A stretch of 64,000 bases of DNA from Sulfurivirga caldicuralii (GTDB taxonomy: Bacteria > Pseudomonadota > Gammaproteobacteria > Thiomicrospirales > Thiomicrospiraceae): NCBI RefSeq assembly GCF_900141795.1, contig NZ_FSRE01000001.1, positions 1 through 64,000 on the forward strand. Reading direction: 5' to 3'. Both the position numbers and the translations under genes were made by a program. How positions within the stretch are numbered: position 1 is the first letter of the stretch; every line of letters begins with the position of its first letter. Positions 1 through 64,000 of this stretch are shown piece after piece. The notes under the pieces are model-generated. The model ran no database searches and was not told the origin of the DNA. It saw only the letters and a list, made by a program, of their open reading frames with translations.

Positions 1-95
1 GCCTGACAGCTTCACCTACACCGTCAGCGACGGCAACGGCGGCACAGCCACAGCCACGGTGAACCTCACCGTCAACCCGCAGAACGATCCGCCGG
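1..95 (+). repeat. Copy A of a 95-bp perfect direct repeat
   Basis: Bases 1-95 are identical to 289-383, a period of 288 bp or 96 codons. The repeat covers the end of one tandem-95/cadherin-like module and the start of the next. The copy may extend further left outside the window. Confidence 0.95.
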
Positions 96-3000
96 TTGCG
101 GTAGACGACAGCTTCAGCACCGACGAAGACGTTGCGCTGACCATCAGCGCGGCTGATCTGCTGAGCAACGACAGCGACATCGACGGGGATACGCTGACGA
201 TCACCGGCTTCACCCAGCCGAGCAACGGCACCGTGGTAGACAATGGCGATGGCACCTTCACCTACACCCCCAATGGTGACTACAACGGGCCTGACAGCTT
301 CACCTACACCGTCAGCGACGGCAACGGCGGCACAGCCACAGCCACGGTGAACCTCACCGTCAACCCGCAGAACGATCCGCCGGAAGCCAATAACGACCCG
401 GATCAAGGGGCTGGTTATTTCGTTGAGTTGGGTAATATCTCAACCAGTGATGCGCACTTTACATCTCAGGGTTATACATGGACTGGTGACGAACACGGTA
501 AGGCGGACTGGACGAATCTGGACAGTGCTGGTCAACAGGTTGTTATCAAAGCGTATAACGCAGATGGGACTGAGGGTGCAGTAACTGCAGACGATGATGA
601 AGTGCAGTCTCTGCCCTCTGGCAGCAGTCCGCTTGTTGACAGTGATCCTAATGATGATTATGAGCTGGGTGTGGATGGTTCTCCGCGTGGAACAACGGGC
701 TGGCCAACTCAGCAGATTGAGTATGACTCTACAACCGGCCAGTCAGAGGCAATTCAGATTCAGTTTAACGGTAATCTGAACCAGGCTCATCTGGAACTGG
801 GGCATCTCATCGGCAATGAACAGGGCGGTGAAGTTGCGCATTGGTATGCGATGCTTGATGGTCAGGTTGTTGCCGAGGGCGATGTCCAAGGTGCGGGAGG
901 TGCCAATGTCACCACACCGCTGGATATTAATACTGGCAACAAGGTCTTCAATGAAATTCGTCTTGAGGCTCGTGAATATGCTGATGGCTCCGGGTCCTCG
1001 ACGGATAGTTCCGATTATTTCATTCAGTCCCTGTATGGCAGTGGGCCTGCTGAAGCAAATGGTCCTTATGTGGTCTATGAAGGAGATACGCTGGATACGG
1101 CTGCTGATCTGAACGATAGCATTCATGGTGTCCTCTATAACGACTCTGACCCAGATGGCGACGCAATTTCGGTCATTGAGGTAAATGGTCAGCCGCTGAG
1201 TTTTGACAATAATGGAAATGCGACGGTTACCCTGACCTATGGCACACTGACAATTAATCAGAATGGTCAGTTTAGTTATACCGCCACGGCTGATCTCGAT
1301 CCTGGTGAAGTTGTGCAGGAGAATTTCACTTATACCATTCAGGATCAGTATGGTAATACGCTAAACCTGCCTGGCAATGAAGGCGCCAATGTTGCTTCGG
1401 ATGGAGACAGTGTAGCTACGGCAACCATTACGGTTATTGGTCGCGGTAATGCCTCTACTCTGAGAGGTGAGGATGACGCGGCGACTGCCACTGAAGAAGG
1501 ACGTGAGTATATTGCCTCTGAGGATGAAAGCGATGATGGGCAGGCAGCGCAGGGCAATGTGCTGAGTAATGACTCTGGCACAGACCTTAAGGTCACAGCG
1601 GTAACCTATGATGGTCAAACCTATTCGGTACCGGGTGATGGCAGTGATCTCACTATCACAACTCAGTATGGATCGCTTGCCATCAATAACACCGGTGCAT
1701 ACACCTTTACGGTAAATGAAACTGGAGCTGATTCTCTCAATGTTGGCGATCAGCAGGTGGTACCGTTTACCTATACCGTTGAGGACAGCAATGGTGATAC
1801 AGCCAGTGCCGGTCTGAGCATAACGGTAGAAGGTCGTGACGATGCGCCGCAGATTGTAAGTGTTAGCGAAAATGATCAGCCGTATCACCAGGTTGATGGA
1901 TTGCTGGATACGGACCATGATGGTGCGCCGGACACCCTCACACCGGATATGCTTATTAATCAGAATAATCCGGATCTGCTATTCAATGAGGATAATGGCA
2001 ATATCCGCATTGATATGGGTAATGGTAATAGCAGCATGGCCGTCAATTATTGGGGCGGCACAGCTGGCTATCTCAACGTCATTGGGTTCTACGAGAAGGA
2101 TGAAAATGGCAATATTGTCGATACCAAGATCATTCACAGTGATAATGATCCAGGGTTTGATTACTACTCAAATCCTATTAACTTGGGAACGCTGAATAAC
2201 CTCAGCCATGAGGTCGGCTTCTTCATTATTCCAAATGGCTATTCCGACAGGAACGCGGATATCAAGAACGCCATTGACAATGGCTGGCAGCCGCAGATTG
2301 ATCCTTCAACCGGCAAGATCACCTTTGTCAACCCCAATGACAGCAGTCAGACGATTGAAGCCAGCAAGGTCTATTACACCGATAATAATCTGAGTACGGA
2401 TGGTCGTGACCATGCCATTATTGGTGTGAACGATGATGGCAGCCTGACTATTGGCTTTGAAGACCTGCCGGAAAATAGAACCGATCAGGACTATGATGAC
2501 GTGGTTCTGACCATCAATGCATGTCAGACATTGTCGGAAGGTAATCACATTTTCAGTGATGTTGACCTGCAGGATGTTGATAACCAAAACCTGCAGTCCG
2601 CAACAATGACTATTACCAATGCTCAACCCGAGGATACGGTAACGGCTGACAACCTGCCAGCAGGCGTGACGCTCACAAGTAACTATAGTAATGGTGCATT
2701 GCAGGTTACCTTGAGCGGGTCTGCTTCTGTTGAGGACTATGAGGCGGCACTGCAGGCCCTGACCTTCGAAAGCAGCAGCGCTGATCGCACTCCCCGTGAC
2801 ATTGAGCTGCAGGTATTCGATGGTACCAAGCACTCCAATGTTGCAGCATTCACACTGGATATTGGCGGATGCACGCTGAACACCTATGACAACTATCCGG
2901 ATGACAACACTGCTCCGGAAACGACCGACGACGACGTTATTACCTGTGAAGATAATGCCTACACCTTAACACTCAATGACTTTGGCCAGTTCAGTGATGC

Positions 3001-6000
3001 TGATGGTGATCAGCTTGTAGCGGTAAAAATTGAAAGTCTGCCGACCAATGGTCAGCTGCTGCTGAATGATCAAGCGGTCACAGCGGGCACTGAAATCAGT
3101 GCGGCAGATATTCAGGCTGGAAAACTGGTGTTTAATCCGGCTAACAACACCGATGCAGACAGCAGCTTCCAGTTCAGCGTTTCTGATGGCTCGGACTGGT
3201 CCAGCGCCCATACGGTTACGTTGAATGTGAAGGCGGTTGCAGATACGCCGAATGTCAATATTGATGTAACACCGCTACAAGGCGTTGATACGATCGACAT
3301 CAATAACGTCACTACCCAGGGACAGGGCTTCACTGTCAGGGCCTTCCATCAGGATGGCACGCCTGCTGACATTTCGATTGTGTCTGGCACCGACCACGAT
3401 GGCTTTGGCGTACAAGGTCTCCCCCAAAGTGAAAATAATGGGCCTAACCCGGGTGCTGATGTTGAATTAAGCCATGATGCAACTGATAACACGTCTGAAA
3501 AAATTGAAGTGAACTTTGATCGCCCTGTTCACAGCATTGCTGTTGAACTGGCATGGATTCACAGCGTAAATAACAATGGCGATGGTGATGGTGAACACGC
3601 TCAGATCGACTTTTATCGTGAGGAGCAGTTGGTAGGATCCATCGATCACTATGATCCGAATCAGACGGATACGGTTGATGGACCCTATGCCTTTGCTCCA
3701 GCCAATGGAGAAGCATTCGATACGGTAGTATTTTCAGCACCCTATACAGGCGATGATTACCTGATCCACTCCATTCAGGTGGACCCAGGTTATCAGGTCT
3801 ATAAGGTGGATCTGTCCGCAGCGGTGACCGACACGGATGGCAGTGAGCATCTTACCAGTGTCACCATAAGCAATATCCCCGATGGTGCCTTGCTGCTTGA
3901 TGGTCAGGGGAACCCCGTGACTGTGAACAACGGTACTGCGATAGTTCCAATAGACCAGAATGCACAAAGTCTGCAGGATAACTGGATGTTGAAAGTCCCG
4001 GACGGTGCAGGTGATTTCTCGCTCACATTGACAGCCGTTTCTAGCGAAGGGGCTACAGGCGAAGATGTTTGTGACTTGCACCAGGATGCCAGTAATGATG
4101 ACAGCGAACAGGTAACAGTCACTAACGATTACGGCTCTCAGGACCAAGGCTCTCAGGACCAAGGCTCTCAGGACCAAGGCTCTCAGGACCAAGGCTCTCA
4201 GGACCAAGGCTCTCAGGACCAAGGCTCTCAGGACCAAGGCTCTCAGGACCAAGGTTCTCAGGATCAAGGTTCTCAGGATCAAGGTTCTCAGGATCAAGGT
4301 TCTCAGGATCAAGGTTCTCAGGATCAAGGTTCTCAGGATCAGAGCACGAACAGGCTTCAGCCGCCCACCATTACCGTATCCATGGATGAGGCGACCGTTA
4401 CAACAGGTGGTGCTTCCGGAGACGGAGCACCCCATTGGGATGTTTCCTTCAGTGTTGACACACCGCATGCCCCGCAAACACCGGACATAACTGGTGCTCA
4501 GGAGGCCGGTAATGCGCCTGCGGGTTATCAAATCCTGTCTGGCACATCCGATGCGGATGTCATTGAAGCGGGTAATGGTTGGGAGGAGGTTAAGCTTTCC
4601 GGCGGCAATGATCAGCTTCGCATTGGAGATGGAGACACCGGCTACGTCAAACTTGATGCCGGCGGTGGTGATGATCGGGTTCAGGCAGGTAAGGACTGGG
4701 CGAAGATCGATATGGGCTCCGGCGCAGACAATCTCATCGCCGCGGAAGGTGGTAAGGAAGTTTATCTTGGCGGTGGCAACGATCGTGCCCAGCTGGGCGA
4801 TGCCGGCCAGGGTTATGCGAAGATTGATGCGGGCGAGGGTGATGATCATGTCGAGGCTGGTGCCGGCTTTGATGAAGTGGACATGGGTGATGGCGCCGAT
4901 ACGCTGCAGTTGGCTGATGGTGCCACCAGTGTCAAGCTTGGCAGTGGCAATGACCAGGCCCGCATAGGCGATGCCGGTCAGGGTTATGCGAAGATTGATG
5001 CAAGCGGGGGTGACGATCGTATTATTGCTGGTGCCGGCTTTGATGAAGTTGACATGGGTGATGGTGCCGATAAGCTCCAGTTGGCTGATGGTGCCACCAG
5101 TGTCAAGCTTGGCGATGGCAATGACCAGGCCAGCATTGGCGATGCCGGCCAGGGTTATGCGAAGGTTGATGCGGGCGATGGTGACGACACCGTTATTGCA
5201 GGTAATGATTTCAGTGAGGTGAAGCTGGGTGATGGTGCAGACCGCCTCGATATTGGTACGCCGAGTACGGGCTGGAGCAAAATAGATGCAGGTGGTGGCC
5301 ACGATACCCTTATCGTTGATCATGGCTGGAAAGGAATCAAAGGTGGTGGAGGAGAAGACACCCTTTATTTCAAAGGCCATGCACAGGATTACACGGTCAC
5401 CCAAGTTGGCAATAAATATCAAGTTGTACATAAGGCAACGGGTGAAACAACTGTAGTCAAAGAAGTGGAGCATATTGGCTTTACGGATCAGGGTACACCA
5501 CAAAGTGAAGCGGCTTATCCCGTCAGAATCAATGCAGCCATGCAGGGCGATACGGATCATGGCATGCTGAGCATCCATATTACTGGACTCCCGAGTGGCG
5601 CCCAATTGACGCTGGCGGATGCTGACGTCCAACATTACTCCCTCTCGCAGACAGGCGATGAATGGGTGCTGACGTCCAATGACAGCCAGGCAACGCAGAT
5701 TGATGCACAGCTCAATCTGAGTGTGCCGGCAGATACGGCACCGTTCGTTCTGACTGCGCAGGCAATCGTCACGGCAGGCAATGATCACGTCATCAGCCAG
5801 TATGTAATGGAGGTGGATCCCCAGGCAACCGGTGCGCCGCAAGGGCAGGCTTCTGAGTACTGGCTGGAGAGCGATGAGAATGGTGTGGAAATCTACCACG
5901 TGGACGATAAGAATGACGATGGTCAGGTCGATCTGCGTGGGGAAGGGTTCGATGCTGCGGCAGATGTGCTTGATTTGAGCGAAGTTCTTGATATTGGTCA

Positions 6001-6193
6001 GAGTGATACACTCGATCAGTATCTCCAGCTGAACCCGGAAGATGCGGATAATGATGGTCAAAATGATGCGACAGCCGTGGAAGTCGATAAAGATGGTGAT
6101 GGCACGACTGATGTCACCGTTCTGATCGATTCGGTCACGGACGAGCTGACCATCCAGGTCGATGATAACAAGGTCGACTTTACTGATAACTGA
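2..6193 (+). CDS. Giant type I-secreted RTX/cadherin-like adhesin, 5' end outside window
   Basis: The frame is open from the left edge, so the N terminus is missing; 2063 residues are visible. Order of parts: tandem-95/cadherin-like repeats (nt 2-385, motifs NDSDIDGD and GPDSFTYTV); a unique Asp-rich domain (about 400-1050); two VCBS/Ig-like modules (about 1070-1840); a DUF4114-like domain (about 1960-2530, ending DYDDVVLTI); two cadherin-like modules (2550-3260); a T1SS-143-like repeat (about 3825-4070); a Ser-Gln-Asp-Gln-Gly hinge (4133-4342); RTX-like GxGND/GDGADxL repeats (about 4540-5340); and a C-terminal DVLDLSEVL...DNKVDFTDN tail typical of type I secretion targets. By family knowledge it would be exported through a TolC-linked ABC system and act in surface adhesion or biofilm. 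No secretion genes are in view. A terminator follows it. Confidence 0.9.
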   Translation, partial: PDSFTYTVSDGNGGTATATVNLTVNPQNDPPVAVDDSFSTDEDVALTISAADLLSNDSDIDGDTLTITGFTQPSNGTVVDNGDGTFTYTPNGDYNGPDSFTYTVSDGNGGTATATVNLTVNPQNDPPEANNDPDQGAGYFVELGNISTSDAHFTSQGYTWTGDEHGKADWTNLDSAGQQVVIKAYNADGTEGAVTADDDEVQSLPSGSSPLVDSDPNDDYELGVDGSPRGTTGWPTQQIEYDSTTGQSEAIQIQFNGNLNQAHLELGHLIGNEQGGEVAHWYAMLDGQVVAEGDVQGAGGANVTTPLDINTGNKVFNEIRLEAREYADGSGSSTDSSDYFIQSLYGSGPAEANGPYVVYEGDTLDTAADLNDSIHGVLYNDSDPDGDAISVIEVNGQPLSFDNNGNATVTLTYGTLTINQNGQFSYTATADLDPGEVVQENFTYTIQDQYGNTLNLPGNEGANVASDGDSVATATITVIGRGNASTLRGEDDAATATEEGREYIASEDESDDGQAAQGNVLSNDSGTDLKVTAVTYDGQTYSVPGDGSDLTITTQYGSLAINNTGAYTFTVNETGADSLNVGDQQVVPFTYTVEDSNGDTASAGLSITVEGRDDAPQIVSVSENDQPYHQVDGLLDTDHDGAPDTLTPDMLINQNNPDLLFNEDNGNIRIDMGNGNSSMAVNYWGGTAGYLNVIGFYEKDENGNIVDTKIIHSDNDPGFDYYSNPINLGTLNNLSHEVGFFIIPNGYSDRNADIKNAIDNGWQPQIDPSTGKITFVNPNDSSQTIEASKVYYTDNNLSTDGRDHAIIGVNDDGSLTIGFEDLPENRTDQDYDDVVLTINACQTLSEGNHIFSDVDLQDVDNQNLQSATMTITNAQPEDTVTADNLPAGVTLTSNYSNGALQVTLSGSASVEDYEAALQALTFESSSADRTPRDIELQVFDGTKHSNVAAFTLDIGGCTLNTYDNYPDDNTAPETTDDDVITCEDNAYTLTLNDFGQFSDADGDQLVAVKIESLPTNGQLLLNDQAVTAGTEISAADIQAGKLVFNPANNTDADSSFQFSVSDGSDWSSAHTVTLNVKAVADTPNVNIDVTPLQGVDTIDINNVTTQGQGFTVRAFHQDGTPADISIVSGTDHDGFGVQGLPQSENNGPNPGADVELSHDATDNTSEKIEVNFDRPVHSIAVELAWIHSVNNNGDGDGEHAQIDFYREEQLVGSIDHYDPNQTDTVDGPYAFAPANGEAFDTVVFSAPYTGDDYLIHSIQVDPGYQVYKVDLSAAVTDTDGSEHLTSVTISNIPDGALLLDGQGNPVTVNNGTAIVPIDQNAQSLQDNWMLKVPDGAGDFSLTLTAVSSEGATGEDVCDLHQDASNDDSEQVTVTNDYGSQDQGSQDQGSQDQGSQDQGSQDQGSQDQGSQDQGSQDQGSQDQGSQDQGSQDQGSQDQGSQDQGSQDQSTNRLQPPTITVSMDEATVTTGGASGDGAPHWDVSFSVDTPHAPQTPDITGAQEAGNAPAGYQILSGTSDADVIEAGNGWEEVKLSGGNDQLRIGDGDTGYVKLDAGGGDDRVQAGKDWAKIDMGSGADNLIAAEGGKEVYLGGGNDRAQLGDAGQGYAKIDAGEGDDHVEAGAGFDEVDMGDGADTLQLADGATSVKLGSGNDQARIGDAGQGYAKIDASGGDDRIIAGAGFDEVDMGDGADKLQLADGATSVKLGDGNDQASIGDAGQGYAKVDAGDGDDTVIAGNDFSEVKLGDGADRLDIGTPSTGWSKIDAGGGHDTLIVDHGWKGIKGGGGEDTLYFKGHAQDYTVTQVGNKYQVVHKATGETTVVKEVEHIGFTDQGTPQSEAAYPVRINAAMQGDTDHGMLSIHITGLPSGAQLTLADADVQHYSLSQTGDEWVLTSNDSQATQIDAQLNLSVPADTAPFVLTAQAIVTAGNDHVISQYVMEVDPQATGAPQGQASEYWLESDENGVEIYHVDDKNDDGQVDLRGEGFDAAADVLDLSEVLDIGQSDTLDQYLQLNPEDADNDGQNDATAVEVDKDGDGTTDVTVLIDSVTDELTIQVDDNKVDFTDN
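289..383 (+). repeat. Copy B of the 95-bp perfect direct repeat
   Basis: This copy is identical to bases 1-95. It is the last exact copy, because the sequence diverges immediately after GCCGG at 379-383. This marks the right boundary of the tandem-95 block. Confidence 0.95.
4133..4342 (+). repeat. 15-bp tandem repeat x14, encodes (GSQDQ)14
   Basis: Fourteen 15-bp units run in frame through the adhesin. The first eight (4133-4252) are GGCTCTCAGGACCAA and the last six (4253-4342) are GGTTCTCAGGATCAA, the final base of the last unit being G. Two synonymous variants in two homogeneous blocks point to recent expansion of each unit type. The encoded hinge separates the Ig-like part from the RTX part. 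Copy number is likely to vary between strains. Confidence 0.97.
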
Positions 6194-6226
6194 GTGTGGA
6201 AGATGTAGTCGACATGGATGAATTTG

Positions 6227-6253
6227 CAGCCCGCTCAAAGCGGGCTGTTTTTT
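6227..6253 (+). terminator. Rho-independent terminator after the adhesin gene
   Basis: A nine-base-pair stem, CAGCCCGCT (6227-6235) with AGCGGGCTG (6239-6247), has a three-base loop and is followed by six T. It lies between the adhesin stop and the next gene, so the downstream genes are probably a separate transcription unit. Confidence 0.9.
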
Positions 6254-6266
6254 ATCGGAGTAGATT

Positions 6267-7541
6267 ATGTTTCCACCGCAGCCCGATATCCTTGCACGGG
6301 AAAAACTTGGCGAGGGTGCTTATAGCGCATGCTGGCGGGCGTTATATGTCAAAGAGAACCACCGGCGCCCGGTGGTGGTCCGTTATTTTCCCTGCATAAA
6401 GAGTCTGCATGATTTTGGCAGGGAGAAAGAGATCTATCGTAAGGGCGTGAAAAAAGGTCTCAAAAGTATTCCTCGTCTACTTGAAGTGCGAAAAACAGGC
6501 TCAGGTTATTTGCAGCTATTTGAAGATGCTCATGGACGCGACTTGCGAAAATGGTTGAAGCAACGGAAAGGTGAACCCTGGCCGGAAAAAACGATCGTGG
6601 ATGCGATGACGCAAATCGCCACGACCCTTATGACATTGAACAGCTGGGGAGTTATTCACAGTGACATCAAGCCCGCAAATATTCTGATGAATGCGCAGGG
6701 GCGGATTCAGCTACTGGATCTGACAGAGTGTAACCGTCCCGGGAGCTGGTATCACTGGGAGCATTATGTGGGCGATAAGAAATATGCCCCTCCCGAACGC
6801 ATGGATGGCCATTTAGACGAGCAGGGTCAGGTTTTCATGCTGGGACTGGTTGCATGGGAAATGGCGACGGGAAGACACCTGTTTGAGGGAATGGATGACG
6901 ATACACCGTTCTTGAATATGGTGAAGTTACGTTGGTGGCCTCGCGATCGATCTGCGATTGCGCATCTGTCGCCATGGTTGCAGCACCTGCTGCTGGCCAT
7001 GTCGTCTGTTGATCCAAACCAGCGCCCGACATTACGTCACGTATTGAAAATCATCGAGCAGCAGGTTGTCCTGGATGTGTGGCGATACGAAGAAAACAGG
7101 CCACAGGTCTTTGCGGAAGATGAATTGGATGCGCGAACGCGTCTTGCAGAAGCGGGCATTTGTTATGCCCGATTTATGGAGGCGGTTGATATTGAAAATG
7201 CCGGTGAAGTTGCGGAAGCAAAAAAACGCTATGCCATGCTGGCAGAGCAGGGCTATTCTCGTGCGCAGAACAATCTTGGCGTGTTGTTGCTTGATGTGGG
7301 TAAGGTTGAGGCGGCCGTGTCATTGTTCAGAAAGGCGTTGGCGAAAGGCAATGTCTACGCTGCCTTTAACCTAGGCAAATATGTCCAGGAAGCAGGCGAT
7401 CTGGCGAGTGCGCTCAGGTATTTTGAATTTTCTGCCATGCGTGGTCATCCCCAGGCAAAGGAACATCTGAGTCGCTTGCTCGAGAAAAAGGGCCGGTATG
7501 CTGCTGCTGCCTACTGGAAAAGTCTGGCAGACTGTGCATGA
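6267..7541 (+). CDS. Ser/Thr protein kinase-like protein with Sel1/TPR repeats
   Basis: The 424-residue protein has an N-terminal Hanks-type kinase fold: glycine loop LGEGAYSACW (14-23), beta-3 motif VVVRY with Arg39 where Lys is usual, catalytic-loop HSDIKPANIL (131-140) and LLDLTE (149-154) in place of DFG, then YAPPERM as the activation-segment end. The C-terminal third (about 300-420) holds Sel1-like repeats such as AEQGYSRAQNNLGVLLL. The Asp and Asn of the catalytic loop are present, but Lys to Arg and DFG to DLT make activity uncertain. There is no membrane segment. GGAG at 6257-6260 supports the ATG. It is followed by two prepilin genes and may regulate or scaffold that locus (inference). 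Confidence 0.8.
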   Translation: MFPPQPDILAREKLGEGAYSACWRALYVKENHRRPVVVRYFPCIKSLHDFGREKEIYRKGVKKGLKSIPRLLEVRKTGSGYLQLFEDAHGRDLRKWLKQRKGEPWPEKTIVDAMTQIATTLMTLNSWGVIHSDIKPANILMNAQGRIQLLDLTECNRPGSWYHWEHYVGDKKYAPPERMDGHLDEQGQVFMLGLVAWEMATGRHLFEGMDDDTPFLNMVKLRWWPRDRSAIAHLSPWLQHLLLAMSSVDPNQRPTLRHVLKIIEQQVVLDVWRYEENRPQVFAEDELDARTRLAEAGICYARFMEAVDIENAGEVAEAKKRYAMLAEQGYSRAQNNLGVLLLDVGKVEAAVSLFRKALAKGNVYAAFNLGKYVQEAGDLASALRYFEFSAMRGHPQAKEHLSRLLEKKGRYAAAAYWKSLADCA

Positions 7542-7605
7542 AGAAGAATACCTGTCAGTGATAAAATCTGGTGGTGTGAAAATTATTTTGAATGAGAATC
7601 TGTCG

Positions 7606-8625
7606 ATGCCGAGCAGCAAGAAATGTATAAAAGAACATGGATTTACCTTGATCGAGGCGGTAGTCAGCGTGCTGATTATGGCGCTGCTGGTTAGCGGTTT
7701 GTCGACGCTCTACTCAAAAAAGATTGTGCTTATGAAAAAACAGGAAAACCTGCATCGTTTCCTCTCGATCAAACAGCATATGCTCAACTATCTGGAAGTG
7801 AATGGTGTGCTGCCCTGTCCGGATGTGGATGGAGATGGTCTTCAGGATCGCAAGCAGCAATCCAATGGGATTAGTACATGCAAGAAAAGTTATGGTTATT
7901 TGCCCTATAGAGACCTCGCGTTGGGATTTGCGACTGATCCGTGGAAGAGTCCCTTCGCCTATGCCGTTAACCGACGTGCTACCAAAAAAACGCGGGTAAC
8001 CGACGTATGTGAAACGGCATCGCTGTTTGCCAAACCCGGCGATCCGGTCCATGTTGGTAACGAGTTGGGCAACCAGAACCGCCTGTTGCTTTGTCCTTCT
8101 ACCGGATTCCTGTACTGCGCCCGCAACTCGAATGAAACGCTGAACCCGAGTACCTGCAAGCCTCAGGCTGGTTTGACGGATGACTGTGTCTGTCTGGTCA
8201 AAAATCAAAGTACGGGCGAACTTGAAGTTGCAGAACAGGAAATCAATACGGGCGCGGATTTTAAAAATCTGCTGGAAGGAGCGGGGTTGCAGGTGGGACC
8301 GCCTTATATCAGCTGGTTTACTCCGCCAGTCGGCTACAACGATAACCCTTCGGCAACCCCTTATAAAAACCTGAAAGTGCTTGATGAATCAGGTGAGCAG
8401 ATTGGAGGTGCGGTTGTGGCCATGATTGCATCCTATGGGGTTAATGGTCAGTACACATGGAATGAAAATTGTCCTGCTGACTTGAGTGATTTTGAACAGG
8501 AAAACTGTGATCACGATGAAACATTCCAGATCGATTATGAAAAAATGGAAGAGTCTGGTGATCGGTTGATATGGATCGATGTTTTTACGGCAAAAGCGGC
8601 ACTGGTGCGGGGAGGGAAGCTATGA
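7606..8625 (+). CDS. Prepilin-type (type IV pilin/pseudopilin-like) protein
   Basis: The 339-residue product begins with a short basic leader and the prepilin peptidase site HGFTLIEAVV, followed by a hydrophobic helix. The ectodomain has LPCPDVDGDGLQDR, a Cys-Pro pair next to an Asp-rich, possibly calcium-binding loop, and several more cysteines. The ATG at 7606 was chosen because it leaves a normal leader; the same frame is open further upstream, with weaker GTG (7576) and TTG (7588) starts. The last bases overlap the next prepilin gene (ATGA). The shared PCPDVDGDG region shows that the two are paralogues. No assembly ATPase, platform protein or peptidase is in the window, so a general type II/IV machinery must act on it. 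Confidence 0.85.
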   Translation: MPSSKKCIKEHGFTLIEAVVSVLIMALLVSGLSTLYSKKIVLMKKQENLHRFLSIKQHMLNYLEVNGVLPCPDVDGDGLQDRKQQSNGISTCKKSYGYLPYRDLALGFATDPWKSPFAYAVNRRATKKTRVTDVCETASLFAKPGDPVHVGNELGNQNRLLLCPSTGFLYCARNSNETLNPSTCKPQAGLTDDCVCLVKNQSTGELEVAEQEINTGADFKNLLEGAGLQVGPPYISWFTPPVGYNDNPSATPYKNLKVLDESGEQIGGAVVAMIASYGVNGQYTWNENCPADLSDFEQENCDHDETFQIDYEKMEESGDRLIWIDVFTAKAALVRGGKL

Positions 8626-11600
8626 AAAGGATGAAAGTACTTCAGGGGTTCACCCTGGTAGAAATTGCTTTGGTTCTTGTTATTGTAAGTCTGTTGCTGG
8701 GTGCCGGTTTTGCAGGCTTCGGAAGCATTATGGACTCCAATCGTCATGCGGAAACGAGCAAGGCATTGGACTACACCAAGCAGGCGCTACTGACGTATGT
8801 AAATATCAACAACTTCCTTCCCTGCCCTGATGTTGACGGCGACGGCGTGGAAGACCGTGATACGACAACTACCCCCCATACGTGCAAGGCTGTAGAAGGC
8901 AAGGTTCCCTACAAGGATATTGGCTTGAGTATTAGCCAGGTGAGGGATGCATGGCGCAATGTATTTCTATATCACCTGAATGAGCGCGTAACCAAAGCAG
9001 CTGAAATCTGCGACCCCGGCTACTCCTCCAGCTTTTTCTGTAACTGCAAGCCAGACAGCGTGCGAGATACTCTGGATAACTGCAAATATGGTCCACCGGC
9101 ATTTCTTAATGACACGCCTCCGACCGCAATGGCTGCAGACAGTCAGAACCTGACGGTAAAGGATGCCGCGTCAGGTGTGGTGGTCGCAAGTCAGATTTCA
9201 GTGGTCGTGCTGGCACAAAATTCAAATGCCGGTGCCCAGTGCAGCACCCTCGCGGCTGATGAGCAGGAAAACTGCGATGGCGATGCCATATTCGTTTCCC
9301 ACGAGCGCACCGATGATCCATTCTTTGACGATCAGCTCATTACCATCAGTGGTTACGAGATTCGCAGGCCAGCGCTTACGCACGAAGAGAATCAGACGGA
9401 AGAGGTGGTTTCGAATCTGCAGAGTCTGTTTGCCCAAAGCCTGAAAGCAGGTATTGAAACTGTCACGCTGGCTTCCAACATGGATGAGGCCAAAAAGGAG
9501 GCTACGGTTAATTTTCTGGGCGCACTGGACAAGAAACTGGCCGAGGCAGAAACCCCGCTATTGGATCTTGAGCTGTGCGCAACCGTGCCCGCCGCCATTG
9601 CCGATACGGACAGTGGTGATGTAAAGGTCATTGATGGTGATTTGAACGCGCATTTCAAACTGGATGACTGGCTGGGGATTCAGCTCCTTGGCCACCTGCT
9701 GGACAAGGGGCAGATCAAATCAGACAAGAAACATGATGAGAAATATGTGTACGTGCAGAAATCGGCCTTTGGCAAGATTGACCTGAAATCCGGTTTGACA
9801 GAGATGGTGATCGCAGGAATTGTGCCCGGAGAAATTAAACTTGATGGTAAGCATGCCATTGAAGGCCAGCAAGTAGTGCGCATCTGCGGCGATGCACTGT
9901 TGCCGCAAGCCGACGGAGAAACCGTGAGCGGCTGTCCGGGGCTTCAGGCGCCTGAACTTCCACCCACCGATGGCGCTACACAGATTGGGGATAAGCCGTC
10001 GGGTTGGCATCTCATCAAGGGAACGTCCCGAAATGATAGGGTTGTGGCCGGAAACAAATGGGTTGAAGTCTATCTCTATGGTGGCGATGATCAGCTGACC
10101 ATTGGGAATGGCGGGGCGGGTTATGGAAAAATTTTATTGGGACAGGGAAATGATTATTTAAAGGCTGGCGATGGCTGGGATTATATAGACGGCAGTGAGG
10201 GCGATGATCAGGTAACAATAGGAAGTGGTAGTACCAAAATTCTTCTCGGCCAGGGGAATGACCGGTTGAAGGCAGCTGATGCAGGGGCGGGGTATGCCGA
10301 AATTGACATGGGTCAAGGAGATGATTCATTAGAGGTCGGCAATGGGTTCGACAAAATAAACATGGGTCAGGGGAACGATAAACTTATCGCAGGTAATGGG
10401 AGTACCCAAATTCTGCTGGATCAAGGAGATGACTGTGCCAGCCTTGGCGATGCGGGTGCAGGCTATGCCAAAATCGATGCAGGGCAGGGTAACGATCGCA
10501 TTACTGCCGGGGATGGCTTTTCTGAGATCAATCTGGGGGAGGGTGATGATTACCTTGCAATAGGCAACTCAGCGCAAGGGTGGACAAAGATTAACGCGGG
10601 ACAGGGCGATGATGTCATTGTGGCTGGATATGGCTTTACGGAAATAAATGGTGGTAATGGAGAAGACATCGTGTATTTCCGCGGAAAATCATCGGACTAC
10701 ACGGTAGAGAAAAAGTGGGGGCGAAATCATGTCATTCACAAGGCTACCCAGCGTGACACTTGGCTGAACAGCATTGAGTCGGTGCGTTTCACCGAAGATG
10801 ATGGTATGCCGCAAGGAAATGATGATGACGGCGGCAATAAGCATGAGCACGGCCATAAAGATCATGATGAGCACCATGACAAGGAAGCAAACCTGTTCGT
10901 ACTGCAGGACTTCAAGAGTAAATCCGTCGCTACGGATCTGCTGGTGAGAGATCAGGATGCCTTGAGCGTGAAGAAAGCCGAAATCAAGGATGGCAACGGC
11001 TTTGTTTACCTCTATGCGGATCCCGTCGAGGATGAGGATTACAGCGTGCTGCACGACAAGATCAAGATGGAAGGCGATGTGCAGACGCTGGCAGTGGTGG
11101 GTCCGCTGGGGGGCGTGCAGCAGGTCAAATCCCATGACAAGCCCAAATACCACCACTGGGATTGGTGCCAGAAAGTCATGGAGGATCAGAAAGGGCTCAT
11201 GGAGGGCATCGCTTTTGGACACGAGGTAAAGCGCTCAAAACACAAGTCAAAGCAGGCGAAGGTGGAATTCAAGAAAGCGAAAGTCGCAACCCTTCTGGTG
11301 CTGGGCAATTGTGCGACCGAGCTGAAGTTTGACAAGGCCAAGCATAATGACCATGACTGGAGAGACTGGTTCGGCGGTGTCAGCTTCCCGTCCCCCTTCG
11401 GTGTCGCACATGGGGATGACGACGACAAAAACCACGGCGACAAGGACCATGATGACAGGGACGATGATCATGGCAAGAAAGAAAAGGGACATGACCACAA
11501 AAAGGCCAAATTGCCTGGTGCAGCCCTTTTCGTGCTGATCGATCAGATTGGTAGTGACACGGCAACTCGAGCAGGCTATCCCATTGGGTATGGCGGTAAT

Positions 11601-12044
11601 GTTTATCCCAGCTGCAAATTGAACACCTTCGATGCAGACGACCTGATCGTGGTGCGCGGTAGTCTGTTTGCGGAAATGGATACAGCGGACGGGGATGATG
11701 TGGCCTATATTCACAACATTGCTACCGAGAAGGTATCCATGGGCAGCGGGAACGATGTTCTCGTTACCGAAGAGCTGGATGCGGTACGAGTGGAAATGGG
11801 AGTGGGTGATGACCTGCTGACGGTCAGCGCTATCAAGAACGGTGGCGAAATCGATATGGGCAGTGGTAACGACACCCTCGAAGTTGCCGGAATGATCGAT
11901 AGCGATGCGCAGCTCAATGGTGGCTCAGGAGACGATGTGCTCACCCTGAAGGCGTATGACGAAAGTCAGTATCAGGACATCAAGGATCGCATTTATAGGT
12001 TTGAGTCGATTATGCTGTCTGATGGAACCGTCATTAAGCCTTGA
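8622..12044 (+). CDS. Giant prepilin-type protein fused to RTX-like calcium-binding repeats
   Basis: This 1140-residue protein starts with a prepilin leader (QGFTLVEIALVLVIV) after a strong GGGAGGG ribosome site. A pilin-like domain with LPCPDVDGDGVEDR follows. Residues about 466-693 hold RTX-like repeats (LGQGNDYLKAG, MGQGDDSLEVG) ending in a DYTV...HKAT module that is also found in the adhesin at the left of the window. Two His/Asp/Lys-rich stretches (about 731-756 and 929-963) and a second short RTX-like block (about 1000-1126) follow. Normal pilins and pseudopilins are 130-350 residues, so the architecture is highly unusual. By inference a pilus-type machine could place a large calcium-binding module on the cell surface. 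Confidence 0.88.
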   Translation: MKRMKVLQGFTLVEIALVLVIVSLLLGAGFAGFGSIMDSNRHAETSKALDYTKQALLTYVNINNFLPCPDVDGDGVEDRDTTTTPHTCKAVEGKVPYKDIGLSISQVRDAWRNVFLYHLNERVTKAAEICDPGYSSSFFCNCKPDSVRDTLDNCKYGPPAFLNDTPPTAMAADSQNLTVKDAASGVVVASQISVVVLAQNSNAGAQCSTLAADEQENCDGDAIFVSHERTDDPFFDDQLITISGYEIRRPALTHEENQTEEVVSNLQSLFAQSLKAGIETVTLASNMDEAKKEATVNFLGALDKKLAEAETPLLDLELCATVPAAIADTDSGDVKVIDGDLNAHFKLDDWLGIQLLGHLLDKGQIKSDKKHDEKYVYVQKSAFGKIDLKSGLTEMVIAGIVPGEIKLDGKHAIEGQQVVRICGDALLPQADGETVSGCPGLQAPELPPTDGATQIGDKPSGWHLIKGTSRNDRVVAGNKWVEVYLYGGDDQLTIGNGGAGYGKILLGQGNDYLKAGDGWDYIDGSEGDDQVTIGSGSTKILLGQGNDRLKAADAGAGYAEIDMGQGDDSLEVGNGFDKINMGQGNDKLIAGNGSTQILLDQGDDCASLGDAGAGYAKIDAGQGNDRITAGDGFSEINLGEGDDYLAIGNSAQGWTKINAGQGDDVIVAGYGFTEINGGNGEDIVYFRGKSSDYTVEKKWGRNHVIHKATQRDTWLNSIESVRFTEDDGMPQGNDDDGGNKHEHGHKDHDEHHDKEANLFVLQDFKSKSVATDLLVRDQDALSVKKAEIKDGNGFVYLYADPVEDEDYSVLHDKIKMEGDVQTLAVVGPLGGVQQVKSHDKPKYHHWDWCQKVMEDQKGLMEGIAFGHEVKRSKHKSKQAKVEFKKAKVATLLVLGNCATELKFDKAKHNDHDWRDWFGGVSFPSPFGVAHGDDDDKNHGDKDHDDRDDDHGKKEKGHDHKKAKLPGAALFVLIDQIGSDTATRAGYPIGYGGNVYPSCKLNTFDADDLIVVRGSLFAEMDTADGDDVAYIHNIATEKVSMGSGNDVLVTEELDAVRVEMGVGDDLLTVSAIKNGGEIDMGSGNDTLEVAGMIDSDAQLNGGSGDDVLTLKAYDESQYQDIKDRIYRFESIMLSDGTVIKP

Positions 12045-12438
12045 TGCCAGTGGCCATTTTGACCATCCACTCTGACAGGACGGGGTACTTGATACGTATC
12101 CTTTGCACGATTTCTGGCAGGGTGTAGTCTTTCATCGGCATACTGATCAGTGTGCTAGCGAGCGCAATCAACCAGGTGCGCGCTGCCTTGTCCAGCTGCG
12201 GGTTATCAGGGCGAATATAGGAAACCTTGGCGACCAGTGCGGCACGCAGCATGTTGTGCCAGAACCGTGGTGGAATCCCCGCTCTTTTCAGAAACTCTTC
12301 TGGTGTCTTGTCTTCAAACCAGCTTTCCAGCATTTGCGAGAGCGTCCAGGTGGCAAAAACCTCCTCTGCGCCTTTCTGAGCGATCGGAGCCAAAGTGTGG
12401 AACAGCGCTTCTTCGTAATCGTTCTCGATGGGTTTCAT
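12034..12438 (-). CDS. Hypothetical protein, 134 aa
   Basis: This is a soluble-looking protein with no signal peptide. It is mostly helical, with motifs WTLSQMLESWFEDKTPEEF and IPPRFWHNMLRAALVAK. The 3' end overlaps the convergent giant prepilin gene by 11 bases. I do not recognise the family. Composition and the lack of a competing frame support it as real. It is transcribed divergently from apt. Confidence 0.6.
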   Translation of the reverse strand: MKPIENDYEEALFHTLAPIAQKGAEEVFATWTLSQMLESWFEDKTPEEFLKRAGIPPRFWHNMLRAALVAKVSYIRPDNPQLDKAARTWLIALASTLISMPMKDYTLPEIVQRIRIKYPVLSEWMVKMATGIKA

Positions 12439-12505
12439 GGTGGGTAGTGTTGTAACAACCTATGTAATACAATGCCAGTGACATTTTGTTCAGGGAGAGA
12501 TAAAG

Positions 12506-13018
12506 ATGCATCCCTTCGCTCAGTATATCGACAATGTGCCGGATTTTCCCAAGTCCGGCATTCTTTTTCGTGATGTTTCCCCCCTGCTGCGGCAGAAGTT
12601 TAGCGAAACCATCGATGCCATGAGTGACCTGTTCACACCTGACGAATGGGCGCAGGTGGACCATCTGGTGGGTATCGAATCGCGCGGTTTCATTTTTGCC
12701 TCTGCCCTGGCTTACAAGCACGGCAAGGGGTTTGTAAAGGTACGCAAGCCGGGCAAGCTGCCCAACGTCTGTGCCACCATTGCCTACGGGCTGGAGTATG
12801 GCAGCGATGAACTGCAGATGCAAAAAGGGGACAGCGGCAAGGTGATCATCTGCGACGATCTGATTGCCACCGGCGGTTCCATGAAGGCGGCAGCCGACCT
12901 GTGCGAACAGGTCGGCTACGAAGTGGTCGGACTGGCCTGTCTGGTGGATCTCAAGGCCCTGAACGATTTTGAGTGGCATGGCATGCGCGTGCGCTCGGTC
13001 ATCCAGTACGAGGATTAG
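12506..13018 (+). CDS. apt: Adenine phosphoribosyltransferase
   Basis: The 170-residue enzyme would convert adenine and PRPP to AMP and pyrophosphate in purine salvage. VGIESRGFIFASALA and the PRPP-binding motif VIICDDLIATGGS (113-125) are diagnostic, and the length is normal for the family. GGGAGAG lies upstream of the ATG. The diguanylate cyclase gene begins 3 bp after its stop, so the two are probably cotranscribed. Confidence 0.95.
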   Translation: MHPFAQYIDNVPDFPKSGILFRDVSPLLRQKFSETIDAMSDLFTPDEWAQVDHLVGIESRGFIFASALAYKHGKGFVKVRKPGKLPNVCATIAYGLEYGSDELQMQKGDSGKVIICDDLIATGGSMKAAADLCEQVGYEVVGLACLVDLKALNDFEWHGMRVRSVIQYED

Positions 13019-13021
13019 CCT

Positions 13022-14437
13022 GTGAAAATACCGCGCCTAAGCAACAGCATTTTACGGGATCAGTTCATCTGGATGATGATAACCGGTTTTCTGGCCGGGC
13101 TGATCTTTCCATTTTTTATCGTGCTGCTCGGCATCCCGCAGGAAAAGGTCATGACCCCGCTCTTTTTTGGCGCGTCGATCATGGCAGGTCTGGCGATGGG
13201 GCTGCTGAATTTCGGGCTGGTGCATTTTGTAACGCGCCCGACGCTCAAGGAGTTGGGCGAGAAAATGGACACGGTGCGCAAACGGCTGGATGAGCAGATG
13301 ACCAGTGAAGCCAGCAAAAGCAAAAAAATGGACACCTGTCTCGAGGCGCAGGAATGTGTCGTGCACATTCGGTCTCGTGATGAGTTGGGACAGGTGGCCG
13401 GCGCCTTCAACAAACTAGTGCAGACGCTGCGGGAATCGTTGGAGATCCAGCACAGTTACCAGCGCTTTTCTGCTGCGGTCAACTCCACGCTGGAATTGAA
13501 AGCGCTGGGTGAAGAGGTCATGGACATTCTGCGCGATTATCAGTTGGCGAATGGCATGGCGATTATTGTGTATGACAATCAGCAAGATGCACTCAAAACC
13601 GTGTACGCTTCCGGAATTAACCATCCTGAATGGCTTGTTAACAAGGTGCAGGTGATCGAGGCGGTCGAAAAAGGCCGTTCCGAGTCGATTGAGTTGCCAC
13701 TGGATGTGGAGGTAGATGCCGTGCTGGCTACGGTTCAGCCCCGCTTTGTGGATATTTTGCCGATCGAGTTCAAGGGCATGCGCATCGGGGCATTGGTCTT
13801 GGCGCGTTTACAGCCGCTTGAGAAAAAGCAACAGATCATTTTGTCTCTGCTGCAAAAAGGCTTGGGACTGGCGATTCGCAATGCCCTCACCCATGAAGAA
13901 ATTCAGCGCATCGCCGTGCTGGACGGGCTTACCGGGATCTACAATCGGCGTTTTGGCATGCAGCGTCTGCATGAAGAGTTTGGGCGGGCGCAACGCAGTA
14001 AAACGCCGCTGGCACTGATTATGCTCGACATCGACCACTTCAAGTCAATCAATGATACCTATGGTCATCCGGTGGGGGACCGTGCTATCAAGCTGGTGGT
14101 CAAACTGGGCAAGACGGTGCTGCGCGAAGGCGACATTCTGGTGCGCTATGGTGGTGAGGAATTCATGATCGTGCTGCCGGGCGCGGCGATTGATGATGCG
14201 GTTAAAGTCGCCGAGCGTCTGCGTCACAAGGTGACCGAAACCCTGCTGCTACATGGAGATCAGCAGATTCATCTGACTGTCAGCCTTGGGGTGGCGGGCT
14301 ATCCGGCGCTGGAGGTGGCCGACGAAGACGCGCTGATCGCGCTGGCGGACGAAGCGCTCTACAAGGCCAAGGAGAGCGGGCGCAACCGCGTGGTGGATGC
14401 CCGTTATCTCGAGGGTGCGCAGGCAGCGACAAGCTAA
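13022..14437 (+). CDS. Membrane diguanylate cyclase (GGDEF)
   Basis: The 471-residue protein makes cyclic di-GMP from GTP. Two N-terminal membrane helices (about 15-65) are followed by a HAMP/coiled-coil linker, a GAF-like sensor stretch (about 145-290) and a C-terminal GGDEF domain. The active-site GGEEF is at 377-381 and an inhibitory RxxD site (REGD, 368-371) is present, so both catalysis and product feedback are expected. It starts with GTG, tight against the apt stop codon. The signal it senses is unknown. Confidence 0.9.
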   Translation: MKIPRLSNSILRDQFIWMMITGFLAGLIFPFFIVLLGIPQEKVMTPLFFGASIMAGLAMGLLNFGLVHFVTRPTLKELGEKMDTVRKRLDEQMTSEASKSKKMDTCLEAQECVVHIRSRDELGQVAGAFNKLVQTLRESLEIQHSYQRFSAAVNSTLELKALGEEVMDILRDYQLANGMAIIVYDNQQDALKTVYASGINHPEWLVNKVQVIEAVEKGRSESIELPLDVEVDAVLATVQPRFVDILPIEFKGMRIGALVLARLQPLEKKQQIILSLLQKGLGLAIRNALTHEEIQRIAVLDGLTGIYNRRFGMQRLHEEFGRAQRSKTPLALIMLDIDHFKSINDTYGHPVGDRAIKLVVKLGKTVLREGDILVRYGGEEFMIVLPGAAIDDAVKVAERLRHKVTETLLLHGDQQIHLTVSLGVAGYPALEVADEDALIALADEALYKAKESGRNRVVDARYLEGAQAATS

Positions 14438-14490
14438 AGCCGCTGTTCCCGTTCAACGAGCCTGCCGCCGCAACCTTCGCCCGCCAGGCG

Positions 14491-15903
14491 TCACGCCGTC
14501 TTGAGCGTCTGCAAGCGCTCACGGGCGCGTCCCGCTGCAGCCAGCACCTGTCTGGGTGCTGTGCCACCAAAGTGATCCCGCGCCGCCACCGAGCCTTCCA
14601 GCGTGAGCACGTCGAACACATCCGCCTTGATGCGCGGTTCGAACTGCTGTAGTTCCTGCAGCGACATTTCCGACAGATCTTTGCCGTGGCGAATTCCATA
14701 GGCGACCGCCTGCCCTACCACTTCGTGGGCATCGCGGAAGGGCAGCCCCTTTTTCACCAGGTAGTCCGCCAGGTCCGTGGCGGTGGAGAAGCCGCGCCGA
14801 GCCGCCTCGTAGCCGGCTTCGCGGTTGAAGCGGATTGCCGGTACCATGTCGGCAAAGGCGATCAGGCTGTTGACCACCGTATCCACCGTGTCGAATAGCG
14901 GTTCCTTGTCTTCCTGGTTGTCCTTGTTGTAGGCCAGCGGCTGCGACTTCATCAGCGTCAACAGGCTCATCAGGTGGCCGTAGACGCGGCCTGACTTGCC
15001 GCGCACCAGCTCGGGCACGTCCGGATTTTTCTTCTGCGGCATGATGGACGAGCCGGTGCAGAAGCGGTCCGGCAGGTCGATAAACTGAAACTGCGCACTG
15101 GCCCACAGCACCAGCTCTTCGCTCATGCGCGACAGATGCATCATCAGCAGCGCGGCGGCATGGGTGAACTCGATGGCGAAGTCGCGGTCGGACACGCCGT
15201 CCAGCGAGTTTTCGCCCACGCGCTCAAAGCCCAGAAGCTCTGCGGTGTAATGGCGGTCGATGGGATAGGTGGTGCCGGCCAGCGCTGCAGAGCCCAGCGG
15301 TGAGGTGTTGATGCGCCTGCGGGCATCCAACAGGCGCTCGGCATCGCGGTAGAGCATCTCGAACCACGCCAGCAGATGATGGCCGAAGGTCACCGGCTGC
15401 GCCGTCTGCAGGTGGGTAAAGCCGGGCATGATGGCGTCGTGATAGCGCTCGGCCTGCTCGATCAGCCCTTCCATCAGGCGCTTGAGCTGTGGCAGCACGC
15501 GCTCGTCGATCTCGTCGCGCAGATAGAGGCGGATATCCGTGGCCACCTGGTCATTGCGCGAGCGGCCGGTGTGCAGCTTCTTGCCGGTAATGCCGATCAG
15601 TTGCGTCAGCCGCGCCTCGATATTCATGTGAATGTCTTCCTGCGCCACGGAAAACTGGAATTCGCCTGCTTCGATTTCCCGCTGAATCTGCGCCAGTCCG
15701 CGTTCGATATCCGCCAGCTCTTCATCGGTGAGAATGCCCACCTTGTTGAGCATCTTCGCATGGGCCAGCGAGCCCTGAATGTCCTGACGATACATGCGCT
15801 TGTCGAAGTCGATGGAGGCGGTAAACTGCTCCACAAAGGCATCAGTAGCTTCGGTCAGGCGGGCGGAGGAGAGCTTTTCCTTGCTGGCGGCGGTATCACT
15901 CAT
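14491..15903 (-). CDS. argH: Argininosuccinate lyase
   Basis: The 470-residue enzyme splits argininosuccinate into arginine and fumarate, the last step of arginine synthesis. The fumarase/aspartase superfamily signature [12 protein letters not shown] is present, as are [12 protein letters not shown] and the [11 protein letters not shown] region. Length is normal. Its start lies inside the 3' end of the upstream thioredoxin-like lipoprotein gene (8-base overlap), so the two are probably translated from one message. Confidence 0.96.
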
Positions 15904-16399
15904 GGGGGTTCATTCCTTTGCGTAGTTTTTCGGTTGCTTCTTCAATGGCGGCAAACAGGGTGTCGCTGTATGTTTCCACCGTGCCGCCGGGCAGGCCGAC
16001 AATGCGCTTGAGCACACGCCCGGCTGGATCGAAGATCAGCACGGTGGGCGTGACGTCGATCTCGTAGCGTTCGCCGAGGGTGCGGTGCGTGGTGGTGTGG
16101 CCGTCAAAATCCACCAGCGGCGTGTCGCTGTCGATGCTGATGCGGCGGAAAAAGGCGATCTGGCCTTCATAGTCCTGGCGGTTGTCCGCCATGGGGTCGA
16201 GCACCTCCTCGCGCAGAATATGGCAGAACTCGCACCAGCGCGCCTCGAACATCACCACAATGGGGATCGCCTTCTGCGCCGCAGCGCGGGCCGTTGCGCT
16301 CAGATCACGTGCCGGCTGCAGTTGCCCGCTTGGGCTGGCGGCACTCTGGCAGCCTCCGAGCAGCAGCAGCGTACTGAAAAGAAATATCATCCATCGCAT
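15896..16399 (-). CDS. Thioredoxin-fold lipoprotein
   Basis: The 167-residue protein has a lipoprotein signal with lipobox LLGGC (Cys17), then a thioredoxin fold with active site WCEFC (Cys56, Cys59) and the cis-proline motif VTPT. It should sit in the periplasm on a membrane anchor and reduce or exchange disulfides. It resembles SoxW/DsbE-like oxidoreductases, but the exact partner cannot be told from sequence. It overlaps argH, a pairing without an obvious functional link. Confidence 0.85.
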
Positions 16400-16406
16400 G
16401 GCGCTA

Positions 16407-16437
16407 TTTTAGCGGCTTGGCAGCTTGGTCGCTAAAA
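16407..16437. promoter_or_regulatory. Inverted repeat between divergent lipoprotein-argH and hemC units
   Basis: TTTTAGCG (16407-16414) and CGCTAAAA (16430-16437) form a perfect 8-bp inverted repeat around a 15-base spacer that itself repeats GCTTGG. It lies in the 70-bp gap between divergent starts (16399 minus, 16470 plus). It could be an operator or part of both promoters; no regulator is identified. Confidence 0.4.
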
Positions 16438-16469
16438 TGGTCCTCATTCGATTCAGCAAGGGACACACC

Positions 16470-17411
16470 ATGACCACACTGCGTATTGCCACGCGCAAGT
16501 CTCCACTGGCCATGTGGCAGGCCGAATACGTGCGCGACCGCCTGCAGGCTGCCCATCCCGGTCTGGAGGTGGAAATTCTCGGCATGTCCACCCAGGGAGA
16601 CAAGATTCTCGACGTGCCGCTGGCCAAGATCGGCGGCAAGGGGCTTTTTACCAAGGAGCTGGAGCAGCGCATGCTCGACGGCGAGGCCGACCTGGCGGTA
16701 CATTCGCTCAAGGATGTGCCCATGGTGCTGCCGCAGGGCTTTGCGCTGGGGGCGATTCTCGCGCGTCATGCCCCCACGGATGCGTTTGTCTCCAATCGCC
16801 ACGCCCGTTTTGATGATCTGCCCGAAGGCGCTGTGCTGGGCACCTCCAGCCTGCGGCGCAAGGCACAGCTGGCGGCGCTGCGTCCCGATCTGGACATCCG
16901 TGACCTGCGCGGAAACGTGAATACCCGCCTGGCCAAGCTGGACGCGGGTGAATACGACGCCATCATTCTCGCCACCTCCGGACTGCAGCGTCTTGGCTTC
17001 GATGCGCGAATCCGCCATGAACTGGCACCGGAGGTGAGTCTGCCGGCGGTGGCGCAGGGCGCGCTGGGGATTGAAATTCTCGCCGATGACGCACGCACGG
17101 CCGAGCTGGTGGCTGTATTGAACGACAGGGATACGGCGGATTGCGTCCGTGCGGAGCGGGCCATGAACCGTCGCCTCGAAGGGGGCTGCCAGGTGCCTAT
17201 TGGCGGCTACGCCGTGCTGGAAGGGGACGACATATGGTTGCGCGCCTTTGTGGGTGAACTGGATGGCAGCCGCATCATTCGCGCCGAAGGCCGCGGCCCG
17301 CGCACCGAGCCAGAGGCGCTGGGCGAATCGGTGGCCGAGGCCCTGCTGGCGCAGGGGGCGGCCGACATCCTGGCACGCATCTATGCTGAGTATCCCGACG
17401 GCGTGAAATGA
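16470..17411 (+). CDS. hemC: Hydroxymethylbilane synthase (porphobilinogen deaminase)
   Basis: The 313-residue enzyme polymerises four porphobilinogens to hydroxymethylbilane in heme synthesis. [35 protein letters not shown] and the cofactor-attachment motif GGCQVPIGG (Cys240) are present. The ATG at 16470 follows AAGGGA and matches the family N terminus; the frame is open upstream but the extension does not match. The stop overlaps the hemD start (ATGA). Confidence 0.97.
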
Positions 17412-18145
17412 GCTGGACGCTGCTCAATACGCGACCGGCCCATCAGGCTGCTGCCCTGACCGAAGCGGCGCAGGCGCTGGGTTATCGCGTACTGGAGTGT
17501 CCTACGCTGGAGATCGCCTGCCTGCCGTTTCGTCTGCCCCGCGCCGCGGTGTGGGTGTTCACCTCGCCCAATGCAGTGCGCTGTTTTCATGCGCAGCAGC
17601 CCACGCTGCCACGCGGGCGTCTCATCGCCATCGGCCCAGCCACGGCACAAGCGCTGCAGGCATTGGCTGGAGAGGGGGGTCCCCGACTTTTTTCAATCCC
17701 GAAAAATTTCACATCCGAAAGCCTGCTGAAAATGCGTGTATTTGACCCGCAAAATGCCGCGGCAGGCCAAAAAGTGGCAATTATCAAGGGAGAAGGCGGG
17801 CGTACGCTGCTGAAAGAGACGCTGCAGCAGCGCGGTTGGGCGGTAGAGGAGGTGATTGTCTATCGACGCGTGCGCCGCAGCCTGTGTCCGGCCTGGCGGG
17901 ATTTTCAGCAGGCGGAACGGCCGCTGGTGCTGGCCATGAGTGTCGAGAGCGTGCAGGCGCTGTTGCCGCCATTGAGTCCGAACGAGCGTCACTGGCTTCA
18001 GCAGCAGCCGGTGGCAGCGCTGTCGCCCCGCATCGCCGAAGTCCTGCGTGAGCGAGGATGGGCCGGGCTGCTGTACGTGGCGGAACGGCAGGATGCATCT
18101 GGTATGATTGAACTTCTAAGACAGTTGGCTGAGGAAACATCATGA
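17408..18145 (+). CDS. hemD: Uroporphyrinogen-III synthase
   Basis: The 245-residue enzyme cyclises hydroxymethylbilane to uroporphyrinogen III. The family is weakly conserved; NTRPA near the start, [23 protein letters not shown] and the C-terminal [13 protein letters not shown] stretch, together with position in a hemC-D-X-Y operon, make the call secure. Residues 90-95 (GGPRLF) are encoded by copy 1 of the 18-bp interspersed element, in a stretch between [10 protein letters not shown] and [10 protein letters not shown] where homologues vary. It overlaps hemC by four bases and hemX by four bases. Confidence 0.92.
17675..17692 (+). repeat. 18-bp interspersed element, copy 1 (in hemD)
   Basis: Exact core GGGGGTCCCCGACTTTTT, flanked by one more G and one more T. 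It is read in the hemD frame as Gly-Gly-Pro-Arg-Leu-Phe. Confidence 0.97.
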
Positions 18146-19395
18146 GCGACACGCCCCAACCCAAGCGCCGTGTGATCGATGGCGAAGTGGTGGAGCCCAA
18201 AACAACCTCCAGTGCAGAGCCCAAGGCAAAGACACCGAAGGAGAAAGACAACAGCACCGGTGGACGCGACTGGATCGCCCGCGGCCTGGCCATCGTTGCC
18301 CTGGGTGTGGGTAGCACCGCTCTGCTGACACAGCCGGACGGCGCCGCGCTGGTGGAGGCGGACAATCAGCTGCAGCAGCAGATTACCCAGCTGCAGGCCG
18401 AGCTCAAGACCCTGCGCAGCGACAAGGCTCAGTTGGCCGCGCTGCAGAAAGAGCTGAGCGTGCTGAAAGATACTGTGGAGAGCCTTACCACCGAAGTGGA
18501 CATGCTCAACGAAAAGGTGCTCAATCCCGCCAACGAACCCCTGGTGACCAAGGGCGAAATCGAGCGGCTGCAGAAACAGATGCAGGGCCTGCAGAAGCAG
18601 TTGGGCGACTGGGCGCAGCGTTGGCAGAAGGCCTTGCAGGGATTGCAGTCTCCTCAGGCCGAGCAGGGCGCGGGTGAGGCACCGCTGAATGCGCTGCAGC
18701 AGCAGCTGGATCAGATGGGCAGCCGCTTGAGCGAATTGTTTCAGGCGATTCAGCCGCCACGGGATCGGGCCGAGTCCGGTGCTGTGGCGGAAATCAATAC
18801 CCTGCGCCTGAAGCGCTGGATTCTCACCGCCAATACCGAATGGCTGATGAGCGGCAATGTAAAGCTCACCCGTGAGCGCCTGCATGTGCTTGAGCAGGCG
18901 GTGCAGATGAGCGATCTTCCAGCCGAGAGCAAGATCCGCCTGCTGCGCGCCATCGGGCAGGACCTGGCGATGCTGGATGCATGGGAGAAACAGGCCACGG
19001 TTCAGCCGGCCGAGCTGGATCAGCTCAAGGCATGGATCAACGCTCTGGAAGCGCCCAGGTCAGGGGATCAGTCTGTCGACAAGAATGCGCAGGACACTGA
19101 TCTGATGGCGCGGTTGAAAGGGCTTGTGGAGATTCACAAGCGCGGCGAGGTGGTGCCCGAGTCGGATCGACTGCTGGCGTTCGATCTGGTCAAGCAGCGC
19201 GCACGGGTGCTGGTGGATCAACTGGCATGGGCACAGATCACCCACGATCCGGAGCTGGACAAGCGCACGCGGGCACGGCTGGAGGCGCTGTTTGCCCGCT
19301 ATCTGCCCGACCAGCTGCCGGCGCTGAAAGCGAAGTTGGCGCAGCTGCCGCCGCCGAAAATGCCGCAACCCCTGCACGTGGCGGAGGCGCTGTAA
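18142..19395 (+). CDS. hemX: HemX-type membrane protein of the heme operon
   Basis: The 417-residue protein has a charged cytoplasmic N terminus, one membrane helix (about residues 48-66), a long coiled coil rich in Gln and Leu (about 70-200), and a C-terminal HemX domain (LRLKRWILTANTEWLMSGN, AIGQDLAMLDAWEKQA). HemX proteins were once annotated as uroporphyrinogen methyltransferases, but they lack that catalytic domain, as does this one. It probably organises heme synthesis enzymes at the membrane (inference). Start and stop are tightly coupled to hemD and hemY. Confidence 0.9.
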   Translation: MSDTPQPKRRVIDGEVVEPKTTSSAEPKAKTPKEKDNSTGGRDWIARGLAIVALGVGSTALLTQPDGAALVEADNQLQQQITQLQAELKTLRSDKAQLAALQKELSVLKDTVESLTTEVDMLNEKVLNPANEPLVTKGEIERLQKQMQGLQKQLGDWAQRWQKALQGLQSPQAEQGAGEAPLNALQQQLDQMGSRLSELFQAIQPPRDRAESGAVAEINTLRLKRWILTANTEWLMSGNVKLTRERLHVLEQAVQMSDLPAESKIRLLRAIGQDLAMLDAWEKQATVQPAELDQLKAWINALEAPRSGDQSVDKNAQDTDLMARLKGLVEIHKRGEVVPESDRLLAFDLVKQRARVLVDQLAWAQITHDPELDKRTRARLEALFARYLPDQLPALKAKLAQLPPPKMPQPLHVAEAL

Positions 19396-20622
19396 GTGAA
19401 ACGGCTGCTGTTGTGGACCCTGCTTTTTCTGCTCATTACCGGCGCCACCACGCTGGCGCTGTACGACAATGGTCGCCTGTCGCTGGTTTGGGGCGACTAT
19501 GTGATCGAAACCTCCGGCACGCTGGCGCTGGTACTGGTGGGTGTGCTGGTTCTGCTGGCCTATGGGCTGTTTCGCCTGCTGGGCTGGCTGTGGCGCCTGC
19601 CGCGCACCCTGCGCGAGCGACGCCAGTACAAGCGCCTGCTGCGTGCCGAAGCGGGCATGGGCAAGGGCCTGCTGGCCGGAGAGCATGGCGACTGGCGCAG
19701 TGCCGAACGCGCCCTGATCAAGGCGGCCAAGCTGGCTGAAAACGGCGTGATGTATTACCTGGCGGCGGCGCGCATGGCCCACAATCAGGGGGCGAAGGAG
19801 CGCCGCGACCGCTACCTGAAAGAGGCGCGGGAAAAGTATCCCGACGATTTCGTCACCATCGCATTGGTCGAGGCCCGACTGCTGGCGGAGGAGGCGCCGC
19901 ACAAGGCGCTGGCGCTGCTAGAAAGCCTGGTGGAAGACGGGCAGGCCACAGCAGCCGTCTGGGCCGAGTATGCTCAGCTGCTGGCGCGACTGGAGCGCTG
20001 GACTCGCCTGCGCGAGATTCTGCCCCAGGTGAAACGTAGCAGGGCGTTGCCGGCGGACGTGCTCGAAGGGCTGGAACGGCGCATGTGGCGCCATCTGCTG
20101 ACCGAGGCCGACAGCGCTGAAGCCCTGAATGCCCTGTGGCACCTGCTGGAACGCCGCTGGCGTCAGGACCCGGAGATACTGGCGGCCTACGTGGCGCGTC
20201 AGCTGACTTTTGGCGAAACCCCTCAGTTGGCCAGCCTGATTGAAAAGGCGCTCAAAAAGCATTGGGATCCGCGCCTGGTGTATCTGTATGGGCAGTTGCG
20301 CGAAGGGCCGGCGTTCGACCGCTTGCAGCGGGCGGAAAAATGGCTGCGCCACCATGGGGATGATCCGGTGCTGCTGGCTACGCTGGGTCGGCTGGCGTGT
20401 CAGGCGCAGTTGTGGGGCCAGGCACAGGATTATCTGCGCCGTGCACTGGCATTGCGACCGGAGCTGGATACCTTCCGTGCGCTGGCGCAGTGCCTGGAGG
20501 CCGCCGGCGAAGCCGATCAGGCGGCGCTGGTGTACAAGGATGCACTGGCGGCGCTGGAAAACCGCACCGATCCACTGGCACTGCCGGTCCCGGATAACAA
20601 GGGCAACACGCACAGCTTATGA
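19396..20622 (+). CDS. hemY: HemY, membrane TPR protein of heme biogenesis
   Basis: The 408-residue protein has two N-terminal membrane helices (about 1-20 and 40-65), the conserved HemY N-terminal domain (LSLVWGDYVIETS), then TPR-like helices to the C terminus. HemY of enterobacteria is an inner-membrane TPR protein needed for normal heme synthesis. It begins with GTG directly after the hemX stop and overlaps the nuclease gene by four bases. Confidence 0.92.
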   Translation: MKRLLLWTLLFLLITGATTLALYDNGRLSLVWGDYVIETSGTLALVLVGVLVLLAYGLFRLLGWLWRLPRTLRERRQYKRLLRAEAGMGKGLLAGEHGDWRSAERALIKAAKLAENGVMYYLAAARMAHNQGAKERRDRYLKEAREKYPDDFVTIALVEARLLAEEAPHKALALLESLVEDGQATAAVWAEYAQLLARLERWTRLREILPQVKRSRALPADVLEGLERRMWRHLLTEADSAEALNALWHLLERRWRQDPEILAAYVARQLTFGETPQLASLIEKALKKHWDPRLVYLYGQLREGPAFDRLQRAEKWLRHHGDDPVLLATLGRLACQAQLWGQAQDYLRRALALRPELDTFRALAQCLEAAGEADQAALVYKDALAALENRTDPLALPVPDNKGNTHSL

Positions 20623-21518
20623 GACGGCGCGGCAACACACGGGCGCAGCGTCGGCTGCTGCGCGGCCTGGTGGGCTGGTTGCTGGGTTCGCGTCGGCGCA
20701 TGCTGGGCGCCCTGCTGCTGGCCACGGTTGGCGGCAGTGGTTGGTATGCTCACGAAGTGTATGTGGCCCGCCCGCAGATGGCATGGATGGGGGTGCCGCA
20801 GGAAACGCGCCGCGATCTTTCTCATCTCACCGCCCACGTGCTGCGCAATCCGGGTTTCATGCTCAGCTATTCAGAGTGGAAGGGATCGCCCCTGTGGGTG
20901 ACCTACAAACTGTTCCGCCCGGAAAAACCTCACCCTGTCGGCAAGCGGCCGCCGTTTCGGCCCGACTGGCGTACACTGCGCCATGTGACCTCCGACGACT
21001 ATACCGGCAGCGGCTATGACCGCGGCCATATGGCACCCAACTATGCCATCGCGCTGCTGTACGGGCGTCGTGCGCAGGAAGCCACCTTTCTGATGAGCAA
21101 TATCGCACCGCAGTGTCACCGTCTCAATTCCAAGTGGTGGCAGCGGCTGGAGTCAGCCGCCATCGATCATTTTACCCGCCATTTCAGGGAAATCTGGGTG
21201 GTGACCGGACCGGTATGGGATGAAAAGCCCCGCTATCTGAAGCGGGCATGGATCGATATTCCGGATGCGTTCTACAAGATTTTTGTTGGCATCGATATTG
21301 CTGGACGCCCGCACGCGCTGGCGTTTATGGTGCCGCAGACGGTGCGGGGATTCGAACCGTTGAGCAAGTATCTCACCACCATTGATGCCATCGAGGCGCG
21401 CACTGGACTGGATTTTTTCTGGCGGCTTCCGGATGCGCAGGAGGCGCGGCTGGAGCGAGAGGCGGCTACGGGCGCCTTTCACTTGCGTGCTGTGGATCGC
21501 CTGCCGTCGCGGTATTGA
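20619..21518 (+). CDS. DNA/RNA non-specific endonuclease, membrane-anchored or secreted
   Basis: The 299-residue protein has an arginine-rich start and one membrane helix (MLGALLLATVGGSGWYAHEV), then a NUC-family nuclease domain. The catalytic motif DRGHMAPNYA is intact, and SNIAPQCHRLNSKWW supplies the metal-binding Asn. Family members cut DNA and RNA with magnesium outside the cytoplasm. The gene overlaps hemY (ATGA) and ends the hem operon. The link to heme is not obvious; nutrient scavenging from extracellular DNA is one possibility. Confidence 0.9.
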   Translation: MRRRGNTRAQRRLLRGLVGWLLGSRRRMLGALLLATVGGSGWYAHEVYVARPQMAWMGVPQETRRDLSHLTAHVLRNPGFMLSYSEWKGSPLWVTYKLFRPEKPHPVGKRPPFRPDWRTLRHVTSDDYTGSGYDRGHMAPNYAIALLYGRRAQEATFLMSNIAPQCHRLNSKWWQRLESAAIDHFTRHFREIWVVTGPVWDEKPRYLKRAWIDIPDAFYKIFVGIDIAGRPHALAFMVPQTVRGFEPLSKYLTTIDAIEARTGLDFFWRLPDAQEARLEREAATGAFHLRAVDRLPSRY

Positions 21519-21789
21519 TCATAGGGAGGGATATGACCTCGAGTTGTGCTGAGCTGAATGGCGCCGTTGCAAACTAAGCTGCCTTTGCTGACAGCATTAG
21601 ACGCGATACATGTCTTGTAGCGCCCTTTACCTGAAGGGCGTCTGCATTAGACATTTTCGTAATCTTGCATGTGACGACCAAAACCACTTGTGAGATACCG
21701 TACAGATGGCGGATGGCGGCACATACCCGAACCACGTGCGCCCCGGGGTCAGACTGTTGTCGTTCAGGCAGAGCCAGCCGTTCATCCAG

Positions 21790-22177
21790 CTAGATTGCCC
21801 TTGGGGTTGGCATATCCCATTGTCTGGCACGGTCTCGACTGTGGCGCAGATAGCAATACAAACGCCGTTGAACCGCTTCCAGATCAAAGGCTTCGGGATC
21901 GAAAGGCTTGCCCAGCCAGTCGATGTAATCCTGTCGTTGCGGGTTGGAGGTATCACCCATGGCAGTACACAGCGCTTCATAACCCGGAATGCCGCCTATA
22001 TATGTTCACGGAAGATAAACTCATGCGCAGGTGCGCATCCACCCATCCCATGACAATCTGAATGACATCATGCAGGCGGTCGAGCGACAGGCTTGCTGGC
22101 ACCACGACGCGCCGCCATACGGCGGGGTCGGTCCAGAGTAGGGTGATTTTCAGTTGATAAAAGGTATTAATGGTTAC
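21790..22177 (-). pseudogene. Broken plasmid pRiA4b ORF-3-like gene
   Basis: Reading down from 22177, FYQLKITLLW, AVWRRVVVPASLSLDRLHD and QIVMGWVDAHLRM match the N terminus of pRiA4b ORF-3/IS1096-passenger-like proteins. After about 22010 the frame changes, and GYEALCTAMGD, QDYIDWLGKPFDPEAFDLE and AVQRRL match the C terminus of the same family. The middle (on the order of 80-100 residues) is missing and there is no usable start codon. The first frame stops just past the junction. This is a deletion-bearing remnant from mobile DNA. The 270 bp on its right to the nuclease gene holds only a small hairpin at 21621-21640. Confidence 0.75.
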
Positions 22178-22180
22178 ACC

Positions 22181-23659
22181 TCAAGTATTGCGTTGTTCAC
22201 CGCTTTCTGCGACCAGCGTGCTGTCGTTATTGGAGGGGGGTATTTCGGCTGTTGGCTGAGTTATCGTTTCCTGTGATCCAGAAGGGGCAGCAAACTGATC
22301 ATTGAGCCCCTGAATCAGACGCTTGCTGTCGGCACGCAGCTGGGCCAGCAGTTTCTGCGTGCGGCGGCTCCAGCCACGGGGGTTATCGCTGAATAGGGGC
22401 TGCCACCAGCGGTTGTTGTGGCCAATGGCGCGGGCCACCATTTCATCCTTGGGCTGCCAGGCATCGGCGATGCGTCGTGCCCAGAAGCCGCGCAGCTTGA
22501 AGTGGATGAACACGATGGCCACAAAGGCTGCGACGGCGGTGGCAATGCCCAGTGTGGGCGATGCGGCCAGATAGCTGAGTGTCGGCACGATAAAGTGGAA
22601 CTGGATTTCGCCTGCCACAATCAGCGCGCCGAGCAGGGCACCCAACCCGATCCAGCTCCACACCACGCGCTTGCGCCACTGCGCCAGTGCCTCGCGGATT
22701 TTCGCCAGCTTGTCCTGTTCGATTTCGTCGGCGGCATGCTCGATCATCTTTACGATGCGGTAGGCGCGTTCGTTGCTCACCTTTTCCATGCGCTCAAGAA
22801 TGCGCTTGAGGTCTTCGTCCTTCTTGCGCTTGAAGCGCTCCGCCAGCGCCGGATCGTCGATGGACACGGCAGCGTCTTCGTTGTAGATGGTGTAAAAGTT
22901 GCCGCCATACAGGCCCTTCTGCGACAGGGCGCGCTGCCAGGATCCGATCACTTCTTCAGGGTTGTCTTCCTTTGCGGTGGTGTCGATCTGGTTGAGAATA
23001 TAGAGGAACTTGTTGGCATCGTTGCGCGCGATGGTGGCGCCCACCAGGTGTTCCAGCGTGTCGCGCATGGCGCCCGGTTCCGGATGGCGGGCGTCGAAGA
23101 AGATCAGCACCAGATCAGACATGTCAATAATGTGATCGGTGATGCGCAGCACGGCATCACGCTGGCTGTCGGCATCGAATCCCGGGCTGTCGATGAGGAT
23201 TTTGCCCTTGAGTCGGTCGGCCTTGACCGTTTTCAGCTGCAGATAGCTGTCCACGCGCTTGCCTTCGCCGGCTTCCACCTCGTCGATCTTTTCGCTGATG
23301 TTGTAGAACGGAAAGCGGGGGTCGGCATCCAGCGCCAGCCCGGGCAGGGTAATGACCTCTTCATTGGGCCCATAGCAGATGACGGTGAACTTTTCGTCCA
23401 CCGCCTGGTTGCCGGTGTCCTGCACCTTCTTGCCCACGTAGCTGTTGATGAAGGAGGACTTGCCGGCGGAGAAGGTGCCCAGCAGGGAGATGAGCGGCCA
23501 CCATGAAATGTGCGCGGCGTAGGAGTCGCTGCGCGGCAGCAGTCCCATGTTCCAGGCGATCTTGTCCAGCAGCTGGTAGCGTTCGATGGCGTCCAGCAGC
23601 AACGGGTTTTCTTCCTGCAGGTGTTCCGTGAGCTTGGCGTAGCGTTCCTGTGGCGTCAT
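22181..23659 (-). CDS. Dynamin-family membrane GTPase
   Basis: The 492-residue protein has a large GTPase domain with P-loop GTFSAGKSS (61-69), switch motif DSPGFD (157-162) and NQID (223-226) as the guanine-specificity motif. A helical stretch follows, then two membrane helices (about 329-390) and a Gln/Ser/Thr-rich tail. Bacterial dynamin-like proteins remodel or protect membranes. It is the last gene of a minus-strand set with ParA-like, TPR-like and coiled-coil proteins, 14 bp after the coiled-coil gene. Confidence 0.85.
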   Translation of the reverse strand: MTPQERYAKLTEHLQEENPLLLDAIERYQLLDKIAWNMGLLPRSDSYAAHISWWPLISLLGTFSAGKSSFINSYVGKKVQDTGNQAVDEKFTVICYGPNEEVITLPGLALDADPRFPFYNISEKIDEVEAGEGKRVDSYLQLKTVKADRLKGKILIDSPGFDADSQRDAVLRITDHIIDMSDLVLIFFDARHPEPGAMRDTLEHLVGATIARNDANKFLYILNQIDTTAKEDNPEEVIGSWQRALSQKGLYGGNFYTIYNEDAAVSIDDPALAERFKRKKDEDLKRILERMEKVSNERAYRIVKMIEHAADEIEQDKLAKIREALAQWRKRVVWSWIGLGALLGALIVAGEIQFHFIVPTLSYLAASPTLGIATAVAAFVAIVFIHFKLRGFWARRIADAWQPKDEMVARAIGHNNRWWQPLFSDNPRGWSRRTQKLLAQLRADSKRLIQGLNDQFAAPSGSQETITQPTAEIPPSNNDSTLVAESGEQRNT

Positions 23660-23673
23660 GGCTTATTTCCTCT

Positions 23674-24417
23674 CTATTGGACAGGGTGGCGGTCGGTCTG
23701 GCCCTGCTGGGCGTCATCCTGCTGCTGGCGGGCTGCGTTGGAGGAGGGCGCCTGTTGCTGGGCCGTGTCGTCGCGCATCTGCTGCTGTTGCTGCGGATAG
23801 TAGTACTGCGGCCCGTAGTAGGGAGTGCGCGGGTGGGCAGGGCGGCGCACCGGCGGTGGGTTATAGACGCGCTTGCTGCTCTTCTTGGGCATCATGCCAA
23901 AGGGCATCATGGAGTTGAGCGAGTTCATGGGTTCGGAAATGTTGGCGTCCAGTTCCCACAGGCTGCGCGCCATGGTGTCGGCGGCAGTCTGGATGGTGGC
24001 GATGCGCTGATCCAGCTGCGTCATGGTGGCGTTCATGCTGGCAAACTGATTGTGCAGGCTGGGCATGACGTCGCTGATAACGGCGGTGTCCTTGTTGATG
24101 TTTTCGATGGTGAGGCGCATGCGGTCCATGGTGAGGTTGATGGCGGACATCTGCGCATCCACCTTGCCCATGTTCACATTGAGCGTATTGGTCATGGTGA
24201 CCACGGCGCGGGTCATGGTCAGCATGTTGTCGGAGATTTTCTTGACGTCATTGGCCAGCTGGTAGATGAGGATAAAGCCATAAATGGCCAGCACAATGAA
24301 GGCGATCATCATGGGGTAGAGCACCTTTTCCCACTTCTTGATGCCGCCGGTCATGGCTTCGGCCATTTTTTCGACGGCGGCGAAGGTGCGTTCCTGTTGT
24401 TCGGTCTGTGTTGTCAT
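23674..24417 (-). CDS. Membrane-anchored coiled-coil protein, Gln-rich tail
   Basis: The 247-residue protein has one membrane helix (about 34-54, YPMMIAFIVLAIYGFILIYQ), then a long heptad-patterned coiled coil rich in Met, Thr and Asn (about 60-170), and a Pro/Tyr/Gln-rich tail. I know no enzymatic domain of this shape. It looks structural and could oligomerise in the periplasm next to the GTPase encoded directly downstream. Family unknown. Confidence 0.75.
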   Translation of the reverse strand: MTTQTEQQERTFAAVEKMAEAMTGGIKKWEKVLYPMMIAFIVLAIYGFILIYQLANDVKKISDNMLTMTRAVVTMTNTLNVNMGKVDAQMSAINLTMDRMRLTIENINKDTAVISDVMPSLHNQFASMNATMTQLDQRIATIQTAADTMARSLWELDANISEPMNSLNSMMPFGMMPKKSSKRVYNPPPVRRPAHPRTPYYGPQYYYPQQQQQMRDDTAQQQAPSSNAARQQQDDAQQGQTDRHPVQ

Positions 24418-24516
24418 GGTGGGTTTAATCCTATGTTGCGGGACTTTCAGTCCTTCGCTATATTCTGATATTTGTCTCCAGGGTCAGGCGCCTGGGTGTT
24501 GACACCTGCTAAAACC

Positions 24517-25698
24517 CTACTGGGCGGTGGCCGCATCCGCTCTGCTGGGCATGTCGGCCTTGCGTGTGGGCAGATGCGCTTCGATCTCACGGCTCAGTGC
24601 CGGATCCACCTTGGCGATATTGCGGGCAAAGGTGCGTGCAATGTCGATGCGGCCTTCGCGAATCAGCAGTTGCGCCGCATAGCGCCAGGCACGGTGCGCC
24701 CACTGCTTTTCGCCCATGCGCCAGAGCACATTGCCCAGCTCGCCCGCCAGATCAGCGCGCGGGTAATGCTTCAGCAGACTGCTGTAGATGGCCGCACTCC
24801 AGACATAATCGCCCTTTTGCGCCGCTTCACGGGCGGCTGCCAGCGCTTCGCGGGGGGCGCTGAAATAGCTCAGGATGGCGCGATCATTGATCTGGCGGGG
24901 GTCAAAGCGGCCTTGAGCCGCTGTGTCGTCAGCCAGTTGGGACGGCGGCTGACTAACCTGTACATGCACCTCGCTGTGGCGCTGGCCGTCGCTTTTTGTG
25001 GTGGCCGTCTGCACACGCACTTCGGTGGCGCCATCGTTTAGCTGTGTAGCGGTTTCGTGAGCCGTGGCGGCAGGAGTGTCGCTCGTCGTGTCTGTCGTGT
25101 CGGCGGATGCGGGTGTGTTTTCAGGTTCGGCTTCGCCACTGGCTGTGTCGGCCGTATCCGTTTGGCTACCATTGGGTTCACCCTGTGGTGCATTTTCCTC
25201 TGCATCGGACTGAACAGCAGCAGTCGCTGCAGCCTGGCCTGTCTCCTCTGTAGCCTGCTCCGCAGTCGTTTCGAGCGTTTCCGCGCCAGGGGCGACACTG
25301 TCTGTTTCTGCTTCCGCTACCGCTTCGGAAGCAGGTGTCTCAGAGTGGACGGCATGATCGGTCTGTGCTGACTCGGCAGCGGTCGCTGCGGGTGCAGCCG
25401 TTTCAGATTCAGGCGCTGCGGGCGCTGCAGGAGCGGGGGCACCGGGAACGTCGTCCGCTGCTGCTGAAGTTTTCCCCTCGGCGGCGGCTTCGGAGGCGGT
25501 GTCCGCTGCAGGTGCCTGCGAGGCGTCTTCACTGGATGAGGTATTCGCCGCCATGTCGGCGGTTTCGATGTGGGGGCTGACATAGGCCTTGTTTTGTGCC
25601 GCCTGCTTCTGCCCATACGCGAGATAGAGGGTGACGGCGATCAGCAGCGCCAGTACGAAAAAGCCGTTGTTGAGCAGGGTTTTCAGCAGTTTTTTCAT
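24517..25698 (-). CDS. Membrane protein with Ala/Glu/Thr-rich linker and TPR-like C terminus
   Basis: The 393-residue protein has a short basic start and one membrane helix (about 10-29), then roughly 200 residues of low-complexity Ala/Glu/Thr/Ser, then a C-terminal helical domain from about residue 265 (ISYFSAPREAL; DYVWSAAIYSSLLKHYPRA; WAHRAWRYAAQLLIREG) that looks like TPR repeats. The low-complexity part would span the periplasm or form a flexible linker. The ATG is one base from the parA-like stop, so coupled translation is likely. Family unknown. Confidence 0.75.
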   Translation of the reverse strand: MKKLLKTLLNNGFFVLALLIAVTLYLAYGQKQAAQNKAYVSPHIETADMAANTSSSEDASQAPAADTASEAAAEGKTSAAADDVPGAPAPAAPAAPESETAAPAATAAESAQTDHAVHSETPASEAVAEAETDSVAPGAETLETTAEQATEETGQAAATAAVQSDAEENAPQGEPNGSQTDTADTASGEAEPENTPASADTTDTTSDTPAATAHETATQLNDGATEVRVQTATTKSDGQRHSEVHVQVSQPPSQLADDTAAQGRFDPRQINDRAILSYFSAPREALAAAREAAQKGDYVWSAAIYSSLLKHYPRADLAGELGNVLWRMGEKQWAHRAWRYAAQLLIREGRIDIARTFARNIAKVDPALSREIEAHLPTRKADMPSRADAATAQ

Positions 25699-25699
25699 C

Positions 25700-26326
25700 T
25701 CAAGCCTCCTGAGCGTAGAGTTGGCGTGCCAGACGTTTCAGTTCCAGCGCCGCCTTGCCGTTGGGTTCCAGTTCGAACGCCGCCAGACCTTCGCTGAAGG
25801 CGCGGCGGAAGGCGGCGCGGTTGTGCAACACCACGGGCACCCGTTCAATGTGGGGCAATAGATCCAGTGCTTCCTGCGTCTCTCGGGTTTCTGGTACGAA
25901 AGGATGCGTGTCAGCCCGGTTGATTACGCCAAGGATCGGAGGCAGGTTATCGCCGCGCAATTTTTTGATGCGGCGGATAAAGCGCTGCGTGGACCAGACA
26001 TCGGCCTGAGAAGGCGCCACCGGCACCACCACGCGATCGGCCATGAGCAGGGCCTGATCCAGCGCGTCTTGATCGCTCATGCTCACGTCCATGAGCACTT
26101 CGTCCGCCTGCAGCGGTGATTCCAGCGTATCCGCATGCAGGGCGGCGGGCAGTGCGGGCGTATAGCCTTCCTCTTCGCGCACCTCGATGGCGTCGGTAAA
26201 GGTTTTCTGCGGATCCAGATCGAATAGTGCCAGTTCACACCCCTTGTGGGCAAGCCACACGGCCAGATTGAACGTGAGCGTGCTCTTGCCGGTACCGCCT
26301 TTCATGTTACCGATAACTGTGATCAT
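25700..26326 (-). CDS. ParA/MinD-family ATPase
   Basis: The 208-residue protein carries the deviant Walker A motif KGGTGKST (9-16), LALFDLDPQKT as the switch region and VVPVAPSQADVWSTQ downstream. The short form without an N-terminal DNA-binding domain is typical of ATPases that position membrane or cytoplasmic cargo (MinD, ParC, McdA-like) rather than plasmids. No ParB is nearby. The cargo may be the membrane proteins encoded next to it (inference). Confidence 0.9.
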   Translation of the reverse strand: MITVIGNMKGGTGKSTLTFNLAVWLAHKGCELALFDLDPQKTFTDAIEVREEEGYTPALPAALHADTLESPLQADEVLMDVSMSDQDALDQALLMADRVVVPVAPSQADVWSTQRFIRRIKKLRGDNLPPILGVINRADTHPFVPETRETQEALDLLPHIERVPVVLHNRAAFRRAFSEGLAAFELEPNGKAALELKRLARQLYAQEA

Positions 26327-26373
26327 GATCGTGCTCCCCTTTCATCAAACCACCGCAATGGTTTCATGAAAAG

Positions 26374-26397
26374 CCATCCGCCCCGGGGGACGGATGG
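26374..26397 (-). terminator. Probable terminator or hairpin after the sulfur-globule-like gene
   Basis: CCATCCG (26374-26380) pairs with CGGATGG (26391-26397) around a C/G-rich loop. Read on the minus strand it is followed by CTTTTC, a weak T tract, 33 bp past the stop at 26431. Confidence 0.5.
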
Positions 26398-26430
26398 ATG
26401 TGCGCCGCTGCGCGTCGCACGCTACCAGCA

Positions 26431-26952
26431 TTACTTCTTTTGCTGTTGCTGCTGTTGTTGCTGCGGCTGACCGCGGCGCTGCGGGGCACCTGGAGGTGCA
26501 GGCGGCATGCCGTAGGGGCGGTAACCCGGAGGCGGCATGGCACCCGGTGCAGGATAGCCGTAGGCCGGCGGTGGCGGCGGCGGATAGCCGTAGCCGTCGT
26601 AGTAGCCATTGTAGTAGTTGTTGTAGCCGCGGCCATAACCATAGTAGTCGTTATAACCACGGCCGCGTCCACGGCCTTCCCAGTCGGTATCGGTATCCAT
26701 GTCGGTATCGGCATCCACACCGAAGTTCATGTTGAACTTGCCTTTGCCGTGGCCCTTGCCGTGACCGCGGCCATGACCACGACCGCGGTAGTCGCCATAA
26801 CCACGGCCATAACCGGTGCCGTAGCCGTCACCATAACCATTGCCGTAGCCGTCATCGTTCCAGGGGCCGTCCCACCAGTTGGCGGAAGCGCCCTGTGCGC
26901 CGAAAATGGCGGCGGAAACAAGGCCTGCGAGTGCGAGTTTTTTGATCGTCAT
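26431..26952 (-). CDS. Gly/Tyr-rich secreted protein, sulfur-globule-protein-like
   Basis: The 173-residue product has a clear signal peptide cleaved near ASA/NWW. The mature part opens with NWWDGPWNDDGYG and continues with GYG, GRGHG and NNYY repeats, a central KFNMNFGVDAD segment, and a Pro/Gln-rich end with eight Gln. Signal peptide plus NWWxGPW plus Gly/Tyr/Asn repeats plus FNMNF resemble envelope proteins of sulfur globules in sulfur-oxidising Gammaproteobacteria. The call rests on composition and motifs, not on a catalytic signature; another structural surface protein is possible. Confidence 0.6.
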   Translation of the reverse strand: MTIKKLALAGLVSAAIFGAQGASANWWDGPWNDDGYGNGYGDGYGTGYGRGYGDYRGRGHGRGHGKGHGKGKFNMNFGVDADTDMDTDTDWEGRGRGRGYNDYYGYGRGYNNYYNGYYDGYGYPPPPPPAYGYPAPGAMPPPGYRPYGMPPAPPGAPQRRGQPQQQQQQQQKK

Positions 26953-27013
26953 GACATGACTCCTTTATCATGTGCGCGCTCATTTTCGCCAGAGGGTGAG
27001 CGCATTACCCAAT

Positions 27014-27066
27014 GGACGGCGTCCGCCGTCCGGTCCTGTTCGCTGGCAGGTGGCCGCCTGCCAGCG
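27014..27066. other. Two strong hairpins between the two Gly/Tyr-rich genes
   Basis: GGACGGC (27014-27020) pairs with GCCGTCC (27025-27031), and CGCTGGCAGG (27041-27050) pairs with CCTGCCAGCG (27057-27066). On the plus strand the second is followed by ACTTTTCCCC. On the minus strand they lie just after the stop at 27076 and could attenuate or protect the 3' end of that message. Confidence 0.55.
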
Positions 27067-27075
27067 ACTTTTCCC

Positions 27076-27543
27076 CTACCATCCAAATGGATTCGATGGT
27101 ATGGAAAAACTCGGTGTGCTGAAACTTGGGCTCGGCATGCTCCAGTTGTTCATGTTCGGCCAGCTGCCATTTCCCGGCCACCAGCTGTTGTTTCGGTGTC
27201 GCGGCGCATACCCATAGCCGTAGCCATACGCCGGCGGGGCATAGCCGCGTGGTGCGTAGCCATAGGCCGGATAGCCCCCATAACCGCCGTATGCGGGCGC
27301 GGCATAAGGTGTGGGGGCGGGTACTGCCGGAGACTGTGGCTGCGCCTGCTGCTGCGGTGCCACGGGCTGTGGCAGGTTGTTGGCCGGGGTGGTGTCGAGC
27401 CACTGCGCCCGCGGCTGGGTGGAGTTGTAGGCTTCTTCCGGCTGGGGCCAGGCTTCGCCGGCAGCGTGAGCCGAACTCCAGACCAGCAGCAGGGCGGCGA
27501 GGAGGGGGGTCCCCGACTTTTTAAAAAGCGCGGTTTTATTCAT
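27076..27543 (-). CDS. Pro/Gly/Tyr-rich secreted protein, possibly sulfur-globule related
   Basis: The 155-residue product has a signal peptide (hydrophobic LLAALLLVWSSAHA), an N-terminal WPQPEEAYNSTQPRAQW segment, a Pro/Ala/Gln-rich stretch, GYGGYPAYGYAPRGY repeats and a Ser/Pro/Phe/Trp-rich end. Codons 8-13 (Lys-Lys-Ser-Gly-Thr-Pro), the basic part of the signal peptide, come from copy 2 of the 18-bp interspersed element read antisense. The ATG overlaps the end of the RND permease gene by 8 bases. Function is unknown; composition and the neighbouring Gly/Tyr-rich gene suggest a structural envelope or globule protein. Confidence 0.65.
   Translation of the reverse strand: MNKTALFKKSGTPLLAALLLVWSSAHAAGEAWPQPEEAYNSTQPRAQWLDTTPANNLPQPVAPQQQAQPQSPAVPAPTPYAAPAYGGYGGYPAYGYAPRGYAPPAYGYGYGYAPRHRNNSWWPGNGSWPNMNNWSMPSPSFSTPSFSIPSNPFGW
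27505..27522 (+). repeat. 18-bp interspersed element, copy 2 (in a signal peptide)
   Basis: Exact core GGGGGTCCCCGACTTTTT on the plus strand. It is antisense to the secreted-protein gene, where it encodes Lys-Lys-Ser-Gly-Thr-Pro at residues 8-13. Confidence 0.97.
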
Positions 27544-30500
27544 CGTCCAGATCCTTCAGTTTGATGCCCCGTTTGTGCCCTTTACGGGATTTTTTGGGCG
27601 TTTTTGCTTCCGATTGCGGCTTTTGCGTGTTGTTTTCCGCTGTTTCAGGTTTTTCGGGCGCTGTGGCCGGTTTCGACGCGCCTTCAGCAGCCGCCGTATC
27701 GACCTCGGTGGTGGAAGAAGGTGTTGCCCCGCTTTCATCTGATGCGCCGGCTTTGGCCTGTGTCACATCAGTGGGGGCAACGGGCGAGGGTTTAACCTCC
27801 TCTGGTTCGGTGTGAGGCTGGGCCTGGCCCGCCTCGGGATGTTCTCGGGTCGGCACGGCGCACTGGGCCTGCAGGTTCAGGTCTTCATCTTCCACCTTGG
27901 GACAAAAGGCGTTGCGTGCGCTGACGCAGCCCAGCGGGATGACCACGAGGGTCAGAATGGTGGAGACCAGCGTGCCGAACATGAGCGAGATGGCCATGCC
28001 CTGGAAGATGGGGTCGAACAGAATGACGCTGGAACCGAGCACCAGTGCCAGTGCGGTAATGAGAATGGGGCGGGTGCGCGTCTTGCACGCCAGCACCACG
28101 GCGTCTACCACCGGCACACCGCTGTTGATGGCCTGCCGGGAGAAGTCCACCAGCAGGATGGAGTTGCGCACGATAATCCCCGCCAGGGCGATAAAGCCGA
28201 TCATGGAGGTGGCGGTAAACTCGGCGCCCAGCAGCCAGTGGCCCGGGGCGATGCCGATCAGTGTGAGCGGAATGGGCGCCATGACGATCAGCGGCACGAG
28301 GAAGTTCTTGAATTCCCATACCACCAGCATGTAGATCACCAGCAGGGCGACGCCGAAGGCCAGCCCCATGTCGCGGAAGGTTTCGTAGGTGACGGTCCAT
28401 TCACCACTCCACAGCACGCCTTTCTCCCGCAGAGCATCTGGCGTGAAGACGTAGTTGAACTGCAGATCCTTCAGCTTCGGCACCTGATTGGCCAGCTCCT
28501 GAATCTGCAGCATGCCGTAGATGGGCGCGCCAAGGCGTCCCACGCCGGTGCCGGTGACATACTGCACCGGTGTGAGGTCCTTGTGATAGATGACCGGCTG
28601 CTGCATTTCCATCACGAAGCGGCCCAGTTCAGCCAGCGGCACGGTATAGCCGTGTTCGGAGGGCACCGGGATCTGGCCGATGCGGGCAAACTGGGCGCGC
28701 TCTTCCAGCGGCACCTGCAGGGTGATGTAGGTGGGCTCGCGCACGAAACCTTCCTTGACGTCGCCCACCTTGAACTCACCCATGGCCATTTTGACGGTCT
28801 GGTTGATGGTTTGCACGCTGATGCCCTTTTCCATGGCCTTCTGCTTGTCGATGACGAAGCGCCAGGTGGCATGGGGCATGGTGAGCATGTTGTCCACGTC
28901 GGAAACCAGCGGTGCGGCCTCAAACACATTCGTCAGCAGCTTGGTGATCTGCTCGCGCTGTTTGTCGCCCGGCGCATAGACTTCAGCCACGATGGGCTGC
29001 AGCACCGGCGGACCCGGCGGCATTTCCACTACATGCAGGGTGGCGCCGACCGCCTTGGCGATGGGCTGCAGCTGCTCGCGCACCGCCTCGGCGATTTCGT
29101 GGCTGCTGCGTTCGCGTTCATGCTTGTCCACCAGATGGACCTGTATGTCACCCTGCCAGGGGTTCTGGCGCAGGTAGTAGTGACGCACCAGCCCATTGAA
29201 GTCGAAGGGCGCGGCGGTGCCGGCGTAGGATTCCAGGGTCTTGACTTCGGGCACCTTCTGCAGCTCGGTCACCAGACGGTGGGCCAGGTTGGCGGTGACG
29301 GGCAGGGCGGTGCCTTCCGGGAAGTCGAACACCACGCTGAAGTCCGGCTTGTTGTCGTAGGGCAGCAGCTTGACCGGCACGGCCTTGGTGGCTACCAGCA
29401 TGATGGCGATGACAAAGCCTGCGATGATCGCCAGCAGAAAGCCCCAGCCCTTCATCTTGTCGATGAGCAGGCTGGTGAGCAGGACGCGGAAGAAGCTTTC
29501 GATCTTCTCGCTCTGGCGGTGTTCGCGCTCTTCCGCCTTTGCCAGCTGCTGCATCGTGGGGCGGATACGCTGTGCCAGCCAGGGGGTAAAGGCAAAGGCG
29601 GCAAACAGGGAGATGACCATGGCGACGGAGCCCAGGGCCGGGATGGGTGCCATGTAGGGGCCCATCATGCCGGAGACGAAGCCCATGGGGGCCAGGGCGG
29701 CGATCACCGTCAGCGTGGCGATGATGGTGGGGTTGCCCACCTCGGACACCGCATCGATGGTGGTGCGCACGCTGACGCGGCCTTCTTCCAGCCAGCGCCG
29801 GTAGATGTTTTCCAGTACCACCACGGCATCGTCCACCAGAATACCAATGGAGAAGATGAGGGCGAACAGGGAGACGCGGTCGATGGTGAAGCCGCCCAGC
29901 CACGCGGCGAAGACGGTGGAAAGGATGACCGCGGGAATGACAATCACGGTGACCACGGCGGCGCGCCAGCCGAGGAAGAACCACACCAGTGCGGTGACGG
30001 AGCCGGTGGCGATGAACAGCTTGAAGATCAGTTCGTTCACCTTGTCATTGGCGGTCTTGCCGTAGTTGCGGCTGACGGTGACGTGCACATCATCGGGGAT
30101 GAGAATGCCGCGCAGGCTCTCTAGTTTCTGGATGGCTGCTTCCGCGACGGTAACACCATTGGAAAGGGGTTTTTTTGCAATGGCGATGGTCACGGCCGGT
30201 TCGCCGTCCGGGGCCTTCAGATTCCCTTCGTAGGCCGGGCCGGTATAGCGCAGCACGATATTGGAAATGTCGCTGTGGCCCAGGGACACCTTGGCAATGT
30301 CGCGCACATACACCGGCTTGTTGTTGACCACGCCGACCACGAGGTTTTTCACGTCCTCTACGCTCTTGAGGAAGTCGCCGGTATAGACGCGGAAGGTGCG
30401 CTGAAAGGCTTCCACTTCGCCCGCCTGCAGCTCGGAGTTGGCGGCGCGGATGACGCGACCGATCTGGCTCAGCGGGATGCCATAGCCGGACAGTCTTTCC

Positions 30501-31102
30501 GGATCCACATCGATGCGGATTTCCCGCGGCTCACCACCGACGATAAAGCCCTGCGCCGAGTCGGGCACCTTGGACAGCTCCTGCAGCACATCCAGTGCCA
30601 GCAGGCGCAGCTGCGACTGATCCAGAACCGAAGAGGAGAGCGTGAAGGTCACCACCGGCACATCGTCGGCGCCCTTGGGCTTGACCAGTGGCATTTCCAC
30701 GCCCGGGGGGATCTTGTCCATGTTGGAGGCCAGCTTGTTATACAGCTTGACCAGGGATTTCTCCATGTCTTCGCCCACTTCGTATTCCACCGTCACCATG
30801 CCCTGACCGCGGGCGGAGGCGGAATAGACGTGCTTGACGCCCTTGATTTCGTGCAGGAGCCGCTCCAGCGGCTCGGCCACCAGCGCCTCCACCTGCTTGT
30901 TGGAGGCCCCGGGATAGCTGACAAAAATGTCCGCCATGGGCACGGAAATCTGCGGGTCTTCCTGCCGCGGCGTGATGATCACGCCGATAATGCCGACCAC
31001 CAGAAACGCCATCAGGAACAGCGGCGTTAGCGGCGAATTGATATAGCTGCGCGCGAAGCTGCCGGCAATGTCTTTCGTTTTGGGTTCCATGGGTTCAGAC
31101 AC
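27536..31102 (-). CDS. RND-family efflux permease with low-complexity C-terminal tail
   Basis: The 1188-residue protein has the AcrB/MexB-type layout: 12 membrane helices with two large periplasmic loops. PRQEDPQISVPMADIFVSYP follows helix 1 and SIGILVDDAVVVLENIYR is the helix-4 proton-relay region with its Asp pair. After helix 12 comes a tail of about 130 residues rich in Pro, Glu, Ala and Thr, ending in a basic KKSRKGHKRG stretch. The GTG at 31102 was chosen for GAGGA eight bases upstream; TTG at 31132 and ATG at 31090 are alternatives. It forms a unit with the adaptor upstream. The substrate is unknown. Confidence 0.93.
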   Translation of the reverse strand: MSEPMEPKTKDIAGSFARSYINSPLTPLFLMAFLVVGIIGVIITPRQEDPQISVPMADIFVSYPGASNKQVEALVAEPLERLLHEIKGVKHVYSASARGQGMVTVEYEVGEDMEKSLVKLYNKLASNMDKIPPGVEMPLVKPKGADDVPVVTFTLSSSVLDQSQLRLLALDVLQELSKVPDSAQGFIVGGEPREIRIDVDPERLSGYGIPLSQIGRVIRAANSELQAGEVEAFQRTFRVYTGDFLKSVEDVKNLVVGVVNNKPVYVRDIAKVSLGHSDISNIVLRYTGPAYEGNLKAPDGEPAVTIAIAKKPLSNGVTVAEAAIQKLESLRGILIPDDVHVTVSRNYGKTANDKVNELIFKLFIATGSVTALVWFFLGWRAAVVTVIVIPAVILSTVFAAWLGGFTIDRVSLFALIFSIGILVDDAVVVLENIYRRWLEEGRVSVRTTIDAVSEVGNPTIIATLTVIAALAPMGFVSGMMGPYMAPIPALGSVAMVISLFAAFAFTPWLAQRIRPTMQQLAKAEEREHRQSEKIESFFRVLLTSLLIDKMKGWGFLLAIIAGFVIAIMLVATKAVPVKLLPYDNKPDFSVVFDFPEGTALPVTANLAHRLVTELQKVPEVKTLESYAGTAAPFDFNGLVRHYYLRQNPWQGDIQVHLVDKHERERSSHEIAEAVREQLQPIAKAVGATLHVVEMPPGPPVLQPIVAEVYAPGDKQREQITKLLTNVFEAAPLVSDVDNMLTMPHATWRFVIDKQKAMEKGISVQTINQTVKMAMGEFKVGDVKEGFVREPTYITLQVPLEERAQFARIGQIPVPSEHGYTVPLAELGRFVMEMQQPVIYHKDLTPVQYVTGTGVGRLGAPIYGMLQIQELANQVPKLKDLQFNYVFTPDALREKGVLWSGEWTVTYETFRDMGLAFGVALLVIYMLVVWEFKNFLVPLIVMAPIPLTLIGIAPGHWLLGAEFTATSMIGFIALAGIIVRNSILLVDFSRQAINSGVPVVDAVVLACKTRTRPILITALALVLGSSVILFDPIFQGMAISLMFGTLVSTILTLVVIPLGCVSARNAFCPKVEDEDLNLQAQCAVPTREHPEAGQAQPHTEPEEVKPSPVAPTDVTQAKAGASDESGATPSSTTEVDTAAAEGASKPATAPEKPETAENNTQKPQSEAKTPKKSRKGHKRGIKLKDLDDE

Positions 31103-31128
31103 GGTTGTGTTCCTCAGCCTTCGCGTAA

Positions 31129-32319
31129 TCAATCGTCATCGTGTTCGTCTTGGTTGTCATCGCCTTCCGCCGGCTGCGGTTCCAGCAGCTGGCCATCGCG
31201 ATACACCATGCCGGAGTGGATATTGGGTGGCGGATCGAGAATGACCTTCTCGCCGGCGCGCAGACCCGACAGCACCAGATGGTAGCCGTTCTTACCCTGC
31301 TGGCTCAGGCGCACGATCTTCATGTGGACCTCACCGGTTTTGGGATCCACCACATACACGGCGGGCAGGCTGCCACGCCTGACGATGGCGCTTTCCGGCA
31401 CTACCGGGAACTTGAGGTTGTTGCTCTGCGGGTTGGGCAGATAGACCTCGGCATACATGCCCGGTGCGGCGCGCGCACCGAGGGGAATGTCAAACTTCAC
31501 CTTCACCGTGTGCTGCTTGTCGTCCGCCACCGGGAAGATCTGCGCCACGCGCACATTGATGGGGGTGCCGTGGTTGATGCTGGCCTGGAAGATGCGCCCC
31601 TTTTCGATGGCGCCCATCAGGCTGACGGGGACGTTCACCTCAATGGAGAGATGGTTGCTCTTGGCAAAGTCCATGATGGGCTGGCCGGGCTGCACGGTAT
31701 CGCCCACTTCCACGAACTTCTTCACGATCACACCGTCGAAGGGTGCCAGTAGCTTGGTGTAGCGCAGCAGCACGTCGATTTCCTCGATCTGGGCGCGTGC
31801 CGCCTCCATCTGCGCCAGCGCCTCCTTGATGCGGTTGCGTGCCGCGATCAGATCGGCTCGGCGCGCGGCGTCGTAGTCGGTAATGTCCATCGCCTCGCTC
31901 ATGGGGCGAGAGAACATCTGGTCGAACATGCTGGGCAGCCCCATACCGGGCATTGGCGTCTTGGACTGGGGCGCCCACAGCTCGCGGTTATACATGGTGA
32001 TGGCGTTCTGATAGGCGGCTGCAGCACGCTGCCATTGGGCGTAGGCGGCCTTGCGCTTGGCCAGCAGCGCGGAATCGTCGATGGACGCCAGCAGGGTGCC
32101 CTTCTTGAAGCGATCACCTTCCTCGCCAGCGAGGTAGTTGATCTGACCGGCGCTCTGTGCCGTGAGCGTCACCTTTTTAAAGGGGATGACTGTGCCGCCT
32201 AGTTTCACGTAGCTGTCGTAAACCTGTGCCTTGACCTCGGCGACTGCCACCTTGGCCCAGCCCGGCAGGGAAAAGGTGGCCAGCGCGGCGGCGAAAAGAA
32301 GGCCCTTTATGCGTTGCAT
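31129..32319 (-). CDS. HlyD/MexA-type periplasmic adaptor of an RND pump
   Basis: The 396-residue protein has a signal peptide (LLFAAALATFSLPGWA), a lipoyl half-motif (AQSAGQINYLAGEEGDRFKKG), an alpha-hairpin (about residues 85-185), a second lipoyl half (TKLLAPFDGVIVKKFVEVG) and beta-barrel and membrane-proximal domains. A Glu/Asp-rich end (EGDDNQDEHDDD) may bind metal. CAGGAG precedes the ATG. Its stop is 26 bp before the permease GTG. No outer-membrane channel gene is nearby. Confidence 0.92.
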   Translation of the reverse strand: MQRIKGLLFAAALATFSLPGWAKVAVAEVKAQVYDSYVKLGGTVIPFKKVTLTAQSAGQINYLAGEEGDRFKKGTLLASIDDSALLAKRKAAYAQWQRAAAAYQNAITMYNRELWAPQSKTPMPGMGLPSMFDQMFSRPMSEAMDITDYDAARRADLIAARNRIKEALAQMEAARAQIEEIDVLLRYTKLLAPFDGVIVKKFVEVGDTVQPGQPIMDFAKSNHLSIEVNVPVSLMGAIEKGRIFQASINHGTPINVRVAQIFPVADDKQHTVKVKFDIPLGARAAPGMYAEVYLPNPQSNNLKFPVVPESAIVRRGSLPAVYVVDPKTGEVHMKIVRLSQQGKNGYHLVLSGLRAGEKVILDPPPNIHSGMVYRDGQLLEPQPAEGDDNQDEHDDD

Positions 32320-32628
32320 GGTGTGCTCCTGACGCGAAATTCGTTACAGAGGCTACACAATAATTGAAAGGTCGGAAGGCGGGAAACTAAAAAATATTTA
32401 TGGGCTATAAGCAAAATTGCAAAACCATGCTATCTTTAAGGCGCTGCGCACATAAGTATTTGAATTTATTATAATATCGGAATATTCTTATATCGTCTTT
32501 TGTTGTTATTGCAATTACTTATAAGTCGTCTTTATGCTGGTTAATTTCGCTTTTTCACTAAATTAGAAAAAGGTGAAATACGAGCAAAATAAGCAAAAAC
32601 TAAAATGATGCGGGCGAGTAAAAAGCGC
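32320..32628. other. AT-rich non-coding region upstream of the RND operon
   Basis: About 310 bp are far richer in A and T than the flanking DNA and carry no convincing reading frame. Pole-like elements such as TATTATAAT occur around 32467-32475 on either strand. It lies between the adaptor start and the radical SAM terminator, and probably holds the adaptor-permease promoter. I see no defined operator. Confidence 0.5.
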
Positions 32629-32658
32629 AAAAAAAAAAAGCGGCCATAAGAGCCGCTT
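32629..32658 (-). terminator. Terminator after the radical SAM gene
   Basis: AAGCGGC (32638-32644) pairs with GCCGCTT (32652-32658) with a seven-base loop. Read on the minus strand a run of about ten T follows. It lies 48 bp past the radical SAM stop at 32706. Confidence 0.9.
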
Positions 32659-32705
32659 GAGGTCGGTTGAGCGCCGCACACCCGGGCTTGAACACGCGAT
32701 TCCGT

Positions 32706-33803
32706 TCAGGCGTGCAGACGGATGGGCAGGCGCCGGCTGCCCCAGTCCCCCGGCTGCTCCTCGAACACGCCGGCGATTTCAGCGCCGCAGTGGGCGCAGC
32801 AGCAGCCATCTTTGAGTTGCCACAGGGTGATGTCGTAGCCGACGCGGCCGATGACCGGCTGCTTGCACTGCGGGCAGTAGGTGGTCTGCCCGGCAGGATC
32901 GAGCACATTGCCGGTATAGACATAATTGAGCCCGTGTTCCATGGCAATTTTGCGTGCTTCCTCCAGCTTGTGCGGCGGCGTGGGCGGCACATCCAGCATG
33001 CGGAAGTCCGGATGGAACGCGGTAAAGTGCAGCGGCGTATCCGGCCCGCAGTGGTCGATGATCCACTGGCTCATCTTTTCCAGCTCTTCCGGGCTGTCGT
33101 TGTGCCCCGGAATCAGCAGCGTGGTGAGCTCGACCCAGCAATCGGTCTCCTTCACCGCGTATTCAATGGTATCCAGCACCGGCTGCAGATGGCCGCCGGT
33201 GAGCTTGCGGTAGAAGTCCTCGCTGAAGCCCTTCAGGTCGATATTGGCCGCATCCATGTGCTTGAAGAATTCCTGCCGCGGCTCCGGGTTGATGTAACCG
33301 GCCGTCACCGCCACATTCTTGATGCCCTTTTCGCGACACGCCCTGGCGGTATCGATGGCGTATTCAAAGAAGATGACCGGGTCATTGTAGGTATAGGCTA
33401 CGGCGCGGCAGCCGGTACGCAGCGCGGCATCGGCCAGGTCTTGGGGCATGGCTTCGTCCATGAGGCGATCCATGTCGCGCGCCTTGGACATGTCCCAGTT
33501 CTGGCAGTATTTGCACGCCAGATTGCAGCCGGCAGTGCCGAACGAGAGCACCGGCGTGCCCGGCAGAAAGTGGTTGAGTGGTTTTTTCTCGATGGGGTCG
33601 ATCACAAAGCCGCTGGAGCGGCCATAGCTGGTGAGCCACAGCTGGTCATCCTGGCGCATGCGGATAAAGCAGAAGCCGCGTTGTCCCTCGTGCAGCTTGC
33701 ATTCGCGCGGGCACAGATCACACTGGATCAGATCCCCCTCCCAGTGCCAGTAGCCCACGGGAATGACGTGCGGGTCGTTGGTATCAATGCGTTCCTTGGT
33801 CAT
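32706..33803 (-). CDS. amrS: AmmeMemoRadiSam system radical SAM enzyme
   Basis: The 365-residue protein resembles pyruvate formate-lyase activating enzymes. An early Cys-rich part (IQCDLCPRECKLHEGQRGFC) precedes the iron-sulfur motif CNLACKYC, and a further Cys set near the C terminus (YCPQCKQ, CCCAHCGAE) may hold a second metal site. The family occurs with MEMO1-like and AMMECR1-like proteins, which are encoded just across a 304-bp gap on the other strand. The reaction of this trio is not established. Symbol used only for the system name. Confidence 0.9.
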   Translation of the reverse strand: MTKERIDTNDPHVIPVGYWHWEGDLIQCDLCPRECKLHEGQRGFCFIRMRQDDQLWLTSYGRSSGFVIDPIEKKPLNHFLPGTPVLSFGTAGCNLACKYCQNWDMSKARDMDRLMDEAMPQDLADAALRTGCRAVAYTYNDPVIFFEYAIDTARACREKGIKNVAVTAGYINPEPRQEFFKHMDAANIDLKGFSEDFYRKLTGGHLQPVLDTIEYAVKETDCWVELTTLLIPGHNDSPEELEKMSQWIIDHCGPDTPLHFTAFHPDFRMLDVPPTPPHKLEEARKIAMEHGLNYVYTGNVLDPAGQTTYCPQCKQPVIGRVGYDITLWQLKDGCCCAHCGAEIAGVFEEQPGDWGSRRLPIRLHA

Positions 33804-33865
33804 GGGTCCCCCTTTTGAAATGGCTTGTCAAATAACCGGCAGCGGCATCCTCTCACCTGTCTCGC

Positions 33866-34030
33866 CCCGTTCAACCTGTTTGCACGCTCATGGTTTTGGC
33901 GTCAAGTTGCTGTAAAGCTTGCAGTGGGCGCGGCAGAACTGGCTGCGCTCAAACAGCTGCCACGCTGGCCCCTCTGCTGACGCCAACAATTGGCACCGCC
34001 ACAAATCGCCGTGCAGACAGGTTGAACGGG
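33866..34030. repeat. 165-bp imperfect palindrome with nested arms, MITE-like
   Basis: CCCGTTCAACCTGTTTGCACG (33866-33886) is repeated inverted at 34010-34030 with one mismatch in 21. Inside it TTGGCGTCA (33896-33904) faces TGACGCCAA (33978-33986), and GCGCGGCAG (33928-33936) faces CTGCCACGC (33957-33965). The arms share a common centre near 33945. The structure fills most of the gap between the radical SAM gene and the MEMO1 gene. It could be a small mobile-element relic or a cruciform regulatory element. Confidence 0.8.
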
Positions 34031-34107
34031 CTGCTCATGATGCCCCTCTTGGAAATCACGCATTCATCTATATATAGTCAATATTCCATAAAACAAGGAG
34101 GGGAGTT

Positions 34108-34920
34108 ATGGAAGGATTACGTATCAGACCGCCCGCGGTGGCCGGCATGTTCTATCCCGCTGATGCGGCCGAGCTTGATGTCATGCTGGAGCAGTGGCTC
34201 AGTGAGCGCCCGCCGGTGCCGCGGGAAGATCCGCCACGCGCGCTGATCGTGCCCCATGCCGGGTATGTCTATTCCGGCGAGGCGGCGGCACGCGCCTTCA
34301 GCCTGTGGAAGGGTGCCGACCAGATCGAAACGGTAGTGGTTGTGGGGCCGGCGCACCGCGTGCCCTTCTACGGCATCGCCACGGTCAGTGCTGATGCCCT
34401 GGCTACCCCGCTGGGCACGGTGCCGGTGGACACCGCGTTGCGCGACGAGCTGGTGCAGCGCTTCGACTTCGTCGGCTATCTGGATGAGGCGCATGCGCCC
34501 GAACACAGTCTGGAAGTGGAGCTGCCCTTTATTCAGAAAACCGTGCCGCAGGCGAAGGTGGTGCCGCTGCTCAACGGGCAGATCAGCGCCGAAGAGGAGG
34601 GGGCGCTGTTCGAGTATCTGTGGAACAAGCCGGGCGTCTATTTTGTGATCAGCTCGGATCTGAGCCATTACCACCCTTATGAAGAGGCTTGTCTCATCGA
34701 CGCGCAGACGGCGCATCTGATTGAAAGCGGCCGCTGGGACCAGCTGACGGGCGAACGCGCCTGCGGCTTCAAGGGCATCCAGGGGTTGCTGCAGGTGGCC
34801 GAGCGCCATCCGCTGGAGATGGCGCGGCTGGCGCTGGTGAACTCCGGCGATACTGCGGGGCCAAAAGATCAGGTGGTGGGCTACGGTGCCTGGGCCATCT
34901 GGGACGCAACAACGCAGTAA
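34108..34920 (+). CDS. amrB: AmmeMemoRadiSam system protein B (MEMO1 family)
   Basis: The 270-residue protein matches the MEMO1 family, related in fold to class III extradiol dioxygenases. RPPAVAGMFYPADAAELD, APHRVPFYG-like and VPHAGYVYSG segments with conserved histidines, HSLEVELPFIQ and SSDLSHYHPYEEA are visible. GGAGGGGAG before the ATG is a very strong ribosome site. It is followed after 27 bp by the AMMECR1 gene. Confidence 0.92.
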   Translation: MEGLRIRPPAVAGMFYPADAAELDVMLEQWLSERPPVPREDPPRALIVPHAGYVYSGEAAARAFSLWKGADQIETVVVVGPAHRVPFYGIATVSADALATPLGTVPVDTALRDELVQRFDFVGYLDEAHAPEHSLEVELPFIQKTVPQAKVVPLLNGQISAEEEGALFEYLWNKPGVYFVISSDLSHYHPYEEACLIDAQTAHLIESGRWDQLTGERACGFKGIQGLLQVAERHPLEMARLALVNSGDTAGPKDQVVGYGAWAIWDATTQ

Positions 34921-34947
34921 GTGCAGAAATGAGCAAGAGGTTAACGC

Positions 34948-35535
34948 ATGACAACACGCTTTACCCCTGAACAGCAGGAACTGCTCCTGCAGGTGGCCAA
35001 GGCCAGCATCAACCACGGTTTTCACACCGGCCAGCCGCTGCGCAATGTGCGCGTGGACGATCCGGTGCTGATGGAAGACGGCGCGGCCTTTGTCACCCTC
35101 AACCGGCGCAGCAGTCTGCGCGGCTGTATCGGCAGCCTGCAGGCCTATCGGCCGCTGGTGGAAGACGTGGCGGAAAACGCTTTCAATGCGGCGTTTCGCG
35201 ACCCGCGCTTTCCGCCGCTGACGCCGGAGGAGACAGCGGATCTGGATGTGGAGATTTCCGTGCTGACGCCGCCGGAGCCCATGACCGACTGCAGCTCGCC
35301 GCAAGCGCTGCTGGCGCAGTTGAAGCCGTTTGAAGACGGGCTGATCATCGACGATGGCGTGCACCGTGCCACCTTCCTGCCCAGCGTGTGGGAGCAGCTG
35401 CCGGACAAGGTGCAGTTCCTGCAGCATCTGATGGCCAAAGCGGGCATGACGCACTATTCGCCCAGCATGCGCTGCTGGCGCTACCATACGGTCAAGTTCG
35501 CCAAACCGTGGCGCGACATTCCCGACCCCATGTAG
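34948..35535 (+). CDS. amrA: AmmeMemoRadiSam system protein A (AMMECR1 family)
   Basis: The 195-residue protein has the AMMECR1 core LRGCIGSLQAYRPLVEDV and NAFNAAFRDPRFPPL, followed by DLDVEISVLTPPEPM and a C-terminal MRCWRYHTVKF. In eukaryotes and prokaryotes the family has no agreed biochemical role. Its tight pairing with the MEMO1 gene and the nearby radical SAM gene defines the three-part set. A terminator follows. Confidence 0.92.
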   Translation: MTTRFTPEQQELLLQVAKASINHGFHTGQPLRNVRVDDPVLMEDGAAFVTLNRRSSLRGCIGSLQAYRPLVEDVAENAFNAAFRDPRFPPLTPEETADLDVEISVLTPPEPMTDCSSPQALLAQLKPFEDGLIIDDGVHRATFLPSVWEQLPDKVQFLQHLMAKAGMTHYSPSMRCWRYHTVKFAKPWRDIPDPM

Positions 35536-35547
35536 GAGGGAGGAGAG

Positions 35548-35569
35548 AAGGGGCTTCGGCCCCTTTTTT
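35548..35569 (+). terminator. Rho-independent terminator after the AMMECR1 gene
   Basis: AAGGGGC (35548-35554), loop TTCG, GCCCCTT (35559-35565), then T-rich sequence to 35569. A UUCG tetraloop on a seven-pair GC-rich stem is a strong terminator. Confidence 0.93.
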
Positions 35570-35664
35570 ATTGGCGCGGGTGCAACGTCAGAGCGTGCGC
35601 AATACCGCAAAAGGCTTGAATCACGCTTGCGCGCAGCAATGGGACGCAGGCGGCAGTCGCCTGC

Positions 35665-36333
35665 TTAATGGATGCGCTCCGCGCCGTGCTCGGCAAAGCG
35701 CGCCCTGGCGTCCTGCACCATGGGCCACGGCCCGCATACGTAGATCTCGAAGCCGCTCAGGTCGGGATGATCCTCCAGCACCGCATCGGCCACCAGCCCG
35801 GTGCGTCCCGCCCAGTCCTCTTCCGACAGCACCGGAACATAGGTGAGCGTCGGTGTATTCCGTGCCCAGGCGCGGATCACTTCGTCCTGATACAGATCCT
35901 GCTGGCGGCGCGCGCCCCAGTAAAGGGTGATGGGCTGTGCAAAGCCGTCCTGCAGCAGCTGCTCGATCAGTGCCTTGAAGGGGGCAAAACCGTTGCCGCC
36001 CGCCACGAACAGCAGCGGGCGGTCGCCTGCGGGCATGGGGTACTGCTGTTTCGACGCCGGTGCCAGATAGACCGTATCGCCCACCTTGTGCATGAACAGC
36101 GCGTTGTACCACTCGTCTCCGCTATGGCGGATGTGCAGCTCGATGCGACCGGCGGCATTGGGCGCATTGGCGATGGAGAAGGGGCGCGTGTTGCCATCCG
36201 GTTCGGGTGCCATTTCCAGATAGTCGCCGGCGTGCCAGCTGAATGGCTTTTGCGGGGCGAGCCAGAGCTGCGCGATGTCATCGCTGAGCCAGTTGATCGC
36301 TTCGATGGTGGCGGAAAGGGTTGCGTTGCTCAT
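35665..36333 (-). CDS. FAD/NAD(P)H oxidoreductase of the ferredoxin-NADP reductase fold
   Basis: The 222-residue protein has a flavin-binding barrel with RPFSIANAP and a nucleotide-binding half with [19 protein letters not shown] and [12 protein letters not shown], ending in an [14 protein letters not shown] motif. No iron-sulfur domain is present. The layout fits Fre/LuxG or CDP-6-deoxyglucoseen-reductase-type flavin reductases. The start overlaps the xthA stop (ATGA), so the two are cotranslated. Confidence 0.85.
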
Positions 36334-37157
36334 GCGGGATCCTTGAAGGTGGTCCAGATGGGGGCATGGTCCGAGGGCTTGGTCATGCCGCGGATGGTGT
36401 AGTCGATGCCGGCGTCTTCCACGCGGGCGTTCAGCGGTGCGGTGGCCAGAATGTGGTCGATGCGCAGGCCGCGCTTGGGCTCGCGCTCGAAGCCGCGGGA
36501 GCGGTAGTCGAACCACGAAAAGCAGTCGTCCGCGTCGGGGTGCGCGGTGCGGAAGGTATCGAACAGGCCCCAGTCGATCAGCTGCTGGAACCATTCTCGC
36601 TCCTCGGGCAGGAAGGAGGTCTTGCCCTGGCGCAGCCAGCGCTTGGCATTGTCCTCGCCGATGCCGATGTCCTTGTCGTCGGGGGCGATATTGAAGTCGC
36701 CCATCACGATCAGTGGCTGAGCCGGGTCGCATTCGTTGCGCAGGTAGTCGAGCAGGTCGTGGTAGAACTTCTCCTTGGCGGGAAATTTCACCGGATGGTC
36801 GCGGTTTTCTCCCTGCGGGAAATAGCCGTTGATGACGCGGATCGTCTCGCCGAAGGGGGTTTCCACGTCTGCGATGATCACGCGACGCTGGGCGTCTTCA
36901 TCGTTGCCTGGAAAGCCTGTGTGTGCCGTGACCACCCTGTAATCCGGTGTAGTGAGCAGGGCAACGCCATAGTGGGTTTTCTGCCCGTGAAAGACGGCGT
37001 GGTAGCCCAGCGCCTCCACGTCCTTGACGGGGAAGTCGGGGTCGGGCACCTTGGTTTCCTGCAGGCCCATGATGTGCGGGCCGATGCGCTCGCGCACCGC
37101 TTCCAGCTGGTGCATGCGCTGACGGATGGAATTGACGTTGAACGAGACGACTTTCAT
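36330..37157 (-). CDS. xthA: Exodeoxyribonuclease III (AP endonuclease)
   Basis: The 275-residue enzyme cuts at abasic sites and removes 3' blocks in base-excision repair. [10 protein letters not shown] at the start, GLQETKV with the metal-binding Glu, [13 protein letters not shown] with catalytic Asp and Asn, and a final SDHAPIW with Asp-His are all present. Length is normal. It is divergent from purU. Confidence 0.93.
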
Positions 37158-37289
37158 GGGTTGCGTCCTTGGAATGCTAAAGCGCCTATTCTACCCAGCC
37201 GCGCTGGCAAATGCCGTGACGTGACGGCGAGCACGGCCCCGGCGCGGCGGTTTGCTACAATGCCGAACAGTTTGCAAAAGGAATTGAGC

Positions 37290-38147
37290 ATGCAACCGGT
37301 TTACCGACTCACCATCGCCTGCCCTGACCGGGTGGGTATTGTGGCTGCCGTGGCCAACTATATCGCCGGCATGGGTGCCACCATTGTGGAGGCAAATCAC
37401 CACACCGATACGGTCAACGGCTGGTTTTTCATGCGCCATGAAATCCTCGCCAGCAGCGTGCCGGGCGGGCTGGAAACGTTTCGCGACGGCTTCGCGCCAA
37501 TCGCGCAGCAGTTTGACATGCGCTGGCAGATCACCGATTCCGCCAAGCCCAAGCGCATCGCCCTGTTTGTGTCGAAGGAGTCCCACTGCATGGCGGATCT
37601 GCTGCACCGCTGGCACGAGGGCGATCTGCCCGGCGAGATCGTGTGCGTGATTTCCAATCACGACCTGCTGCGCGAACAGGCGGACTGGTACGGTGTGCCG
37701 TTTCATCACGTGCCGGTGACCGCGGACAACAAGCCGCAGGCGTTTGCCGAGGCCTTCCGTCTGGTGGAACACTATCAGGTGGATGTGGTGGTGCTGGCGC
37801 GCTACATGCAGATTCTGCCGCCGGAGATCTGTTCCGCCTACGCCGGACAGGTGATCAACATTCATCACAGCTTTCTGCCCAGCTTTGCCGGTGCACGCCC
37901 CTACCATCAGGCCTACGAGCGCGGCGTGAAGCTGATCGGCGCCACCTGCCACTATGTCACCGAAGTGCTTGATGCAGGCCCGATCATTGAGCAGGACGTG
38001 ATCCGCGTCAACCATGGGCACACCATCGAGGACATGCGCCGCCTTGGTCGCGATGTGGAAAAGACCGTGCTGGCGCGCGGGTTGCGCTATCACCTGGAGG
38101 ATCGTGTCCTCATCCACGGCAACAAGACCGTGGTATTCGCCAACTGA
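37290..38147 (+). CDS. purU: Formyltetrahydrofolate deformylase
   Basis: The 285-residue protein has an N-terminal ACT domain (RLTIACPDRVGIVAAVANYI) and a C-terminal formyltransferase-type catalytic domain with NIHHSFLPSFAGARPYHQA holding the Asn and His, then LDAGPIIEQD. It would release formate from 10-formyl-tetrahydrofolate to balance one-carbon pools. ATG at 37290 follows AAGGAATTG. The frame is open far upstream, but that part is antisense to xthA and has no family match. Confidence 0.94.
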   Translation: MQPVYRLTIACPDRVGIVAAVANYIAGMGATIVEANHHTDTVNGWFFMRHEILASSVPGGLETFRDGFAPIAQQFDMRWQITDSAKPKRIALFVSKESHCMADLLHRWHEGDLPGEIVCVISNHDLLREQADWYGVPFHHVPVTADNKPQAFAEAFRLVEHYQVDVVVLARYMQILPPEICSAYAGQVINIHHSFLPSFAGARPYHQAYERGVKLIGATCHYVTEVLDAGPIIEQDVIRVNHGHTIEDMRRLGRDVEKTVLARGLRYHLEDRVLIHGNKTVVFAN

Positions 38148-38149
38148 GC

Positions 38150-38620
38150 TCAGAGCGGGCTGATACGCACACCATCGGGCGTGTGCACGATGCGGATGCG
38201 CTCGCCCACGCGCAGGTTTTCCAGACCCTTCATGGGCTGCACCACAATGTGGGTGCGCCCCTGCGCATCGCGGTAGGTAATTTCCCAGCCCGGTGTGGTG
38301 GCCGCCTGGCGTTCCGCCATCTTGCCCAGCGTGCCGCCGACCACGGCGCCGACCACGGCCCCCACCGCCGCTGCACGGCGGTTGTCGCTGACACCGCTGC
38401 CCACCACGCCGCCAATGACCGCACCGGATGCGGTGCCCACGCCTTCGCTTTCGGTCAGGCGGATCTTGACCGCGCGCAGTCCGATGACGGTGCCGGTTTC
38501 CACCGACATCACCTGCCCGACGCTCTCCTGCGTATAGACGTCGCTGCTGTCCGGTGTGGTGGAGCAGCCGCTGAGCAGAGCGGCGGCACTGAAGCTGGCT
38601 ACAATAAGTGTGCGTTTCAT
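38150..38620 (-). CDS. SlyB/Pcp-like glycine-zipper outer-membrane lipoprotein
   Basis: The 156-residue protein has a lipoprotein signal with lipobox LLSGC. A glycine zipper follows (AVIGGVVGSGVSDNRRAAAV then GAVVGAVVGGTLG), and then a C-terminal beta domain with ENLRVGERIRIVHTPDGVRI. This is the layout of SlyB/PcP proteins that associate with LPS and porins. ATG at 38620 has GGAGCGAG just upstream. It is convergent with purU, two bases apart. Confidence 0.88.
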   Translation of the reverse strand: MKRTLIVASFSAAALLSGCSTTPDSSDVYTQESVGQVMSVETGTVIGLRAVKIRLTESEGVGTASGAVIGGVVGSGVSDNRRAAAVGAVVGAVVGGTLGKMAERQAATTPGWEITYRDAQGRTHIVVQPMKGLENLRVGERIRIVHTPDGVRISPL

Positions 38621-38649
38621 AACTCGCTCCCCTGTTTTCAAGGTATAGC

Positions 38650-39285
38650 ATGCCCCCGAATCCGTGCGAATGCAATCTGGTGGACGCCTGGCCGCAGGCG
38701 CTGGCGGCGTTGTGCGCGGCCTCTCAACAGCTGGCCACGCTGGCGGCGCGCTTTCCCGACTCGCCGCCACGGGCCCATGGCGATGCGCTGCTGACGCTGA
38801 TGCGTGCCATTGCTGGGCAGCAGATATCCACCCGTGCGGCCGATGCCATCTGGGCCCGCCTCCAGACCGCCGCAGGCGACGATGTGCCGGGGTTTATCGC
38901 TGCTGCGAATACGGAAGCATTACGCCAGCTGGGTCTGTCGCGGCAGAAGGTGACCTATCTGAAGGATCTGGTGGAGAAGTGGCGTAGTGGCGCGCTGCAG
39001 CGCGAGATGTGGGGGCAGATGACGGATGCCGAGCTGATTCGCCGGCTGACCGAAGTAAAAGGCATTGGTCGCTGGACCGCAGAAATGTTTCTGATCTTCC
39101 ACCTGCAGCGCTGCGATGTGTGGCCGGTGGATGATATCGGGCTGGTGCGGGCGGCGGAGGCCGAGTTTGCGCAGTCGTTCGACCGCCGGGCGCTCAAGGG
39201 GCTGGCGGAGCCGTGGCGCCCGTGGCGCAGCGCGGCCACCTGGTTATTGTGGCGCTCCCGCAGCGCAGAAATCGTTTTTTATTGA
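38650..39285 (+). CDS. DNA-3-methyladenine glycosylase II family (HhH-GPD)
   Basis: The 211-residue protein has AIAGQQISTRAADAIWARL, the helix-hairpin-helix EVKGIGRWTAEMFLIF and the catalytic Asp in WPVDDIGLVRAA. This is the AlkA-type layout without the N-terminal extra domain. It removes alkylated bases from DNA. It is transcribed divergently from the lipoprotein gene and converges on aroB. Confidence 0.9.
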   Translation: MPPNPCECNLVDAWPQALAALCAASQQLATLAARFPDSPPRAHGDALLTLMRAIAGQQISTRAADAIWARLQTAAGDDVPGFIAAANTEALRQLGLSRQKVTYLKDLVEKWRSGALQREMWGQMTDAELIRRLTEVKGIGRWTAEMFLIFHLQRCDVWPVDDIGLVRAAEAEFAQSFDRRALKGLAEPWRPWRSAATWLLWRSRSAEIVFY

Positions 39286-39347
39286 GTTTGGGGCGCTGGA
39301 GGCAGCTCTGGGCGGGCTGCTGCGCCGCTGCAAAAAATGCGCCCGTG

Positions 39348-39365
39348 AAAAAGTCGGGGACCCCC
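39348..39365 (-). repeat. 18-bp interspersed element, copy 3 (just after aroB)
   Basis: On the minus strand it reads GGGGGTCCCCGACTTTTT and begins two bases after the aroB stop codon (39368-39370). It is the only copy outside a coding sequence, in the 82-bp gap between convergent alkA-type and aroB genes. Confidence 0.97.
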
Positions 39366-39367
39366 TC

Positions 39368-40453
39368 TCAGGCGGGCTTGCGCCACTCTTGCAGGGTGCG
39401 CAGCAGCAGTTCCTGCGGGTAGTCGCCGGTGACATAGGCCTTGCCGATGGCTTTCAGCAGCACCAGACGAATGGTGCCGGCCTGCACCTTCTTGTCGCCG
39501 GCCATCAGTTCGAGGAAGCGCTCGGGTGACATGTCATCCGGCGGGTAGATGGGCAGGCGCGCGGTGGTAAAGGCGTCGGCCATGCGACGCAGGTCGTCGT
39601 CGGTCAGGTCGCCCATCAGCTTGGACATGTAGCCTGCCTGCATCATGCCGGCGGCGATGGCTTCGCCGTGCAGCCAGTTGCCGTAACCCATGCCGGCCTC
39701 GATGGCATGGCCAAAGGTGTGGCCCAGATTGAGCAGGGCGCGCTGGCCGGCTTCCCGTTCGTCGGCGGCGACCACTTCCGCCTTGTTCCAGCAGGAGCGT
39801 TCGATGGCGTAGGCCAGCTGATCTTTGTCGCGCGCCAACAGGTGGAGCAGGTGGTCTTCCAGATAGTCGAAAAATTCCGCGTCGCGGATCAGGCCATATT
39901 TGATAACTTCGGCTAGGCCGGCGGAGAGCTGGCGGTCTTCCAGCGTGTCGAGGGTGTCGGTGTCGATGATCACCGCCTGCGGCTGGTGGAAGGCACCGAT
40001 CATGTTCTTGCCCCTTGGGTGGTTGACGCCTGTCTTGCCGCCCACGGAAGAGTCCACCTGCGCCAGCAGGGTGGTGGGGATCTGGATGAAGTTGACGCCG
40101 CGCTGGTAGCTGGCTGCGGCAAAGCCGGTGATGTCGCCGATGACCCCGCCGCCCAGCGCGACCAGCGTGCACTTGCGGTCGAAGCGCTTTTCAATCAGGG
40201 CATCGAAAATCAGCTTGAGGGTGTCCAGATTCTTGTACTGCTCGCCGTCGGGCAGCACCACGTCCGCCACCTCGAAGCCGTCGAACAGTGCCCGGGCCTT
40301 GTCCAGATAGAGCGGTGCCACGGTGGTGTTGGTGACGATCATCACCTGCGTGCCGCGCACGTGGGGGCGCACCAGCTCGGGCTGGTTCAGCAGCCCCTGG
40401 CCGATGTGAATGGGATAACTGCGGTCTCCGAGATCAACGGTTAGGGTTTTCAT
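39368..40453 (-). CDS. aroB: 3-dehydroquinate synthase
   Basis: The 361-residue enzyme converts DAHP to 3-dehydroquinate in the shikimate pathway with NAD and a divalent metal. [30 protein letters not shown] and [18 protein letters not shown] with metal-binding His residues are present. The start overlaps the aroK stop (ATGA), the usual aroKB arrangement. Confidence 0.97.
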
Positions 40454-40977
40454 GGCAGGATGTTCTGTTCCTTGAGTTCGTTGAGGATCTTGCGCATCAC
40501 CTGATTGGCGGGCACATCTTCGGTCCTGACCACCAAATCCGCCACTTCCAGATAAAGGGGCTCGCGTTCCCTGAGAATGGCGGCGAGTGTGCCCTTGGGG
40601 TCTTCGTTCTGCAGCAGCGGTCGGCGGGTGTCGTGGCGCACGCGGTTGAACAGGTTGTCCACGTCCGAGTGCAGATAGATAACAAAGCCGCGGCTGCGCA
40701 GGTGCTTGCGGTTTTCGGGTCGCAGCACGGCGCCGCCGCCGGTGGCGAGCACGATATTGGGCAGCTGCGTGAGCTCGTCGATGACCTGTGCTTCGCGCTT
40801 GCGAAAGCCCTGCTCGCCCTCGATGTCGAAAATCATGGGAATGGTGGCGCCGGTGCGCGCCTCGATCTCGTGGTCGGAGTCGTAAAACTCAAAACCCAGC
40901 CGTTCGGCCAGCAGGCGGCCGACGGTGGACTTTCCGGCCCCCATGGGCCCCACGAGAAACAGGCTTGGCGTGTGCAT
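40450..40977 (-). CDS. aroK: Shikimate kinase
   Basis: The 175-residue enzyme phosphorylates shikimate with ATP. P-loop [20 protein letters not shown] with the shikimate-binding Asp and Arg, and the ATGGGAV motif are present. The ATG at 40977 gives the normal N terminus ([11 protein letters not shown]); an upstream ATG at 41025 adds residues that do not fit the family. Confidence 0.96.
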
Positions 40978-41115
40978 GGAAGCTATTTTACTGATTGGCG
41001 CTGCGCACGCCCGGGAAAAGTCCATCCAGACCCTACCGCAAGCGGATGCACCTGCGTGCAGCAGAGCCGGCCCGCTTGCGGATTGCGCCGAGCGATGGGG
41101 TTTTGCGGTCTACTG

Positions 41116-41529
41116 TCAGCTTGACGACTGCAGGTGCGCCTTGAGGCCCTTGAGCACCAGATCGGTGAGGCTGACCAGGCCGATGATCTCGCGGCTGTCA
41201 TTGAGCACAGGGGCGCGGCTGAGGCCGAAGCGCTCGAACAGGCGTGCGCAATAGCGGATGTCCATGTCCTGATGCACGGTGATGACCGGCTTGGTCATGA
41301 TTTCATAGACATTGACCCGTTCGGGTGCGCGGTTGGCGGCGAGCACCTTGGTGGCGATGTCGCGCATGGTGACCATGCCGTATTCATCGTGTTCGTCGCG
41401 CTTGTCCACGATCAGCGTCTTGGTGTCTTCGTGGGCCATCTCCTGCAGCGCCTGCGCCACGGTGGTGAGCCGATCCACCAGATCGAAATGGGTTTTCATT
41501 ACGGTTTTTACCGGAATGTGGTGATGCAT
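41116..41529 (-). CDS. Two-CBS-domain protein
   Basis: The 137-residue protein consists of two CBS repeats: VKTVMKTHFDLVDRLTTV... GMVTMRDIA and IMTKPVITVHQDMDIRYCARL... EIIGLVSLTDLVL. CBS pairs bind adenine nucleotides and often gate transporters. It is the last gene of a four-gene overlapping operon; its ATG shares one base with the stop of the PII-like gene. A role in regulating the DUF1538 membrane pair is inferred from position. Confidence 0.9.
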   Translation of the reverse strand: MHHHIPVKTVMKTHFDLVDRLTTVAQALQEMAHEDTKTLIVDKRDEHDEYGMVTMRDIATKVLAANRAPERVNVYEIMTKPVITVHQDMDIRYCARLFERFGLSRAPVLNDSREIIGLVSLTDLVLKGLKAHLQSSS

Positions 41530-41879
41530 TACAGATCCTCCTCTACCTGCTCGATAATTGCCCGCGCCTGTTGCTCGATGCCGATAATGTCTTCCACGTC
41601 CATCTGCATGACGATGCCGCGGCCGGCCTTGTCACAGAATTCGCCAGCCCTGGCGATGGTTTCCAGAATGGTGCGTGCCAGGTGAGCTTCCACTACGAAC
41701 AGCACGACATCCCGTTGGGCTTCCAGTTGCAGGCCGAAGAAGGTTTTCGCTGTCTGCAGGCCCTCTCCGGTGGCCGATTTGATGGTGGTGGCGCCGGTGG
41801 CGCCGGCCTCGCGTGCCGCATCGATAATGCGGGCGGTCACCGTGTCGTCCACGATGGCGATAAGCAGTTTGAATTTCAT
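41529..41879 (-). CDS. PII-like signal protein
   Basis: The 116-residue protein has the ferredoxin-like alternation seen in PII family members: [54 protein letters not shown] and a C-terminal QMDVEDIIGIEQQA. It lacks the canonical uridylylated Tyr of GlnB, so it is a PII-like regulator of the neighbouring membrane proteins rather than the nitrogen sensor itself (inference). It overlaps both neighbours. Confidence 0.8.
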   Translation of the reverse strand: MKFKLLIAIVDDTVTARIIDAAREAGATGATTIKSATGEGLQTAKTFFGLQLEAQRDVVLFVVEAHLARTILETIARAGEFCDKAGRGIVMQMDVEDIIGIEQQARAIIEQVEEDL

Positions 41880-42657
41880 GATGAGCCTCCTCCTGAAGTC
41901 TGTCGTTTGGCGCGCCATTCCGCCAGCTGGGCATAGCCCATGACCGTCATCATCGGGAACAGGCTGGCGAAGGCGATGAGTCCGAAGCCGTCGATCAGCG
42001 GGCTGCGGCCTGGCACGGTCTCCGCCAGTCCCAGCCCCAGCGCGGCCACCAGCGGCACGGTGACGGTGGATGTGGTGACGCCGCCGGAGTCGTAGGCCAG
42101 CGGCACGATCATGCGCGGCGCAAACGCGGTCTGGATCACCACCAGTACATAGCCGCTGATGATGAACCACTGAATGGGATAGCCGGTGACGATGCGCCAG
42201 GTGCCCAGGGCAATGCCGATGGCGACGCCGATGGCGACGGCGATGCGCAGCCCCCACACGCTGATGGCGCCGCCGGACACCTCCTCCGCCTTGATGGCGA
42301 CCGCCAGCAGCGACGGCTCGGCCACGGTGGTGGAAAAGCCGATGGCGAAGGCGAACAGATACACCCACAGATAGTCCTGCCAGGTGAGGCTACGCACCAG
42401 CGCTTCCCCCCCGGCCAGAAAGGCAGGGTCGGTGAGCTGCTGCGCCATCAGGCGCCCCAGCGGGAACAGCGCCTGCTCCAGTCCCACCAGAAAGAGGGTT
42501 AGTCCCAGCAGCACAAACACAAGCCCGGCGAGCACTTTTTTCAGGCTGGGGATCGGCTGGCGCAGCACCAGCAGCTGAAAGCCCAGCAGCACGGCCACGA
42601 TGGGGATAACATCCTTGAGGGTGGCCAGCAGGGTATCCCACAGGTCGATAAGCAGGT

Positions 42658-42661
<4 letters not shown>
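41876..42661 (-). CDS. DUF1538 membrane protein, second of a pair
   Basis: The 261-residue protein has seven or eight membrane helices and the motif [20 protein letters not shown], with [14 protein letters not shown] before it. Its paralogue directly upstream carries the same motifs. DUF1538 pairs have been reported to act together as a two-component sodium/lithium-proton antiporter (UmpAB in Halomonas), recalled knowledge. Its ATG overlaps the stop of the first member, and its stop overlaps the PII-like gene. Confidence 0.85.
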
Positions 42662-45516
<2,855 letters not shown>

Positions 45517-45526
<10 letters not shown>

Positions 45527-45540
45527 CATACCAGCACGGC
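45517..45540. terminator. Bidirectional terminator
   Basis: GCCGCGCTG (45517-45525) pairs with CAGCACGGC (45532-45540) with one internal mismatch. It has six A before it and TTTT after it, so it can end both the plus-strand methyltransferase message and the minus-strand DUF1931 message. Confidence 0.85.
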
Positions 45541-45568
45541 TTTTCGCGTTGAAGTGCACAGTGCGCAA

Positions 45569-46021
45569 TCAGACAAGCAGGTCGAACAGCGCTTCGGCCT
45601 TGTCCCAATCCTTGGTTTGCGGGTTTTTCAAGGTCGGGTCGATGATCTTGAAAGTTTTCGCCAGCGCATAGGTCAGGCCCCCAAGGATGTCCGGCAGGGT
45701 TTCCACCAGGTCATCGGCATATTCCAGATCCATGGGCGGGAGCTTTTCCAGCTGCTGCAGGATGGGTTCTACTTCCAGTGCCACGTCCAGCTTGCGGAAC
45801 TGGTGCATGCTCTCCTGCAGCCCTTTGGTCAGGGGCAGGTCGAGCTTGCGGATGACCGGGGACTCATTCGCCTTGGCCTTGGCCTGTGCCATCAGCAGCA
45901 TGTCGTGAACTTTTTTGTTGAGAAAATCGGACATGCGCTTGAGGTCATTCTTGTCCACGTCCAGCGACGCGGCAGCGCGGAATAAGCGTTCAAACTGGCT
46001 GATTCCCATTATGTGACTCAT
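45569..46021 (-). CDS. DUF1931 protein, bacterial histone-fold family
   Basis: The 150-residue protein reads GISQFERLFRAAASLDVDKN, MSDFLNKKVHDMLLMAQAKA, LTKGLQESMHQFRKLDVAL, AKTFKIIDPTLKNPQTKDW, which fits DUF1931 in length and motifs. Structures of DUF1931 members from Aquifex and Thermus show two histone-like folds in one chain (recalled knowledge). Whether it binds DNA is not known. AAGGAGAC precedes the ATG. Confidence 0.85.
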   Translation of the reverse strand: MSHIMGISQFERLFRAAASLDVDKNDLKRMSDFLNKKVHDMLLMAQAKAKANESPVIRKLDLPLTKGLQESMHQFRKLDVALEVEPILQQLEKLPPMDLEYADDLVETLPDILGGLTYALAKTFKIIDPTLKNPQTKDWDKAEALFDLLV

Positions 46022-46106
46022 GACTTGTCTCCTTGATTGAGTGTTTTGTTTTGTGTTGTAAACGTTATGGAGACAATGGTAGGTGTTTCAAGGGCATTGG
46101 AGTAAT

Positions 46107-47477
46107 ATGCAGGGCATGGACAGTCTCTACCTTTTCGAGCTGATACTCGCGCTGCTGGTGATGGGACACCTGCTCTATGAGCGGCGTCCCACCCAGACGC
46201 TGATCATCTGGCTGCTGGTAGTGTGGCTGCTGCCGGGCGTGGGCGCGCTGCTTTACCTGCTGTTCGGTTCGCGCAAGGTATTTGCGCGTCGGCTCAAGCC
46301 GCTGCTGGCGTTCGCGAGCCGTGAGCCAGTGCCGCTCAAGGGGGCAACGCAGCAGGCGGTGCATGATGTGCTGGTGGCAGATGGCGTGCCGCCCGCCATG
46401 CGCGGCAACCGCATCGACTGTGTCTTTTCGCCGGGCGAATCCCGCGCCTGGCTGTTCGACGCTATTGAGCAGGCCGAGCACAGCATTTATCTGGAAACCT
46501 ATATTTTCGAGCCGGATGCGACCGGACGCGCGCTGCTGAAGCGTCTGACGGACAAGGCGCGCAATGGTGTGCAGGTCAAGCTGCTGATCGACACCTTTGG
46601 CAGCCTGAATGCCTGGCTGCGCCGGGGTGTATTTGCCGAGCTGCAGGCGGCGGGTGGACAGGTGGCCTTCTTTCAGCCATTGTCGAGTCTGTTTCGCAGC
46701 CGCATCAACCTGCGCAACCATCGCAAGATTTACCTGTTTGACCAGCGCACGCTGATTTCAGGGGGCATCAATCTGGCCGCCGAGTATCTCGACCCGGAGC
46801 ATGAAGGGGCGTGGGTGGATCTCACCTACCGCATGCAGGGCCCGGCGGTACACGCCTTTCTTGAAACCTTTGCGCAGGACTGGCATTACACCACCGGTCA
46901 GATTATTGCCTTTGATCATCTGGAAACCGCGCCAGTGGATGAACAGGTGGTGCAGGCGGTGCCCTCGGGGCCGGACATTCCGGAAGACAGTCTGCGCGAG
47001 GCGCTGTTGCAGGGGCTCTATCGCGCCAAGCATCAGGTGGATATCGTCACGCCCTATTTCATTCCGGATGAGCCGGTGCTCGAAGCTGTGCTGCTGGCGC
47101 GCAAGCGCGGCGTGCACGTGCGCCTGCTGACACCGCAACAGACCGATCATCTCATCTTCGACCTTGGTCGCGCGCCCCACATGCGTCAGCTGGTGGAGGC
47201 GGGCGCCGAAGTGTTGTGTTATCAGCCCGCCATGCTGCACGCCAAGGCGCTCATAATCGACCGCGCACTGACCATGATCGGCTCTGCCAATCTGGATTAC
47301 CGCTCGCTGCTGATCAACTACGAGATGGTGACCTTTTCCTATCACCGCCCCATGCTGGACGCCCTGCGCGACGAACTCGACCGGCTGGCCGCAGAGAGCG
47401 TGCCCTACGAACCGCCGCCGGGCAGGGTTGCCCATGTGCGCGAAAACCTGGCCCGTATCGTGACCCCCATTCTGTAA
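46107..47477 (+). CDS. cls: Cardiolipin synthase (phospholipase D family)
   Basis: The 456-residue protein has two N-terminal membrane helices and two HKD motifs, NHRKIYLFDQRTLISGG and HAKALIIDRALTMIGSAN. It would condense phosphatidylglycerol (or PG with another lipid) to cardiolipin at the inner membrane. GGAG lies close before ATG 46107; ATG at 46119 is an alternative. The stop overlaps the next ATG by one base. Confidence 0.92.
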   Translation: MQGMDSLYLFELILALLVMGHLLYERRPTQTLIIWLLVVWLLPGVGALLYLLFGSRKVFARRLKPLLAFASREPVPLKGATQQAVHDVLVADGVPPAMRGNRIDCVFSPGESRAWLFDAIEQAEHSIYLETYIFEPDATGRALLKRLTDKARNGVQVKLLIDTFGSLNAWLRRGVFAELQAAGGQVAFFQPLSSLFRSRINLRNHRKIYLFDQRTLISGGINLAAEYLDPEHEGAWVDLTYRMQGPAVHAFLETFAQDWHYTTGQIIAFDHLETAPVDEQVVQAVPSGPDIPEDSLREALLQGLYRAKHQVDIVTPYFIPDEPVLEAVLLARKRGVHVRLLTPQQTDHLIFDLGRAPHMRQLVEAGAEVLCYQPAMLHAKALIIDRALTMIGSANLDYRSLLINYEMVTFSYHRPMLDALRDELDRLAAESVPYEPPPGRVAHVRENLARIVTPIL

Positions 47478-48196
47478 TGCGCGCACCCTATCAGCCCCGC
47501 TGCTCGCCCGTTCCCCGGTTCACTGCCACCGACGTGTTGCCGCCGCGCTTCAGCGTGCTGGTGTGGAATGTCCACAAGTTGCCGGTGCAGGCGGCGCTGG
47601 GACAATGCAATATGCCGTCTGCCGATATCTGGCTGCTGCAGGAGGCGGCCTGGCAGGTGCGGTGCGCGCCGGATGTGGATGGTGTCATGACGCCCAATCT
47701 GCGCACCCGCAGCGCCCACTTTGGCGTGTGGACGGGCAGCCGTTACCGCATGAAACCGCTGCAGCAGGTGCTGACGCGCCGCCGGGAGTTGCGACTGCTT
47801 ACGCGCAAGGCGGCGCTGTTGAGCACACATCCGCTGGCCAACGGCGAGACCCTCTGGGTGCTCAATGTGCACATGCTGCTGTCGCGTAGCCATCGCATTT
47901 TCGAGGAAGAGCTGTCGCGGCTTCTGCTCGCGCTGCAGGCCCATGCCGGGCCGCTGATCGTGGCGGGGGATTTCAATACCTGGAGTCGGCGCCGGCTCGC
48001 CACGTTGCAGTGGCGCATGGCGGCGCTTGATCTGACACATGCTTCCCCGCACGGCATGCAGCATCTCAAGGCGCATCGCGGGCGGGTGCTCGACCATCTG
48101 TTTTACCGCGGTCTTGTGCTGACCGAGGCGTGTGTGCTGCCCACGGACTGTTCCGATCATGCGCCCATCGTGGCGCATTTTGAGCAACCCTCTTGA
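47477..48196 (+). CDS. Endonuclease/exonuclease/phosphatase-family protein
   Basis: The 239-residue protein has VLVWNVHKL at the start, DIWLLQEAAW with the metal-binding Glu, LIVAGDFNTWSRRR with catalytic Asp and Asn, and DCSDHAPIVAHF at the end. This is the EEP fold, usually a phosphodiesterase or nuclease; the substrate is not evident. ATG overlaps the cls stop (TAATG), so the two are translationally coupled. A link to lipid or nucleic-acid turnover is not settled. Confidence 0.85.
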   Translation: MRAPYQPRCSPVPRFTATDVLPPRFSVLVWNVHKLPVQAALGQCNMPSADIWLLQEAAWQVRCAPDVDGVMTPNLRTRSAHFGVWTGSRYRMKPLQQVLTRRRELRLLTRKAALLSTHPLANGETLWVLNVHMLLSRSHRIFEEELSRLLLALQAHAGPLIVAGDFNTWSRRRLATLQWRMAALDLTHASPHGMQHLKAHRGRVLDHLFYRGLVLTEACVLPTDCSDHAPIVAHFEQPS

Positions 48197-48283
48197 AACT
48201 TCAATGACAGACCTCATTCATGTTTCGCACTGCCGGAAGGCGGTGGTCTTCTGGTGGTGACTTTCACTTTCAGGAGATTAACG

Positions 48284-49168
48284 ATGAGCAACAAGAAAAG
48301 CCAGGAAGCCGTACGCGAACGGGATATCCAGAAACCCGAAGCCCATGATCGCGTAAACGAAGCGGTGCGTGCCGAGGCGGAAGCCGAAGGCCGCGCACAA
48401 CAGCAGCAGACGGCAGAAGCGCCTGTTGAGGAGGCGGTGCAGGTGCTGGCGGAAACCCGTCAGGTGCTCCAGTTACTGGAGGAGAACAAGCCTGCCGAGG
48501 CCATTGAGGCGCTGGCCGGATTACTCGGCAAGCTGGAGATTCTTGTTGCCCGCCATCCTGAACTGCAGCTGCTGCCGTTGGGTCAGCGTTCCGAGGTGAT
48601 CGATATCCATGCGGATATCGACGCCATCAAGGACGCGGAGAAAAAGGCGAAGAAGCTGCTGGAGAAAGGGGATATTCAGGCCGCGCGTCATGTCATGCGC
48701 TATCTGGCCAGTGAGGTGGTTTTGTACAACGACTTCCTGCCGCTGGCCGATTTCCCGGCGTATGTGAAGCGCGTGGTGCCCCTGATCGACAAGGGCTCGC
48801 TCGACGAGGCGCGTCAGGCGCTGATTGCCGCCCTCAACCGGGTGGTGACGCTCGAGAATATCGTGCCCTTGCCGCTGGTGCGGGCGCAGCTGCTGCTTGA
48901 GCAGGCGCGCAAGCAGAGCGAGCAGGAGAACACCGACAGGGATGAGCTCCTGCAGCTGGTGGACAGCGCCCGCTACCAGCTCGAGATGGCCGAAATCCTT
49001 GGCTATGGCCATGTGAAGGAGGATTATCCCGAGCTCTACGAAACGCTCGAGACGCTGCGCAAGCAGCTCAAGGGCGACGAGTCGGGCAAGGAGAGTTTCC
49101 TCAAGCTGGACAAGGCCATCTCCGCGTTGCGAAACAAGGTGTTTGAGCACAAGCACGACAAGCGCTAA
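48284..49168 (+). CDS. YfdX-family protein
   Basis: The 294-residue protein has an N-terminal Glu/Ala/Gln-rich charged stretch followed by the YfdX core: DIQAARHVMRYLASEVVLYN, NIVPLPLVRAQLLLEQARKQ and DSARYQLEMAEILGYG. There is no signal peptide, unlike the periplasmic YfdX of E. coli. Family members are tied to acid and other stress, but their activity is not established. ATG 48284 follows CAGGAG. Confidence 0.8.
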   Translation: MSNKKSQEAVRERDIQKPEAHDRVNEAVRAEAEAEGRAQQQQTAEAPVEEAVQVLAETRQVLQLLEENKPAEAIEALAGLLGKLEILVARHPELQLLPLGQRSEVIDIHADIDAIKDAEKKAKKLLEKGDIQAARHVMRYLASEVVLYNDFLPLADFPAYVKRVVPLIDKGSLDEARQALIAALNRVVTLENIVPLPLVRAQLLLEQARKQSEQENTDRDELLQLVDSARYQLEMAEILGYGHVKEDYPELYETLETLRKQLKGDESGKESFLKLDKAISALRNKVFEHKHDKR

Positions 49169-49190
49169 CCAACGTGATCGACCCGTACCG

Positions 49191-49214
49191 ACCCGGCCGT
49201 GTGCCGGGTTTTTT
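49191..49214 (+). terminator. Rho-independent terminator after yfdX-like gene
   Basis: ACCCGGC (49191-49197), loop CGTGT, GCCGGGT (49203-49209), then TTTTT. It lies 23 bp past the stop. Confidence 0.92.
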
Positions 49215-49320
49215 CGTTTTGGGCGGCAAGCCTGATCAAAAGGCGTGAGCAGGCGCGTTTTCACTTTACCTATCGGGTGGCATCGCGCAGGTTGTGCGGT
49301 GATAAAATTGCATGCAGCGG

Positions 49321-49329
49321 TTATTCACA
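49321..49329 (+). promoter_or_regulatory. DnaA-box-like site upstream of metR
   Basis: TTATTCACA fits the DnaA-box consensus TTATNCACA exactly and sits 14 bp before the metR ATG. A chance match is possible in a 64-kb window. Confidence 0.3.
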
Positions 49330-49342
49330 ATGAGAGTCCTTC

Positions 49343-50251
49343 ATGATCGAGCTGCGCCATCTGCGCACGCTGCAGGCGCTGGCGGAGACCGGCTCCGTCA
49401 GCCGTGCCGCCGAGCGTCTGAACCTGACCCAGTCTGCCCTGTCTCATCAGCTGAAGCAACTGGAGGCGCAGCTGGGCTTTGTGCTGTTTGAGCGCAAGTC
49501 CAGTCCGCTGCGCTTTACGCCTGCGGGGCAGGTACTGCTGCGCACGGCGCAGTCGGTGCTGCCGCGCATCGAGCAGGCGCAGATGGAACTGCGCGCCATG
49601 GCCAGTGGCGAGGCGGGGCGGTTGTTTGTGGCAGTGGAGTGCCATAGCTGTTTTGAATGGCTGATGCCGGTGGTGCGGGACTTTCAGGCGCGCTGGCCGC
49701 AGGTGGATCTGGATATCCTGCCGAGTCTGACGCGCAGCGCGCTGGAGATGCTGGCTGAACACCGCTGCGAGCTGGTCATTACCTCGGATCCCCAGCCCAG
49801 CCGGCAGTGGGTGTTCGAGCCGCTGTTCAGCTACGAACAGGTGCTGGTCATGCCATCCGACCATCGGCTGGCGACCCGAGCTGTGGTGGAGCCGGACGAT
49901 CTGGCTGAGGAAACCCTGATCTGCTATCCGGTGCCGGAAGAAAAACTGGATGTGTTCCGCAAGTTTCTGCGCCCGGCTGGAGTACGCCCGAAAAGCCTGC
50001 GCTTTTCCGAATTGACGCTGATGATGCTGCAGCTGGTGGATGCGGGACGCGGCGTGTGTGTACTACCGCGCTGGCTGGTGGCCAGTCAGCCGGCGTTTGC
50101 GCACCTGCCGGTGGCGCAGCTGGGCGAGGACGGGCTGCATTCAACGCTCTATGGCGCCTATTCCGTGCATCAGCGGGATTTTGCCCCGTTACAGGATTTT
50201 ATCGCCACGGTGCAGAAGCGCCAGCAGGAAGCAGCGGCCGAGTCAGCCTGA
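49343..50251 (+). CDS. metR: MetR, LysR-type regulator of methionine biosynthesis
   Basis: The 302-residue protein opens with a LysR helix-turn-helix (LRTLQALAETGSVSRAAERL, TQSALSHQLKQLEAQLGF) and continues with FERKSSPLRFTPAGQ and VAVECHSCFEWLMPVV, all characteristic of MetR. The effector is homocysteine in the studied case. No met gene is next to it, so its targets are elsewhere. Confidence 0.92.
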   Translation: MIELRHLRTLQALAETGSVSRAAERLNLTQSALSHQLKQLEAQLGFVLFERKSSPLRFTPAGQVLLRTAQSVLPRIEQAQMELRAMASGEAGRLFVAVECHSCFEWLMPVVRDFQARWPQVDLDILPSLTRSALEMLAEHRCELVITSDPQPSRQWVFEPLFSYEQVLVMPSDHRLATRAVVEPDDLAEETLICYPVPEEKLDVFRKFLRPAGVRPKSLRFSELTLMMLQLVDAGRGVCVLPRWLVASQPAFAHLPVAQLGEDGLHSTLYGAYSVHQRDFAPLQDFIATVQKRQQEAAAESA

Positions 50252-50303
50252 CATGTGATGGCACCTGGTCGGAATTCAGCTTGCACACGCGCTCGTGGGT
50301 GGC

Positions 50304-50879
50304 TCAGTCGTTTTCCAGCTGCTCAAGGCGCACAAACTGTCCCACGGCGGCAAAACCGACCAGACTGGCCGGTTCCACGCCGAAATGGAACAGGTGCGCG
50401 TTGTCAAAGCCGAGAACCTGTTGGGCGCACAGCTTGATCACGCCCGCGTGGGTTACGGCCAGCGCCGGGTCGGCACCGCTCCCAAGCAGCTGCTCGAAGG
50501 TGCGCTGGATACGCTGCTGATAGGCTTCGAAAGGCTCCGCCCCGGGCGGCGTGACCTCAAAGGGGGCGGCCAGATAGGCTTCCAGCTCGATGGGCCAGCG
50601 CTTCTGGATCGTTTCCAGCGGCAGGCCGTCCCACTCGCCCCAGTCCCGTTCGCGCAAATCTTCCACCGCGTCCACCTTCAGATTATGCGTGTCCGCCCAT
50701 TCCTCGGCAAAGGCGCGGCACCGTGTGGCGGGCGAGGTATAAACGACGGCGTAGCGGCGGCGGATCAGGCGCTTGCGCATCTGGCCCAGTCCGCGTGCGC
50801 TCAGATGGGCATCGCAGCGGCTGCCGCACAGAAAGGCGTCGCTGACGATTTCACCGTGACAGAGCAGATCAAGACGCAT
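50304..50879 (-). CDS. Histidine phosphatase family protein (CobC/GpmB-like), active-site Arg replaced
   Basis: The 191-residue protein has the histidine-phosphatase fold, with LSARGLGQM, VVYTSPATRCRAFAE, ERDWGEWDG and the second His in VTHAGVIK. The first motif, normally RHG, reads LLCHGEI: Cys7-His8-Gly9 from codon TGT where CGT (Arg) would be usual, a single-base change. The Arg binds the phosphate, so activity is doubtful. The gene overlaps coaX by 11 bases. Confidence 0.85.
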   Translation of the reverse strand: MRLDLLCHGEIVSDAFLCGSRCDAHLSARGLGQMRKRLIRRRYAVVYTSPATRCRAFAEEWADTHNLKVDAVEDLRERDWGEWDGLPLETIQKRWPIELEAYLAAPFEVTPPGAEPFEAYQQRIQRTFEQLLGSGADPALAVTHAGVIKLCAQQVLGFDNAHLFHFGVEPASLVGFAAVGQFVRLEQLEND

Positions 50880-51672
50880 CAGCGTTTTCCATTTGTTGTT
50901 TTTTCGCTTGCCGAGCCACCGCCGCCAGGCCGTGCAGCACCAGCTGATCGGCGATGACCAGCCTGTCGATGGCCAGCAGCGGCTTGAGCACCTGCGCCTG
51001 CCCGCCGCTGAGGATCAATTCCAGCTTGCCGTCCGGCAGCGTGGCCCTGAGGTCGGCGTAAAGGGTCTGCAGGCAGGCGGCGGTCATGTAATGGGTGCCG
51101 GCCACAATGGCGTCGCGGGTGGTGCGCCCCAGTCCCATTTCCGCTGGCGTCTCCGGCGAGTTGGCCAGTGCGCGGGCCAGGTTGGCGGTATTCTGCGTCA
51201 GGCAGCGCTGCATCAGCTCGACACCCGGCGTGATCAGCCCGCCCTGATGGTCGTTTTTGATCAGCAGATCCACGGTCAGCGCCGTGCCGGCATCCACCAC
51301 CAGCAGATTGGGGGTGCGGCGCAGCTTGCGCGCGCCGATCAGCGCTAGCCAGCGGTCCACGCCCAGCTGGGAAAAGTCCTGATAGCCATTGCGGACCCCG
51401 CAGCATTCCGGTTCCGACCATACCTGTTCCACGGGTGCCTGATAGCGGCTTTTGAGGGCGGTGATGAGGGCATACAGCGGTGGGCGCGGTCCCACATTGG
51501 CGAGCCAAATGGTTTCGATGGGTGTATCCGAGGCATCGGGGCGGGTGGCATCGATGGCGTCCAGCACGTGTTCCGGCAGGGTGGGCCAGGCGATTTTGCC
51601 GCCGGGGTGGAAGGTGTCATCCAGCCAGCCCCACTTGAGGGCGCTGTTGCCAAGGTCGAGCAGTAGATCCAT
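50869..51672 (-). CDS. coaX: Type III pantothenate kinase
   Basis: The 267-residue protein has LLLDLGNSALKWGW for ATP binding, GVDRWLALIGARK, VVDAGTALTVDLL and HQGGLITPGVELM. It phosphorylates pantothenate, the first step of coenzyme A synthesis, and CoaX enzymes need a monovalent cation. Its end overlaps the histidine phosphatase start. Confidence 0.93.
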   Translation of the reverse strand: MDLLLDLGNSALKWGWLDDTFHPGGKIAWPTLPEHVLDAIDATRPDASDTPIETIWLANVGPRPPLYALITALKSRYQAPVEQVWSEPECCGVRNGYQDFSQLGVDRWLALIGARKLRRTPNLLVVDAGTALTVDLLIKNDHQGGLITPGVELMQRCLTQNTANLARALANSPETPAEMGLGRTTRDAIVAGTHYMTAACLQTLYADLRATLPDGKLELILSGGQAQVLKPLLAIDRLVIADQLVLHGLAAVARQAKKQQMENADAS

Positions 51673-51710
51673 GGTTAATCCGCGATTTTGGGGCGCCTAT
51701 GATACACAAA

Positions 51711-51728
51711 GCCCCGCACGGGCGGGGC
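51711..51728 (-). terminator. Hairpin terminator after the OmpA-like gene
   Basis: GCCCCGC (51711-51717) pairs with GCGGGGC (51722-51728), loop ACGG. On the minus strand TTTGTG follows, a short T tract, 9 bp past the OmpA-like stop. Confidence 0.75.
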
Positions 51729-51736
51729 GGACTGTG

Positions 51737-52456
51737 TCAGATGCGCTCGGCAGGCGGGGTGCTGCGCCGCGGTGTCGGCTCGGGTGCCGGTTGCGGGTAG
51801 GACTGCTGCTGGCGCTGTGCTTCGCCGCGGGGCACCAAATAGATTTCCACGCGGCGGTTCATGGCGCGTCCTTCCAGTGTGCTGTTGTCGGCAATGGGCT
51901 CGCGCTCACCCTTGCCGCGGGTGGCGATGCGGTTGGCGGGAATGCCCTTGCGCACCATGTATTCTTTCACCGCATTGGCCCGTGCCAGCGATAGACGCAG
52001 GTTGTAGTCATCCGCTCCGGTGCTGTCGGTGTGGCCGATCACCAACACGTCCACGTCCTTGTCGCGGATGGTCTGGATGATCTTGTCCAGCTTCTGCATG
52101 TCTTCATAGGAGAGGCTGGCCGAGTTGACCGCGAAATGGACATTGCGCAGGCTTACGTTGATGGCATTCTGACCGTCCACTGTGACTGGCTTGACCTCAA
52201 CGTTGGGGTCATTCTGAAAGTCCTTGTTCAGATCTTCATAGATCTTGTGGGCGATATAGCCGCCGGCGACCCCCGCGGCGCCCTTCACCACAGGGTTGTC
52301 GCTGAACTGGTTGGCCACCATGATGCCCGCCAGGGCGCCCAGTGCAACGGCACCGGCGTGCTTGGCCTCGCGCATGTTCTGGTCGTTCTGGGCACAACCG
52401 CCAAGGCTCAGGGCGATGGCGCCCGCCAGCAGTGAAGTCTTGATGATCCTACGCAT
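51737..52456 (-). CDS. OmpA-family lipoprotein
   Basis: The 239-residue protein has a lipobox SLGGC, a glycine-zipper-like hydrophobic stretch (GAVALGALAGIMVANQF, AAGVAGGYIAHKIY) and a C-terminal OmpA peptidoglycan-binding domain (VLVIGHTDSTGADDYNLRLS, ARANAVKEYMVRKGI, NRRVEIYLVP). It would link outer membrane and peptidoglycan. A Gln/Pro-rich tail follows. Confidence 0.92.
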   Translation of the reverse strand: MRRIIKTSLLAGAIALSLGGCAQNDQNMREAKHAGAVALGALAGIMVANQFSDNPVVKGAAGVAGGYIAHKIYEDLNKDFQNDPNVEVKPVTVDGQNAINVSLRNVHFAVNSASLSYEDMQKLDKIIQTIRDKDVDVLVIGHTDSTGADDYNLRLSLARANAVKEYMVRKGIPANRIATRGKGEREPIADNSTLEGRAMNRRVEIYLVPRGEAQRQQQSYPQPAPEPTPRRSTPPAERI

Positions 52457-52595
52457 GGTTGGGTCCTCCCATTTGGGTCGATTTCAACGGTATCACACGT
52501 TTTTGGGCAGAGATTGACGACATTATGAAGGGTGTTTGGCGCAGTTCCAAATAAGGTGTATGATGAAATAAAGCTCATGCAAAAAGGAGGGGAAT

Positions 52596-53054
52596 ATGGA
52601 TATGCCAACCAATCTGCACACCAAGCTGGAACAGTATGGCGCCCGTTGCGACGAGGCGATGCTCAATGCCCACTTCCGGGCGCTGGTCGAGGAAGCCATG
52701 GCCGCAGTGCCGGCGATTTCGGTCGATGCCCTGGCGGGCGAGCTGGATAGGGTCGTTCTGCTGGATGTGCGCGAGCCGGAAGAGTTTGCCTCGGGCCATA
52801 TTCCGGGCAAGACGGTGCTGACCATCCCGCGCGGCAAGCTGGAGTTCATGGCAATCGAGAAGATCGCCAGGGTGCATGGACAGGATGCCCCCATCGTTAC
52901 CTACTGCCTCAAGGGGCCGCGGGGTGCGCTGGCGGGCCAGCAGCTGCAGAAGCTGGGTTTCACCAATGTGCGCAATCTCACCGGCGGCATTCTCGGCTGG
53001 CTGGAAGCGGGGCAGCCGATCGAATCCTATCTGGGGCGCTTGGCGAAGGTGTAA
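52596..53054 (+). CDS. Rhodanese-domain protein
   Basis: The 152-residue protein has one rhodanese domain: VVLLDVREPEEFASGHIPG, then the active-site Cys104 in YCLKGPRGALAGQQL, and the final NVRNLTGGILGWLEAG. Sulfurtransfer to cyanide or thiols is the usual activity. AAAGGAGGGG before the ATG is a very strong ribosome site. A terminator follows. Confidence 0.88.
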   Translation: MDMPTNLHTKLEQYGARCDEAMLNAHFRALVEEAMAAVPAISVDALAGELDRVVLLDVREPEEFASGHIPGKTVLTIPRGKLEFMAIEKIARVHGQDAPIVTYCLKGPRGALAGQQLQKLGFTNVRNLTGGILGWLEAGQPIESYLGRLAKV

Positions 53055-53104
53055 TCGTCTATCAGCCGACATTCGCCTGCTGCCTGAGGCACCGCGGTTT
53101 CAAC

Positions 53105-53124
53105 GGGGGCTCGCGCCCCCTTTT

Positions 53125-53126
<2 letters not shown>
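53105..53126 (+). terminator. Rho-independent terminator after the rhodanese gene
   Basis: GGGGGC (53105-53110), loop TCGC, GCCCCC (53115-53120), then six T. Confidence 0.93.
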
Positions 53127-55432
<2,306 letters not shown>

Positions 55433-55435
55433 GTC

Positions 55436-56182
55436 ATGCGTCGCATCGTCGCCTTTATCCCCGCCCGTTTCGCTTCCAGTCGCCTGCCGGGCAAGCCGCT
55501 GGAGAAGATCGCCGGCAAGATGCTTATCGAGCATGTTTACGAGCGGGTGGCGGCTGCGCACAATCTGGATGCGACCTATATCGCCACCGATTCCGAAGAC
55601 ATCGCCGCCGCCGCACACGGCTTTGGTGCCGAGGTGATCATGACACCGGAAAACGTCACCTGCGGCACGGATCGCATTGCCCGCGCGGCGGATGCGGTGG
55701 GGTTGAGTGACGAGGACATCGTGGTAAACGTGCAGGGTGATCAGCCGCTGGTGGCTACAGAATCCATCGAGGCGGTGGTCTCCCCCTTTCTGGCGGCCGA
55801 CTATGATGGTGCCTTTGAAATGGCTACCCTCAGCTACCGCATCCGCGACCCGCGCGAAATCACCGATCCGAAGGATGTGAAGGTGGTGTGCGATGCGCAG
55901 GGCTTCGCACTCTATTTTTCCCGCGCCACCATTCCGTGGGGGCGTGACAACCCCGAACACGGCGAGCACTTCAAGCATCTGGGCGTCTATGCCTACACCA
56001 AGCGCTTTGTGGACATTTTTGCCCACCTGCCGCAGGGCAAGCTGGAGCAGCTGGAAATGCTCGAGCAGCTGCGCGCGCTGGAATACGGCTACCGCATCAA
56101 GGTGGTGGAAAGTGCCCACGACAGTCCGGAAGTGGACGAGCCTGAAGACCTGCGCCGTATCGAGCAGCTGCTGACCGGCTGA
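55436..56182 (+). CDS. kdsB: CMP-Kdo (CMP-Kdo8N) synthetase
   Basis: The 248-residue enzyme activates the sugar with CTP. IPARFASSRLPGKPL, ATDSEDIAAAAHGFG and VQGDQPLV are typical of KdsB. Its position after kdnA-kdnB suggests it takes Kdo8N, as in Shewanella. It begins 3 bp after kdnB. Confidence 0.94.
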   Translation: MRRIVAFIPARFASSRLPGKPLEKIAGKMLIEHVYERVAAAHNLDATYIATDSEDIAAAAHGFGAEVIMTPENVTCGTDRIARAADAVGLSDEDIVVNVQGDQPLVATESIEAVVSPFLAADYDGAFEMATLSYRIRDPREITDPKDVKVVCDAQGFALYFSRATIPWGRDNPEHGEHFKHLGVYAYTKRFVDIFAHLPQGKLEQLEMLEQLRALEYGYRIKVVESAHDSPEVDEPEDLRRIEQLLTG

Positions 56183-57411
56183 TGCGCGCCGCCTATTCCA
56201 CCCTGCTTGCGCTGCTGTCTCCCTGGCTGGAATCCCGCCTGCAGCGTGCGCGACAGGGGGGTCCCCGACTTTTTTCACCGCCCGATTTTTCCGCCCTCGA
56301 AACTCGGTGGAAAACTGCCGAAAAACGCCCCATCTGGCTGCATTGCGCCTCGGCTGGCGAGGTGACGGCCGCTCAACCCCTCATTCAGCGACTGCAGCAG
56401 ACCGGCACGCCATTCTATGTCACCGTCTTCAGTGCAAACGGTGCCGACAAGCTCATTCAGCTGTATGGCGAGCAGGTGCCGTGGGGCTGGCTGCCGCTGG
56501 ATACCCGTGGGAATATGCGTGATCTGCTGCAGCGACTGCAGCCGCAGCACCTGTGGCTGCTGGAAAGCGAACTATGGCCCAACATGCTCGCCAGTGCACA
56601 CGCCGCGGGTGTGCCCATTACCCTGATCAATGCCCGGGTGGGGGGCAGAAACCGTCGTGCGCCGACACTGCTGAGGCGGTTGTGGCGTGAAGTCGTGCCG
56701 CTGTTCGATCGTGTGCTGGCCCGGGGGCAGGAAGACGCCGCGTGGTTCGAGCAGCTGGGTGTGCCCGCCGAACGCATTGCGGTGCTGGGTAACCTGAAAT
56801 GGTACAGTGCGCGCCTGCTGGCGGACGCGTCACCCCAGCCCCTGCGGCAGGTGCCTTATCATCTTTTCGCCTCGGCCTATGTTGAGGAGATGGACGCCTT
56901 TTTTCCGGCCATCGCTGAGCGCAAGGATTTACTTCCCTGGGTGGTGGTGCCGCGGCGCACGCGGGACGTGGACGCGATGGTTCGTAAGGCCGAGGATGCC
57001 GACCTGCGAGTGTGCGCTGTTGATTCGGACGAGACGGCGCGCAACGCTGAGGCGGATTGTCTGATCGAAACCCGCTTTGGCAACCTGACCCGCTGGATAG
57101 CTGGGGCGCACAGCGTGGTCATGGGGGGCAGCTTTGCCCCGTTTGGTGGCCACAACTTTCTGGAGGCTGCGGCGCTGGGGCTGCCGGTCATCACTGGTCC
57201 GGATATGGGCGACTTTGAGGCGGAAACGGCCCTGTTCCTGCAGCAGCATGCACTGCTGCAGACCGAAACCCCGGAAAAAGCGCTGGATGTGCTGTCCACG
57301 TGGGTGCGTCACCCCGAGCAGGGCGAAGCATTGGGGCAGCGCGCCCGGGCGCTGCTGCACGCCGAAGCCGAGGGCATCGCCCGGCGTTATTTCGACGCGC
57401 TCAATCTGTAA
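56182..57411 (+). CDS. waaA: Kdo transferase of lipid A
   Basis: The 409-residue glycosyltransferase has IWLHCASAGEVTAAQPLI, ESELWPNMLASAHAAGVP, NARVGGRNRR and VVMGGSFAPFGGHNFLEAAA. It adds the first Kdo residue(s) to lipid IVA at the inner membrane, here probably Kdo8N. The ATG overlaps the kdsB stop (TGATG). Residues 26-31 (GGPRLF) come from copy 5 of the 18-bp element, in the N-terminal region before the Rossmann domain. Its 3' end overlaps a convergent gene by 11 bases. Confidence 0.94.
   Translation: MRAAYSTLLALLSPWLESRLQRARQGGPRLFSPPDFSALETRWKTAEKRPIWLHCASAGEVTAAQPLIQRLQQTGTPFYVTVFSANGADKLIQLYGEQVPWGWLPLDTRGNMRDLLQRLQPQHLWLLESELWPNMLASAHAAGVPITLINARVGGRNRRAPTLLRRLWREVVPLFDRVLARGQEDAAWFEQLGVPAERIAVLGNLKWYSARLLADASPQPLRQVPYHLFASAYVEEMDAFFPAIAERKDLLPWVVVPRRTRDVDAMVRKAEDADLRVCAVDSDETARNAEADCLIETRFGNLTRWIAGAHSVVMGGSFAPFGGHNFLEAAALGLPVITGPDMGDFEAETALFLQQHALLQTETPEKALDVLSTWVRHPEQGEALGQRARALLHAEAEGIARRYFDALNL
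56257..56274 (+). repeat. 18-bp interspersed element, copy 5 (in waaA)
   Basis: Exact core GGGGGTCCCCGACTTTTT with one extra G before and one extra T after. It is read in the waaA frame as Gly-Gly-Pro-Arg-Leu-Phe. Confidence 0.97.
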
Positions 57412-57820
57412 GCTGCTTGTCCTCCAGCCCGATATCGCGCCGTGCACTGACGATGGAGACGGTAAAGCCGGCCATCACGTCAAACAGGCTCATTATCAGC
57501 AGCATCAGAAAGAACTGATTGCCCGCCGCCGGCATCGCGATAAAGGCGATCAGAAAGCCGATGAACACCAGGGTGGAGAGCATGTGATCGATTACGGAAA
57601 TGTTGCTCGGGCGTGTCGCCTTGATCACTTCGAAAAACAGGAACACCAGTCCGACCAGCACCAGCAGGCCGGCCGTGGTGATCGCCAGCGTTGCCCCAGA
57701 AAAGAGCTTGAATGTAATAATCGTTTCATAGAGCGTCTTGCCCCCACCGCCCAGATAGACGATGCCCAGATAGGCGAGCAGAATCCACAGCAGGGACGGG
57801 ATGGCGAAAATCATGCGCAT
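57401..57820 (-). CDS. Small integral membrane protein, 139 aa
   Basis: Four hydrophobic helices cover most of the protein (IPSLLWILLAYLGIVYLGGG; ATLAITTAGLLVLVGLVFLF; HMLSTLVFIGFLIAFIAMP; QFFLMLLIMSLFDVMAGFTV), ending in a charged tail. GGAGG nine bases before the ATG at 57820 supports the start; ATG 57814 is an alternative. I do not recognise the family. It is divergent from rpoZ. Confidence 0.75.
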   Translation of the reverse strand: MRMIFAIPSLLWILLAYLGIVYLGGGGKTLYETIITFKLFSGATLAITTAGLLVLVGLVFLFFEVIKATRPSNISVIDHMLSTLVFIGFLIAFIAMPAAGNQFFLMLLIMSLFDVMAGFTVSIVSARRDIGLEDKQLTD

Positions 57821-57854
57821 GGGGCGGTTCCTCCGCTTATCTCTGAGAGACAGT

Positions 57855-57863
57855 TATCCACAA
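57855..57863 (+). promoter_or_regulatory. DnaA-box-like site upstream of rpoZ-spoT
   Basis: TTATCCACA fits TTATNCACA exactly. It lies seven bases upstream of the TATAAT at 57870-57875, where it would overlap the -35 region of the rpoZ promoter. Confidence 0.35.
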
Positions 57864-57869
57864 GCGGCT

Positions 57870-57875
57870 ATAATA
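57870..57875 (+). promoter_or_regulatory. -10 box of the rpoZ-spoT-bioC unit
   Basis: TATAAT is a perfect -10 hexamer 34 bp before the rpoZ ATG. No clear -35 is seen, so an activator may be needed, or the match is weak. Confidence 0.5.
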
Positions 57876-57909
57876 TGTGTTTTGAACCGCATATAAAAGG
57901 ATTTGCTCC

Positions 57910-58134
57910 ATGGCACGCGTGACTGTAGAAGATTGCCTCGACAAGGTTGAAAACCGTTTCGAGCTGGTACTGGTGGCGGCGAAGCGCGCCCGCCAGATCG
58001 AATATGGCGCTGAGCCCACCGTTCCACGGGAGGGGGATAAGCCCACCGTTATCGCCCTGCGCGAACTGGCGGAAGGCAATATCGACCCGCAGGTGGTGCT
58101 CAACGATCCCGACACGCCGCCGGTATTCGGCTGA
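57910..58134 (+). CDS. rpoZ: RNA polymerase omega subunit
   Basis: The 74-residue protein reads [20 protein letters not shown] and [14 protein letters not shown], and ends in a short acidic tail, typical of omega. It stabilises the beta' subunit and forms part of the ppGpp site in proteobacteria. It is directly followed by spoT, 6 bp apart, the usual pairing. Confidence 0.96.
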
Positions 58135-58140
58135 TCAGTC

Positions 58141-60372
58141 ATGTCTGACCTGGGCGGCGAGGCGGGCCAGCACCTCACATTCGATGCGGCGCAGCAGTCG
58201 CTGGGACTGAAGCCGCCCGTGCCTGCGCTGCACACGTCCCCGGATTTGCAGGATACCCCCCTGCAGCAATTGCTGGAAACCGCCAGCACCTATCTGCCGC
58301 CAGAGCAGGTGGCCGAGGTGGAGCACGCCTTCGAATTCGCCGCCGCGGCACACGCCGGGCAGAAGCGCAAGTCCGGCGAGGACTACATCTGGCACCCGGT
58401 GGCGGTGGCCACCATTCTGGCAGAAATCCAGCTGGACAAGGTTAGTCTGATCGCGGCACTGCTGCACGACGTGGTGGAGGACACGCCCGTTGGCAAGGAT
58501 GAGATCGCCGAGACGTTTGGCGAGACTGTGGCCGAGCTGGTGGATGGGGTCACCAAGCTGGGCAAGCTGGAAACCCGCTCGCCCCAGGAGGTACAGGCGG
58601 AAAACTTCCGCAAGATGATGCTGGCCATGAGCCGCGACATCCGCGTGATCCTCATCAAGCTGGCGGACCGCCTGCACAACATGCGCACCCTTGGCGTGAT
58701 GCGCCCCGACAAGCAGCGGCGCATCGCGCGGGAAACGCTGGACATCTACGCCCCCATTGCTGCCCGTCTGGGCATCAACGCCTTTCGCATCGAGCTGGAA
58801 GATCTCGGTTTCAAGGCCATGCACCCGTGGCGCTACGCCGTGCTCGCCAATGCGGTGAAAAGGGCGCGTGGGCCGCGCCGAGAAATCGTGCAGCAGATCA
58901 GCGACACCCTCAACCGCCGGCTGGAGCAGGACAATATCCCCGGCCGTGTGGAGGGGCGTGAAAAGCATCTGTACAGCCTCTACAAGAAAATGCGCAAGAA
59001 GCGCATGAAGTTCGCCGAAGTGCGCGATCTGTTCGCTTTCCGCATCATCACCGACAGCGTGGACAACTGCTATCGTGCCCTCGGTGCGGTGCACCAGCTC
59101 TACAAGCCGCTGCCGCGGCGCTTCAAGGATTACATCGCCATTCCCAAGCCCAACGGCTACCAGTCGCTGCATACGGTGGTGTTCGGCCCCAACTCCACCC
59201 ACATCGAGGTGCAGATCCGCACCGAACTGATGCACGAGGTGGCCGAGCACGGCATCGCCGCCCACTGGGAGTACAAGGAGAAGGGCTCGGTGCAGCCGTC
59301 CCCAGTGGAAGTGAAGGCGCAGGAGTGGATCAAGCACCTGCTGGAGATTCAGCAGAGTGCCGGCAACTCGGTGGATTTTCTCGAAAACGTCAAGGTGGAC
59401 CTGTTCCCGGACGTGATCTACGTGTTCACGCCCAAGGGCGACATCGTCACCCTGCCGCGTGGTGCGACACCGGTGGACTTCGCCTATCAGGTGCACACCA
59501 ACCTGGGGCACGCCTGCATCGGCTGTCGCATCGACCGTCAGCTGATGCCGCTGCGCACCCCGCTGGAAAGCGGACAGACGGTGGAGATCATCAAGGGCAA
59601 GGAGCTGCAGCCCAACCCGGCGTGGCTCGATTTCGTCGTCACCCCCAAGGCGCGCACGCAGATTCGCCACTTCCTCAAGCAGCAGACGCAGGCCAGCGCG
59701 CTGGAACTGGGACGCCGCCTGCTGATGAAGGCGCTGCTGCCGTTCAATATTCATTGTGAACAGCTGGATGAGCAAACCCGCGAACGGCTCATGCGCGCAC
59801 TACAGATGAACGGCTGGGAGGAACTGCTGGAGAAGATCGGCCTGGGTGAGCGCAATGCCGCACTGGTGGCCAAGCAGATTCACGACTTCCTCCACGGCGA
59901 GAGCATGCCCGCCGATAAGCAGGAAGCATCGCACCAGCCACTGGCCATCAGTGGCACCGAAGGGCTGGCGGTCAGCTTTGCCAACTGCTGCCACCCCATT
60001 CCGGGCGATGCCATCATTGGCTTTATCTCCAGCGGCAAGGGGCTGGTCATCCATCGTCAGGACTGCCGCAATGTCAAGAATTACCGCAGCCAGCCCGACA
60101 AGTGGCTGGATGTAAAGTGGGAGCCCGAAGTGGCGGGCACCTACAAGAGCGTTATCCAGCTGGAGGTGGAAAACCGTCGCGGTGCGCTGGCGGAAATCGC
60201 CACCGCCATCGCCAGGACCGGCACCGACATCGCTCACGTGCAGTCCGAGGACAAGGACGACACCCTCAGCCTGATGCGCTTCGAGATTAGCGTGCGTGAC
60301 CGCCAACATCTGGCACAACTGATGCGTCACCTCAAGCGCATTCCCATTGTGCACAAGATCATTCGTATTTGA
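58141..60372 (+). CDS. spoT: Bifunctional (p)ppGpp synthetase/hydrolase
   Basis: The 743-residue protein has an HD hydrolase domain (HAGQKRKSGEDYIWHPVAV; IAALLHDVVEDTPV), a synthetase domain (DLFAFRIITDSVDNCYRALG; DYIAIPKPNGYQSLHTVVFG), a TGS domain (DVIYVFTPKGDIVTLPRGAT), and C-terminal zinc-finger and ACT domains. An intact HD motif and the domain order indicate SpoT rather than RelA. It controls the stringent response. Confidence 0.95.
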   Translation: MSDLGGEAGQHLTFDAAQQSLGLKPPVPALHTSPDLQDTPLQQLLETASTYLPPEQVAEVEHAFEFAAAAHAGQKRKSGEDYIWHPVAVATILAEIQLDKVSLIAALLHDVVEDTPVGKDEIAETFGETVAELVDGVTKLGKLETRSPQEVQAENFRKMMLAMSRDIRVILIKLADRLHNMRTLGVMRPDKQRRIARETLDIYAPIAARLGINAFRIELEDLGFKAMHPWRYAVLANAVKRARGPRREIVQQISDTLNRRLEQDNIPGRVEGREKHLYSLYKKMRKKRMKFAEVRDLFAFRIITDSVDNCYRALGAVHQLYKPLPRRFKDYIAIPKPNGYQSLHTVVFGPNSTHIEVQIRTELMHEVAEHGIAAHWEYKEKGSVQPSPVEVKAQEWIKHLLEIQQSAGNSVDFLENVKVDLFPDVIYVFTPKGDIVTLPRGATPVDFAYQVHTNLGHACIGCRIDRQLMPLRTPLESGQTVEIIKGKELQPNPAWLDFVVTPKARTQIRHFLKQQTQASALELGRRLLMKALLPFNIHCEQLDEQTRERLMRALQMNGWEELLEKIGLGERNAALVAKQIHDFLHGESMPADKQEASHQPLAISGTEGLAVSFANCCHPIPGDAIIGFISSGKGLVIHRQDCRNVKNYRSQPDKWLDVKWEPEVAGTYKSVIQLEVENRRGALAEIATAIARTGTDIAHVQSEDKDDTLSLMRFEISVRDRQHLAQLMRHLKRIPIVHKIIRI

Positions 60373-61298
60373 TGCCGCACCGCCACAGCGTACGACAGCA
60401 CTTTTCCCGTGCCGCGGCTCGCTATGACGAGGCAGCGGTGCTGCAGCGTGCCGTGGCCGACCATCTGGACGAACGCCTCGATCTGGTGACGCTCGCGCCA
60501 AAGCGCATTCTCGATGTGGGCGCCGGCACCGGCATCCTCACCGAAAAAATGCTCGCCCGTTACCCCGACGCCGAGGTGGTGGCGGTGGATCTGTCCGAAG
60601 CTATGCTGCGCTGGGCGCACGGCAAGCTGCAGCGCCCCCGCTGGCCGTTGCTGGGCGGCCTGTGCGAACGGCTGGGCTGGACCCGCTGTCCGGCGCAGCT
60701 GGTGGCTGCGGACGCCGCCCGGCTCCCCTTTGCCGATGGCGTCTTTGATCTGGTGGTGAGCAACCTGATGCTGCAGTGGTGTGAGGATCTCGATGCCGTG
60801 CTGCGCGAACTGCGCCGTGTGCTGCGCCCCGAAGGGCTGCTCATGTTCACCAGCTTCGGGCCGGATACGCTGAAAGAGCTGCGCGCCGCCTGGGCGCAGG
60901 TGGATAGCCGCGAGCATGTGAACACCTTTATCGACATGCATGACGTGGGCGATGCGCTTATCCGCGCCGGTTTTGCCCAGCCGGTAATGGATGTGGAGCA
61001 TTTTACCCTGACCTACGACGTGCCAATGGGGGTGCTTCAGGATCTGAAGGCGCTGGGCGCTACCTACGCGCCCAATGACCGGCGCGGGCTTACCGGCAAG
61101 GGTACCCTGCAACGCATGCTGGAAGCCTACGAAGTCTTTCGTCAACCCGACGGGCGTGTGCCCGCCACCTACGAGGTGGTGCATGGGCATGCCTGGGCGG
61201 GACAGGAAATTATCAAGGGCCCGAACCGCCCGCGCGACGGTGTGGTGGAAATGACGCTGGACGAGTTTCAGGCGCAGCTCAAACGTCGGGGGGACTAG
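60372..61298 (+). CDS. bioC: Malonyl-ACP O-methyltransferase
   Basis: The 308-residue SAM methyltransferase has FSRAAARYDEAAVLQRAVAD at its start, ILDVGAGTGILTEKMLARYP as motif I and SNLMLQWCEDLDAVLRELRR, all typical of BioC. It starts biotin synthesis by methylating malonyl-ACP. Other bio genes are not nearby. ATG overlaps the spoT stop (TGATG). Confidence 0.9.
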   Translation: MPHRHSVRQHFSRAAARYDEAAVLQRAVADHLDERLDLVTLAPKRILDVGAGTGILTEKMLARYPDAEVVAVDLSEAMLRWAHGKLQRPRWPLLGGLCERLGWTRCPAQLVAADAARLPFADGVFDLVVSNLMLQWCEDLDAVLRELRRVLRPEGLLMFTSFGPDTLKELRAAWAQVDSREHVNTFIDMHDVGDALIRAGFAQPVMDVEHFTLTYDVPMGVLQDLKALGATYAPNDRRGLTGKGTLQRMLEAYEVFRQPDGRVPATYEVVHGHAWAGQEIIKGPNRPRDGVVEMTLDEFQAQLKRRGD

Positions 61299-61303
61299 CC
61301 GGG

Positions 61304-61580
61304 CTAGTTAGACTTGATCACTTGCTCCACCCATTCACATCCGCCTCTCTTGTCGCCCATGCGGATGCCGAGTACCTCGCGATAGCCTTCGGCATTAATG
61401 CCCGAGACCAGCAGGACCGCCTTGGTCACAACCCGCTGCTGTTCGCGCACCTTGATTCTTCGGCCTGAGCTTAAGCACTTGATTGAGTACGCTCCCCACC
61501 AGTTCTCCCAGTCCCTGTCTGTCACCTGTGAGCAGATTGGACAACAGGGTGTCGTTTACCGTAATCTTGTACTCGGCCAT
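61304..61580 (-). pseudogene. IS256-family transposase remnant
   Basis: From ATG 61580, MAEYKITVNDTLLSNLL and VGSVLNQVLK match the N terminus of IS256-type (Mutator) transposases. A frame change near 61470 leads to KVREQQRVVTKAVLLVSGIN and AEGYREVLGIRMGD, which belong to the catalytic core. About 130 residues between them and all of the rest are missing. Confidence 0.8.
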
Positions 61581-61583
61581 CGT

Positions 61584-61995
61584 GTTTTCTCCTTTCGGTT
61601 GGTTAATGTTTTGCAACATCAATCCTACGGTGAGGAGGCCACGGTGGCCAATTCAATTTACAGCACTATAGGGACTAACTCGCCAGCGGTCAGGGCGCGC
61701 ATTGCTACGTTGCTGGGCGTGCCTGTTTCGGTTCAGTAAACCTCTGCGTCGGCTGGACAGGGCGGTTGTCGGCTAGGCGGCTTACACCGTGAGGGCACAG
61801 GGCGTGACGGTCCTCAGAAGGGGGCTTGCGACCGAGGGCTGGCATGGGGCGTGCAGCACCGATGTGTATTCGACCACATGGCGGATCTGCGGGGGGGATG
61901 CGGTGGCTGTTCGCTGATGCAGCGAGTCTGCGAAGGGTGTGAAGCTGGAAATTTTTGCGTGACGATTGAATGCGTTGCCCCACCGTTTTGATGGT
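61584..61995. other. Insertion-sequence debris and non-coding DNA
   Basis: Bases 61645-61676 (AATTCAATTTACAGC near the middle) resemble the terminal inverted repeat of an IS256-type element in the right place and orientation upstream of the broken transposase. The rest, to the second diguanylate cyclase, shows only short frames with no recognisable product. Confidence 0.4.
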
Positions 61996-63237
61996 TCAGG
62001 CTGCCGGGGTGGCGTAGACTTTGACGCGGTTGCGACCGGCCTGCTTGGCTCGATAAAGGGCGGTATCGGCCTTTTTGTAGAGGCCATCAAAGGATTCTTC
62101 AGGCTGCCATTGAGCGAGACCGGCGCTGAAGGTGATGGTAATGGATTGCTGTGTGTCCGGCTTGATGGTGTATTGTTCAAGTATTGTGCGCAGCTTTTCA
62201 GCCACTTCTAGAGCGGCTTGTAAATCCGTGTCCGGAAGCAGCAGAACAAACTCTTCCCCACCAAAACGGGCGAGCATATCCGTATCCCGGGTATGGTGTT
62301 GCATGATCTTTGCAGTGTGTCTGAGCACTTCGTCGCCGAAGTGATGCCCGTATCGGTCGTTGATCTGCTTGAAATGATCCAGATCGATAATGATCAGGCT
62401 GAGCGGGGTTTTATTACGTAGCGCCCGGCCGCGTTCACGTCGCCACAGCTGCATGAATGCGCGGCGGTTCAGGGTGCCGGTAAGGGGGTCCAGGCTGGAT
62501 ACGCGCTGCAGTTCACGCAGAGCGTTTTCCTCGCGCGTGATATCTTCCACCTGCCAGAAAATCCCCTTGACCTCGTTGTTTTCCAGCAGTGTCTGGGCGG
62601 AAACCACTACCCATTTTTCCTGGCCATTGATGCTGCGAATGGGAAGCTTGACCTTAAGCAGGTGTCCGGGGTGGGTGAGCAGATCGTAATAGGCTCTGAG
62701 CAGCGATTGGCGGGCAGTTTCGTCGGTAATCAGGCTGCTCAGCGGTGTTCCCATTCCGTCCAGAACTTCGGGGCGAATGCCCAGAATGGCTTCAAGCGCG
62801 GCATTGCTGCGTATGATGCGCCGCGCCTGGTCCTGCACCATCATGCCAATGGGCGAGTGGGTGAACACGGTTTCCAGCAGGGAATAGTTCTTTTCAAGGG
62901 CATCTTGTGTGTACGTTGCTGTCCTGAGCGTCTTAAGATGGTGACGATGGTAGAGGAGCAAGCTGATTATCAGGGCGAGAAGCAGGCAAAGCAGAAGCAG
63001 TAGGCCGGCCTGCGTGTCAACCGTGTTGGGGGGGGCTGCGGTGGCTGGCACTGAATGGTACACCAGAACACCACCAATCAGGCGATGCGGCTGAAGGAAT
63101 ACCGGAATGGGCCTTATGGTGCACCTGAAAGGCGAAACGTGTCGTCGCAAGCGCTCCATATGATGCTTCGTTGCCGGTAAAGGCCTCTTCTGCTCGCTAT
63201 ACTGGAGCCATGGCATCATCAGGGGCGGTGATTGCAT
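61996..63237 (-). CDS. PAS-GGDEF diguanylate cyclase
   Basis: The 413-residue protein has a membrane helix near 78-98 (LLLLLCLLLALIISLLLYHR), a PAS domain (about 120-240; HSPIGMMVQDQARRIIRSNA) and a GGDEF domain with active-site GGEEF (326-330) and inhibitory site RDTD (317-320). The first 75 residues look like the end of a periplasmic sensor, but no first membrane helix or signal precedes them, so the true start or an N-terminal loss is uncertain. It makes c-di-GMP. Confidence 0.88.
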   Translation of the reverse strand: MQSPPLMMPWLQYSEQKRPLPATKHHMERLRRHVSPFRCTIRPIPVFLQPHRLIGGVLVYHSVPATAAPPNTVDTQAGLLLLLCLLLALIISLLLYHRHHLKTLRTATYTQDALEKNYSLLETVFTHSPIGMMVQDQARRIIRSNAALEAILGIRPEVLDGMGTPLSSLITDETARQSLLRAYYDLLTHPGHLLKVKLPIRSINGQEKWVVVSAQTLLENNEVKGIFWQVEDITREENALRELQRVSSLDPLTGTLNRRAFMQLWRRERGRALRNKTPLSLIIIDLDHFKQINDRYGHHFGDEVLRHTAKIMQHHTRDTDMLARFGGEEFVLLLPDTDLQAALEVAEKLRTILEQYTIKPDTQQSITITFSAGLAQWQPEESFDGLYKKADTALYRAKQAGRNRVKVYATPAA

Positions 63238-63430
63238 TTGGCAGTCTTGCTGAAATGATTTAAAACCACATTATAGGCATGTGATCCCGTACTGCTAATT
63301 TTTTTGCATGATAGGCCATAACAGATTTTGATACGGGTCATCACCTGTTGTTATCTGTCTGTCCTGACATTCCTTTTTTATGGACTGTAATTCAAAAAGT
63401 CTGATTGGTTGTGGCATTTGCGGAGGTGCC

Positions 63431-63799
63431 TTAATCGGGATCCGCTGCGAACTGGAGGGCTGTTCCATTGATGCAATAGCGCAGTGCGGTAGGCGGCGGC
63501 CCATCGGGAAAGACATGCCCAAGATGCGCATCGCATTGGGCGCAGCGCACTTCGGTGCGGATCATGCCGTGACTGCGATCCTCCAGCGCTCGCACAGCGT
63601 CGGGATGTATTGGCGCGGTAAAGCTGGGCCAGCCACTGCCAGAGTCGAACTTGTCCGCACTGGCAAACAGCGGTGCGCCGCAGCAGACACATTGGTAGGT
63701 GCCGGGACGCTTTTCCTGCAGCAATGGGCTGGAAAAGGGCGGTTCGGTGCCGCATTCTATACAGATGTAATGTTGCTCAGGCGTCAGGGTCTTTTTCAT
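63431..63799 (-). CDS. msrB: Peptide-methionine (R)-S-oxide reductase
   Basis: The 122-residue enzyme repairs methionine-R-sulfoxide in proteins. [14 protein letters not shown] and the catalytic Cys109 in RYCINGTAL are present, and C37/C40 with C86/C89 form the zinc site. ATG 63799 has GAGGAAG nine bases upstream; an upstream ATG at 63844 would overlap mnmC. The start codon overlaps that of the divergent mnmC. The 190 bp between it and the diguanylate cyclase shows no gene. Confidence 0.95.
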
Positions 63800-64000
63800 G
63801 TCAACAGCTTCCTCTGAAAATCCAGGTTTGCAGGCCGCACGCATTCAGTGGCGTGAAGGCGGCACGCCAGAATCTGATGCGTTTGGCGATGTTTATTTTT
63901 CCCGTGATGGCGGCCTGGCAGAAAGTGAATACGTCTTTTTCAAGCATAATGGTCTGCCGGCGCGCTTTGCGCAAGCGCAGGATGCGTTTTTCATTGCTGA
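63798..64000 (+). CDS. mnmC: tRNA U34 modification enzyme MnmC, 3' end outside window
   Basis: The visible 67 residues read [20 protein letters not shown] and [20 protein letters not shown], which match the start of MnmC/MnmD (EGTPVSxxFDDVYFS, YVFLxGN). The enzyme methylates the wobble uridine side chain of tRNA. CAGGG lies eight bases before the ATG. The start codon overlaps that of msrB on the other strand (CATG). Confidence 0.85.

Follow-up and report, generated by a model that had tools for sequence, protein, structure and literature searches.

An eight-gene operon on the minus strand

The window (the whole stretch of 64,000 nucleotides from Sulfurivirga caldicuralii analysed here) carries on its minus strand, from position 32319 to 22181, an operon of eight genes in the order MFP-RND-PRO-SGP-ParA-TPR-CC-GTPase. 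In the direction of reading, its features are:

32638..32658, minus strand: terminator-like hairpin before the MFP gene (pattern match only)
31129..32319, minus strand: MFP, RND periplasmic adaptor, which opens the operon (TIGR01730 RND_mfp at 185.1 bits over a cut-off of 94.9; syntenic in relatives)
27536..31132, minus strand: RND permease, 1198 aa including a long tail at the C-terminus (ACR_tran; TTG start according to the ORF tool)
27076..27543, minus strand: PRO, secreted-looking protein rich in Pro, Ala, Gly and Tyr (from composition and gaps; homologues follow the RND gene in relatives)
26431..26952, minus strand: SGP-like, secreted-looking protein rich in Gly, Tyr and Pro (PF17228 SGP, E 0.001, 20.3 bits, cut-off 26.7)
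26374..26397, minus strand: hairpin resembling a terminator, located between the SGP-like gene and the ParA gene (pattern match only)
25700..26326, minus strand: small ParA-family ATPase, 208 aa (CbiA, AAA_31 and ParF profile matches)
24517..25698, minus strand: TPR protein, with an N-terminal TM segment, an acidic Ala/Thr-rich linker and a TPR-like C-terminal domain (composition, alignment, sub-cut-off TPR_2)
23674..24417, minus strand: CC, with a short N-terminus bearing a basic motif, one TM segment, a coiled-coil-like stretch and a Pro/Tyr/Gln-rich tail (predicted topology)
22181..23659, minus strand: dynamin-superfamily GTPase, 492 aa, with two TM-like segments (Dynamin_N; structure model)

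The last four genes had been proposed, in the first-pass annotation, as an operon of their own. All four ORFs are present on the minus strand at the positions given there, with gaps of 1, 99 and 14 bases (ParA, TPR, CC and GTPase, in this order), and their grouping is real; nevertheless, they form the 3' half of a unit of eight or more genes, from which the GTPase is separable (see below). Since the operon starts at 32319 with the MFP and RND genes, a four-gene unit is too small, and the quartet was rejected as the natural unit. Further upstream in the operon, the PRO and RND genes share 8 bases. The hairpin at 32638..32658 probably closes the preceding transcription unit, and a promoter scan gave one match (3.3 expected), located on the opposite strand. 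The GC content (61.2% in the operon, 58.8% in the rest of the window) is uninformative.

The encoded proteins

The window RND permease scores over the ACR_tran cut-off (494.7 bits) and under the 1250-bit cut-off of the NCBIfam drug pumps RND_permease_1 and _2 (360.5 and 458.9 bits, respectively). The RNDs of this operon constitute a distinct family, set apart from other RNDs by a score gap (1369 vs 1250 bits) and, in a tree, from two outgroup RNDs; the family threshold of 1300 bits was chosen after this gap was visible, with two candidates scored per genome.

Regarding the smaller genes around the pump, PRO has no Pfam match, and c35 (a small gene before MFP) gave no Pfam family in the one protein scanned and no sensible match in the PDB, where only designed proteins were returned; it may have an SCP2-like look. 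The SGP-like protein (22.5% G, 12.1% Y and 11% P) lies inside the operon, which agrees with the sulfur-globule-like genes annotated next to the quartet, although the PF17228 similarity does not reach the Pfam cut-off, either in the window or in the best relative (24.7 bits), and in this respect the protein differs from the globule proteins SgpA-D (see below). The similarity goes beyond composition, with weak scores (7 of 11 SGP-like proteins are listed at E <= 0.1, vs 0 of 9 shuffled sequences). In the excerpts available of the work on Allochromatium vinosum (PMC10386293), the comparable proteins SgpA-D are secreted and belong to the globule envelope, SgpD coats the globules and sgpD adjoins a hydrophobic/amphiphilic exporter gene (a likeness to the window pump by gene context), whereas no ParA, adaptor or GTPase is described. 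As counter-evidence to a globule link, the same excerpts state that sgpD is dispensable for both the formation and the breakdown of globules, and that it seems to be transcribed on its own.

The ParA-like ATPase was recognized by Pfam (CbiA 51.9 bits, AAA_31 52.1 bits) and by a PDB profile match to ParF (E 1.3e-13), and its deviant Walker A motif with the signature lysine (K9, G10, G11, G13, K14, S15 and T16) is present in 45/45 homologues; it scores below the NCBIfam ParA_partition cut-off (NF041546, 123.4 bits vs 180). In the TPR protein, the annotated membrane segment (TM-like, residues 4-22) and low-complexity spacer (residues 50-265, with 26% Ala, 14% Thr and 40 D+E vs 5 K+R) were both found, but the TPR-like end stays under the cut-offs (TPR_2 16.5 bits of 27, TPR_14 14.7 of 23.5); this architecture is also seen in alignment A3. 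The CC protein, as annotated, combines a TM-like segment (residues 30-48) with a coiled-coil-like stretch in a predicted topology; its position 28 is K or R in all 40 homologues, as P163 and P172 are also kept in 40/40.

The dynamin-like membrane GTPase was equally borne out, with Dynamin_N at 56 bits (cut-off 27), TM-like segments at 331-349 and 364-382, and P-loop and DxxG residues (G66, K67, S68, D157, S158, P159 and G160) invariant in 19 alignment rows (L023, with its GTPase split over two ORFs, was excluded from alignment A1). Its structure model (pLDDT 79.9, residues 458-492 with low confidence) retrieves EHD4 (5.7e-11) and BDLP (1.0e-8) in Foldseek, and superimposes on EHD4 with Z 22.3 and rmsd 5.4 over 352 aligned residues. 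As modelled, the protein has the EHD/dynamin superfamily fold, in common with EHD, mitofusin and bacterial dynamin-like proteins (BDLP, IniA); unlike EHD, it has two TM-like segments, is encoded with an RND pump, and showed no EH domain among the seven Pfam families that it matched at E values up to 1.

Distribution in relatives and association with sulfur oxidation

The whole block MFP-RND-PRO-SGP-ParA-TPR-CC-GTPase is conserved among relatives, and the gene set occurs in several classes of the phylum. The operons of relatives add a DUF302 protein, further secreted Gly/Pro/Tyr-rich proteins and a LolA-like carrier (c11, which has a LolA/RseB-like fold, gave no useful match in a sequence search against the PDB and exceeds the DUF4412 cut-off in one of five proteins scanned). 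The order of the quartet, whose conservation had been set beforehand as the check, holds within the family (8 of 12 GTPase-bearing genomes, window included), but much less at the level of the class (9 of 40 loci, picked by hand and not randomly); because it recurs in both sets, the grouping is not a chance feature of the window genome. In 20 loci from other classes (also hand-picked), ParA occurs with CC in 11, neither follows the RND gene in six, three more end too early to tell, and the GTPase was found in none. ParA is absent in G034, and both ParA and GTPase are absent in L110 and L118. The more widely shared core is ParA together with the transmembrane CC protein and its basic, predicted cytoplasmic motif.

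The GTPase requires a separate consideration. Since 17 of the 40 loci from the class lack any ParA, TPR or CC match above 17 bits upstream of it on the same strand, and 29 of the 88 GTPase-bearing class genomes have no RND of this family, the GTPase is separable from the operon and often an orphan and, occurring without the rest, was rejected as a marker of the system. It might even be a general envelope gene, often located beside mre genes, which merely neighbours the operon: orphan copies do adjoin mre genes, G011 and G005 retain the GTPase alone where G034 has the block, the pump-less GTPase genomes show no link to DsrA (8/29 vs 106/340), and the gene is missing from the 20 loci of other classes. 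Against this, 59 of the 73 RND carriers have the GTPase, a co-occurrence far above expectation (Fisher p 9e-33, a value inflated by genome kinship), and in 21 of the 40 class loci it is immediately preceded by ParA, TPR or CC. The two genes are at most 15 kb apart in 29 of the 31 genomes with both best matches on one contig (in the remaining 28, these lie on different contigs). We regard a purely neighbouring GTPase as rather unlikely.

The status of sulfur oxidiser was assigned to genomes from marker genes, with SoxB taken as present at E <= 1e-110 (150 genomes, against 148 over cut-off) and DsrA at E <= 1e-95 (114 genomes, 111 over cut-off). Among the 369 class genomes, the RND family occurs in 55/103 of those with both markers, 9/47 with SoxB only, 4/11 with DsrA only and 5/208 with neither, so that 68 of its 73 carriers have SoxB or DsrA. 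All 37 families with this RND include a carrier positive for SoxB or DsrA (31 of them a DsrA-positive one), and DsrA is over cut-off in the six carriers tested outside the class; in genomes whose best RND falls in the next class, SoxB is present in 37/79. As counter-evidence, the RND family is missing from 55 of the 114 DsrA genomes. SoxC (4/40 vs 8/40, groups not separated) and FccB (28/40 vs 21/40, weak separation) were rejected as distinguishing traits. Stand-alone copies of the pump adjoin FccAB (flavocytochrome c sulfide dehydrogenase) in two loci, L123 and L124. The tie of the operon to sulfur oxidation is well supported.

A pump of sulfur oxidisers could also serve in efflux against reactive-sulfur or metal-sulfide stress. 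The secreted proteins would then act as a protective sink, the remaining genes, ParA included, would do no more than place the pump, and there would be no storage body. MFP-RND copies standing alone, without coat genes, are compatible with this reading (e.g. L111, L112, L119, L124, L127 and L128). In the consulted parts of the study on Azospira suillum (PMC5358917), RND pumps rise under sulfide, which is interpreted there as detoxification. The operon Dsui_3440-3443 of this species counts for our preferred reading (below) in that it resembles the window by gene context (RND permease and MFP, together with the sulfide-oxidising enzyme SQR), and against it in that its deletion leaves the sulfide oxidation rate unchanged; unlike in the window, none of the four genes named there is ParA, CC or GTPase. 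However, stress efflux leaves unexplained why a single operon should combine ParA with a LolA-like carrier and with several secreted proteins that resemble coat components. Moreover, within SoxB-positive genomes DsrA is found in 55/64 with the RND family vs 48/86 without it, and this link suggests stored sulfur. We therefore consider stress efflux an unlikely explanation.

A proposed role in sulfur deposits

Our preferred reading, to which we assign a probability of roughly 0.57, is that this operon of sulfur-oxidising bacteria makes and organises elemental-sulfur deposits, most likely periplasmic globules. The basis computed here consists of gene order, protein families, two folds, spread, the association with sulfur-oxidation genes and conserved motifs. 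The first-pass idea that the quartet could place and reshape a membrane structure tied to sulfur globules is partly supported. For the globule connection our confidence is moderate: it draws on the SGP-like and other secreted proteins, on the company of SoxB or DsrA and on the published sgpD-exporter neighbourhood, while the unit concerned proved to be larger than the quartet, with a separable GTPase.

In this proposal, sulfide or thiosulfate oxidation would supply periplasmic sulfane sulfur, and the RND-MFP pump would transport some hydrophobic constituent of the deposit (polysulfide, S0 or an accompanying lipid). Where a LolA-like carrier occurs, it might ferry a hydrophobic ligand. The small secreted Gly/Tyr/Pro-rich proteins would form the coat, held by the periplasmic part of CC (perhaps also of the TPR protein), which is predicted to span the inner membrane and whose short basic cytoplasmic end may engage ParA. 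A ParA gradient on the nucleoid could then space the deposits and share them out at division, and the dynamin-like GTPase, as a partner in some lineages only, might remodel or tether the inner membrane at the deposit. We infer, in particular, that ParA positions the deposit through transmembrane adaptors reaching a periplasmic cargo. The complete version, namely a dedicated machine which builds, coats, places and divides the periplasmic globule from the cytoplasmic side (with ParA acting via a single-pass adaptor with a basic motif and an EHD-like GTPase shaping the membrane in some lineages), is a tentative one, and we would sooner expect it to fail in some part.

The location of the deposit may differ in the window organism, whose genome encodes SoxB and gave two matches to FccB, and in which DsrA was not found. 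We take Hydrogenovibrio to be a relative. Its sulfur globules appear as extracellular or excreted in the parts consulted of PMC5733100, and because of this and of the missing DsrA the deposit may here be extracellular or absent. Such excretion would also suit a cell-surface or envelope assembly, in which the pump and the low-complexity proteins build an extracellular matrix, a tube or a sulfur-attachment structure, with ParA and GTPase setting its place, as would the secreted-looking Gly/Tyr/Pro/Trp-rich proteins, which vary in number between loci. No outer-membrane channel was recognised, however, among the few genes scanned between RND and ParA (a small sample), and the globules of several species are periplasmic in the published passages available (PMC10386293, PMC6509183). 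We hold envelope assembly to be improbable, and periplasmic deposits continue to be our preferred reading.

To our knowledge, no apparatus by which sulfur globules would be assembled, spaced and passed on to daughter cells has been described. Our search, mostly outside subscription journals, found no literature pairing "sulfur globule" with "ParA", and "sulfur globule" with "dynamin" led only to work on SUP05, where the text retrieved names dynamin among absent proteins; no description of the operon appeared in the titles and abstract openings of the matches listed. A review from 2025 on how bacteria place their organelles uses neither "sulfur" nor "globule" in its main text (PMC13052382). McdA/McdB and other ParA/MinD cargo-positioning systems, as portrayed in excerpts of PMC10241942, resemble the operon in that genes for a small ParA ATPase and for its likely cargo stand together, and in that the partner proteins are diverse; the operon differs in its putative cargo, which would lie in the periplasm and which ParA would have to reach via transmembrane proteins. 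The operon thus offers a testable gene set (pump, coat candidates, positioning ATPase and likely adaptor) and, if our reading is true, ParA cargo positioning would extend to a compartment outside the cytoplasm.

An eight-gene operon in the window

The four open reading frames at 22181-26326 that the first-pass annotation had grouped, with the suggestion that they might place and reshape a membrane structure, are present on the minus strand at these positions. They encode a ParA-like ATPase, a protein with a transmembrane segment, linker and TPR-like part (TPR), a transmembrane coiled-coil protein (CC) and a dynamin-superfamily GTPase. Two of the family assignments held, those of ParA (CbiA, AAA_31) and the GTPase (Dynamin_N, 56 bits), while the TPR call falls below the Pfam cut-off. 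The four genes do form a unit, but it had been drawn too small, since four more genes lie upstream in the same direction, making an eight-gene operon whose first five genes are:

31129-32319, minus strand: RND periplasmic adaptor (MFP), overlapping the RND gene
27536-31132, minus strand: RND permease, overlapping the MFP and PRO genes
27076-27543, minus strand: secreted-looking protein (PRO), overlapping the RND gene
26431-26952, minus strand: secreted-looking SGP-like protein, upstream of ParA in the same direction
25700-26326, minus strand: ParA-like ATPase, 1 base from the TPR-like gene

The TPR-like and CC genes are 99 bases apart, CC and GTPase 14 bases, and a terminator-like hairpin is predicted between the SGP-like and ParA genes. 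A DNA/RNA non-specific endonuclease gene (20619-21518; PF01223, 121.7 bits) is convergent with the operon. Just before the operon (32706-34920) lie two genes that, judging by their sequences, are presumably radical-SAM-like (on the minus strand) and MEMO-like (on the plus strand); tandem membrane genes at 41876-43392 are presumably DUF1538-like, and similar-looking genes stand 3' of the GTPase in locus L086.

The operon and its GTPase among relatives

The eight-gene order is identical in L015 (a contig labelled Sulfurivirga sp.), L017 (Thiomicrorhabdus sp. ZW0627) and other Thiomicrospiraceae genomes. Contig L021 (labelled Rhodospirillaceae) reads MFP-RND-PRO-SGP-c11-ParA-TPR-GTPase and, like locus L101, has its CC-like gene 3' rather than 5' of the GTPase. 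Extra operon genes elsewhere are c11 (partly DUF4412-like), c7 (DUF302) and c35 (5' of MFP), and the number of secreted-looking Pro/Gly/Tyr/Trp-rich proteins per operon varies. In two loci (L110, L118) the operon is reduced to MFP-RND-secreted-c11-like-TPR-CC, with both ParA and GTPase absent.

The GTPase was found in 12 of the 36 family genomes searched and in 88 of 369 gammaproteobacterial genomes. The order ParA-TPR-CC-GTPase is kept in 8 of those 12 (the window included, as well as G002, a genome whose GTPase is truncated by the contig end), but in only 9 of 40 class loci picked by hand from GTPase-bearing genomes (among them L088, where the TPR match is weak). In 18 of the 40, those nine included, two or more of the ParA, TPR and CC genes lie upstream on the same strand; a further 3 have ParA and the pump, 2 are on contigs too short, and 17 are without any, counting L096 (only a 17-bit ParA match) and L080 (ParA-RND-MFP on the opposite strand). 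Within the family, genome G034 is without ParA, and in G005, G011 and G028 the GTPase stands alone. Both flanks of the GTPase site are alike in G011 and G034, one flank holding a short gene whose sequence looks ComEA-like and the opposite flank an identical pair of genes; G005 shares the second flank, the short gene being uncalled there. These shared flanks indicate that the GTPase has stayed in place and that the other operon genes were either lost or acquired next to it.

Orphan GTPase copies, and some operon copies, often adjoin genes that we take to be mre and gat; in six loci (L078, L079, L081, L087, L093, L097) the orphan's neighbours are presumably RNase D-like, mre and mostly ChaN-like genes, a setting which suggests that orphans may have a separate envelope role. 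In L091 (8581-9183) an MlaC-family gene (PF05494, 48.8 bits) lies directly 3' of the GTPase, a hint of lipid transport. GTPase relatives also occur in contigs labelled Desulfobacterales, Sulfurovum and Campylobacterales, the other operon genes being absent within the contig stretches examined (352 bases upstream of the GTPase in L024); the Sulfurovum-labelled copy at L023:10001-11390 is split in two ORFs and was excluded from alignments.

Across 219 genomes sampled from the phylum, the RND family was present in 37 that belong to other classes (at least 1413 bits). Among 20 such loci picked by hand, MFP is found in 20, c11 in 18, c35 in 17 and ParA with an adjoining CC in 11 (3 end near contig edges, 6 are without ParA or CC), and the GTPase in none. 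The pump, secreted proteins, c11, ParA and CC are thus shared more widely than the GTPase, whose presence in the operon is patchy: Gammaproteobacteria have it there, and so do two Rhodospirillaceae-labelled contigs (L020, L021). A rival explanation makes the GTPase a neighbour only.

The pump family and sulfur oxidation

Scored with profile A2 across 369 class genomes, members of the RND family reach 1369-2169 bits and the next-best RNDs at most 1250; a tree of 46 sequences places the family far from two other RNDs used as outgroup. At a threshold of 1300 bits it is present in 73 class genomes from 37 families. Split by marker genes, these are 55 of the 103 genomes that have both SoxB and DsrA, 9 of the 47 that have SoxB without DsrA, 4 of the 11 that have DsrA without SoxB, and 5 of the 208 that have neither marker. 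Of the five carriers lacking both, G271 (a genome 55% complete) contains a fragment of DsrA, G349 has FccB, and G252 bears the same genus label as the DsrA-positive G136 and G351. In every one of the 37 families at least one carrier is positive for SoxB or DsrA, and in 31 at least one is positive for DsrA. As a control, SoxB occurs in 37 of 79 genomes in which the top-scoring RND belongs to the next class, and in 49 of 217 in which neither class is present. In a random sample of 40 carriers (35 SoxB-positive) and 40 SoxB-positive non-carriers, DsrA was over the cut-off in 36 vs 24, FccB in 28 vs 21 and SoxC in 4 vs 8. DsrA was also over the cut-off in all six other-class carrier genomes checked, and the GTPase without the pump showed no DsrA link among class genomes (8/29 vs 106/340). 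The evidence linking the operon to sulfur oxidation is strong. The RND family is dispensable for Dsr-type oxidation, as 55 of 114 DsrA genomes are without it.

A possible role in sulfur deposits

Stand-alone MFP-RND copies, which nest among operon copies in the RND tree, adjoin flavocytochrome c sulfide dehydrogenase genes in loci L123 and L124, and in L121 a cytochrome c gene is close by; in L109 an ArsR-type regulator gene precedes the operon. Sulfur-stress efflux is a rival explanation. In Allochromatium vinosum the globule-protein gene sgpD has a gene for a hydrophobic/amphiphilic exporter as its neighbour (PMC10386293). In Azospira suillum an SQR operon also encodes an RND permease and MFP (a likeness at the level of RND pumps in general), and its deletion left the sulfide oxidation rate unchanged (PMC5358917).

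Hydropathy gives transmembrane-like segments at 30-48 in CC, 4-22 in TPR, and 331-349 and 364-382 in the GTPase, whose AlphaFold model (mean pLDDT 79.9) best matches EHD4 (Z 22.3, rmsd 5.4, 352 aligned), followed by other EHD entries, mitofusins and IniA. In profile comparison, ParF is the best solved relative of ParA. ParA partners often carry a basic end; in CC, position 28 is K or R in 40 of 40 homologues, W29 is kept in 35 and P163 and P172 in all 40, and the transmembrane segment is strongly conserved. PF17228 is among the matches at E <= 0.1 for 7 of 11 SGP-like proteins, none above cut-off, and was listed for 0 of 9 shuffled controls. The predicted c11 model of L074 (mean pLDDT 80.7) has a LolA/RseB-like fold (RseB Z 12.0, LolA about 11), tied with VioE and ependymin-like rows.

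Against a sulfur-deposit reading count chiefly the window genome itself, in which SoxB and two FccB matches were found but no DsrA, and the incomplete overlap with DsrA, together with operons lacking ParA or GTPase and the extracellular globules described for Hydrogenovibrio (PMC5733100). An extracellular structure is a further rival explanation. Periplasmic globules are described for other species (PMC10386293, PMC6509183). The link of the operon to sulfur globules is moderate, and we put somewhat under six chances in ten on the operon assembling and organising sulfur deposits. The pump and a carrier would handle a hydrophobic component of the deposit, the secreted proteins would coat it, and CC, perhaps with TPR, would bridge the inner membrane as adaptors; ParA, to which we infer a positioning role, would space the deposits and share them out, and the GTPase, where present, would shape the membrane.
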